DNA of 35,930 bases from Acidocella sp. (GTDB lineage: Bacteria; Pseudomonadota; Alphaproteobacteria; Acetobacterales; Acetobacteraceae), in assembly GCA_027308685.1 (NCBI GenBank), contig DAIDEE010000043.1, positions 1-35,930 of the forward strand, written 5' to 3'. The notes beneath the pieces are model-generated. The model ran no database searches. It was not told where the DNA came from and saw nothing but the letters and a program-made list of their open reading frames with translations. The position numbers and the translations under genes were made by a program. Positions 1 to 35,930 of the stretch are shown here, in pieces (position 1 is the first letter of the stretch; each line of letters opens with the position of its first letter).

Positions 1-92
1 GCCGACGCAACACGAGACGACGCCGCTACAAGCGCACCACCCGCAGCAGCAGCTCCAAATTTAAACATCTTACGACGACTAGCTTGCGCCAT
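1..92 (-). CDS. N-terminus of a Tat-exported protein (partial)
   Basis: Only the first 30 or so codons are in the window, reading leftward from an ATG at 90-92. A GGGGGA ribosome binding site lies about 9 bases upstream of the start. The peptide begins MAQASRRKMFKFG and continues into an alanine/glycine-rich hydrophobic stretch. This is the layout of a twin-arginine (Tat) signal: SRRKMFK followed by a short h-region. Tat substrates are folded, often cofactor-bearing periplasmic proteins. The mature domain lies outside the window, so the function cannot be named. It lies downstream of, and on the same strand as, the ArsR and thiol-disulfide genes, with 115 bases between, so it may belong to the same regulon. 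Confidence 0.7.
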   Translation of the reverse strand, partial: MAQASRRKMFKFGAAAAGGALVAASSRVAS

Positions 93-207
93 CTTCGATC
101 TTCCCCCGTAATCAAAATTTATACGAAAACACTTGGTGAAAAAACCTAAGTATTCCCTCAGAAGTTTTTAAATTATATCAACCTTGTCATGCCGGAATAA
201 TTGACTG

Positions 208-855
208 TCAAGGTGCTTTTCCAACGGTTGTAAGCGCTTTTTTTTGCTGCTTTGCACGCACCATCGCCACGACACTGACCATATCATCATAACCCAGCGC
301 TCCCTGCACAAAAATTGGACCAACGAATAATGCTGGAATTCCATCCAAGTTCAGCCTGGCACCGCGATCAAGGTTTCTCGAAATATGCTGCGCCACAGCA
401 TCACCATTCATATCAAATTGCATCTGCGACCAGTCCAGCGACAATTTCACCGCCTCAGCCTGCACCGCATCAAGTGTTGGCGGCGCCACTTCGGTCATTA
501 AGAACTTTCTGAAAGATTCATATTTACCTTGCAATTGCGCCGCAAACAGCGCCTGCGTGCCCAGCTGGCTGGGCGCTCCCAAAATCGGGTAATCTACCGG
601 CACGTAACGAATGCCTGGGTCCGCTGCCAGCAACTTATCCAACCATACATCCATTGCCCGACAAGGTGGACACCGAATATCGTAAAAATCAACAACAGTG
701 ACATCACCTTTGGGATTGCCAAGAATCGGATCATCCGGGCGGACCAATGACGACGCAGTTGGCGTGGTCTCCGCATGGGCAACCCCTGCACTGAACAACG
801 CCGCCAGCCCCAGACAAAAACTTCTGCGCTGCAAAATGAGCGAAGGCACCTTCAC
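208..855 (-). CDS. Exported DsbA-like thiol-disulfide oxidoreductase
   Basis: The 215-residue protein has an N-terminal signal with twin arginines (QRRSFCLG, residues 9-16), a hydrophobic core and a likely cleavage after AHA (residue 28). A thioredoxin-fold domain follows. The redox motif is C62-P-P-C65 within DIRCPPCRAMD, and a cis-Pro loop occurs in the segment DGIPALFVG near residues 170-178. CPPC is typical of disulfide reductases and DsbA/DsbG/SoxW-like proteins rather than the CPHC of classic DsbA. It probably handles protein or small-molecule thiols in the periplasm. The start is a GTG whose bases overlap the stop of the ArsR gene (GTGA), so the two are co-transcribed and probably translationally coupled. 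Family assignment is firm; the partner is unknown. Confidence 0.88.
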   Translation of the reverse strand: MKVPSLILQRRSFCLGLAALFSAGVAHAETTPTASSLVRPDDPILGNPKGDVTVVDFYDIRCPPCRAMDVWLDKLLAADPGIRYVPVDYPILGAPSQLGTQALFAAQLQGKYESFRKFLMTEVAPPTLDAVQAEAVKLSLDWSQMQFDMNGDAVAQHISRNLDRGARLNLDGIPALFVGPIFVQGALGYDDMVSVVAMVRAKQQKKALTTVGKAP

Positions 856-1271
856 AATGAGTTTGCCTTATTGTCCAACCCACCGATCATCGCAAACCGC
901 GCGGCACCTGCAGCCACTTTAACCTGAGAGGGCGCTGCAAAGCCGGCTTCCGAATCCTCACGTCCCGCGACAACTTGCAGTAAATTCACTAATTTCTGCA
1001 CCCGCTCGCCTCGCAAACGGTAGAAAACTGCTTTGCCTTCACGCCGCGCCACCAAGGCGTTGACAGCACGCAGCTCCGCAAGCTGCTGGGACAAATTCGG
1101 TTGCCCAATATGCAAAGCTGCATCGATCTCTGCCACCGAACGCTCGCCGGTTATCAAGAGATTTAAAATTGCGAGCCGGGTTCCATTCGCCAGCACGCGC
1201 AGCATTGAAACCGTCCGTGCAACTGTCGCGGTATCTACGGAAGTCCCTCCGCCATCAACCATGACAGACAC
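852..1271 (-). CDS. ArsR/SmtB-family winged-helix regulator (BigR-like, no cysteines)
   Basis: This 139-residue protein has the ArsR fold. The dimer helix ends in RLAILNLL, followed by GERSVAEID, the recognition helix GQPNLSQQLAELR, and the wing RREGKAVFYRL. The sequence resembles the sulfide/persulfide repressors BigR, SqrR and YgaV. Their two sensor cysteines are absent, however: there is no cysteine anywhere in the protein, and the equivalent positions read ILNLL and QKLVN. A C-terminal tail of about 40 residues contains GAARFAMI, which recurs in the second ArsR protein at 8643-9041. The start is a GTG with AGGA six bases upstream; an internal ATG at 1260-1262 lacks such a site. It overlaps the downstream thiol-disulfide gene by four bases. 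It probably represses its own operon, but the signal is unknown. Confidence 0.9.
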   Translation of the reverse strand: MSVMVDGGGTSVDTATVARTVSMLRVLANGTRLAILNLLITGERSVAEIDAALHIGQPNLSQQLAELRAVNALVARREGKAVFYRLRGERVQKLVNLLQVVAGREDSEAGFAAPSQVKVAAGAARFAMIGGLDNKANSL

Positions 1272-1561
1272 CCGTTCCTAATTCGGACATGGCTCCCAAG
1301 GAGCCAATAAAAACCAATAATAACAACAGACTATCCTCAAAATGGCGGCATTATTATACCTTTACCTTTAATACTATACACGATTATATTATATTTGTAA
1401 GTGTATATTGCCAATAAAAAATATTAAAATATGCCCGGCATACTTGCGTTGACAGAATATATGATTCGACTGAACACTCTGTTTAACGTCATTAAACCAA
1501 TAAATTTTAGCAAAAATTAAAACGCTGAAGTCAACAAACTTTGAGAAAAATAGGGGGATAT
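1272..1561. promoter_or_regulatory. AT-rich divergent promoter region
   Basis: This 290-base gap separates the minus-strand ArsR gene from the plus-strand DsrE-like gene, so it must hold both promoters. It is strongly AT-rich between about 1330 and 1440. TATATT occurs at 1385-1390, 1390-1395 and 1404-1409, the last two separated by eight bases that include TGTAAGT. TGTAAGT also occurs in the other ArsR-associated divergent promoter, at 7950-7956. A TTGACA hexamer lies at 1449-1454, but no convincing -10 box is placed correctly behind it. No open reading frame here looks real. The operator suggestion is inference. Confidence 0.4.
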
Positions 1562-2056
1562 ATGTTCAGTTATCTAATTCGTCTAACTATGTGTGTGATG
1601 TTCATTTGCGCCATTGGCATCTCCAGGCCGGCATATGCGAATGTATCGATGCTCGATAATTTTGATTACGCCCATCCGGCATTCAAAAATTCCATGCCAT
1701 TTGCGACCGTGCATCTCGTCATTCAGGTTAGTCAGGACGACCCCGCTCTGTGGAATTTGGCGTTAAATAATGCGCAAAATGTGCAAGATTATTTTGGCGC
1801 TCAGAAAGTTCAGGTTGTCGTTGTGGCTTACGGCCCCGGACTCAAGATGTTGATCGCCGGCAGCCCCGTTGCAGAACGCTTGGCAACGCTTGACCAGGAA
1901 GGCGTTGAATTCGACGCCTGTCACGTCACCATGTTGGGTATTGAACGTGCTACCGGCCACCTGCCCGTGCTTGTACCATCGGCAGTCATTGTTCCTGGCG
2001 GAATTGTGCGGATTATGCAGCTTGAGTCACATGGATTTGAGTATATCAAGCCTTGA
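1562..2056 (+). CDS. Exported DsrE/DsrF-like sulfur-relay family protein
   Basis: The 164-residue protein has a signal peptide ending near AYA (residues 25-27) and then a DsrE-type alpha/beta domain. Diagnostic segments are VQVVVVAYGPGLKMLI, followed by a GVEFDAC strand with a single mature-part cysteine (C120), and the C-terminal PGGIVRIMQLESHGFEY. DsrE-fold proteins bind or relay sulfur on a conserved cysteine; most are cytoplasmic, but exported single-domain versions exist in sulfur-metabolising bacteria. I chose the ATG at 1562 because an AGGGGG ribosome site lies about five bases upstream; an in-frame TTG at 1541 has none and would precede the signal peptide. The gene is divergent from the ArsR gene and followed by a terminator, so it is monocistronic. 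Family is well supported, substrate unknown. Confidence 0.82.
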   Translation: MFSYLIRLTMCVMFICAIGISRPAYANVSMLDNFDYAHPAFKNSMPFATVHLVIQVSQDDPALWNLALNNAQNVQDYFGAQKVQVVVVAYGPGLKMLIAGSPVAERLATLDQEGVEFDACHVTMLGIERATGHLPVLVPSAVIVPGGIVRIMQLESHGFEYIKP

Positions 2057-2070
2057 AGCAGTAACTACAT

Positions 2071-2120
2071 AAACCCCACTGGGTTCTGTCGGTTATCGAT
2101 TGAGCCCGGTGGTTTTTTTT
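2071..2120 (+). terminator. Rho-independent terminator of the DsrE-like gene
   Basis: An AAACC(CC)ACTGGGTTC arm at 2071-2086 pairs, with two GU pairs and a CC bulge, with GAGCCCGGTGGTTT ending near 2114. It is followed directly by a run of T residues (2113-2120). It starts 14 bases after the DsrE-like stop. Its position also rules out an in-frame start at 2100 for the methyltransferase, because that codon lies inside the hairpin. Confidence 0.8.
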
Positions 2121-2168
2121 GGGTTATACAATGGCCAGTATTTTTCAGGTAAGCTTGAAAGCGCGCAC

Positions 2169-2774
2169 ATGAAACAAGATGTCTGGAACCGACGCTACGC
2201 TGTCGACGAGTATATTTTTGGTACCGAACCTAGTGATATACTAAGTAAAAATTCTGATTTATTTCAATCCGGGGAGCGCGCGTTAGCAATCGCCGACGGT
2301 GAAGGCCGCAACGGTGTTTATCTGGCGAGTTTGGGGTTGCAGGTAACCAGTTTTGATATTTCAGAGGTTGCCATCCAAAAAGCCAAAAAACTGGCGGCAC
2401 AGCAACGGGTTGAGCTGACAATCCTCGAAAGCGATATTGAATCATGGCATTGGGAGTCCGCAGCGTTCGATGCTGTGATTGGTGTCTTTTTCCAGTTTCT
2501 CGACCCTGCTGCCCGGGCGGATGCTTTTGCTGGGATGATGACCACCCTGAAGCCCGGTGGGTTGGTGTTTTTACGCGGCTATACGCCCAAGCAACTGGAT
2601 TATAAAACTGGTGGTCCCTCGACCGTAGAAAATCTCTATACACCTGAATTGCTAACGAACGCGTTTCTGGGCTTTGAAATTTTACAACTTGCTGCACATG
2701 AAGTTATGCTGAATGAAGGGCCGCGCCATAATGGTATGAGCGCCTTTGTCGATTTTATCGCCCGCAAACCATGA
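2169..2774 (+). CDS. Class I SAM-dependent methyltransferase (TehB/thiopurine-type)
   Basis: The 201-residue protein starts MKQDVWNRRYAVDEYIFGTEP. The W-x-x-RY...FGTEP entry is typical of TehB-, UbiE- and thiopurine-methyltransferase-like small-molecule methyltransferases. Motif I is degenerate (ALAIADGEGRNGVYLASLG), giving the SAM-binding loop GEGRNG, with the acidic residue of motif II in VTSFDIS. Motif IV is FDAVIGVFFQF, and LKPGGLVFLRGY matches the post-I/VI strand. Relatives methylate tellurite, selenite, thiols or other small toxic anions; the actual substrate here is unknown. The start was placed at 2169 because the upstream in-frame codons lie in the terminator of the preceding gene. 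It is convergent with the cytochrome bd operon, leaving only 11 bases between stops. Confidence 0.85.
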   Translation: MKQDVWNRRYAVDEYIFGTEPSDILSKNSDLFQSGERALAIADGEGRNGVYLASLGLQVTSFDISEVAIQKAKKLAAQQRVELTILESDIESWHWESAAFDAVIGVFFQFLDPAARADAFAGMMTTLKPGGLVFLRGYTPKQLDYKTGGPSTVENLYTPELLTNAFLGFEILQLAAHEVMLNEGPRHNGMSAFVDFIARKP

Positions 2775-2785
2775 AATTATCAATT

Positions 2786-3844
2786 TTAGTGGTAATGTGA
2801 ACCCGGTTCAATTTTACCTCGGAAAATATAATAAGCAAAAATATTATACGTAATAATGATTGGGATCATCACCAGGAGCCCGGGCAACAGGAACTCGAGG
2901 CTCACCTGAGGGGCAGCTGCTTGCCAAATATTTATCGATGGCGGGATGATCATCGGAAAGATGCTGTAGCCCAAACCGCCAAATGAAACCACGAAGAATC
3001 CCAACCCGCATAGAAAAGGAATTTTATCGTGATGTGCGACATGGCCGTTACGCAAATGCGTGAAGAAAACATAGCCAAGGACCAGCACCGACAATGGCGC
3101 CACCGCCGTAGGAAATATCCTGGGCCAGTCAAACCAGCGATGGAAATATGATGCATCGGATAGCGGCGACCAGATACCGACAATGCCGAAAATAACAAGC
3201 ATCGCAATGCCGAGAGTTTTGGCGTAGCCACGCATATCTTGCTGTAACTGCCCCGAAGCTCGCCAGATGATCCAGGTTGCGCCGAGCATCGCATAGCCAA
3301 TTACCACGGCGAAACCACAGAAAACAGCAAACGGCGTTAGCCAGCTAAATACGCCCCCCGCGTACGCGCGGTTGACCACCGGGGTACCGTGCATCAGCCC
3401 GCCCAATATCGCACCCTGGCAAAATGCCGCCACCAATGAACCGCCCAAAAATGCCCGGTCCCACAGGTCTCGTAATTGTTCAGTGTGGGCCCGGAAACGA
3501 AATTCAAAGGCAGCACCTCTGAAAATCAATCCCATCAACATTAAAATAATCAGCGGATATACCGCCGGTAAAATGACCGCGTAGGCCAACGGAAAGGCAC
3601 CGTACAAGGTGCTGCCGCCTAATACCAGCCAGGTTTCGTTGCCATCCCAAACCGGCGCGATGGAATTGACCATGATGTCGCGGTTAGTTTTATCGCGCTC
3701 GACCGCAAACAGGATCCCGATGCCCAGGTCGAAACCATCAAGGATAACATACATCAAAATGATGAAGGCCATGATGACCGCAAACGCCACTGGCATGAGT
3801 GGCGCGCCGGGGGGAACCAACCCAAAGGTTAACGTGGAGAGCAT
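2786..3844 (-). CDS. cydB: Cytochrome bd ubiquinol oxidase subunit II
   Basis: This 352-residue polytopic protein begins its conserved core at MPVAFAVIMAFIILMYVILD. It continues with the family signature GFDLGIGILF and the segment PVWDGNETWLVLGG near residues 65-78, both hallmarks of CydB/CioB. About eight or nine hydrophobic segments follow. Subunit II pairs with CydA to form the cytochrome bd quinol oxidase of the inner membrane, which reduces oxygen to water without pumping protons. The gene begins two bases after the cydA stop and is the last gene of the six-gene sulfide operon. No CydX-like small ORF was seen behind it. Confidence 0.96.
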   Translation of the reverse strand: MLSTLTFGLVPPGAPLMPVAFAVIMAFIILMYVILDGFDLGIGILFAVERDKTNRDIMVNSIAPVWDGNETWLVLGGSTLYGAFPLAYAVILPAVYPLIILMLMGLIFRGAAFEFRFRAHTEQLRDLWDRAFLGGSLVAAFCQGAILGGLMHGTPVVNRAYAGGVFSWLTPFAVFCGFAVVIGYAMLGATWIIWRASGQLQQDMRGYAKTLGIAMLVIFGIVGIWSPLSDASYFHRWFDWPRIFPTAVAPLSVLVLGYVFFTHLRNGHVAHHDKIPFLCGLGFFVVSFGGLGYSIFPMIIPPSINIWQAAAPQVSLEFLLPGLLVMIPIIITYNIFAYYIFRGKIEPGSHYH

Positions 3845-3846
3845 GA

Positions 3847-5265
3847 TTATTCCGCCGGTGCGGGGTTGATCGGTGAATGGCCCCCCACCAAGCCATGGCT
3901 GCGCAGCGGGGCTTCGTCAGATGGGAAGGATTCGTTCAATTCTGGCTCCTTTGCCATCATTTTTAGGACATAGATAATACCACTGCCAAAAACCAGAGTA
4001 TAAATTACGATGATCACCGCGAAGGATGTTATCACCTCCGGTAGCGTAATCGGGGAGGCGCTTTGTGCGGTGGTCAGCAGCCCATAAACAGTCCACGGCT
4101 GGCGGCCGGTTTCGGTTGTGGTCCAGCCCATGACAATAGCGATAAAGCCGGCCGGGGCCATCGCCATGGTAAGGACATGGAACCATCTGGTCTCATAGAG
4201 GGTACGCTTATAGCGCAACCACAGGCTAAGCAGCCCCAGGCCGAACATCGCGAACCCAAGTGCCACCATAATGCGGAATGAGAAAAATTCGACATCCACA
4301 ACCGGCCATTGATCCTTCGGCCAGGCGTCGAGGCCTTTCACGATGCCATTCCAATGATGGGTTAAAATCAGCGAGCCTAGATGTGGTATTGCGACATCGT
4401 ACAACAACTTGCCTTGCGCGACATCAGGGACCCCAAACAGGTGCAGCGCCTGTACGCCGGTTGTAAAATCACCCTCCATGCCGGCAATTTTGGCCGGCTG
4501 ATACATCAATGTGTTGTCGCCCTGCGTATCACCTGCCAAAATTTGTAGTGGTGTTACAATCGCAGCCATCCAAAGCGCCATTGAAAAGAACAGGCGCGTG
4601 ACGGCGTTTTTGTTGTTACGCCTTAAATGATACGCACCGACACCGCCTACCATAAACGCGGTGGCCAGGTAGCTCGCCATGATCATGTGTACCCAGCGAT
4701 AAGGTGCTGAAGGAGAGAAGATGATCGCGATCCAATCCTGTGGGATGAACTGGCCATTGGCGCCCATGATTGTGCCTTGTGGCGTTTGCATCCAGGAGTT
4801 TGCGGCAAGTATCCAGGTTGCCGATATCAGCGTGCCGATGGAGACCAAGCAGGTCGAAACAAAATGCAGCTTAGGGCCTACCCGCTGCAGCCCAAACAAC
4901 ATGATGCCCAAAAACCCGGCTTCCAGGAAAAATGCGGTTAACGTTTCATACGACAGCAGCGGCCCCAGCACCGGGCCCACCTTATCAGCATAGCCACCCC
5001 AATTGGCGCCTACCTCATAGGCCATCACCAAACCGGAGACGACGCCGATGGCAAAGATCATCGCAAAGATTTTCAGCCAATATTTATAGGCGTCGAAATA
5101 CACCGGCTGTTTGGTCCATAGCCAGGCACCTTCCAAAACCGCCAGAAAGCTCGCAAGGCCAATCGAGAAAGCCGGAAAGATAATATGAAACGCGATGACA
5201 AACCCAAACTGTGCGCGTGCAACGTCGATCGCCGATGGCGACGACAAATAAGCGAGGACCGGCAT
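3847..5265 (-). CDS. cydA: Cytochrome bd ubiquinol oxidase subunit I (short Q-loop, CIO type)
   Basis: The 472-residue protein matches CydA/CioA. Heme ligands are visible as H27 in GFVIAFHIIFPAFSIG, a histidine in YRWVHMIMASY, and a methionine in FRIMVALGFAMFG. The quinol-site motif GRQPW is present (TETGRQPWTVYG). The protein is about 50 residues shorter than E. coli CydA, because the Q-loop C-terminal insertion is missing. This places it in the cyanide-insensitive (CIO) group. Bd oxidases are resistant to sulfide and cyanide, which poison heme-copper oxidases, so its placement behind persulfide-detoxifying genes is functionally coherent. A GAGGT ribosome site precedes the ATG, and 26 bases separate it from tauE. 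Confidence 0.96.
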   Translation of the reverse strand: MPVLAYLSSPSAIDVARAQFGFVIAFHIIFPAFSIGLASFLAVLEGAWLWTKQPVYFDAYKYWLKIFAMIFAIGVVSGLVMAYEVGANWGGYADKVGPVLGPLLSYETLTAFFLEAGFLGIMLFGLQRVGPKLHFVSTCLVSIGTLISATWILAANSWMQTPQGTIMGANGQFIPQDWIAIIFSPSAPYRWVHMIMASYLATAFMVGGVGAYHLRRNNKNAVTRLFFSMALWMAAIVTPLQILAGDTQGDNTLMYQPAKIAGMEGDFTTGVQALHLFGVPDVAQGKLLYDVAIPHLGSLILTHHWNGIVKGLDAWPKDQWPVVDVEFFSFRIMVALGFAMFGLGLLSLWLRYKRTLYETRWFHVLTMAMAPAGFIAIVMGWTTTETGRQPWTVYGLLTTAQSASPITLPEVITSFAVIIVIYTLVFGSGIIYVLKMMAKEPELNESFPSDEAPLRSHGLVGGHSPINPAPAE

Positions 5266-5291
5266 GGTATTACCTCAAAAAAATTAAAAAC

Positions 5292-6086
5292 TCAGAGCAA
5301 CGCGGGCAGACTGCGAAACAGCATGTATCCGGCGACAACAAAAATTAGCACGGCAAACACCGTTGTCAGGCGGCCGGTTTTACCAGCCAGACGTTTGGCA
5401 ATACGGGTGCCAAACAAACTGCCAAAAACGCCGCCCAAAATAAACACCAGCGCCAGATTCCAATCAACCAAACCAGAGAGGGCATAGTTGATGGAGGTGG
5501 TTAAACCAAACGCCGTAACCGCAACCAGCGATGTACCGACAGCATTTAAGATAGGCATACCCGTGGAAGCGACAAGTCCGGGAACAATGAGAAATCCACC
5601 ACCGATTCCAAAAAAACCTGAGAATAATCCTGTACTCAGGCCGAACGCCAAAACTTTTGGCGCCTTTTCACGGTTACATTGTGCGCCAGGAGTTCCAGGG
5701 TTGCGCCGGCCGCGCAGCATCAAAACACCGACCACCAGCATCACCAAAGCAAACAAAAATAGTAATTTTTGGCCGTTGAAGGCTTTGCCAGCACTCGAGC
5801 CCAGCATCGCCCCCACAATTCCGGCGGCGGCGTACATGCCGCCACAACGCCACTTCACATTTTGGGCCTTGGCATGGTTGAGCAGGCCAATCGCCGCATT
5901 GGCCGCTACCGCCAGAGCGCTGGTGCCGATGGCGATGTGCGGGCTTTTCACCCCGACCAGATAAACCATCAGCGGCACTGCCAAAATCGAGCCGCCACCA
6001 CCAACCAACCCCAACGTAAAGCCGACCAGCACGCCCGAAAAACCGCCTAAAATATATTGTAATATGTCCAAAGCGGGCGGGCTCAT
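5292..6086 (-). CDS. TauE/SafE-family sulfite (organosulfur) exporter
   Basis: The 264-residue membrane protein has two homologous halves, each opening with a glycine-rich loop: GFTLGLVGGGGSILAVPLMVY near residue 25 and GFFGIGGGFLIVPGLV near residue 160. This is the TauE/SafE (DUF81) signature, with about eight transmembrane segments. Members export sulfite, sulfoacetate or related sulfur anions. In BigR-regulated operons a TauE protein is thought to remove the sulfite produced by persulfide dioxygenase. That fits here: the gene sits in the same operon as the dioxygenase and its ATG overlaps the preceding transporter stop by four bases (ATGA). Confidence 0.93.
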   Translation of the reverse strand: MSPPALDILQYILGGFSGVLVGFTLGLVGGGGSILAVPLMVYLVGVKSPHIAIGTSALAVAANAAIGLLNHAKAQNVKWRCGGMYAAAGIVGAMLGSSAGKAFNGQKLLFLFALVMLVVGVLMLRGRRNPGTPGAQCNREKAPKVLAFGLSTGLFSGFFGIGGGFLIVPGLVASTGMPILNAVGTSLVAVTAFGLTTSINYALSGLVDWNLALVFILGGVFGSLFGTRIAKRLAGKTGRLTTVFAVLIFVVAGYMLFRSLPALL

Positions 6087-6550
6087 TGGGTCTCGGTCTC
6101 GGCCGCCACGCGCAGTGCGGTGAGGTAGGGTATTGCCATGCGGCAGCCGCGATATAACAGCATGCCGCCGAACATGGCACCTACAAACAGCAAGGCCGGC
6201 CTTGGGTGAATCGCCAGATCAGCAATGGCGGGGCCAGGGCACAACCCTACAATCCCCCAGCCAAAGCCGAAAATTGCAGCACCGCCGAAGAGTTTCATGT
6301 CCAACCGGCTGGTGCCGGGCAGGTCAAACAATGGTGCCACCAGAGGCTTGGTGAGTTTCCGCTTGATCCACCAGGCCACCACCATTGGGATAAGCGCGCC
6401 CCCCATGACAAACGCCAAAGTCGGGTCCCAGTGACCAGCAACATCCAGAAACGCCCGTACCCGCTCAGGGTCTGCCATACCGGAGATCGCCAGCCCGGCG
6501 CCGAATAAAGTGCCTGCCACCAGGGCGACGACGGTTTGCGGGTTCACCAT
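6083..6550 (-). CDS. YeeE/YedE half-transporter, second subunit (PmpB-like)
   Basis: The 155-residue membrane protein starts MVNPQTVVALVAGTLFGAGLAISGM, carries WDPTLAFVMGGAL, and ends with GFGWGIVGLCPGPAI. GxxxGLCPGP is a signature of the YeeE/YedE sulfur-transport family (DUF6691 half). Full-length relatives such as E. coli YeeE/TsuA take up thiosulfate; split pairs named PmpA/PmpB are linked to persulfide- and thiosulfate-responsive operons. I placed the start at 6550 because GGAG lies five bases upstream and the preceding in-frame sequence is the other subunit read in a shifted frame. It overlaps the first subunit by seven bases and tauE by four. Confidence 0.9.
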   Translation of the reverse strand: MVNPQTVVALVAGTLFGAGLAISGMADPERVRAFLDVAGHWDPTLAFVMGGALIPMVVAWWIKRKLTKPLVAPLFDLPGTSRLDMKLFGGAAIFGFGWGIVGLCPGPAIADLAIHPRPALLFVGAMFGGMLLYRGCRMAIPYLTALRVAAETETQ

Positions 6551-6987
6551 ACCACTCCGAAGCAGCGCATCACAGCCACTGTGGCAACGCCTGCCCCCAT
6601 AAAGGTGAGCGTGGCCGCGATTGAGCGCACCGAGAGGCGCGACATGCCGCACACCCCGTGGCCGCTGGTGCAGCCCGCACCCATCTGGGTGCCAAAGCCA
6701 ACCGCCAACCCCCCGGCGACGATCAGCAACGATGACCCAGGAAAACACGCCACCACCTGTCCGCGCCACGTCGCCACAATCAAGCTGCCCAATGGCAGAC
6801 CCAGAATAAACGCTGCCGCCACCGCGTAGGGTGCTGATGACATGCCAACCCCCGCCACCCGGGCGGCCAAGCCGCTCACCCCTGCAATCCGACCATCCAC
6901 CAGCAGCATAATGGCCGATGCCAACCCGATCATCAGGCCGCCGGCTAATCCCGCCAGCGGCATGGCATGTGCAAACACCGCCGTCAC
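6544..6987 (-). CDS. YeeE/YedE half-transporter, first subunit (PmpA-like)
   Basis: The 147-residue membrane protein has four or so hydrophobic segments. Its core motif near residue 105 is GAGCTSGHGVCGMSRLS. This cysteine-containing loop is the conserved sulfur-binding element of the YeeE/YedE family, in which cysteines in the channel relay thiosulfate or persulfide sulfur. With the overlapping second half it should form one complete transporter. The GTG start overlaps the dioxygenase stop (GTGA), so translation is probably coupled. The order dioxygenase, PmpA, PmpB, TauE matches the BigR operons of Xylella and Agrobacterium. Confidence 0.9.
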   Translation of the reverse strand: MTAVFAHAMPLAGLAGGLMIGLASAIMLLVDGRIAGVSGLAARVAGVGMSSAPYAVAAAFILGLPLGSLIVATWRGQVVACFPGSSLLIVAGGLAVGFGTQMGAGCTSGHGVCGMSRLSVRSIAATLTFMGAGVATVAVMRCFGVVW

Positions 6988-7910
6988 AACGCGTTCAACG
7001 GCAGCTTGAGATAGCGTGTGCCGTTCGCCTCGGGCGGCGGCAAGTGTCCGGCCCGGATATTGACCTGGACAGAGGGCAGGATCAGTTTTGGCATCCCCAA
7101 AGTAGCATCACGGGCATTACGCATGGCGCAAAAAGCATCCTCACTGATGCCGTCATGGGCATGGACATTCCCTGTGCGCTCGGCACCCACTGTGGTCTCC
7201 CACACGTAATCGTCGCGGCCCGGTGCCTTATAATCATGGCACAACAGCAGCCGGGTATCCTCAGGCAGGGCCAGCAGGCGCCGGATGGAGCGATAGAGCT
7301 GGCCAGCATCGCCACCAGGAAAATCCGCGCGGGCGGTGCCGAAGTCGGGCATGAACAGCGTATCGCCGGTGAACACCACGTCGCCGATTACATAGGCCAA
7401 ATCCGCCGGGGTATGGCCTGGCACATGTAGCGCCATCGCCGGAATGTCGCCGATGGCAAATTTGTGGCCATCTTCAAATAGCCAGTCAAATTCCGAGCCA
7501 TCGCGTGCAAATTCGGTACCGAGATTGAAAATTTTGCCAAACACCGCCTGCACAGTGATGATTTCACGGCCAATCGCCAAGGCCCCGCCACATTGCTGCT
7601 GAATGTAGGGAGCGGCGGAGAGGTGGTCGGCGTGGGCGTGGGTTTCCAGCAACCACTCGAGGGTAATGCCGGTTGTTCGCACGTAGGCGATCAGCATATC
7701 GGCCGATTTTGTGCTGGTTCGGCCTGATGCCGCATCAAAATCCAACACGCTGTCAATCACCGCCCCTTGCATGGTCACTGGGTCGTGGATCACATGGCTG
7801 GCGGTGTTCGTGGCCTCGTCGAAAAAACTCTTCACGATACCAGATGGTAGTCGCGAAGCCCGGGATTCAAAAATTTGTTGCGTTGCGGCCATCAAATTCG
7901 GGTCGGCCAT
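6984..7910 (-). CDS. blh: Blh/ETHE1-type persulfide dioxygenase (beta-lactamase-fold)
   Basis: The 308-residue protein has the metallo-beta-lactamase fold with the metal motif THAHADH (H91, H93, D95, H96). Further ligand regions are HVPGHTPADLAYV, GDTLFMPDFGTARADFPGG and LCHDYKAPGRDDYVWET. The GTARADFPGG and CHDY segments are characteristic of ETHE1/Blh enzymes, which use one iron to oxidise glutathione persulfide to sulfite. No rhodanese domain is fused. The ATG is preceded by GAGG six bases upstream. It is the promoter-proximal gene of the operon. Sulfite produced here could be exported by the TauE gene in the same operon. Confidence 0.94.
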   Translation of the reverse strand: MADPNLMAATQQIFESRASRLPSGIVKSFFDEATNTASHVIHDPVTMQGAVIDSVLDFDAASGRTSTKSADMLIAYVRTTGITLEWLLETHAHADHLSAAPYIQQQCGGALAIGREIITVQAVFGKIFNLGTEFARDGSEFDWLFEDGHKFAIGDIPAMALHVPGHTPADLAYVIGDVVFTGDTLFMPDFGTARADFPGGDAGQLYRSIRRLLALPEDTRLLLCHDYKAPGRDDYVWETTVGAERTGNVHAHDGISEDAFCAMRNARDATLGMPKLILPSVQVNIRAGHLPPPEANGTRYLKLPLNAL

Positions 7911-8010
7911 TACTAACCTCGCGCTCGATTTATTTAATTACTGAAGATATGTAAGTTATGAGAAGTTTTGTCAATTGCATATTTTTGTAATCATGCATAC
8001 ATTAGGCTTC
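7911..8010. promoter_or_regulatory. Divergent promoter of the sulfide operon and the peroxiredoxin-ArsR pair
   Basis: This 100-base AT-rich gap drives the blh operon leftward and the peroxiredoxin gene rightward. On the minus strand a perfect -35 hexamer TTGACA is read from 7974 to 7969; a weak -10 follows at 17-18 bases. Two candidate operators are visible: TGTA-N8-TACA at 7986-8001, and TGCAT/ATGCA arms at 7977-7981 and 7993-7997. TGTAAGTTAT at 7950-7959 resembles TGTAAGTGTAT in the first ArsR promoter (1396-1406). The likely ligand is the ArsR protein encoded at 8643-9041. Binding is inference. Confidence 0.5.
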
Positions 8011-8646
8011 ATGCTTGAAAACACAGACAACCCGGTAGCAAAGTCACTCCGAATCGGCGATCGTGCACCAGTGTTTCGCGCCCGCACCACGCAAGGCGAT
8101 ATGAGCCTCGATAAATACCAGGGGCGCTGGCTGGTGTTGTTTTCGCACCCGGCTGATTTCACACCTGTTTGCACCAGCGAGTTCATCGCATTCGCCCGCG
8201 CCGCTGATGCATTTGAAAATCTGAATTGTGCACTCCTTGGCCTGTCAGTGGATAGCCTGTACGCGCATATAGCCTGGGTTCGCGCGATCTACGATGCTTT
8301 CGGCGTTACCATTCCTTTCCCGATTGTTGAAGATCCCTCCATGGTGGTGGCGCGCGCTTATGGGATGCTGGATGGTACAGAGCAGGATTCATCAGCGGTC
8401 CGCGCCACCTATTTCATTGACCCTGAAGGCATCATCCGCGCCATCACCTGGTATCCGATGAATGTGGGCCGGTCAGTCGCCGAGATTTTGCGCCTGCTCG
8501 CAGCGCTTCAGCAAACCGCCAGCAACGAGGCGCTCAGCCCCGAGGGCTGGCAACCCGGCGACGCTTTTCTGGCCCAACCCGCGCAAGCGGCTTTGGCCGC
8601 TGATGCTCCAGCAACATGGTTTTGCCAACCGAGGAACGCGATATGA
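8011..8646 (+). CDS. 1-Cys/Prx6-type peroxiredoxin
   Basis: The 211-residue protein carries the peroxidatic motif HPADFTPVCTSEF (C54), with the Thr and Cys of TPVC. The Prx6 group is indicated by its length and by a C-terminal arm with WFC (C205), as in archaeal-type Prx6 enzymes that resolve through C-terminal cysteines. It reduces hydrogen peroxide or organic peroxides in the cytoplasm. In-frame start codons also occur at 7975 (TTG) and 7993 (ATG). I prefer 8011, because TTAGG lies just upstream and the conserved sequence begins soon after. Its stop overlaps the ArsR start (ATGA). Placement opposite the sulfide operon suggests defence against the oxidative side of sulfide stress. Confidence 0.9.
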   Translation: MLENTDNPVAKSLRIGDRAPVFRARTTQGDMSLDKYQGRWLVLFSHPADFTPVCTSEFIAFARAADAFENLNCALLGLSVDSLYAHIAWVRAIYDAFGVTIPFPIVEDPSMVVARAYGMLDGTEQDSSAVRATYFIDPEGIIRAITWYPMNVGRSVAEILRLLAALQQTASNEALSPEGWQPGDAFLAQPAQAALAADAPATWFCQPRNAI

Positions 8647-9041
8647 CAGCCATCTATGAATCCCGCGACGCTGCAAATGCCGCTACCGAAAAACTGAAAA
8701 TCTACGCACAGCCGCAACGGCTGATGATATTATCAAATCTCATCGCTGGCGAACGCACCGTGAGTGAAATTGACGAGGCAACAGGGATTGGCCAGCCGGC
8801 GCTGAGCCAGCAGCTAGCCGCCCTGCGCCGCGCCGAATTGGTAGAAACCCGCCGGATGGCCAAGCAAATTTACTACCGGCTGGCAAACGACACTGTGATG
8901 GCTTGCGTGAGAAACATCGAAGCGATGTTCAGTAAAAACGGCGCCCGCCCGGTTGCGGCCAAGGCGCCTGTTATGAGACCCACCGCCGCCCCGGCTATTC
9001 GCTCGCAGCCGGGCGCTGCAAAATTCGCGCAAATTCTGTAA
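8643..9041 (+). CDS. ArsR-family regulator, probable sulfide/persulfide repressor (BigR/SqrR-like)
   Basis: The 132-residue protein has the ArsR winged helix. It contains RLMILSNLIAGERTVSEID, the recognition helix GQPALSQQLAALR, and the wing RRMAKQIYYRL. It is close to BigR/SqrR, which sense persulfide through two cysteines. Here the first position is serine (ILSNL), while one cysteine remains in the last helix (MACVRN). A proline/alanine-rich tail ends GAAKFAQIL, matching the tail GAARFAMI of the ArsR protein at 852-1271. GAGGA lies about eight bases before the ATG. It overlaps the peroxiredoxin gene and is divergent from the blh operon, so it is the natural candidate repressor of both. The one-cysteine sensor would require a different chemistry, perhaps inter-subunit. 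Confidence 0.9.
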   Translation: MTAIYESRDAANAATEKLKIYAQPQRLMILSNLIAGERTVSEIDEATGIGQPALSQQLAALRRAELVETRRMAKQIYYRLANDTVMACVRNIEAMFSKNGARPVAAKAPVMRPTAAPAIRSQPGAAKFAQIL

Positions 9042-9136
9042 TCGCGACAAACACGTTATCGTTACGGCGGCATAGTGGCCGCAGCCTTCAGGTTATAACT
9101 TCGGAGCGCCTCCTTTTCATCAATTAACGGCAAAAC

Positions 9137-10651
9137 ATGACTGAATTTGCCTTTGAAAATGTAAGTGACTGTGTCTTCCACCACGCCGCCCGCAGCCCGC
9201 AGGCGCCGGCGCTCATCGATGGCAGCGAGACCGTTACCTACGGCGCCCTTGCAGCTCTTGTGACACAGGCCAGCGTCTATCTGGCCGGCCAGGGCATCAA
9301 GGCGCACGACCGTGTGGGGATCGCACTGACCAACAGCGTTGAGCGGGTGGTCCTGGCGCTGGCACTGATGCGCATCGGTGCCATCGGTGTCGAATTGCCA
9401 ACAGAAACAACTGCCGAGACATTCTCAGCCCTGGTGGCGCGATTTGCCATGCACGCCACCTTGGTTGAACCCGGCGGGCCAAATACCTCAGCGCCGATTA
9501 CCCTGACCATTCATGTGCATTGGCGCAACGAGATTGCCAGACGAACCGGCGATGCCCGCTACCTTGGCGACCCGGCTGACCTGCGAATCATCAGTCTCAG
9601 CTCAGGTAGCACAGGCCTGCCCAAAGGGCTGGTTTGTACCCACCAGCACCGGATTGTACGCTCACGCATGACGCTAGGCTCCGTTGATTTTTATACGGCA
9701 CACCACAAGCCAGCGCCGTTGGTGCTAGCGGCACCCGCTAGCACTAATCTGGTATGGGGCATGATGATCTGCCACTTGTTCCAGGGTGGCCCGGTGGTGT
9801 TGCTGCCGACATACCGGCTCACGATCGACCTGGTGCGGGAAGTGGCCCGCTGGGATGATGCCATTTTTCCAATCCCGCCAGGGCTGGCCAACCTTCTGCT
9901 GGCGCATGGCGACCCGAACGGCACATTATTTCCCCACATGCGGGCCTTGATCAGCGCTGGTCAGGCCGTTGCGCCGCACCTTAAACAGACATTTACCCAG
10001 CGCCTGACACCCAACGTGTTCGAGTTTTACGGTTCTGGCGGGGTTGGATTGCTTACCTGCATCGGGCCCAAAGAGGCTGCCGAACAGCCGCGATCGGTGG
10101 GCAGGCCGGTCTCGTATCCCGGCGTTGACATTGAGATCGCCGGACCGGAGGGCCAAGCCCTCCCACCAGGTAGCATCGGCCAGTTACGTGTGCGTGGCCC
10201 CAACACTGCGATCAGCTTCTTCAACCCTGAAGACAATTTCCGCGGCAACGAGCGCTTTGAGGGGGATTGGTATTATCTCGGTGAAATCGCATCGATCAAC
10301 CACGACGGCTATATCATTCTCGAAGGCCGGATCGCGGATGGAATAAACGCCGGGGGGCAAATTATCTATCCACCGGAAATCGAGGCGGTGATGAGCCAGC
10401 ATCCTGATATTCGGGAGGTCGCGGTTGTTGGCCGCACGGCCGACCAAGGCGGTGAAGATATCGTGGCCTTCGTGGTGGGCCGGAATGGTTTTAACCACCA
10501 GGATATCACAGCTTATTGCCAGGCCAACTTACCAGCAGCCAGACACCCCAGATATATATTTTACATCGAAGAAATGCCGCGCACCGGCAACGGCAAAATC
10601 AACCGCATGGCACTGAAAAATGCGCCGTTGAAAAAGAGCGAACTCATTTAA
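9137..10651 (+). CDS. AMP-forming acyl-CoA synthetase/ligase (ANL superfamily)
   Basis: The 504-residue protein shows the adenylating-enzyme core motifs in order. They are the phosphate loop SSGSTGLPKG (155-164), the A5-type segment EFYGSGGVG (296-304), the A7-A8 region GDWYYLGE...GRIADGINAGGQIIYPPEIE (376-415), and the C-terminal catalytic lysine in RTGNGKINR (K487). The enzyme activates a carboxylic acid as acyl-AMP, then probably forms a CoA thioester; the substrate cannot be read from the sequence. One oddity is that the usual YxTGD motif reads YYLGE, so the ribose-binding aspartate is replaced by glutamate. The gene stands alone between a 95-base gap and a terminator. A similar short ligase could act on benzoate-type or fatty acids. 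Confidence 0.87.
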   Translation: MTEFAFENVSDCVFHHAARSPQAPALIDGSETVTYGALAALVTQASVYLAGQGIKAHDRVGIALTNSVERVVLALALMRIGAIGVELPTETTAETFSALVARFAMHATLVEPGGPNTSAPITLTIHVHWRNEIARRTGDARYLGDPADLRIISLSSGSTGLPKGLVCTHQHRIVRSRMTLGSVDFYTAHHKPAPLVLAAPASTNLVWGMMICHLFQGGPVVLLPTYRLTIDLVREVARWDDAIFPIPPGLANLLLAHGDPNGTLFPHMRALISAGQAVAPHLKQTFTQRLTPNVFEFYGSGGVGLLTCIGPKEAAEQPRSVGRPVSYPGVDIEIAGPEGQALPPGSIGQLRVRGPNTAISFFNPEDNFRGNERFEGDWYYLGEIASINHDGYIILEGRIADGINAGGQIIYPPEIEAVMSQHPDIREVAVVGRTADQGGEDIVAFVVGRNGFNHQDITAYCQANLPAARHPRYIFYIEEMPRTGNGKINRMALKNAPLKKSELI

Positions 10652-10655
10652 CTTT

Positions 10656-10696
10656 ACGCAAAACCCCCGGCAAAAATATTGCCGAGGGTTTGGCGT
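10656..10696. terminator. Strong hairpin between convergent genes
   Basis: AAACCCCCGGCAA (10661-10673) pairs with TTGCCGAGGGTTT (10679-10691) with one mismatch across a five-base loop. The stem extends outward with ACGC (10656-10659) and GCGT (10693-10696). It starts five bases after the ligase stop and lies between convergent genes. There is no long T-run, so termination in the plus direction may be partial. The 80 bases to the RND stop hold nothing else recognisable. Confidence 0.65.
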
Positions 10697-10773
10697 ATCA
10701 CAAAGTTTCAGCATTGGTTGCGAATAGTTTATGCCCGGCGGTATTGCGACTGCCGCACATTCGAACCGCAAAA

Positions 10774-13700
10774 TTATTGTGCTGGCTTACGCCGTCCCAG
10801 GGCGAACCAGAGCAAAACCGGCAAAGCCAGCAGCACCAGCGGAAATTGCACTAACAGGCCTGAGATGATCGCGATCGCCAGCGGTTGTTGCATACCGGCC
10901 CCCTGTCCGAGGTCGAGCGCCAAAGGCAATAATGTCAGAATCGCTGCCAGCGTGGTCATGGCGATCGGCCGCAAGCGATTGCTGGCAGCATGGATCAATG
11001 CATCGCGTAACGGCATTGTCTGCGCCAGTAGCGCATATTCAGAGACATAGAATATCGCCATTTCGGTGGCGATGCCGACAATCATCGTCATCCCCATCAG
11101 CGCCGTGATGTTAAGCTCGATACCGGTGAGAAAAAGCCCTGTGAAAACGGCTGTGGTGGATAATAACGAGGTGCCCATAATGGCCAGCACCAGAACAAAA
11201 CGTTCGTACAAAAATAACAGCAGGACAAATTCGGCCAACAATGCGGCAATAAATACCCGAACCAGCCCAGCAAACGCAATCTGTTGCTGCTGATAAATTC
11301 CGCCCAAAGTATAGGTGACACCAGCACCCAAAACACCCGGCTTGGCAAGTGCCGTTTTAACATCGGCGATAACGCTGCCGATACCCCGCCCGCTGATGCG
11401 CCCGGTGACCGCCACGATTTGTTGCAGGTTTTCACGAGTAATTTCAGGTTGGCCGGCAACTACTGAAAAATGTGCGATAGTACCCAGCGGGACCAGAGCA
11501 CCGGACGGCGTGGCGATTGGAATCGACTGCAGGTCATCTATATTGCGGCGCGATCCAGCAATTAATTGGACGCGCACGCCAATCTGCTGGTTGGCACTTT
11601 GTAGCGTTGTCACGACCGTACCGCTGAGTTCGGCCCGCAAGGCGGCCGCAACCGTCACCGGGTCCAGCCCCAGCATGGCAGCACGGGCGGGGTCAACATG
11701 AATATCATAAGCATCACCCGCCGGCACGATGCCATTGACCACGGAGTCCACGCCCGCAATTTTGCCTAGCGCATCAGCAACGCGCAGGGCAGCCGGGCCA
11801 AGCTGACCAGGATCAGCGGCGGCGAGTTTGACTTCGATCGGTTGCGGTACGCCTGTAAGGTCACCGATTTCATCGCCGAGCAACTGATGAATGTCGGTAT
11901 CGACGCCGGGCACTTTATTTTTAATCGCGTCACCGACTCGCGTCATCACCGTGTCGATCGCCGGGCGATTCCCCAGCGCTACAAGCCGCACAACGATATC
12001 GCCTTGGTTAGGCTCGGCAAAGTCGCCACCAAACCCGGCGCCGATGCGGGTTGAAAAACTTTCCACCGCCGGGTCGGCTCGCAGAATACTCTCAATCTGC
12101 GATATCTCCCGTCTGGTTTCTCCGAGCGAGGTGCCAGGTTGCGTCTGATAATCAAGCACAAATCCGCCCTCATCTAGTTTCGGGATAAAGCCGGTTTGCA
12201 CATGCGTAAATGAGAAGCTGCCCAGAACAAGGAGCACCACCATGGCCACGCCCAGCAGCGCCGGGCGGCTGAATATTTTGCCCAGCAAATGGCTATGGGT
12301 TCGGGTAAGCCAGCCGGGTTTGTCGGCCTCCGGGTCATGCCACTTATGAAAATCGATCAGCCGACCGGCGAGTAACGGCACAGCAAACGCTGTCAGCAAC
12401 CATGAGGCAAACAAGGTGGCTGCCATGGTGATAGACAGCGCCTTAAAAAATGCGCCGGTGACACCGGTTAAAAACCCCAACGGCGCGAACACGATAAGGG
12501 TCGCCGCTGATGATCCGGTAAGTGGCGTGAGAAACTCCGTACCAGCTTCAAGTATGAGCGAATCATGGTCACCCGGCGTATTGCCGGTACGGCGGGCCAG
12601 ATGCTCGATCATCACGATGACATCGTCAATCACCAACCCGACCGACGCCGCCAAGCCACCCAGGGTCATGATATTAAAGCTCATGCCAAGCATCGAAAGC
12701 ACCAGCACGGCGGCTGCAAGAGAGGCTGGAACAATCAGGATTGCCAGCAACGTAATGCGCCAACTGCGTAAAAAAAACAGCAGCACGAACGCGGCCAGCA
12801 CCACACCGATCAAGATCGCATCACGCACCGAACTCGCAGCAGCCAGCACCAGCGTGCTCTGGTCATACCATTTACTTAACTGGACCCCCGGTGGAATTTG
12901 GTCTGAAAATCCTGCAAGCGCCTGATCCACGGCCTTGGCGATTTGCACGGAATTGCTACCCGGTTGCTGAAACAGCAGGACGGTGACAGCCTTTTTACCA
13001 TCGGCTGAAACATCGAAATATTTCGGCATCACCCCATTGCTGACCGTCGCAACATCCGACAGGTGCACCACGCCGGCTGGTCCGCCTCGGATGACGATAT
13101 TTTGCACATTTGCCAGGCTCTGCAGGGCGTTGGAGCTGAGGAGCAAATACAGCAAATCATGGTCCTCGACACGGCCCACGGATTGTACGGAGTTTGCCGC
13201 CGTAATCGCCTTATTGACATCATCGACGGTAAGATGAAACGCCGCCAGCCGATGCGGATCGACAGCCACCTCGATCTCGGCTGTGTCGCCGCCTTGCACC
13301 TGCACCCGTGCCACGCCCGGCACGGCGGACAGCAATGGTACAATCTGATACTGTGCGAGATTTTGCAGTTTCACTTGGCTGACACTGGAGGCCGTGAGCG
13401 CGTAAGCCATGAACGGAAATACCGTCGGGTCCATCCGCAGCACTGTGTAATTGGTGCTGGGGGGCAATGAGGGCAATAATTGCGCGACCGCCGCGTTCAC
13501 CCCCAATGTCGCGGCGGTCATATCCGAGCCCCAGGCGAAATTGACGATGATTTGGGCGTTGCCGCGCGATGTCCGCGAGGTCACCTGGTTGACACCTGGA
13601 ACCGCGCGAACGGCTTGCTCGATGGGTTGCGTAACCTGCAACATCATTTGCTGCGCCGGTTGGCTGCCGGCATCGATCGTCACGCGCACCCTTGGAAAAT

Positions 13701-13821
13701 TGGTTTGCGGAAACAACCCGATGGGGAGCGAAACCGCCGCCGTGATTCCGCCGAGCGCCAGCCCGGCCACCAGCATGAGCACCGAGCGCCGGTGCTTGCT
13801 CAGCCACTGTGCGAGGTTCAA
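10774..13821 (-). CDS. RND efflux pump, inner-membrane permease subunit
   Basis: The 1015-residue protein has the RND layout: TM1, a large periplasmic loop with GSQPAQQMM and PGVNQVTSRTSRGNAQI, TM2-6, a second loop, and TM8-12. The TM4 proton-relay pair is present (GLVIDDVIVMIEH, D399-D400), as in AcrB-type drug pumps. In TM10 the AcrB lysine (GLSAKNAIL) is replaced by glutamate in GIATEMAIF (E920), a feature of CusA-type metal pumps. TM11 reads RLRPIAMTTLAAILTLLPLAL, near AcrB. Substrate class is therefore uncertain: either drug/organic or metal. It extrudes substrate by proton antiport with the adaptor and outer-membrane factor encoded just upstream. It overlaps the adaptor gene by four bases. 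Confidence 0.95.
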   Translation of the reverse strand: MNLAQWLSKHRRSVLMLVAGLALGGITAAVSLPIGLFPQTNFPRVRVTIDAGSQPAQQMMLQVTQPIEQAVRAVPGVNQVTSRTSRGNAQIIVNFAWGSDMTAATLGVNAAVAQLLPSLPPSTNYTVLRMDPTVFPFMAYALTASSVSQVKLQNLAQYQIVPLLSAVPGVARVQVQGGDTAEIEVAVDPHRLAAFHLTVDDVNKAITAANSVQSVGRVEDHDLLYLLLSSNALQSLANVQNIVIRGGPAGVVHLSDVATVSNGVMPKYFDVSADGKKAVTVLLFQQPGSNSVQIAKAVDQALAGFSDQIPPGVQLSKWYDQSTLVLAAASSVRDAILIGVVLAAFVLLFFLRSWRITLLAILIVPASLAAAVLVLSMLGMSFNIMTLGGLAASVGLVIDDVIVMIEHLARRTGNTPGDHDSLILEAGTEFLTPLTGSSAATLIVFAPLGFLTGVTGAFFKALSITMAATLFASWLLTAFAVPLLAGRLIDFHKWHDPEADKPGWLTRTHSHLLGKIFSRPALLGVAMVVLLVLGSFSFTHVQTGFIPKLDEGGFVLDYQTQPGTSLGETRREISQIESILRADPAVESFSTRIGAGFGGDFAEPNQGDIVVRLVALGNRPAIDTVMTRVGDAIKNKVPGVDTDIHQLLGDEIGDLTGVPQPIEVKLAAADPGQLGPAALRVADALGKIAGVDSVVNGIVPAGDAYDIHVDPARAAMLGLDPVTVAAALRAELSGTVVTTLQSANQQIGVRVQLIAGSRRNIDDLQSIPIATPSGALVPLGTIAHFSVVAGQPEITRENLQQIVAVTGRISGRGIGSVIADVKTALAKPGVLGAGVTYTLGGIYQQQQIAFAGLVRVFIAALLAEFVLLLFLYERFVLVLAIMGTSLLSTTAVFTGLFLTGIELNITALMGMTMIVGIATEMAIFYVSEYALLAQTMPLRDALIHAASNRLRPIAMTTLAAILTLLPLALDLGQGAGMQQPLAIAIISGLLVQFPLVLLALPVLLWFALGRRKPAQ

Positions 13822-14894
13822 CGGCTGGTTCCGCCCGTCGCCGTGCGCACCGCAGTGCCATCATCGAGTTGGTAGGCACCCGTTGTCACCATTGGCATCG
13901 TAACGTCCAGGCTGGGGGCCAGAATGGTCTGGGTGCCAGACGCGCCAAGAACCTGCACAGCAACCCGATGGGCGATATTTTTGGGGTCAATCTGAAACAC
14001 GTAATCGCCTTTTTCGTCATTCTGCACCGCGTCACGGGGCACCACGAACCCGCTTAACGTACCCGTTGTTATCGCGGCCTTCACAGGTTCACCCGCGGCT
14101 GCCTGAAAATTCGAGGCTGAAACTGGCGGGAGAAGCGTGACGCTGTTTAACCCGGTGGCTGGATCACGCATGTTCGAGACATCCGCGACGCTGCCTATGG
14201 TATGACCGGCGGTATCGAGCAGCGTGATGGTGGCTTGCTCACCAGGATGAATCGCCACAGCCTGCGCTGGTGGCACGCCTACAATGGCGACCAGGCCGCT
14301 GGTTTTGATCATTCGCAGCAATGCGGCGCCAGCTGGCTGCATGGCGCCCGGCGATACCAGCACCGCCGCCACAACCCCGGCAAACGGTGCGTTGATGATC
14401 CGGGTTTTCCCGGTACCAGCTGCCTGCAAGGCTGTCAGCAGGCCGGTGGCGTCATTAAGTGTCTGGTCGGCCACCGCAAGGTCGGCTGAGGTCGCCAGAT
14501 GCGAAGCCAGCAGCGCCGCGACATGCGCACGGTTGGCCCGCGCGGCGGCAACCGCGTCCTCGGCTTTATGATAATCCGCGATCGATTGTGCATCGGGACT
14601 CATGGTCAGCAATGGGTTACCTGCCCCGACGCGCTGTCCCTGGACGACCGCAATGCTGCTTACAACGCCGCTCGCCTGAGTCGAAACCGTGGCGTCGGCC
14701 CCTGGACCCGGCGCAATGCTGCCAAAGGCGGAAACAATTGCCGGTAAGGTTCCTGGTGTCAGGTTGATCGTGCTTACCAGCACGGAGGGTGGCGCATCAT
14801 CGGCAGCGGCGGGCGTACCGCCGGCCATTTTCCAATAAATCACGGCGAACGCCGACAAAGCCACGGCCACGCTCACATAATAGCGGATTTTCAT
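13818..14894 (-). CDS. RND periplasmic adaptor (membrane fusion protein, HlyD/AcrA family)
   Basis: The 358-residue protein has an N-terminal membrane anchor (residues 5-25), a lipoyl half-motif VSTQASGVVSSIAVVQGQRVGAGNPLL (split by the hairpin), and an alanine-rich alpha-helical hairpin near residues 105-160. The second lipoyl half follows (INAPFAGVVAAVLVSPGAMQPAG), then a beta-barrel and a membrane-proximal domain ending near YVFQIDP. This order is standard for adaptors linking an RND pump to a TolC-type channel. The gene overlaps both the outer-membrane factor gene and the pump gene by four bases, which gives fixed stoichiometry through coupled translation. It has no metal-binding His-rich N-terminus as seen in CusB/CzcB, which argues weakly against metal transport. 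Confidence 0.93.
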   Translation of the reverse strand: MKIRYYVSVAVALSAFAVIYWKMAGGTPAAADDAPPSVLVSTINLTPGTLPAIVSAFGSIAPGPGADATVSTQASGVVSSIAVVQGQRVGAGNPLLTMSPDAQSIADYHKAEDAVAAARANRAHVAALLASHLATSADLAVADQTLNDATGLLTALQAAGTGKTRIINAPFAGVVAAVLVSPGAMQPAGAALLRMIKTSGLVAIVGVPPAQAVAIHPGEQATITLLDTAGHTIGSVADVSNMRDPATGLNSVTLLPPVSASNFQAAAGEPVKAAITTGTLSGFVVPRDAVQNDEKGDYVFQIDPKNIAHRVAVQVLGASGTQTILAPSLDVTMPMVTTGAYQLDDGTAVRTATGGTSR

Positions 14895-16246
14895 AATGGG
14901 GGTTCCAAAGATGCGCCGATGATCGCTGGCAGACCTATGCCAAGCATCGTGTTCAAAGATAGGCGGGCCGTGAGGAGTTGATCACGCAAGGCAATCGCTT
15001 CGCGCTGGCGGTCTCCCGCCGCGGTTTGCAGGTTTACGCCGGTTTGTGCATCGAGCGTCCCCTGCCGGAGTGCGGTATTTGTTTGCGCAGTGATTTGAGC
15101 GGCGGCGGCGGCGGCGCGGTCAGCCGCCTCGCTTTCCACCTGCAATACCATAATCCGGGTCATGAGAGCCTGGGCACCAGCATCAGCACTTGCCAGACTG
15201 GCCCGAAACTGCGCGGCAAGCTGTGCGCGGGTGGCAGTGGCTGCGGCAATGCCGCCTTGGTTGCGGTTGAACATTGGCAGCGTCAATGTCACTTGCGGGC
15301 CAACACTCCAAACCCCGGCGGTATCGCGGCCGCCTGAGGCTCCAACGTTAATCGGTAAAAACTGAGTCAGTATCGCGGCACGAAGTTTTGCATCGGCCTG
15401 CTGATATCCATAGCGCAGCGCGATCAGGTCAGGACGGCGCTCAGCGAGGTGCGTCACCGCCTGGGCGACAAGCTGCTGATTGAGCGGTTGAATCGCCGGC
15501 ATGGTGACAACAAGCGCGACACCAGGCTGCAACCCAAGCAGTGCGTCGAGCTGATTGCGGTTCTGATCACGAGTCTGCTCCGCCGTGTTGCGCGCGGTGT
15601 CAATTGCTGCCAGTGCCGCCATACTGGCGGAAACCGCGGTGATCGTGAGGTTATGCGCCGCCACCTGCGCTGCTGTGGCGTTACCGATAACGGTCAGCGC
15701 GTCGTGGTCAGCTTGCAGCGTTTTGATGAGGCGGGCATCGCTATCCAGGTTGATACACAGCTGTTCAGCCTGGCTCGCGACCTGCCACTCCTGCCAAAGA
15801 ATCCCGGCATCAACCTGCGCCAGACCAGCTTTGGCAGCTTTGATATTTACCCGGTATGTAACCAGTGCCGAGACATCGGCAGCCAGACTGCCCGAGATTG
15901 CCGACATGCTGGCCGGACCACTGATGAGTGCCGCAAACCCGCCGGTTATTGAGGGATCAGGCAACAGCCCTGCGCTCAGCAAATCGGCTTCGCCCACCCT
16001 ATGCTGGGCCCGCGCGGCTATAAGGTCTGGGTCATTTAACACGGCCAGCGCCGCCACATCATCGATGCTGTAAGGTCCCTGCTCCGATATGGTCCGGCCG
16101 CCTGGAAGCTGGCGGACTAAGCCTGTCACCGATTTTTTAAGCGGCGAGGCGAGATTTAACGGCGCCGCCCGATACGAGGCACACGCCGAGAGGCTGAGCA
16201 AAACGCCCAGAGCACCACAACCATAAAACCGCCAGACAAACTTCAT
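14891..16246 (-). CDS. TolC-family outer-membrane efflux lipoprotein
   Basis: The 451-residue protein starts MKFVWRFYGCGALGVLLSLSACAS, a lipoprotein signal with lipobox LSAC. It then shows two OEP-type repeats of long alanine-rich helices; the N-terminal repeat includes AVLNDPDLIAARAQ, and the second half has HLAERRPDLIALRYGYQQADAKLRAAILTQFLPINVG. The ERRPDL and P-x-N-G-type features are usual in NodT/CzcC-type factors. I chose 16246 rather than the in-frame ATG at 16282 because only 16246 puts a proper lipoprotein signal at the N-terminus. It forms the exit duct of the tripartite pump. It is the first gene of the minus-strand operon and divergent from the two-component system, an order common in CzcCBA-type loci. 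Confidence 0.92.
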   Translation of the reverse strand: MKFVWRFYGCGALGVLLSLSACASYRAAPLNLASPLKKSVTGLVRQLPGGRTISEQGPYSIDDVAALAVLNDPDLIAARAQHRVGEADLLSAGLLPDPSITGGFAALISGPASMSAISGSLAADVSALVTYRVNIKAAKAGLAQVDAGILWQEWQVASQAEQLCINLDSDARLIKTLQADHDALTVIGNATAAQVAAHNLTITAVSASMAALAAIDTARNTAEQTRDQNRNQLDALLGLQPGVALVVTMPAIQPLNQQLVAQAVTHLAERRPDLIALRYGYQQADAKLRAAILTQFLPINVGASGGRDTAGVWSVGPQVTLTLPMFNRNQGGIAAATATRAQLAAQFRASLASADAGAQALMTRIMVLQVESEAADRAAAAAAQITAQTNTALRQGTLDAQTGVNLQTAAGDRQREAIALRDQLLTARLSLNTMLGIGLPAIIGASLEPPL

Positions 16247-16350
16247 GGCCGCCAACTGCCTGACCTTACTTGCCCACAACATCTCCGCTACCTTGTCAAT
16301 TTGTCACTTGACGGTAAGCCACACTACACGGCTACCAACTAGCCGGTACG
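16247..16350. promoter_or_regulatory. Divergent promoter of efflux operon and two-component system, with repeat sites
   Basis: The gap carries TTGTCA at 16293-16298 and again at 16301-16306 (eight bases apart), followed by TTGAC at 16308-16312. Short tandem repeats at near helical-turn spacing suit an OmpR/PhoB-type response regulator, and one is encoded at 16351. On the minus strand TTGACA is read from 16299 to 16294. Binding is inferred, not shown. Confidence 0.45.
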
Positions 16351-17028
16351 ATGAAAATTCTCCTGATTGAAGATGACCCCAAAACGGTGGCGTTCCTCCG
16401 AGCCGGCCTGGAGCCGGAAGGCTACGCAATTTCCTCGGCTGATGACGGCCGCAAGGGCCTGATTAGCGCCGCCAGTGGAGATTTCGACCTTCTGATCGTC
16501 GATCGGCTGCTACCCGGGCTTGACGGTGTGGCGCTGGTGAGAACCCTGCGTGCCGCCGGGATTCAGACGCCGGTGCTTTTCCTGACCGCGCTGGGCGGCA
16601 TCGATGACCGGGTTGAGGGCCTGCGCGCAGGGGGCGATGATTACCTGGTCAAGCCATTCGCCTTGGCCGAATTATCGGCCCGCGTTATTGCTTTAACGCG
16701 TCGCGGAAGCCCGGCCCCTAAAACTGCTGTGCTAAAAATCGCCGACCTTGAACTTGACCGTTTATCGCGCCGCGTCACCCGGTCGGGGAAAAAAATTGAT
16801 CTGAAACCCCGGGAATTTCAGTTGCTCGAATATTTGATGCTGCATGAAAACCAAGTGGTGACACGTACGATGTTGCTTGAAGCGGTTTGGGATTTTCATT
16901 TTGATCCGATAACCAGCGTGGTTGAATCCCACATCAGCCGGCTGCGCAGCAAGCTGGACCGCGGGTTCGGGCGGGAATTGATCCAAACCTATCGCGGGTC
17001 GGGCTACCGAATTTCCAGCGATGCTTAG
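16351..17028 (+). CDS. OmpR/PhoB-family response regulator
   Basis: The 225-residue protein has a receiver domain with acidic D8/D9, phospho-acceptor D51 in LLIVDRLLPGLDG, T79 in LFLTALGG and K101 in YLVKPF. A winged-helix DNA-binding domain (about residues 128-224) includes RREFQ-like LKPREFQLLEYLM, VVTRTMLLEAVW and VVESHISRLRSKLD ending in RGSGYRI. The set matches the CusR/CopR/TctD-type group. It should activate or repress the divergent efflux operon when phosphorylated by the kinase encoded next, with which it overlaps by eight bases. The transported substrate would be the signal, but the sequence does not show what it is. Confidence 0.96.
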   Translation: MKILLIEDDPKTVAFLRAGLEPEGYAISSADDGRKGLISAASGDFDLLIVDRLLPGLDGVALVRTLRAAGIQTPVLFLTALGGIDDRVEGLRAGGDDYLVKPFALAELSARVIALTRRGSPAPKTAVLKIADLELDRLSRRVTRSGKKIDLKPREFQLLEYLMLHENQVVTRTMLLEAVWDFHFDPITSVVESHISRLRSKLDRGFGRELIQTYRGSGYRISSDA

Positions 17029-18406
17029 AGACGCCGTCACGCCCATTACCCGTACCTCCAGCTTCCGCCTCGCCTTACAAAGTGCAGCCTTGTCGGTGTT
17101 CGGCGCCATCATCGTGTTCGCGATCATTTACCGCGCTTCGGAGACCACAGTCAGGTCCGCGCTCGAGGCCACCGTCACCAGCGAGCAGGCGGATGTCATA
17201 TCCGATGCGCAGGATGACGCATCCATCCTGAAGGCCGTGCAGGTTGCAACGGCGGAGTCCGACGGGACGTTTTATGCCTTGACGAGCCCCGACGGCACAA
17301 TATTGGCCGGTAATCTCCCCCTTTCACCGCAGGCCACCCGAACGTGGAATGGCTGGCGCACCATGGGCCGCGATGACGGGCTCAGCCTGCCGCCGCATGT
17401 TACGGCAATTCACGGCCTCGCAACCAAACTGCAAAATGGCAAGGTTTTGGTCGTCGCTGAAAATGCCAGCGCGCTGGAAGCGTTGAATGAGTTGATTCGC
17501 AATGCGTTTCTGGCGGTTTTTGGAACGATTTTGGCGATCGGCTTTGCGGGAGGATTATTTATTGCACGGCAAACATTAACCCGTGTTGAGAGCATGTCGA
17601 AAACCAGTCATGACATTATGGAAGGCGACCTAACACGGCGAATTCCCTTGAATGGCACCGGCGATGAATTCGACCGGCTGGCGACTAATTTGAATGCCAT
17701 GCTCGACCGCATCGAGGTTTTGATGGAAAATCTTCAGCAGGTCAGCAATGATATCGCCCACGACCTGCGGTCCCCGTTGGCACGCCTGCGCGAACATTTG
17801 GAACTGGCGCGTCACCATACGCATGAGCCAGAGACTCAAACTGCGTTTGACGAAGGGATCGCCCAGGTGGACTCCGCCTTGAGTATTTTTTCCGCTCTCT
17901 TGCGTATCGCCGAGGTGGAGGCCGGTGCCCGGCGCCGGGACTTCACAGTTGTCGATCTCTCCTCACTGCTGCACGACCTCGTTGAAACATTTGAAACCGT
18001 GGCTGAGTCAGAATCGATGACACTGACCGCGGCAATCGCTGATGGTTTATTGGTGGTGGGAGACCGGAACTTGTTGGCCCAGATGTTTGTCAACATCATC
18101 GAAAACTCCATCCGGCACTCACCGGCTGGCAGCAGCATTTTTATCGAAGCTGAGATCCGGCACCCTGACCATGTAGAAATTGTGATCTCCGACAACGGGC
18201 CAGGTATCCCGCCTGAGGAATACACGCGTGTGCTGCAGCGCTTCGTCAGAATGGATGCATCACGCCACAGCCCCGGCACCGGCTTGGGACTCGCTCTGGT
18301 GGCCGCTGTCGTTGAATTGCATAATGGCAAAATTGATCTTCGCACCAACAACCCCGGATTGCGCGTCAGCATTCTTCTGAATGGCGCGAGCGAACCCAAA
18401 GCCTAA
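17021..18406 (+). CDS. Sensor histidine kinase
   Basis: The 461-residue protein has TM1 (residues 20-38), a periplasmic sensor of about 120 residues, TM2 (162-182), a HAMP domain (to about 235), and a HisKA domain with H247 in VSNDIAHDLRSPL. The ATPase domain shows the N-box NIIENSIRH, G1 box DNGPGIP and G2 box GTGLGLAL. It is an orthodox inner-membrane kinase. The sensor domain has no His/Met-rich metal motif, so I cannot say whether metal or an organic compound is sensed. It overlaps the response regulator gene by eight bases. No terminator is evident after it before the next promoter region. Confidence 0.95.
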   Translation: MLRDAVTPITRTSSFRLALQSAALSVFGAIIVFAIIYRASETTVRSALEATVTSEQADVISDAQDDASILKAVQVATAESDGTFYALTSPDGTILAGNLPLSPQATRTWNGWRTMGRDDGLSLPPHVTAIHGLATKLQNGKVLVVAENASALEALNELIRNAFLAVFGTILAIGFAGGLFIARQTLTRVESMSKTSHDIMEGDLTRRIPLNGTGDEFDRLATNLNAMLDRIEVLMENLQQVSNDIAHDLRSPLARLREHLELARHHTHEPETQTAFDEGIAQVDSALSIFSALLRIAEVEAGARRRDFTVVDLSSLLHDLVETFETVAESESMTLTAAIADGLLVVGDRNLLAQMFVNIIENSIRHSPAGSSIFIEAEIRHPDHVEIVISDNGPGIPPEEYTRVLQRFVRMDASRHSPGTGLGLALVAAVVELHNGKIDLRTNNPGLRVSILLNGASEPKA

Positions 18407-18452
18407 AGCCATCAACCAGCCCGCTACGCCGGTATTTTAGGCGACAAGTTTA

Positions 18453-18526
18453 TTGCTGAGCAATTGATAAGCAAAATTTACCAAAAATAGATTAAAATAT
18501 ACTCAATTTTGTATATCAAGCTATTT
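18453..18526 (+). promoter_or_regulatory. Candidate upstream regulator sites for the guanidine operon (inverted repeats, IHF-like site)
   Basis: Three elements lie 80-150 bases upstream of the predicted start of transcription. TTGCT-G-AGCAA (18453-18463) is a perfect palindrome, with AGCAA repeated at 18470-18474. ATATAC-N8-GTATAT (18497-18516) is a perfect inverted repeat. TATCAAGCTATTT (18514-18526) matches the IHF consensus at 12 of 13 positions. Such enhancer-plus-IHF arrangements are usual upstream of sigma-54 promoters. The repeats do not match the NtrC consensus, so another activator may act. Confidence 0.4.
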
Positions 18527-18577
18527 AACTGCCTAAAAATTCCTTTGTTTGCCTTGTCCTGAACCACCCAGATTGGT

Positions 18578-18594
18578 TTGGCACATAATCTGCA
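18578..18594 (+). promoter_or_regulatory. Predicted sigma-54 (RpoN) promoter of the guanidine operon
   Basis: TTGGCAC-N5-CTGCA at 18578-18594 matches the sigma-54 consensus (YTGGCAC-N5-TTGCW) except for one base. It has the essential GG (18580-18581) and GC (18592-18593) exactly ten bases apart. Initiation about 12 bases downstream (near 18605) would start the RNA at the 5' edge of the riboswitch aptamer. Sigma-54 control fits a nitrogen-scavenging operon. No sigma-70 promoter of comparable quality is seen nearby. Confidence 0.6.
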
Positions 18595-18599
18595 TTGAA

Positions 18600-18708
18600 T
18601 TGTATGGGCTAGGGTTCCGGCCGGAGTTGTTTCCGGTGCTGGTCCGAGAGCTTCAACCTTCAGGGAGACATCCTGATGGTACACGGCGGGATAAAAGCCC
18701 GGGAGAGC
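18600..18708 (+). promoter_or_regulatory. Guanidine-I (ykkC) riboswitch aptamer
   Basis: The conserved blocks of the guanidine-I class occur in order: CTAGGGTTCCGG (18609-18620), GGTCCGAGAG (18641-18650), ACACGGCGGGATAAAAGCCC ending at 18700, and GGGAGA. Stems can be drawn: P1b CCGGA/TCCGG at 18621-18636, P2 TCAGG/CCTGA in 18659-18677, and P3 GGG/CCC around ATAAAAG. Guanidine binding normally turns expression on by blocking a terminator. The downstream carboxylase, UAAP pair and allophanate hydrolase support guanidine rather than the ppGpp, PRPP or nucleotide ligands of ykkC subtype 2. The outermost stem is weak and its 5' strand may lie at the transcription start. Confidence 0.93.
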
Positions 18709-18737
18709 ATTTGATGTGAGGATCACGTCGGGCTTTT
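18693..18737 (+). terminator. Riboswitch-controlled intrinsic terminator
   Basis: AAAAGCCCG (18693-18701), which is part of the conserved P3 of the aptamer, pairs perfectly with CGGGCTTTT (18729-18737). The two structures are mutually exclusive. Ligand-stabilised P3 would therefore free transcription into the operon, an ON switch. The T-run is short (TTTT followed by CC), so leakage is expected. Confidence 0.8.
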
Positions 18738-18834
18738 CCTACCGTGGTTCTCGTTTCTGGGTCGATCTGCCGATTGGAACGAGGTTACATATGATATTTG
18801 GTTTCCGTGTCTCCACCACCGCCGGGTGCCGCGC

Positions 18835-19785
18835 ATGAGTGCGCCGTATAAATTATTCTATGCCTCCGACATCCATGGTTCGGAAAAATGCTTCCTCAAA
18901 TTCATCAATGCCGGGAAGTTTTATAAAGCCAACGCTCTGGTGCTGGGCGGTGATATTTGCGGCAAAATGGTGGTGCCGCTGATCGCGCGGGGCAATCGTT
19001 GGGAGGCGCGTTTTCTGGGTCGCGACTTTGTCGCCGAAACGCCGGCTGAATGTGCCGAAATCGAAAAAAATATCCGGATGAACGGGTTTTATCCAGTAAT
19101 CCTGAGCCCGGAGGAGCACGCGCATTTCCAGGAAGACGAAACCGCGCGCAACGCGATGATCGACAAGGTGGTGCTGGAAGCAACCAGGCGCTGGATTGGG
19201 ATTGCCGAAGAACGTCTGCGCGGCACGGGCATCCGCTGCCTTATAAATGCCGGTAATGACGATGACGATTACATCGACCAGGCGCTACGGCAATCTGATG
19301 TGGTTGAAAATCATGATGGCGGCGTCACCAACCTTACTGACGAAGTACAGATGGCGGTGTGCGGCTATTCCAATACCACACCCTTTGATAGCCCGCGTGA
19401 GATGGCAGAGCCACAGCTACAAACCCATATTGAGAGCATTATCGCTCAGCTCAAATCGCCACGCGATGCGATCTTCACGCTGCATGTGCCGCCCTACAAC
19501 ACAGGGATTGATTCAGCGCCGATGCTTGAGGACGGCAAAGTTGTTACCAAGGGCGGTCACACGGTGATGAACCCGGTGGGGTCCACTGCTGTGCGCGGCA
19601 TCATCGAGCGGCATCAACCGATCGTCAGCCTCCACGGGCATATCCATGAATCCCGTGGCACCAAGCAAATTGGCCGTACGCTCTGCATCAATCCTGGCAG
19701 CGAATACTCCGAGGGCGTGCTGCGCGGCGTGCTCGTTACGTTCAAGGGCGCCAAGCTAGTTGGCCATCAGCTTGTTCAGGCCTGA
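18835..19785 (+). CDS. Calcineurin-like metallophosphoesterase
   Basis: The 316-residue cytoplasmic protein carries the five metal-binding blocks of the family. They are D12-x-H14 (ASDIHGS), GGD (38-40), GND (140-142, in INAGNDDDDY), H217 in LHVPP, and HGHIH (H267, H269, H271). Closest in layout are small phosphoesterases of the YfcE/Icc type with an inserted helical segment at about 55-130. Substrates of this family range from phosphodiesters and nucleotides to phosphoproteins; the substrate is not evident here. It is the first gene behind the riboswitch and 32 bases before the permease gene, so it is induced with guanidine degradation. A GTG at 18826 is an alternative start. I know of no established role for such an enzyme in guanidine breakdown. 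Confidence 0.87.
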   Translation: MSAPYKLFYASDIHGSEKCFLKFINAGKFYKANALVLGGDICGKMVVPLIARGNRWEARFLGRDFVAETPAECAEIEKNIRMNGFYPVILSPEEHAHFQEDETARNAMIDKVVLEATRRWIGIAEERLRGTGIRCLINAGNDDDDYIDQALRQSDVVENHDGGVTNLTDEVQMAVCGYSNTTPFDSPREMAEPQLQTHIESIIAQLKSPRDAIFTLHVPPYNTGIDSAPMLEDGKVVTKGGHTVMNPVGSTAVRGIIERHQPIVSLHGHIHESRGTKQIGRTLCINPGSEYSEGVLRGVLVTFKGAKLVGHQLVQA

Positions 19786-19817
19786 GTTTTTTCAACACCA
19801 AACGACTGGGAGACTTT

Positions 19818-21413
19818 ATGACCGTTAATTTTGCCAGAAAAGCCACCGGGCTGGTCCGACAGGCCGGCGCCAAGGATGTATTCATCTATAACGTTAATTT
19901 CATCAATATCGCCATCGGTGTGGCATTCATGTTCCTGTTCATGCCGAACGGGTCATATCCGGGGGTAAATATTTATATCTCCACCATCCTTTGCACACTG
20001 GTCGTACTCCCGACCTCGCTGGTTTACGCGATGTTCGCCTCCGCGATGCCGCGCTCGGGTGGTGAATATGTGTATGTGAGCCGTGCCACCAAGCCGCTGT
20101 TTGGGTTTGTGGCAAGCTGGAACTACACAATCTGGTGCTTCTTCTATATTGGCGTGCCGGCAGCTTTCCTCGGAAAGTACGGTATCTCGGCGCTCTTCCG
20201 TGAATTGGGTGTGTCCTTCGGTTCCTCGGCCATGACCACCTGGGGCGATTGGTTTAACACGCCATTGGGCACGGCGCTGACTGGCACAGTGCTCATTATC
20301 GCGTTCGCGGTGGTATTTATTTACGGCGTTTCACTTTACATGCGCATCCAGAACATCACCTTTGTGCTCGCCAGCATTGGGTTGGCGATCACCGCTGTGG
20401 TGCTGCTGAACCACACGCCGGATTCGACCGTTGCAGCCTTCAACCATTACGCTGGTAACTTCACCGGCAAACCTGACACCTACAAAGCGATTACCACGAA
20501 CCTCGGAACCAATGCTGTTACCGATCCGCCTTTTGACCTTAAGCAGACCCTCATTTCAATGACATGGCCGTTCACGGTGCTCGGCTTCTCCATCGCTTCC
20601 GCCTACATTGGTGGTGAGATTAAGGGAGCTAATCGCTCGCAGATGATCGGTATGCCCGGCTCGCTGTTCTACTCAGCGTTCTGGCTGCTGGTTATTTCAT
20701 ATGTCACGTTACATGCCTTTGGTTTTTCCTTCCTGGGCAATCTGGCAGCGGTAACGCCTGGTAACGTCAACTTGGGCTTTACCCCCACCTTCTCTGAGTT
20801 GGCGGCGGCACTCACCCAGCACGTGTGGCTGGTGCTTATCATCGGTGTGTCGTTCGCATTATGGACATACGCCTGGTTGCCTATCTATATCCTCACCGCG
20901 ACGCGTAACATTCTGGCTTGGGCATTGGACGGGCTTGCGCCTGCTAAAATTGCCGAAGTCAATGAGAACACCCATTCACCACTCATCGCCATCGCGGTGT
21001 CGTCGGTGCTGGGGATCGGCTTCCTGTGGCTCTACGCCTACGACGCTGCGTTCTCGACCATTTCGGGCTTCTTCGGTCAAGTATGTGGCACGTTCTTCCT
21101 CACCTCAATCGGGGCCATTGTATTCCCATACACACAGAAGGATATGTTCGAGGCGTCTCCCGTAGCGTGGCGGGTGGCGGGTGTGCCGGTGCTTTCCATC
21201 ATGGGCGTCCTCAGTGCCCTGGGCATGGGGCTGATCGCCTGGGCGTTCCTGAATGATCCGCAATCGGGCATCAGCTTCGCACAGCCTTTCATGCTGTATG
21301 TGAATGCGGGGGTTTTCCTCTCCGGCTTCATCTATTTTTACGCTGCCAAGTTCATCCAGGCGCGTCAGGGCGTGGATATCGACCTCGCCTTCGCCGAGAT
21401 CCCGCCGGAGTAA
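19818..21413 (+). CDS. APC-superfamily permease, probable guanidine (or guanidino compound) importer
   Basis: The 531-residue protein has about 12-13 hydrophobic segments with APC motifs: an unwound TM1 region (INIAIGVAFMF), SAMPRSGGEYVYVSRA near residue 75 (the family G-x-Y loop), and FGFVASWNY. It is related to amino acid/polyamine permeases. A GGGAGA ribosome site precedes the ATG. The riboswitch-controlled operon suggests it takes up guanidine or a guanidinium-bearing compound as nitrogen source; this is context-based. Guanidine riboswitches more often accompany small multidrug-resistance exporters or ABC importers. An export role is less likely because the operon degrades the compound. 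Confidence 0.9.
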   Translation: MTVNFARKATGLVRQAGAKDVFIYNVNFINIAIGVAFMFLFMPNGSYPGVNIYISTILCTLVVLPTSLVYAMFASAMPRSGGEYVYVSRATKPLFGFVASWNYTIWCFFYIGVPAAFLGKYGISALFRELGVSFGSSAMTTWGDWFNTPLGTALTGTVLIIAFAVVFIYGVSLYMRIQNITFVLASIGLAITAVVLLNHTPDSTVAAFNHYAGNFTGKPDTYKAITTNLGTNAVTDPPFDLKQTLISMTWPFTVLGFSIASAYIGGEIKGANRSQMIGMPGSLFYSAFWLLVISYVTLHAFGFSFLGNLAAVTPGNVNLGFTPTFSELAAALTQHVWLVLIIGVSFALWTYAWLPIYILTATRNILAWALDGLAPAKIAEVNENTHSPLIAIAVSSVLGIGFLWLYAYDAAFSTISGFFGQVCGTFFLTSIGAIVFPYTQKDMFEASPVAWRVAGVPVLSIMGVLSALGMGLIAWAFLNDPQSGISFAQPFMLYVNAGVFLSGFIYFYAAKFIQARQGVDIDLAFAEIPPE

Positions 21414-21417
21414 GATG

Positions 21418-22167
21418 ATGAGCGAGATCACGGAACATCAAGTGATCGCCGCGATCGCCGCCAAGGGGGGCATTGCGCGTCTCCTTGGCGGCAGAGCGAT
21501 CCATGCGGTCTGTGGGGAGTCTCTGCCTGCCACATTAAAGCGGCACTCGGCGGATATCGATCTGGTCACCCGCGGGCGCGACCGCAAAGCGCTGAAGGCC
21601 GCCATGACCGAGCTAGGCTGCGTGCCCGAACAAGAGTTCAACCTGCTGAACGGCAAGGAGCGGATGATGTTTCACGCTGGTGAAACAAAGATCGATATTT
21701 TTATCGACATCTTTCGGATGTGCCATACGCTCCAGCTGGGGCACCGTTTAGAGTTGCATCCGCTCACGCTCTCGCCGGCTGACTTGTTGCTCACCAAGCT
21801 TCAGGTATTTCATGCCGAGCGCAAGGACCTTTCCGACACCGCAGCCCTGCTGCTGGCCTGCGGCCTTGGCCCGGAAGGGCTTGGGGCGATCGATACCAAC
21901 TATATCGCCAAACTTCTTGGTAGCGATTGGGGTTTTTGGCGTACGGCCAGCGGTACGCTGAAAACTTTAGAGGCGCGCGCTGAGGAGATTTGCGGTACTC
22001 ATGAATTGGCGGTCGCTCTCAGACGCCATATCACTGAATTATTGCACGTGCTGGAGACCGCACCGCGCAGCCTCTCATGGCGAATGCGTGCCGTGATCGG
22101 GGAGCGCAGCCCCTGGTACGAACTGCCCGAAGAACCTGACGTCGATCATCTTCCCACCACCGCCTGA
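21418..22167 (+). CDS. Nucleotidyltransferase-fold protein (AbiEii/MNT-like)
   Basis: The 249-residue protein has a polymerase-beta-type nucleotidyltransferase core: LLGGRA (22-27), the catalytic pair D46-x-D48 in SADIDLV, a third acidic residue D93 in KIDIFID, and the AbiEii-like segment TLSPADLLLTKLQ (117-129) followed by KDLSD. The catalytic triad looks intact. GGAG lies seven bases before the ATG at 21418; another ATG at 21415 is possible. The gene begins directly behind the permease stop and ends 15 bases before the glutamine synthetase gene. No antitoxin-like partner adjoins it, so a toxin role is unlikely. An enzyme that modifies a protein (for example AMPylation) or a small molecule is plausible. 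Substrate is unknown. Confidence 0.75.
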   Translation: MSEITEHQVIAAIAAKGGIARLLGGRAIHAVCGESLPATLKRHSADIDLVTRGRDRKALKAAMTELGCVPEQEFNLLNGKERMMFHAGETKIDIFIDIFRMCHTLQLGHRLELHPLTLSPADLLLTKLQVFHAERKDLSDTAALLLACGLGPEGLGAIDTNYIAKLLGSDWGFWRTASGTLKTLEARAEEICGTHELAVALRRHITELLHVLETAPRSLSWRMRAVIGERSPWYELPEEPDVDHLPTTA

Positions 22168-22182
22168 CGAATAGGATTTCAC

Positions 22183-23550
22183 ATGGATATGACCAGCTCC
22201 ACCACCGTGCCCAGCGGTGCCAACGCTACGGCTTTGTCGGAAGCCGGGGTACGCTATTGCGCCGCCTCCTACGTCGATATGCACGGTGTTTCGAAAACCA
22301 AAATGGTACCCATTGCGCACCACGCCCAAATGCTCGGCGGCTCTGAATTGTTCACGGGTGCCGCAATGGATGGCGTGCCACAATCGGTGCATGACGAAGA
22401 AGTTGCGGCGATGCCTGATCCGGCCTCATGCAGCATTTTGCCTTGGAAGCCCGAGATCGCCTGGTTTGCCTCAGACCTCTACTGCCAGGGCAAACCGTTT
22501 GAGGCATGTTCACGCAATATCCTCAAACGCCAGTTAAACCGCGCCGCCGCCCATGGGCTGCAATTCAACCTCGGCATCGAGGCCGAATTTTTTGTGTTCA
22601 AGGCGCTGGAAGAGGGCGGGTTCACGCCGCTGTCGTCACGTCAAAATCTTGCCAAACCCTGCTATGATCTCTCCCGCCTATTGGATAATTTTGCCTGGGC
22701 CGATGAGTTGGTGAGTGCTATGAATACCCTGGGCTGGGATGTTTATTCCTTCGACCACGAGGACGGCATCGGCCAGTTCGAAATTGATTTTATGTATGCC
22801 GATGCTCTTACCATGGCTGATCGTTACACGTTCTTTCGCTTCATGGCGCATGAAATCGCCCGCAAGCACGGCGGCTTCGCCAGCTTCATGCCCAAGCCAT
22901 TTGCCGACCGCGCCGGGTCGGGCGCGCATCTCAATATGTCCTTGGCTGACCTCAAGACCGGTGCGAACCTGTTTGCCGATAAGGCCGACCCGCGTGGCTG
23001 CAAGTTGGGGGCGTTGGGCTACAAGTTTATTGCCGGTGTGCTCAGGCACCTGCCGGCGATCTGCGCGGTGGTGGCACCCTCAGTGAACAGCTACAAGCGT
23101 CTGGTGAAGCAGGGGTCCGCCTCCGGCTTCACATGGGCGCCAGTGCTGTGCTGTTATGGCAACAACAACCGCACCAATGCGCTGCGTATTCCCCTGGGCG
23201 GCGGGCGCGTGGAATTGCGGGCGGCGGATTCTGCCTGCAACCCTTACCTGGCAACTGCCATGGTGCTGGCGGCGGGGTTGGAGGGAATTGAGAACGACCT
23301 CGACCCCGGAATGCCCAATACCGAGAATATGTATATGAAGTCTGGCGCTGATCTCGCCGCACTTGGTATCAATACGCTGCCGGGAAGCCTTACCGAAGCG
23401 CTGGACGCCTTCGCCGCCGACCCAATAAGTGCGGCTGTGTTCGGTAGGTCAATGCATGAAGCATGGCTGGGCTACAAGCGCGACGAGTGGGCCAGCTATG
23501 CCTATCATGTTTCAGATTGGGAATATAACCGCTACCTCAGTTTTTTCTGA
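22183..23550 (+). CDS. glnT: Glutamine synthetase-like enzyme, type III/GlnT group
   Basis: The 455-residue protein has the GS beta-grasp N-terminus (ASYVDMHGVSKTKMVP) and the catalytic C-domain. Metal and substrate motifs include GIEAEFFVF (E133, E135), GQFEIDF (E200), GSGAHLNMS (H249), VNSYKRL, and the R/E cluster GRVELRAADSACNPYLA. It is closest to the GlnT/'type III glutamate-ammonia ligase' group rather than to GlnA. It would attach ammonia or an amine to glutamate with ATP. Y384 in ENMYMKS aligns with the tyrosine that GlnE adenylylates in GlnA. AGGA sits six bases before the ATG. In this operon it could assimilate ammonia released from guanidine, or act on an amine intermediate. Confidence 0.9.
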   Translation: MDMTSSTTVPSGANATALSEAGVRYCAASYVDMHGVSKTKMVPIAHHAQMLGGSELFTGAAMDGVPQSVHDEEVAAMPDPASCSILPWKPEIAWFASDLYCQGKPFEACSRNILKRQLNRAAAHGLQFNLGIEAEFFVFKALEEGGFTPLSSRQNLAKPCYDLSRLLDNFAWADELVSAMNTLGWDVYSFDHEDGIGQFEIDFMYADALTMADRYTFFRFMAHEIARKHGGFASFMPKPFADRAGSGAHLNMSLADLKTGANLFADKADPRGCKLGALGYKFIAGVLRHLPAICAVVAPSVNSYKRLVKQGSASGFTWAPVLCCYGNNNRTNALRIPLGGGRVELRAADSACNPYLATAMVLAAGLEGIENDLDPGMPNTENMYMKSGADLAALGINTLPGSLTEALDAFAADPISAAVFGRSMHEAWLGYKRDEWASYAYHVSDWEYNRYLSFF

Positions 23551-23574
23551 GTCTATAGAATGGGCATCACGTCG

Positions 23575-23584
23575 CCCCCCCCCC
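23575..23584 (+). repeat. Poly-C tract (C10) between glnT-like and UAAP1 genes
   Basis: Ten consecutive cytosines lie in the 59-base spacer, 25 bases before the UAAP1 start. Such homopolymers are prone to slippage. It is not inside a gene, so length changes would alter mRNA leader structure or spacing, not reading frame. Confidence 0.95.
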
Positions 23585-23609
23585 TGCGTCTCAAACCTGC
23601 GAGTTATTT

Positions 23610-24392
23610 ATGCTTGATTTGAATAACCTTACTCCTGAGCAATACCGCGCCCGTTACGAAGCGCTGCAGGCGCGGGCACGTTCGCGCGCCGCCGCACCAA
23701 AGCCGGTCGCGCTATTCGCAGAAATTCCGTCGGCGGATATCATCGAAACCGATACACTTCCGGCTGGCGCCTATGGGTATTTTCATTTGCCGCGCGGTAC
23801 CGGTGTGCGGATTATAAACGATAGCGGTACGGCGGGGGCCGCGTTTTTTATATGGAACGCCGATGAAACATCGGAGCGTTACAACGCTGGTGATACCGCA
23901 AAACTACAATGGACCACACGGCTGACCACGGGACGGGTGCTATTCTCGGACATGGGGCGGGTGCTTGCCTCCATCGTGGCCGATAGCGGCGCAGGGCATG
24001 ATACCATCATCGGCCCCAATTGCGCCCTGCAAACCGCCGGCCGCAACGGGCGTGACAATCTGCGGGCGGCAGCGGCCAAGTTTGGGCTTTCGCGGCGTGA
24101 CGTTGGGCCGGCGCTCTCATTATTTTCCCCGGTGGCGGTGGATGATACCGGCTGTATGCGCTGGCGTGGCAACCCACCCGTGGGTGCACAATTGGAGTTC
24201 CGCGCCGAGATGAACCTGCTGGTCGCACTCTCCAACACCCCTCATGCCCTTAGCCCGGTCCAGGAAGCGGCGGGGCCTGTAAGCTACATCATCTGGCGTA
24301 TGCCCGCTGCCGGCGCAGATGACTTGTGCCGTACTTTCACCGAGGAAGCGGCGCGCGGTTTTATCAATACCGACAAGGTGTTTGCCGCATGA
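23610..24392 (+). CDS. Urea-amidolyase-associated protein UAAP1, subunit of carboxyguanidine deiminase (CgdAB)
   Basis: The 260-residue protein has the DUF1989 fold seen in UAAP1. The segments FFIWNADETSERYNAGDT, LFSDMGRVLASIV and GHDTIIGPNC mark the active-site region. The metal-binding cysteine cluster present in the partner is missing here, which fits a heterodimer with one catalytic subunit. The UAAP1/UAAP2 pair, long annotated as urea-related, was shown to be carboxyguanidine deiminase, converting carboxyguanidine to allophanate and ammonia. It overlaps the second subunit gene by four bases (ATGA). Which of the names cgdA and cgdB applies to which subunit I cannot confirm, so no symbol is given. 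Confidence 0.9.
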   Translation: MLDLNNLTPEQYRARYEALQARARSRAAAPKPVALFAEIPSADIIETDTLPAGAYGYFHLPRGTGVRIINDSGTAGAAFFIWNADETSERYNAGDTAKLQWTTRLTTGRVLFSDMGRVLASIVADSGAGHDTIIGPNCALQTAGRNGRDNLRAAAAKFGLSRRDVGPALSLFSPVAVDDTGCMRWRGNPPVGAQLEFRAEMNLLVALSNTPHALSPVQEAAGPVSYIIWRMPAAGADDLCRTFTEEAARGFINTDKVFAA

Positions 24393-25009
24393 GCCGTATT
24401 ATCTCTGACATTTTTGTACCCGCCCGGGCCCCCTATTCTGCCGTGCTGAAAACCGGCCAGGTGATGCGTATTGTTGATTTGAAATCACAGCAGGCCGTGG
24501 ATGCGTTATTCTATAATGCCCATGATACCTCGGAACGTTATTCAGCGCAGGACACCCTGGCCGCCCAGGCCGCCGCGGGCGGCCGCTACGACCTCACCAT
24601 CGGCACGGTTTTGCTCTCCAACGAACTCCGGCCTTTGGTGAAACTGGTAGCTGATACCTGCGGTTTTCATGATACCTGTGCTGGGGCGTGTTCATGTGAA
24701 GCAAACACCGTGCGCTTCGGGCATGAGACGCGCTTCATGCACGCCTGCCGGGAAAATTTTCTGCTGCTGGCAGCCAGGCACGGCATGAGCAAACGCGATA
24801 TTGTCTCGAATGTAAATTTTTTTATGAACGTGCCGATCCGCCCGGATGGCGAACTGACGGTCGATGATGGTGTTTCGGCCCCCGGCGGCTACGTGGAATT
24901 GGAGGCGCTGATGGACACGCTGGTGCTCATCTCGAATTGCCCACAGGTGAACAACCCCTGTAACGGCTTCACACCCACACCCATTCAGATCATCATCAGC
25001 GAACCATAA
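24389..25009 (+). CDS. Urea-amidolyase-associated protein UAAP2, probable metal-binding subunit of carboxyguanidine deiminase
   Basis: The 206-residue DUF1989 protein shares YNAHDTSERYSAQDT with its partner. It adds a cysteine-rich segment C91-GFH-DTC-AGAC-SC (C91, H94, C97, C101, C103) and NNPCNGF near the C-terminus, likely metal ligands. With UAAP1 it should hydrolyse carboxyguanidine to allophanate. The ATG at 24389 overlaps the UAAP1 stop. Its own stop shares a base with the carboxylase start (TAATG), so four consecutive genes are translationally linked. The family assignment is firm; the functional statement rests on characterised homologues. Confidence 0.92.
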   Translation: MSRIISDIFVPARAPYSAVLKTGQVMRIVDLKSQQAVDALFYNAHDTSERYSAQDTLAAQAAAGGRYDLTIGTVLLSNELRPLVKLVADTCGFHDTCAGACSCEANTVRFGHETRFMHACRENFLLLAARHGMSKRDIVSNVNFFMNVPIRPDGELTVDDGVSAPGGYVELEALMDTLVLISNCPQVNNPCNGFTPTPIQIIISEP

Positions 25010-28000
25010 TGTTTACGAAGGTTCTCATTGCCAACCGCGGCGAGATACTCGCCCGCGTCAGCCGTACGTTGCGTGCGATGAACATCGCCTCTGTCGCGGT
25101 GTATTCCGATGCCGACCGTTTTGCGCCGCCCGTGCTGGCGGCGGATGAGGCGGTACGGATCGGCCCGCCCGCAGCGGCAGAGAGTTACCTCAACATCGAC
25201 GCCATTATTGCTGCCTGTCTGGCGACAGGAGCCCAAGCGGTGCATCCGGGCTATGGTTTTCTCTCCGAGCGGGTGGAATTTGCCGAACGTCTGGCGGCGG
25301 CAGGGATCAAATTCATTGGTCCGCGCCCAGCACATTTGCGCGACTTTGGCCTCAAGCATACGGCGCGTGAATTGGCCCGGCTTGCAGGTGTTCCCATGCT
25401 GCCCGGCACGGGTGTGTTGGCCGATGCTGCTGGCGCACTGCGCGAGGCGGCGCGTATCGGCTACCCGGTCATGCTGAAGAGTAGTGCCGGGGGCGGCGGA
25501 ATTGGCATGGTGCTATGTACCACTCCAGAGGAATTATCAGAGCGCTTTGCCTCGATCGCCCGTCTGGCTGTTAATAATTTTGGCAATGCCGCTTTGTTTT
25601 TGGAAAAATACGTATCCCGTGCACGCCATGTCGAGGTGCAAATTTTTGGCGATGGTAAAGGCGGCGTAGTGGCTTTGGGGGCCCGCGATTGTTCATTGCA
25701 ACGTCGCAATCAGAAAGTGGTTGAGGAGTCCCCTGCCCCTAATCTGCCCACGGTCACGCTTGCCGCTTTGCAGGATGCTGCCGTCGCGCTGGCTGGGTCA
25801 GTGAATTACGAATCCGCTGGCACTGTGGAATTTGTTTATGACGCACAGGCGCAAAAATTCTACTTCCTGGAAGTAAATACACGCTTGCAGGTTGAGCATG
25901 GCGTGACCGAGGAAGTTTACGGCGTGGACCTGGTGCGCTGGATGGTCGAGCAGGCAGCGGGCGAATTCACACTGCCGCGCGCACTCTCGCCGCAAGGTGC
26001 AGCCGTGGAGGTACGGGTATATGCCGAGAACCCGGCGGAAAATTTTGTCCCCTGCGCTGGTATCCTTACCGCCTTTGCTCCGGGTCCAGGTTTGCGCGTG
26101 GATACATGGGTGGCGGCAGGAACGGCGATTTCTCCCTATTATGATCCGATGCTGGCCAAGTTCATTGCCACCGGGGCGACACGCGATGAAGCGTTAGTGA
26201 AAATGCGAACAGCCCTTTCGCAGAGTACGTTATTCGGTATCGAGACGAATCTGGGTTACTTGCAGGAGGTGTTAGCACTTCCGGAATTTTGCGCCGGCGA
26301 GATGACAACGCGCACGCTGGCGCACTATACTTATATGCCGCGCAGCGTTGCAGTGCTGGATGGCGGTGCCTTATCCAGTTTGCAATCCTTGCCTGGTCGC
26401 CTTGGCTTTTGGGAAGTCGGGGTGCCACCTTCCGGCCCGATGGATGACCGCAGCCATGCTCTGGCAAACGCGCTATTGGGCAATCCAGCTTCTGCCGCCG
26501 CGCTGGAAATCACCCACACCGGCCCGACGCTGCGCTTCAACACCGCTACCACCATCGCGCTGACAGGGGCTGCCATGGCGGCGGCGTTGGATGGTACAAC
26601 AGTACCATTGTTTGTGCCGGTGCCGGTGCAGGCGGGGCAGATTCTCACACTGGGCAGCATTACAGGGCCCGGTCAGCGCAGCTATCTGGCGGTAAGCGGC
26701 GGTTTTGCGGTGCCGGATTACCTGGGCAGCAGTGCCACCTTCACGCTCGGTGGCTTTGGGGGGCATAATGGCGGGGCGCTACGCACCGGTGATACATTGC
26801 GCCTCAACGTGCCTCTGCCATTACCAGCGCATATCCCGGCAGAACGGCCCGTGCTCACGCATCAATGGCAGCTTGCCGTGCGGTATGGCCCGCACGGCGC
26901 CCCTGATTTTTTCAATGCCGATGATATTGAAGTTCTGTTTTCATCCACCTACGAAGTTCACCACAACTCTGCCCGCACCGGCGTCCGTTTGATCGGCCCT
27001 AAGCCGAATTGGGCACGCGCTGATGGTGGTGAGGCCGGGCTGCATCCTTCCAACATCCACGACAACGCTTACGCGGTCGGCGCCATCGACTTCACCGGCG
27101 ACATGCCGATTCTGCTCGGGCCAGACGGCCCCTCGCTTGGTGGGTTTGTTTGTCCGGCGGTGGTGACCCGTAACGACCTCTGGAAACTGGGACAACTCAA
27201 GCCCGGCGATACGGTAAGGTTTGTCCGCAGCGACGCCGCGCCGGCCATTATCGAGACCCGTAAGGACACGGTCATCCGGCGCGCCGGCGACGAGAATATC
27301 CTGATCGAATTCGGCGACATGAAGCTGGATTTCGCGTTGCGTTTGCGTGCACAGGCATTGCGTGACGCACTGCAGGCCGAAAATATGCCCGGTGTTATCG
27401 ACCTTACACCGGGCATTCGTTCATTACAGGTTCATTTTGATTCCACCACAACGAATGTGGCAAAAATCACTGCGGCGGTGGACTGCATATTGCCGCACCT
27501 GCCAGCCCCCGAGGATATGGTGGTGGAGGCCCGCACGCTTTATCTGCCACTTTCCTGGAATGATTCTCAAATTCGCCTGGCGATGCGAAAATATCAGGAA
27601 ACAACCCGCCCGGATGCCCCGTGGTGCCCCGACAATATCGAGTTTATCCGCCGCATCAACGGGCTTTCGAGCATCGACGAGGTGAAGCGAATTATCTTTG
27701 CTGCCTCCTACGTGGTTCTGGGTCTGGGCGATGTGTATCTCGGAGCGCCAGTGGCAACACCGTACGACCCGCGCCACCGTTTGGTGACCACCAAATATAA
27801 CCCGGCACGCCCATGGACACCGCAAAACGCTGTCGGGATCGGTGGGGCTTATATGTGCGTCTATGGTATGGAAGGGCCGGGTGGTTATCAGCTTTTTGGC
27901 CGTACCATTCAGGTATGGGATACCCACCGGTGTGCAGTACCTTTTGAAAAACCCTGGTTACTGCGGCATTTTGATCAAATTCGCTTTGTCGAAGTCTCCG

Positions 28001-28470
28001 AGGCTGAGTTGCTTGACCTGCGCGAGGCATTTCCAAATGGGCGCTACATGCCGCGTATTGAGCAGACCACATTCTCACTGCGGGCGCATCTGGATTTTTG
28101 TGCCCAGAACGCCGGGAGCATTGGTGATTTTCAACGTACCCAACGCGCAGCCTTCGCCGCCGAGCGTGAGGCATGGATCGCCCGAGGGCTGCTCAGCTTC
28201 GACGAGCCAGACCTGCCGCCGCCGGTGCCTGAGGACACATTGCAGCCAGGAGCACGCAGCATCGCAGCCCTGGTGCCTGGTAGTGTCTGGCAAATCCTGA
28301 AGTCAGCGGGGGAGATGGTGGCCGCCGGCGAGCCGCTGATGATTCTGGAGTCCATGAAGATGGAAGTGCGCGTTCTTGCCCCTGCCGCCGGACGCTTGAC
28401 CAGCCTGAGTGCCACCCCGGGCCAAGCCGTGCGCGCCGGCCAGCGGCTAGGCGTTATTGAACCGGAGTAA
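25009..28470 (+). CDS. Biotin-dependent guanidine carboxylase (urea carboxylase family)
   Basis: The 1153-residue protein has four parts. Biotin carboxylase spans 1-445 (GGGGIGM 161-167, VEVQIFGDG 208-216, EVNTRLQVEH 288-297). An AHS2/KipA-type domain spans about 455-740 (PSGPMDD). An AHS1/KipI-type domain spans about 755-985 (PGIRSLQVHF, DPRHRL, GIGGAYMCVYGMEGPGGYQ). A C-terminal biotinyl domain carries K1117 in ESMKME. It uses ATP and bicarbonate to make carboxyguanidine, or allophanate if urea is the substrate. Length and order match urea/guanidine carboxylases, not the fused urea amidolyase. Riboswitch and UAAP pair point to guanidine. The two activities differ by few active-site residues; I did not assign those with certainty. 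Confidence 0.95.
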   Translation: MFTKVLIANRGEILARVSRTLRAMNIASVAVYSDADRFAPPVLAADEAVRIGPPAAAESYLNIDAIIAACLATGAQAVHPGYGFLSERVEFAERLAAAGIKFIGPRPAHLRDFGLKHTARELARLAGVPMLPGTGVLADAAGALREAARIGYPVMLKSSAGGGGIGMVLCTTPEELSERFASIARLAVNNFGNAALFLEKYVSRARHVEVQIFGDGKGGVVALGARDCSLQRRNQKVVEESPAPNLPTVTLAALQDAAVALAGSVNYESAGTVEFVYDAQAQKFYFLEVNTRLQVEHGVTEEVYGVDLVRWMVEQAAGEFTLPRALSPQGAAVEVRVYAENPAENFVPCAGILTAFAPGPGLRVDTWVAAGTAISPYYDPMLAKFIATGATRDEALVKMRTALSQSTLFGIETNLGYLQEVLALPEFCAGEMTTRTLAHYTYMPRSVAVLDGGALSSLQSLPGRLGFWEVGVPPSGPMDDRSHALANALLGNPASAAALEITHTGPTLRFNTATTIALTGAAMAAALDGTTVPLFVPVPVQAGQILTLGSITGPGQRSYLAVSGGFAVPDYLGSSATFTLGGFGGHNGGALRTGDTLRLNVPLPLPAHIPAERPVLTHQWQLAVRYGPHGAPDFFNADDIEVLFSSTYEVHHNSARTGVRLIGPKPNWARADGGEAGLHPSNIHDNAYAVGAIDFTGDMPILLGPDGPSLGGFVCPAVVTRNDLWKLGQLKPGDTVRFVRSDAAPAIIETRKDTVIRRAGDENILIEFGDMKLDFALRLRAQALRDALQAENMPGVIDLTPGIRSLQVHFDSTTTNVAKITAAVDCILPHLPAPEDMVVEARTLYLPLSWNDSQIRLAMRKYQETTRPDAPWCPDNIEFIRRINGLSSIDEVKRIIFAASYVVLGLGDVYLGAPVATPYDPRHRLVTTKYNPARPWTPQNAVGIGGAYMCVYGMEGPGGYQLFGRTIQVWDTHRCAVPFEKPWLLRHFDQIRFVEVSEAELLDLREAFPNGRYMPRIEQTTFSLRAHLDFCAQNAGSIGDFQRTQRAAFAAEREAWIARGLLSFDEPDLPPPVPEDTLQPGARSIAALVPGSVWQILKSAGEMVAAGEPLMILESMKMEVRVLAPAAGRLTSLSATPGQAVRAGQRLGVIEPE

Positions 28471-28474
28471 CAAC

Positions 28475-30250
28475 ATGATCCCCGAATTATTGGAAATTCC
28501 CGCCCTGCACGCCGCCTTTGCCGCCGGGTTAACGCCTGCGGCACTTGTGGACTCGCTCTACGATCGCATCGAAGCCTGGCCTGACAAAACGGTGTTTATC
28601 TCGCTGGTGCCGCGCGAGGATGCGCTGGCGGTGGCTCATAGCATGGATATGTCTCTGCCGCTGGCCGGAATCCCTTTTGTGGTGAAGGACAATATCGATG
28701 TGGCGGGGATACCCACCACCGCCGCCTGCCCGGATTTTGCCTATATTCCCACGGCGGACGCCACGGTGGTGGCCAGGCTACGCGCCGCGGGGGCGATATT
28801 GCTGGGCAAAGCAAATCTGGACCAGTTCGCCACCGGATTGAACGGCACGCGCTCCCCCTATGGAGCACCACGCTCAGTGTTCAATGCTGATTACATATCT
28901 GGCGGCTCGTCCTCGGGTTCGGCGGTGGCAGTGGCGGCGGGGCTGGCGGCATTCGCACTGGGCACCGATACCGCCGGCTCTGGCCGTGTCCCCGCCGCGT
29001 GCAATAACATTGTAGGGTTGAAGCCCAGCATCGGGCTGATCCCCGCCACTGGCGTGGTACCCGCCTGCAAGAGCCTCGATTGCGTGGCGGTATTCGCCAA
29101 TTCCGCCGCCGATGCCATGGCGGTGCTGCAAGCCGCGCAAGGGTTTGACGCGGCAGACGCTTATTCCCGCGCGGCGCACACCGTGACATTACCGGCCGTT
29201 CCAAGGGTGGGCGTTCTGGCAGCCCGAGACCGCGATTTTGCGGGCGATGAAGCCGCCGCTGCGCTCTATCAAGCCGCCGTTCAACAGGCCGCAACACTTG
29301 GCTGGGCGGTGCAGGAGATCGACTACGCGCCATTTCGTAACATCGCCGCATTACTTTACGGCGGCGCTTACGTTGCTGAACGCCTGGCCGCGGTGAAAGC
29401 ATTTTATGATGTGCACGCCGCTTCATTCGAGCCTACAGTGCGCGAGATTATTGGCGGTGCCCGAAGATTTTCTGCAACCGACGCCTTTGCCGACATCTAC
29501 AAGGTGCAGGCCTTGCGCCATGCCGCTCTGGCCGAACTGGCTAGGGTCGACGCATTACTTCTTCCCACGGCCCCCACCATCTTCACCGTGGCGCAGATGC
29601 AGGAACAGCCGATCGCTCATAATTCGACACTGGGGCTTTACACCAATTTTGTGAACCTGCTCGACCTTGCGGCCATCGCCCTGCCTGCCGGGTTTCGCAG
29701 CACCGGTTTGCCTTTTGGCGTCAGCATTATCGGCCCGGCATTTTCTGAAGCCTCACTGGCAGGTTACGCCAGCACCTTGCACGCGGCACTAGGTGCGGGA
29801 GCCGGGCTGTGCCGCGCAACGCCACATTCAAGTTTTATTCAGCCGGAGCCTGAGGACGTGATGCTGGTGGTGGCTGGGGCGCATCTGAGCGGGATGGTTC
29901 TCAACCATGAGTTGGTCAATCTCGGTGCCCGGCGGGTATCCACCACCACGACCGCCCCCGACTACAAGCTTTACGCGCTGCCTACCACACCGCCGAAGCC
30001 TGGTTTGGTGCGTAGCCCTGGCTTCATGGGCACAGGCATTGCCGTGGAGATGTGGGCGCTAACACCAGAGGCTTTTGGTCGGTTCGTGGCGGCGTTACCG
30101 GCCCCTATGGGGATTGGCCGGGTCAGCTTGGCCGATGGAACGGTTCACCCAGGATTTTTGTGCGAGGCTTACGCCTTGGCGGGAGCCACCGACATCACCG
30201 AACACGGTGGCTGGCGGGCCTATTTGAAATCTCGTCAAAGCATCATGTGA
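28475..30250 (+). CDS. atzF: Allophanate hydrolase
   Basis: The 591-residue protein is an amidase-signature enzyme with the Ser-cisSer-Lys triad: K71 in VVKDNIDV, the GGSSSGSA loop (143-150), and nucleophile S169 in GTDTAGSG. A C-terminal domain of about 120 residues (MLVVAGAHLSGMVLNHELVNLGAR to the end) is the AtzF/DUR1,2 decarboxylation domain that completes allophanate breakdown to ammonia and carbon dioxide. I chose the ATG at 28475, with GGAG seven to eight bases upstream and only four bases after the carboxylase stop. It ends the operon and finishes the guanidine-to-ammonia route. Confidence 0.95.
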   Translation: MIPELLEIPALHAAFAAGLTPAALVDSLYDRIEAWPDKTVFISLVPREDALAVAHSMDMSLPLAGIPFVVKDNIDVAGIPTTAACPDFAYIPTADATVVARLRAAGAILLGKANLDQFATGLNGTRSPYGAPRSVFNADYISGGSSSGSAVAVAAGLAAFALGTDTAGSGRVPAACNNIVGLKPSIGLIPATGVVPACKSLDCVAVFANSAADAMAVLQAAQGFDAADAYSRAAHTVTLPAVPRVGVLAARDRDFAGDEAAAALYQAAVQQAATLGWAVQEIDYAPFRNIAALLYGGAYVAERLAAVKAFYDVHAASFEPTVREIIGGARRFSATDAFADIYKVQALRHAALAELARVDALLLPTAPTIFTVAQMQEQPIAHNSTLGLYTNFVNLLDLAAIALPAGFRSTGLPFGVSIIGPAFSEASLAGYASTLHAALGAGAGLCRATPHSSFIQPEPEDVMLVVAGAHLSGMVLNHELVNLGARRVSTTTTAPDYKLYALPTTPPKPGLVRSPGFMGTGIAVEMWALTPEAFGRFVAALPAPMGIGRVSLADGTVHPGFLCEAYALAGATDITEHGGWRAYLKSRQSIM

Positions 30251-30339
30251 CCGCCGAAGCAGACTTTTACAATTTGTCGGAGAACGCGACCACCTTGGCC
30301 GAAGATGGCACCAACCGGCTGACTCTGAGGGTGCATCGC

Positions 30340-30485
30340 CCGCCACGCGCTTCTTGGTTACCGTCCAACCCGCGTTGCGCAGCAGAGCGATGACACGCCG
30401 GTAGCCATACCGACCAAACCAGCGCGCGAGTGCAATGATGTCGCAAGCCAAGGCGGCCGCATCATCAGCGATGATCAGATCTCGA
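30340..30485 (-). pseudogene. Decayed IS3-family transposase (OrfB) fragment
   Basis: Reading leftward from about 30485, the frame gives YRDLIIADDAAALACD, then IIALARWFGRYGYRRV and IALLRNAGWTVTKKRV. This matches the conserved part of IS3-type OrfB just before the 'RIWRREGLKVP' segment. The match breaks at about 30340, a stop precedes it, and no catalytic DDE domain or inverted repeats follow. The remaining bases of the 330-base gap (30251-30580) show no gene. It marks a past insertion at the end of the guanidine operon. Confidence 0.7.
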
Positions 30486-30580
30486 TACCATCACACACGC
30501 CCTACACCAGCAAGGCTGATTGCCCGGGGGCACAATGTTACAAACGCTCGCGTGCCCCATGAGCCGCCGCGGCCGCCGCT

Positions 30581-31456
30581 TCATACCGCTCCGGTCAGCT
30601 TATCTTGGGTCCTGGTCTCAAAATCGCTAGCATCATGTCGCTCACGTAACTGAGTAGCGAGATCGCCGGTCGCTCGATTAACCATCCGGCCACGTTGAAC
30701 AGCCGGTCGCTGCCAAATGACATCAGCCCAGCGCTGAACATTTGGGTAATCCTGCACCTGCAAAAACTCTGCGGCCTCGTAAAGCCAGCCTTTCACAAGA
30801 CCACCGTACCATGGCCACACCGCCATATCCGCGATCATATAATCGCTACCGGCCAGATACGGGCGCTCCGCCAGACGGCGATTAAGAACATCAAGCTGCC
30901 GCTTTACCTCCATCGCAAACCGGTCAATGGCATATTCAATTTTGAAGGGCGCGTAGGCATAAAAATGCCCAAATCCACCACCCAGATAAGGGGCGCTGCC
31001 CATCTGCCAGAATAACCACGACAGGCATTCTGCCCGGGCTCCGATATCAACCGGCAAAAACGCCCCGAATTTTTCCGCCAGGTACATCAAAATAGCCCCG
31101 GATTCAAAAACCCGGACAGGGGACGGACCGCTGCGATCAATCAGGGCAGGAATTTTAGAGTTCGGATTGGCCGCAACAAAGCCGCTGGAGAATTGCTCAC
31201 CTTCGTTGATTTTGATCAACCACGCATCATACTCCGCCCCTTGGTGGCCCAACGCCAGCAACTCCTCCAACATCACCGTGACCTTCTGGCCATTTGGCGT
31301 GGCAAGAGAGTAAAGTTGCAGCGGATGAATACCTACCGGTAGTTCTTTCTCATGTGTCGGCCCGGCAACCGGGCGGTTAATGCTGGCGAACTGGCCACCA
31401 TTTTCCTTGTGCCATATCCAAATTTTCGGTGGCGTGTAGGCAGACGCATCGCTCAT
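30581..31456 (-). CDS. yghU: Glutathione S-transferase of the YghU type
   Basis: The 291-residue protein has an N-terminal arm (TPPKIWIWHKENGGQFASINRPVAGPTHEKELPVG, split by loops), then a thioredoxin-like GST-N domain. The latter contains LYSLATPNGQKVTVMLEELLALG, NPNSKIPALID and FESGAILMYLAEKFG. A helical GST-C domain includes YLAGSDYMIADMAVWPWYGG. The TPNGxKVTIMLEE and WKxENGG-like features are specific to YghU/YfcG disulfide-bond oxidoreductases, which reduce disulfides using two bound glutathiones and no catalytic cysteine. The start at 31456 gives the conserved family N-terminus. No operon partner; a hairpin lies 33 bases upstream. Confidence 0.94.
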   Translation of the reverse strand: MSDASAYTPPKIWIWHKENGGQFASINRPVAGPTHEKELPVGIHPLQLYSLATPNGQKVTVMLEELLALGHQGAEYDAWLIKINEGEQFSSGFVAANPNSKIPALIDRSGPSPVRVFESGAILMYLAEKFGAFLPVDIGARAECLSWLFWQMGSAPYLGGGFGHFYAYAPFKIEYAIDRFAMEVKRQLDVLNRRLAERPYLAGSDYMIADMAVWPWYGGLVKGWLYEAAEFLQVQDYPNVQRWADVIWQRPAVQRGRMVNRATGDLATQLRERHDASDFETRTQDKLTGAV

Positions 31457-31489
31457 TATCAGGGTCCCTGCAGTAGTGTCTGCTATCGT

Positions 31490-31519
31490 CTAGCCCTTGA
31501 CCATGAAGTCAAGGGCTAG
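31490..31519. repeat. Perfect 12-bp inverted repeat upstream of yghU
   Basis: CTAGCCCTTGAC (31490-31501) and GTCAAGGGCTAG (31508-31519) are perfect complements around the six-base loop CATGAA. No T-run follows on either strand, so it is either an operator for a dimeric regulator of yghU or an RNA hairpin behind the autotransporter gene. Confidence 0.6.
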
Positions 31520-31566
31520 GCCGATCATCGAAGTCTTGGGCCTCAAAAAGCCAGGCGCCGTATCCG

Positions 31567-31588
31567 GTCAGCCCCTGCCGGGGCCGAC
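31567..31588 (-). terminator. Candidate hairpin terminator of the autotransporter gene
   Basis: GCCCC (31571-31575) and GGGGC (31580-31584) enclose TGCC, with an outer GTC/GAC pair. It lies immediately after the autotransporter stop (31590-31592) in its direction of transcription. It has no T-run, so efficiency is uncertain. Confidence 0.4.
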
Positions 31589-31589
31589 G

Positions 31590-34500
31590 TTAGAAGGCAA
31601 TCCGCAGTCCTGCGGTAAAGCTGCCTTGGTCAGCACCGCCACGTACCTCACCACTGACCCGGGCATAGCTGTAGGCACCCGAAGTGATCCTCACCGTGGC
31701 TGAAGCGCTTACCTGTGCAAACTCAGGCGACACATGTGGGGAGGTGATGGTGGTCCGCAGGCCAGCCAACGAGGCATCCATCGTCGGGTGCAGCAGGTTG
31801 CCGGTATCAACACCAGCCCCCAGGTTGAACCGGTAGGTGAACAGGGTTGCCAGCGGGTCGGTGACCGCCGAGCCGCCCTGCACGCCGATCATGCTGCGCT
31901 CACCACTACCTGAGTAGCTGCTGGTGCTGAGCGCTGCCACGGCGTTACCTTCACTTGATGAGTTCTGCGTCACGTCCTGGAAGATTTCGCGGGCGTATGG
32001 CGAGACAGCGAAGCCACCCATGGTCAACGGCATATTGATTCCCAGGCTCACCAGCGCTTCGTTGCCGCCAACATTGTTAGTGGACAATGTGGTGTTAGGC
32101 GCTGTTGGGTCCGGCCGGTGACTGGAGGTATTGCTCAACCCATAACTGGCCAAGCCGTCGACAACAAACGACCCGACCGGAATTTGGCCATAAACAAACC
32201 CGGCGTTTTCATCCACCGTACCTTTACCGATGTTGGCATTTACATAAGTGTCGGTATGTGAGAACCCAACGCCGACCCGGGCGATGCCCATCGTCGCCAG
32301 ATCCATGCCCACGGTGAACTGGCTGAGCGTGCTGGAGAAACCGGAGGCATAACCATCGCCCTTTTCGCTGCCCAGTTGTACCGAGGCATTGCCCCACACC
32401 AGCGGTGCGGATTGCGGGTTCTGGTCGATCTCACTAAGGCGGCCTTCAACCGAATCCGACAGTGCCAGCCCGGCCTCCGGCATGACTGCCAGGTTGGCGC
32501 CATGCACCTCACCATCCAACGCCTTGGCAAATTGCGGTATGGCGGAGAAAGGCTGCGCTTGTGTGTCGGCCAGCAGGACAATTTGCGGCGTTGTTAGCGT
32601 GCCCAAATTATACAATTCGTCGAGCACTTTACCGGCCGACTTGGCATTCTGGTTGCCGCCAGTCAGCAGGTCTGCATAGGACGCCGGGCCCACGCCGACG
32701 ACCAGTTCCGAAACACCGGCAATGGTCGGCCGCTGGCTATCCACAATCAACCCGGAAACCCGCACCACCACGCCGTTATAGTCTGTGCCGGTTGCGGTTT
32801 GCGCCCCAGCGATGGTGTAGGTTTGCCCAGTCGCAATGGTGCCGCCATCGGGCACCAGGCTAATCGCAGTATCGGCAAGGTTGATATAGCCGGTGGCATC
32901 CACCTGACCACCAACGCCCGGCGCCGTAACCCCGAGAATGAGCGTGCTGCCCAGCGATGACGCGAAGTTGCCGGTGATAGTCTGCGGCGCGTTGAGTTGC
33001 AGGTTGCCGGTATTGGTGAGCGTCCCCAACCCACCGTTAGCTGAGGCATTATCCGCCAACAGTAAATTACCGCCCAGGCTGATATTGCCGGTGGTGGCGG
33101 AAATCACCCCGCCGGTAAGCGTACCGATGGTGCTGCCCGAACCGCCGGTGATGGTGAGGTTGCCGGCACCGGCGATGATGCTGCCGGAGATCAGGTTGGT
33201 ATTGTAAATGCCGCCGATGCTGCCGGCCGCAATAATCGCAATCGGGTCGATTGCGATGATGGTACCGGAGTTGGTCAGCGTGCCGATCGAGCCAGTACTA
33301 CGGATCGCGGTATAAAGCCCTTCGATCATGTTGGTGTTGACCAGCGTGCCGATATTGCCGCCAACCACGCCAATTGTGCCACCGTAAATGGTGCCGTTGT
33401 TGGTCAGCATGCCGATGCTGCCATTGGCCGCCACACCAGTTTGTGCGCCAGAAATAAGGGCTCCCGTGCCATTGCTCAACGAACCAATATTCCCGTTGGC
33501 CTGCGCGCCCGTATTCGTTGTGCCAATGATGCTCCCGGTATTGCTGAGCACCGCGATATTGGTCTGCGAGAGCACACCGTAGGAATTGCCCTGGATCAAC
33601 CGGGTATTAGTGAGAGTCCCGATGGTCCCGGCATTCACGCCATTAAGCGTGCTGCCGATGATGCTGCCGTTATTGCTGAGCGAACTTATGCTGCCACCGC
33701 TGTAAACACCGGTCTTACTGCCGAGGATCAGTGCCGCGATGGTGGTGTTATCCAGGTTGGCGATACCGCCGACTGCGTAAACACCGTCGCCGTTAGCACC
33801 AGTAATGGTACCCGAATTGGTTAATCCGGTGATGTTGCCGCCGGTGCTGACGCCGTTCAATCCGCCAGTGATGAAAGCTGACGTATTGTTTGTCAGGCTG
33901 CCAATGCCGGTGTTGGCAAACACGCCGTCGCCACGGGTGCCGCTGATGGTGCCGCTGTTGCTGAGCGTACCGATGCTGCCACCGCTATAAACACCGGAAT
34001 TACCGCCAGAGATCAGCGCCGTGGCGCCCGTATTGCTGAGGGCTCCAATATTGGCTTGAGAAAATACGCCTTCCTGGTTGCTGCCAATGATAGTGCCGGA
34101 ATTGCTCAGCGTGCCGATGCCGCCGAGACTACGCACCCCGGAATTACCCCCGGAGATTAACGCCAGCGTGCCGGCATTGGTCAGGCTATCAATGGAGCCA
34201 AGCGCGATAACTCCAGCGTTATTGACCCCATGAATGGTGCCGCTGTTGCTGAGCCCGGCGATACTGCCGGTACCGAACACACCTGTATTGCCGCCATAAA
34301 TCAACGCCAACGTGCCGGTGTTGCTCAAGCCGCCAATATCACCTTGAGAGAACACGCCTGCGCCGTGCGTACCGATGACACTGCCGGTATTGCTCAACGT
34401 ACCGATGCCGCCAAGCCCGCGGACGCCGGTATTACCCCCGGAGATCAACGCCAGAGTGCCGGAATTGGTGAGGCTATCAATCGAACCCAGCGCAATCACA

Positions 34501-35930
34501 CCGGCATTATTGATACCCTGAATGGTACCGCTGTTGCTAAGGGTGCCGATCGTCGTGCCGCTGCTAATACCGGTGTTGCCGCCATAGATCAGCGCCAGCG
34601 TGCCGGTGTTGCTCAAATCACCAATGCCACTTTGGGCAAACACACCATTGCCGAAGTTGCCAACGATGCTGCCCGTGTTGCTCAATGTGCCGATACCGCC
34701 TGAAGTACGCACCCCGGTGTTTTTACCGTAAACCGATGCCAGCGAACCAGTATTGCTTAGGTTATCAATAGCAGCATTGGCAAACACACCGTTATTAACG
34801 ACGCCGAAAATGGTACCGTTATTGCTGAGCGTACCAATGCTGCCACCGCTGTAAACACCCGTCCTCACACCATAAATCAGCGCCAGCGTGCCGGTGTTGC
34901 TCAAACCACCAATGCCACCTTGGGCAAACACACCATTGCCGAAGTTGCCAACGATGCTGCCGGTGTTGCTCAATGTGCCGATGCTGCCGAGGCTACGCAC
35001 GCCGGTATTACCCCCGGAGATCAACGCCACAGTGCCGGCGTTGGTCAGACTATCAATTGCGCCAATCGCGAGCACACCGAAATTACTGACGCCCTTGATT
35101 GTGCCACTGTTGCTAAGTGTGCCGATGCTGCTGCCACTATAAACACCAGTCTGGCCACCCTGGATTAGCGCCGAAATAGTATTGTTGGTCAGCCCGCCAA
35201 TGCCATTCGCGGCGAATACTCCAATAATGCCGTTGCCGATGATGCTGCCATTATTGCTGAGTGTGCCAATGCTGCCCAAACTGCGAACACCAGACTGACC
35301 ACCAGAAATCAACGCTGTGGTGGCGGCATTGGTGAGGCCGTTGATATCACCCACAGCAAACACGCCGTCACCCGCTGTACCGGTAATGGTGCCGCTGTTG
35401 CTGAGCCCGATGATCGTGCCACCTGCATAAACACCTGTACCACCGCTCTTGATGAGACCGGAGGCAGTGTTGCCCAGGGTCGAGATATCACCCATCGCGT
35501 AAACGCCTGCGATGCTCGTTCCATTGATCGTGCCGCTATTGGTCAACGTGCTGATCGATTGCCCGCTGTAAACACCGATTTTGCCACCCGAGATGGTCGC
35601 CCCGGTAACGTTCGACACGATCGAGATACCGCCCCCTGCAGAAACGCCATTCAGCGTGGTGCCGATGATGGTGCCGCTATTGGACAGCGATGCAATCGAA
35701 CCGCTGGCGAACACACCGGACGTGCCGCCGATGATGCTGCCGCTGTTGCTCAATGTGCCGATGGAACCGGAGCTGTTCACACCAACCTGGCCGCCCAAAA
35801 TCAGCGCCGAGATGGTGCTGTTGGTCAGGCTGCTGATGCCGGCCGCGTTCACACCCGCAATGGAGGTGCCGATGATGCTGCCGCTATTGCTGAGCCCGAT
35901 GATTGTGCCACCTGCATAAACACCTGTACC
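31590..35930 (-). CDS. Type Va autotransporter with beta-helix repeat passenger (5' end outside window)
   Basis: The frame is open from the right edge to a stop at 31590-31592, giving 1446 residues of a longer protein. An internal GTG at 35850-35852 is just a valine codon in the repeat array and is not the start. The first 910 or so residues are about 20 copies of a repeat near 43 residues long, with units like IGTLSNSGTI-x-G and GVFAxGxI, typical of a right-handed parallel beta-helix. A linker helix (MPEAGLALSDSVEGRLSEID) leads to a beta-barrel of about 280 residues starting near APLVWGNASVQLG and ending in the outer-membrane signal AGLRIAF with terminal phenylalanine. It is surface-exposed and may serve adhesion; no protease motif was seen. 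Confidence 0.88.
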   Translation of the reverse strand, partial: GTGVYAGGTIIGLSNSGSIIGTSIAGVNAAGISSLTNSTISALILGGQVGVNSSGSIGTLSNSGSIIGGTSGVFASGSIASLSNSGTIIGTTLNGVSAGGGISIVSNVTGATISGGKIGVYSGQSISTLTNSGTINGTSIAGVYAMGDISTLGNTASGLIKSGGTGVYAGGTIIGLSNSGTITGTAGDGVFAVGDINGLTNAATTALISGGQSGVRSLGSIGTLSNNGSIIGNGIIGVFAANGIGGLTNNTISALIQGGQTGVYSGSSIGTLSNSGTIKGVSNFGVLAIGAIDSLTNAGTVALISGGNTGVRSLGSIGTLSNTGSIVGNFGNGVFAQGGIGGLSNTGTLALIYGVRTGVYSGGSIGTLSNNGTIFGVVNNGVFANAAIDNLSNTGSLASVYGKNTGVRTSGGIGTLSNTGSIVGNFGNGVFAQSGIGDLSNTGTLALIYGGNTGISSGTTIGTLSNSGTIQGINNAGVIALGSIDSLTNSGTLALISGGNTGVRGLGGIGTLSNTGSVIGTHGAGVFSQGDIGGLSNTGTLALIYGGNTGVFGTGSIAGLSNSGTIHGVNNAGVIALGSIDSLTNAGTLALISGGNSGVRSLGGIGTLSNSGTIIGSNQEGVFSQANIGALSNTGATALISGGNSGVYSGGSIGTLSNSGTISGTRGDGVFANTGIGSLTNNTSAFITGGLNGVSTGGNITGLTNSGTITGANGDGVYAVGGIANLDNTTIAALILGSKTGVYSGGSISSLSNNGSIIGSTLNGVNAGTIGTLTNTRLIQGNSYGVLSQTNIAVLSNTGSIIGTTNTGAQANGNIGSLSNGTGALISGAQTGVAANGSIGMLTNNGTIYGGTIGVVGGNIGTLVNTNMIEGLYTAIRSTGSIGTLTNSGTIIAIDPIAIIAAGSIGGIYNTNLISGSIIAGAGNLTITGGSGSTIGTLTGGVISATTGNISLGGNLLLADNASANGGLGTLTNTGNLQLNAPQTITGNFASSLGSTLILGVTAPGVGGQVDATGYINLADTAISLVPDGGTIATGQTYTIAGAQTATGTDYNGVVVRVSGLIVDSQRPTIAGVSELVVGVGPASYADLLTGGNQNAKSAGKVLDELYNLGTLTTPQIVLLADTQAQPFSAIPQFAKALDGEVHGANLAVMPEAGLALSDSVEGRLSEIDQNPQSAPLVWGNASVQLGSEKGDGYASGFSSTLSQFTVGMDLATMGIARVGVGFSHTDTYVNANIGKGTVDENAGFVYGQIPVGSFVVDGLASYGLSNTSSHRPDPTAPNTTLSTNNVGGNEALVSLGINMPLTMGGFAVSPYAREIFQDVTQNSSSEGNAVAALSTSSYSGSGERSMIGVQGGSAVTDPLATLFTYRFNLGAGVDTGNLLHPTMDASLAGLRTTITSPHVSPEFAQVSASATVRITSGAYSYARVSGEVRGGADQGSFTAGLRIAF
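33180..35930 (-). repeat. Tandem repeat array encoding the autotransporter passenger
   Basis: The array is built of units of about 129 bases (43 residues), each made of two similar halves, and reaches the window edge. Copies differ mainly by synonymous or conservative changes. A block of roughly 100 bases starting at 34588 recurs with only a few changes at 34876, 288 bases away, so some units have been duplicated recently in groups. Copy number outside the window is unknown. Confidence 0.85.

Follow-up and report, generated by a model that had tools for sequence, protein, structure and literature searches.

A short conserved permease tail in a guanidine riboswitch operon of Acidocella sp. hints at a new route of uptake control by a nucleotidyltransferase and a metallophosphoesterase

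In nitrogen control by PII, GlnD and GlnE, a writer and an eraser of a nucleotidyl mark set uptake or assimilation. The gene trio described here, comprising a permease, a nucleotidyltransferase (NTase) and a metallophosphoesterase (MPE), would on our proposal work in a similar manner, with a nucleotidyl mark that is written and erased, but it has separate NTase and MPE proteins, no match to the GlnE domain, and a permease as the proposed target. No description of such a gene set was found in the open-access papers searched. The operon in which we encountered the trio lies in a window (the whole stretch of DNA analysed) of 35,930 nucleotides from Acidocella sp. and has two close relatives among described systems. 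Like other guanidine-I riboswitch operons, which encode a carboxylase, carboxyguanidine deiminase and allophanate hydrolase, it has the riboswitch and the whole pathway; here, however, an MPE-permease-NTase cassette and a glutamine-synthetase homologue (GS) are inserted between the two. In comammox Nitrospira, a guanidine-I riboswitch precedes an APC permease predicted to be a guanidine importer and encoded with a guanidinase, the same riboswitch-permease arrangement as here, and the sections consulted of that paper mention neither a phosphoesterase nor a nucleotidyltransferase (PMC11410670).

The riboswitch aptamer occupies 18599..18707 on the + strand, which also carries every operon gene from MPE to allophanate hydrolase, and is the sole match to RF00442 in the whole genome, scoring 79.8 bits where the gathering score is 63; it is predicted to bind guanidine, rather than ppGpp or PRPP as in subtype 2, from the family match together with the pathway genes. 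Directly 3' of the aptamer stands a terminator-like hairpin followed by CTTTTCC (18710..18732, +), which is weak on its own, as the scan returned 16 terminator-like sites against 12.6 in shuffles. The inserted genes encode MPE (18835..19785, 316 aa), the APC-superfamily permease (19818..21413, 531 aa), NTase (21415..22167, 250 aa) and GS, of the glutamate--amine ligase type (22183..23550). They are followed by the carboxyguanidine deiminase subunits UAAP1 (23610..24392; TIGR03425, 214.7 bits, cut-off 205.95) and UAAP2 (24389..25009; TIGR03424, 308.6 bits, cut-off 284.7), the urea/guanidine carboxylase (25009..28470; TIGR02712, 1674.7 bits, cut-off 1303.85) and allophanate hydrolase (28475..30250; TIGR02713, 747.2 bits, cut-off 511.05), all four of which exceed their NCBIfam cut-offs. 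Some gene starts were set by eye, including that of UAAP2, at an ATGA overlap, and that of allophanate hydrolase, whose reading frame opens at 28457. Action of the carboxylase on guanidine rather than urea is predicted from context, TIGR02712 itself being named urea carboxylase. A preliminary description of this DNA had recognized a guanidine operon with riboswitch, extra enzymes and full pathway, and the family matches and coordinates bear this out; MPE, NTase and GS are all present, but its count of three extra genes overlooked the permease that lies between MPE and NTase.

Neither MPE nor NTase exceeds any NCBIfam cut-off, and both fall below those of Pfam (MPE, 22.5 against 28.2 bits for PF14582 and 21.1 against 21.5 for PF00149; NTase, 23.0 against 31.2 for PF14907 and 20.2 against 22.5 for PF08843). 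Although the Pfam cut-offs are not reached, MPE carries the di-metal motifs of calcineurin-like metallophosphoesterases, which we take to be DxH, GD, GNxD, H and GHxH, and residues D12, H14, G39, D40, N141, D142, H217, G268, H269 and H271 are invariant in an alignment of 56 sequences. Its structure model (pLDDT 96.2) is closest to the folds of aq_1956 and TT1561. In NTase, G25, D47, D49 and D94 belong to a set of 15 positions that do not vary across 53 sequences, and the model (pLDDT 93.2) has ANT(2'')-Ia and LnuA as its closest solved folds (E 3e-4 to 3e-3, TM-score by target 0.46-0.63); NTase is 15-17% identical to these enzymes and differs from them in having a permease and MPE as partners. 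Fold matches to nucleotide-signal synthases are weak (DncV, E 0.2), and a Pfam search at E up to 0.001 returned PF14907 and PF08843 only, without the GlnE domain PF03710. Assignment to an AbiE toxin-antitoxin system was rejected, given the sub-threshold AbiEii match (20.2 against 22.5 bits) and the neighbours of NTase, which are a permease and GS with no AbiEi antitoxin. So was a defence system, PADLOC having matched two MPEs only weakly, at 27.6 and 30.1 bits, and neither of two NTases.

The two enzymes and the permease travel together. Among 151 genomes of the phylum of locus L078 (titled Chloroflexota), MPE and the permease occurred in the same 31, all inside the 32 with NTase, at E-value limits of our own choice (1e-30 for MPE, 1e-60 for the permease); these genomes are related, and the counts are not independent events. 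Copy numbers of the three genes were equal in 26 of the 31. One genome (G723) has NTase but, at these limits, neither of the other two genes. When the class was searched with the MPE profile, two weak hits (E 5e-5 and 1.5e-10) were treated as other phosphoesterases, and no MPE was found in genome G384 (listed as 68% complete), in which NTase and the permease stand on a contig that ends before a possible MPE. Across 80 MPE loci, many of them cut by contig ends, a permease homologue was present in 74 and NTase in 60, and MPE lay within 300 bp of the permease or NTase in 76. At the 20 loci where BLAST found no NTase, a genome-level search covering 17 (L008, L036 and L056 were left out) returned an NTase match in 17/17, four of these weak or partial and two of the four being divergent NTases adjoining MPE; L008 is taken to be contig C43 of G287, a genome with an NTase match. 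NTase is not invariably adjacent to the permease, and hitch-hiking of genes without a link is made unlikely by co-occurrence that holds even where the genes lie apart. By these sequence comparisons, NTase, MPE and this type of permease are a trio that is nearly obligate and that mostly occurs away from GS and guanidine genes; the constant partner of the two enzymes is the permease.

The trio is found in bacteria and archaea, its cultured carriers including Halobellus limi and Conexibacter sp. S30A1, and the catabolic genes beside it vary widely, with neighbourhoods that include guanidine, ureohydrolase, choline-kinase plus sarcosine-dehydrogenase type, MTTB methyltransferase and sugar-kinase loci. 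The ureohydrolase of locus L072 has metformin hydrolase A as its best match; set against the guanidinase site residues of N. inopinata given in the sections consulted (Thr105, His222 and Trp313; PMC11410670), its third position appears to be other than Trp, by eye and through two separate alignments. Median pairwise identity over 54 loci was 45% for MPE, 35% for NTase and 26% for the permease, suggesting that the enzymes are held while the part that meets the cargo is free to vary, and the pairwise distances of the three proteins were correlated (Spearman 0.31-0.51).

The operon permease belongs to the APC superfamily (PF13520, 68.1 bits against a cut-off of 27). In a tree that excluded permeases shorter than 430 residues and near-identical loci (L107, L108, L088, L014 and L042), the trio permeases group together in a single clade, separate from the remaining APC permeases of those genomes; it holds 78/78 trio permeases and three of the 30 comparison sequences, which are themselves trio permeases. 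For this comparison, 30 of the 63 PF13520 matches were fetched, chiefly those with higher scores. Members of the clade share a C-terminal tail, GVDIDLAFAEIPPE in the operon permease (codons at 21369..21410, +). The ending [ILV]-P-x-[ED]-COOH is present in 74/74 complete trio permeases, L009, L031, L058 and L079 having been excluded because a contig end or a run of N truncates them, and in 0/27 other APC permeases, a count that omits L159 and L166, which are trio permeases, and L172, which adjoins MPE. The trio permeases were collected by BLAST with the operon permease, and 74/74 describes that clade rather than all APC permeases near MPE; in a second set of trio permeases the ending was found in 30/30. 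The tail contains no invariant Tyr, Ser or Thr, and is therefore unlikely to be itself the modified residue. Such a short ending, shared so widely, hints at control of uptake by a new route.

We tentatively propose, at a probability a little short of even, that permease, NTase and MPE are one uptake system in which a nucleotidyl mark, written and erased, gates the permease via its tail. The observations in its favour come from comparing genes and proteins: co-occurrence, mostly matching copy numbers, a clade of its own, a common tail and kept catalytic residues. NTase would attach a nucleotide to the permease, or to a component associated with it, and MPE, assumed to act as a phosphodiesterase, would take the nucleotide off again, import thereby opening and closing. 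The tail, recognized by its free end, may be the docking or gating element. To have set the NTase against the phosphoesterase, as the preliminary description did, was to look for the right sort of pairing. The variable core of the permease would set the cargo, which nearby catabolic genes would match. Guanidine is the likeliest cargo in the Acidocella operon, given that the riboswitch and the pathway are those of guanidine and that, in locus L009, guanidine riboswitches precede both an MPE 58% identical to that of the operon and a permease 64% identical to its counterpart. The label Bacillota of L009 comes from a metagenome bin and is possibly misassigned; a second APC permease, of another type and without the tail, lies between its MPE and its second riboswitch, and in L009, as in L008, which likewise has the riboswitch, the sequence ends before any pathway gene. 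Trio permeases probably carry several cargoes, guanidine among them.

Among the alternatives, the most serious, which we consider unlikely, is that the small molecule, once imported, is nucleotidylated by NTase and so trapped or activated, that MPE later frees or cleaves the conjugate, and that the tail docks the enzymes at the cytoplasmic mouth of the permease. The closest solved folds of NTase, ANT(2'')-Ia and LnuA, are small-molecule adenylyltransferases and fit this alternative better than protein modification, which counts against our own proposal. The equal copy numbers suggest that each permease usually comes with an enzyme pair of its own, and a docking tail would be conserved. However, the neighbouring pathways suggest unlike cargoes, yet NTase and MPE are more alike among loci than the permease is, and guanidine lacks a hydroxyl group that could be nucleotidylated. 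A further possibility, rather improbable in our estimation, is that NTase synthesizes a diffusible nucleotide signal, which regulates the permease or the operon, and that MPE breaks this signal down. A maker-breaker pair with invariant active-site residues would suit such a role, as would the four-CBS-domain protein that adjoins NTase in four loci (L124, L125, L126 and L133), proteins of that type often binding adenine nucleotides; the mostly matched copy numbers of pair and permease would be needless for a shared signal, and the weak fold matches to nucleotide-signal synthases also speak against it.

Association with guanidine recurs within the genus. A search for RF00442 in 38 of its genomes gave a match in 18, over the cut-off in 17, and riboswitch, MPE, permease, NTase and GS lie on a single contig in each of G300, G308 and G320, and scattered across three contigs in G287; G308 and G287 are not independent, the GS being identical in their loci L107 and L088. 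The presence of the same gene set in further genomes of the genus rejects a strain-specific oddity. In the 29 other riboswitch loci fetched, from 58 sites found in the phylum, no trio gene lay within 1.5 kb of the riboswitch. A survey behind guanidine riboswitches, as the preliminary description had suggested, gives a divided answer, in that the genes co-travel in more than one genome, but the trio is mostly found away from guanidine genes. UAAP or carboxylase genes were seen in 0/80 MPE loci, many of them cut by contig ends. On this count we reject a trio peculiar to guanidine and regard as very improbable the earlier suggestion that a conjugate derived from guanidine is processed by all of the extra enzymes in turn, even though the genes share one riboswitch-controlled operon.

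Judged from its gene neighbourhoods, GS is a separate add-on to the trio. The earlier label of type III glutamine synthetase fits the model that it matches (TIGR03105, 560.2 bits, cut-off 469.6), but its best solved matches, 9qur, named glutamate--methylamine ligase, and the GmaS entry 7cql, are of the GmaS/methylamine ligase type, and it is about 43-46% identical to plasmid-borne GlnT, among the GmaS/GlnT glutamate--amine ligases. The ammonium-site residues of ammonia-using glutamine synthetase, given as Asp50 and Glu304 (B. subtilis numbering) in the sections consulted of PMC7948447, are not kept; GS has Thr58 and a GmaS-like loop with Trp318. Capture of the released ammonia by GS, as previously suggested, is doubtful because these canonical residues are missing. 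Of the RhGmaS residues described in the same sections (PMC7948447), GS keeps Lys30, Tyr147, Asp177, Glu179, Glu186 and Trp300, whereas Ala48, Gln175 and Asn188 are replaced by Thr, Ser and Asp; at the amine site 5/7 residues are kept, the exceptions being Gln175 and Asn188. The predicted amine site fits neither ammonia-type glutamine synthetase nor methylamine ligase fully, and the predicted role of GS is probably to join glutamate with an amine that guanidino compounds yield. We dropped the idea that the Asp is guanidinium-specific, as the archaeal glutamine synthetase 8oow also has Asp there. GS recurs with guanidine operons, as expected from the preliminary description: in G180, of the same genus, the order is riboswitch-GS-UAAP1-UAAP2-carboxylase-hydrolase, with no trio gene within the 14 kb fetched and no NTase match genome-wide, and in L240 GS adjoins the guanidine operon with no trio gene within 19 kb. 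The least probable reading, and a highly improbable one, is the earlier model in which NTase AMPylates GS in place of GlnE and MPE reverses this: the reported gap of 15 bases from the NTase stop codon to the start of GS agrees with the coordinates, and GS has a Tyr in what is presumably the adenylylation-site region of type I glutamine synthetase, but the same Tyr is present in GlnT of glnT-glxBCD clusters, these guanidine operons have GS without NTase or MPE, GS was seen in only 3/80 MPE loci, and the host genome has its own GlnE elsewhere, while NTase has no GlnE domain match.

Stated in full, our proposal is of a new form of transporter control, in which a dedicated NTase and MPE would place a reversible nucleotidyl mark on an APC permease, or on a partner bound to it, by way of a tail ending in Glu or Asp, kept in bacteria and archaea as a stand-alone cassette in many catabolic operons, of which guanidine uptake would be one; in this full form it is possible, with the balance of probability leaning against it. 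The conserved tail opens it to direct testing with peptides and tail-less permeases, and the operon permease is a candidate guanidine importer. If the proposal is true, two enzyme families that here lie below every Pfam and NCBIfam cut-off would gain a role, and archaea, Chloroflexota, actinobacteria and some proteobacteria would be found to put a nucleotidyl switch on nutrient import.

The guanidine-I riboswitch of the window (18599-18707, + strand) is followed directly 3' by a terminator-like hairpin (18710-18732, +) and then by eight + strand genes encoding a metallophosphoesterase (MPE), an APC permease, a nucleotidyltransferase (NTase), a glutamine-synthetase homologue (GS), the carboxyguanidine deiminase subunits UAAP1 and UAAP2, a carboxylase and allophanate hydrolase. 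Intergenic gaps are short or negative, with one base between the permease stop and the NTase start and 15 bases between the NTase end and the GS. The preliminary description had placed three extra enzymes (MPE, NTase, GS) behind the riboswitch, and these are confirmed as real genes, but it overlooked the APC permease between MPE and NTase, an important omission. Its reading of them as an ammonia-assimilation module, in which the NTase AMPylates the GS, was not upheld as stated; we propose instead that MPE, permease and NTase (the trio) form a three-part permease system, the mechanism of which is likewise a proposal only. Operons like this guanidine operon are known, and it represents a variant of them; any novelty would lie in the trio with its conserved permease tail.

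Elsewhere in the window, genes for an RND pump and outer-membrane factor, with a membrane-fusion protein and two-component regulator recognized by eye, lie upstream of the riboswitch (10774-18406). A - strand cluster (2786-7910), judged by eye to be of sulfur-dioxygenase type, carries cytochrome bd oxidase genes adjoining TauE and a metallo-beta-lactamase-fold protein. A 1420-aa protein of many similar repeats (31590-35852, -) appears autotransporter-like by eye and had no Pfam match.

We scanned a species-genome collection with an MPE alignment and kept the best 80 of at least 485 relatives, which by record title include archaea, Chloroflexota, actinobacteria and others. Within these best 80, a permease homologue occurs at 74 loci, an NTase at 60 and all three at 56, and a permease or NTase lies within 300 bp of the MPE at 76. 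Where at least 5 kb was available on both sides (43 of these loci), the counts are 41, 35 and 34; L015 and L019 are scored as lacking an NTase, though a divergent one directly follows the MPE in each. The NTase profile was run on the genomes of 17 loci with no NTase close to the MPE, and all 17 were positive, four of them through a weak or partial match; searched alone, the Thermomicrobium roseum plasmid gave none. Among 151 genomes of the phylum of L078 (titled Chloroflexota), NTase occurs in 32, MPE in 31 (E <=1e-30) and permease in 31 (E <=1e-60); the MPE and permease genomes are the same 31, all within the 32, leaving G723 as the sole NTase-only genome. Copy numbers of the three genes are equal in 26 of the 31 (exceptions G667, G691, G785, G786 and G796). 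In the window's class, four of 337 genomes have the NTase, three of them with a strong MPE.

The permeases of the trio form a single clade (78/78; FastTree support 0.971) in a tree with 30 other APC permeases from eight of the same genomes. Three of the 30 fall inside it, two being trio permeases refetched and one adjoining an MPE. All 74 complete trio permeases have [ILV]-P-x-[ED] as their C-terminal residues, an ending found in 0/27 comparison APC permeases; 72 carry Gly at -14, 68 carry Glu at -5 and all 74 carry Pro at -3. In the 151-genome set, 47 of 50 permease matches extend to the last two profile positions, and the tail is present in 30/30 fetched loci. Over 54 loci the permease has a median identity of 26%, against 35% for the NTase and 45% for the MPE, and it is the variability of the permease core that makes the conserved tail striking.

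The NTase has 15 invariant positions in 53 sequences, including G25, D47, D49 and D94, and a confidently predicted structure nearest to ANT(2'')-Ia and LnuA. The metal-site residues of the MPE are invariant across 56 sequences; its nearest folds are aq_1956 and TT1561, followed by SbcD/Mre11 and, further down, Rv0805. Every occurrence of the trio appears to require both activities, whether opposed or sequential. In four genomes (L124, L125, L126, L133) a four-CBS-domain protein adjoins the NTase and may serve the system as a nucleotide sensor.

Guanidine-I riboswitch matches occur in 18 of 38 genomes of the genus (17 above cut-off). At the 17 loci read besides the window's, UAAP1/UAAP2 are nearby in six, a transporter of substrate-binding-protein type (judged by eye) in five, MPE and permease in four (G287, G300, G308, G320) and GS in one (G180); one locus (L106) is incomplete. 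The trio and an ABC-type importer look like alternatives at these sites. G308 repeats the whole operon; in G300 the contig ends after MPE-permease-NTase-GS-UAAP1; in G320, MPE-permease-NTase-GS is followed by a different gene; and in G287 two contigs each bear an NTase-GS-pathway copy (L088, L089), the two copies differing, and a third contig bears riboswitch-MPE-permease. In G180 the riboswitch precedes GS and pathway with no trio, and a genome search found no NTase match there, so that GS and trio are separable.

The GS occurs in trio-free guanidine operons (L110, L240) and, conversely, with trio genes near ureohydrolases or AllG-like proteins where no guanidine genes were seen (L034, L036, L072, L118). 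Its nearest solved structures are those of glutamate--methylamine ligase and of GmaS. The guanidine- and trio-linked clade has Thr58, Ser189 and Asp202; the matching residues are Ala, Gln and Asn in RhGmaS, as described in PMC7948447. GlnT of three glnT-glxBCD clusters likewise has Ala, Gln and Asn, and the second GS of L034 and of L072 has Ala at the site of Asp202. The GS is likely a glutamate--amine ligase in guanidino-compound breakdown, although capture of ammonia, as first suggested, may still apply. Two ureohydrolases near the trio have best PDB matches ahead of agmatinases: metformin hydrolase A (L072, 17146-18159) and entry 7esr, which we take to be a guanidine hydrolase (L083, 192-1280). 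AllG-like proteins lie near GS and trio in two genomes, each from a different phylum (L072, 13249-14499, by Pfam; L118, 2339-3619, by eye).

Guanidine-I riboswitches occur in 43 of 398 genomes of the window's phylum (58 sites, including its own), and apart from the window's own locus, 0/29 of those fetched have trio genes within 1.5 kb; the trio is therefore rarely put to guanidine use. Locus L009, from a metagenome bin labelled Bacillota, has two such riboswitches; an MPE 58% identical to the window's follows one, and a permease 64% identical to the window's follows the other. Between this MPE and the second riboswitch there is another APC permease (2331-3995), an ordinary one that lacks the tail. 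APC-type guanidine import has already been predicted in comammox Nitrospira, as stated in PMC11410670. In the archaeon Halobellus limi, a plasmid encodes MPE and NTase with an adjoining APC permease, and the 20 kb fetched hold no annotated guanidine genes. Trio neighbours by Pfam, a mix of recurrent families and single picks, include choline/ethanolamine-kinase type, Fe-ADH, aldehyde dehydrogenase, arginase family, DAO with GCV_T (sarcosine/dimethylglycine-dehydrogenase type), ABC importer parts, PfkB with SIS, cyclase, MTTB, FmdA, isochorismatase, C-N hydrolase, AllG and FGGY kinase. That the trio stays constant while the pathways beside it change suggests that its role lies in import as such.
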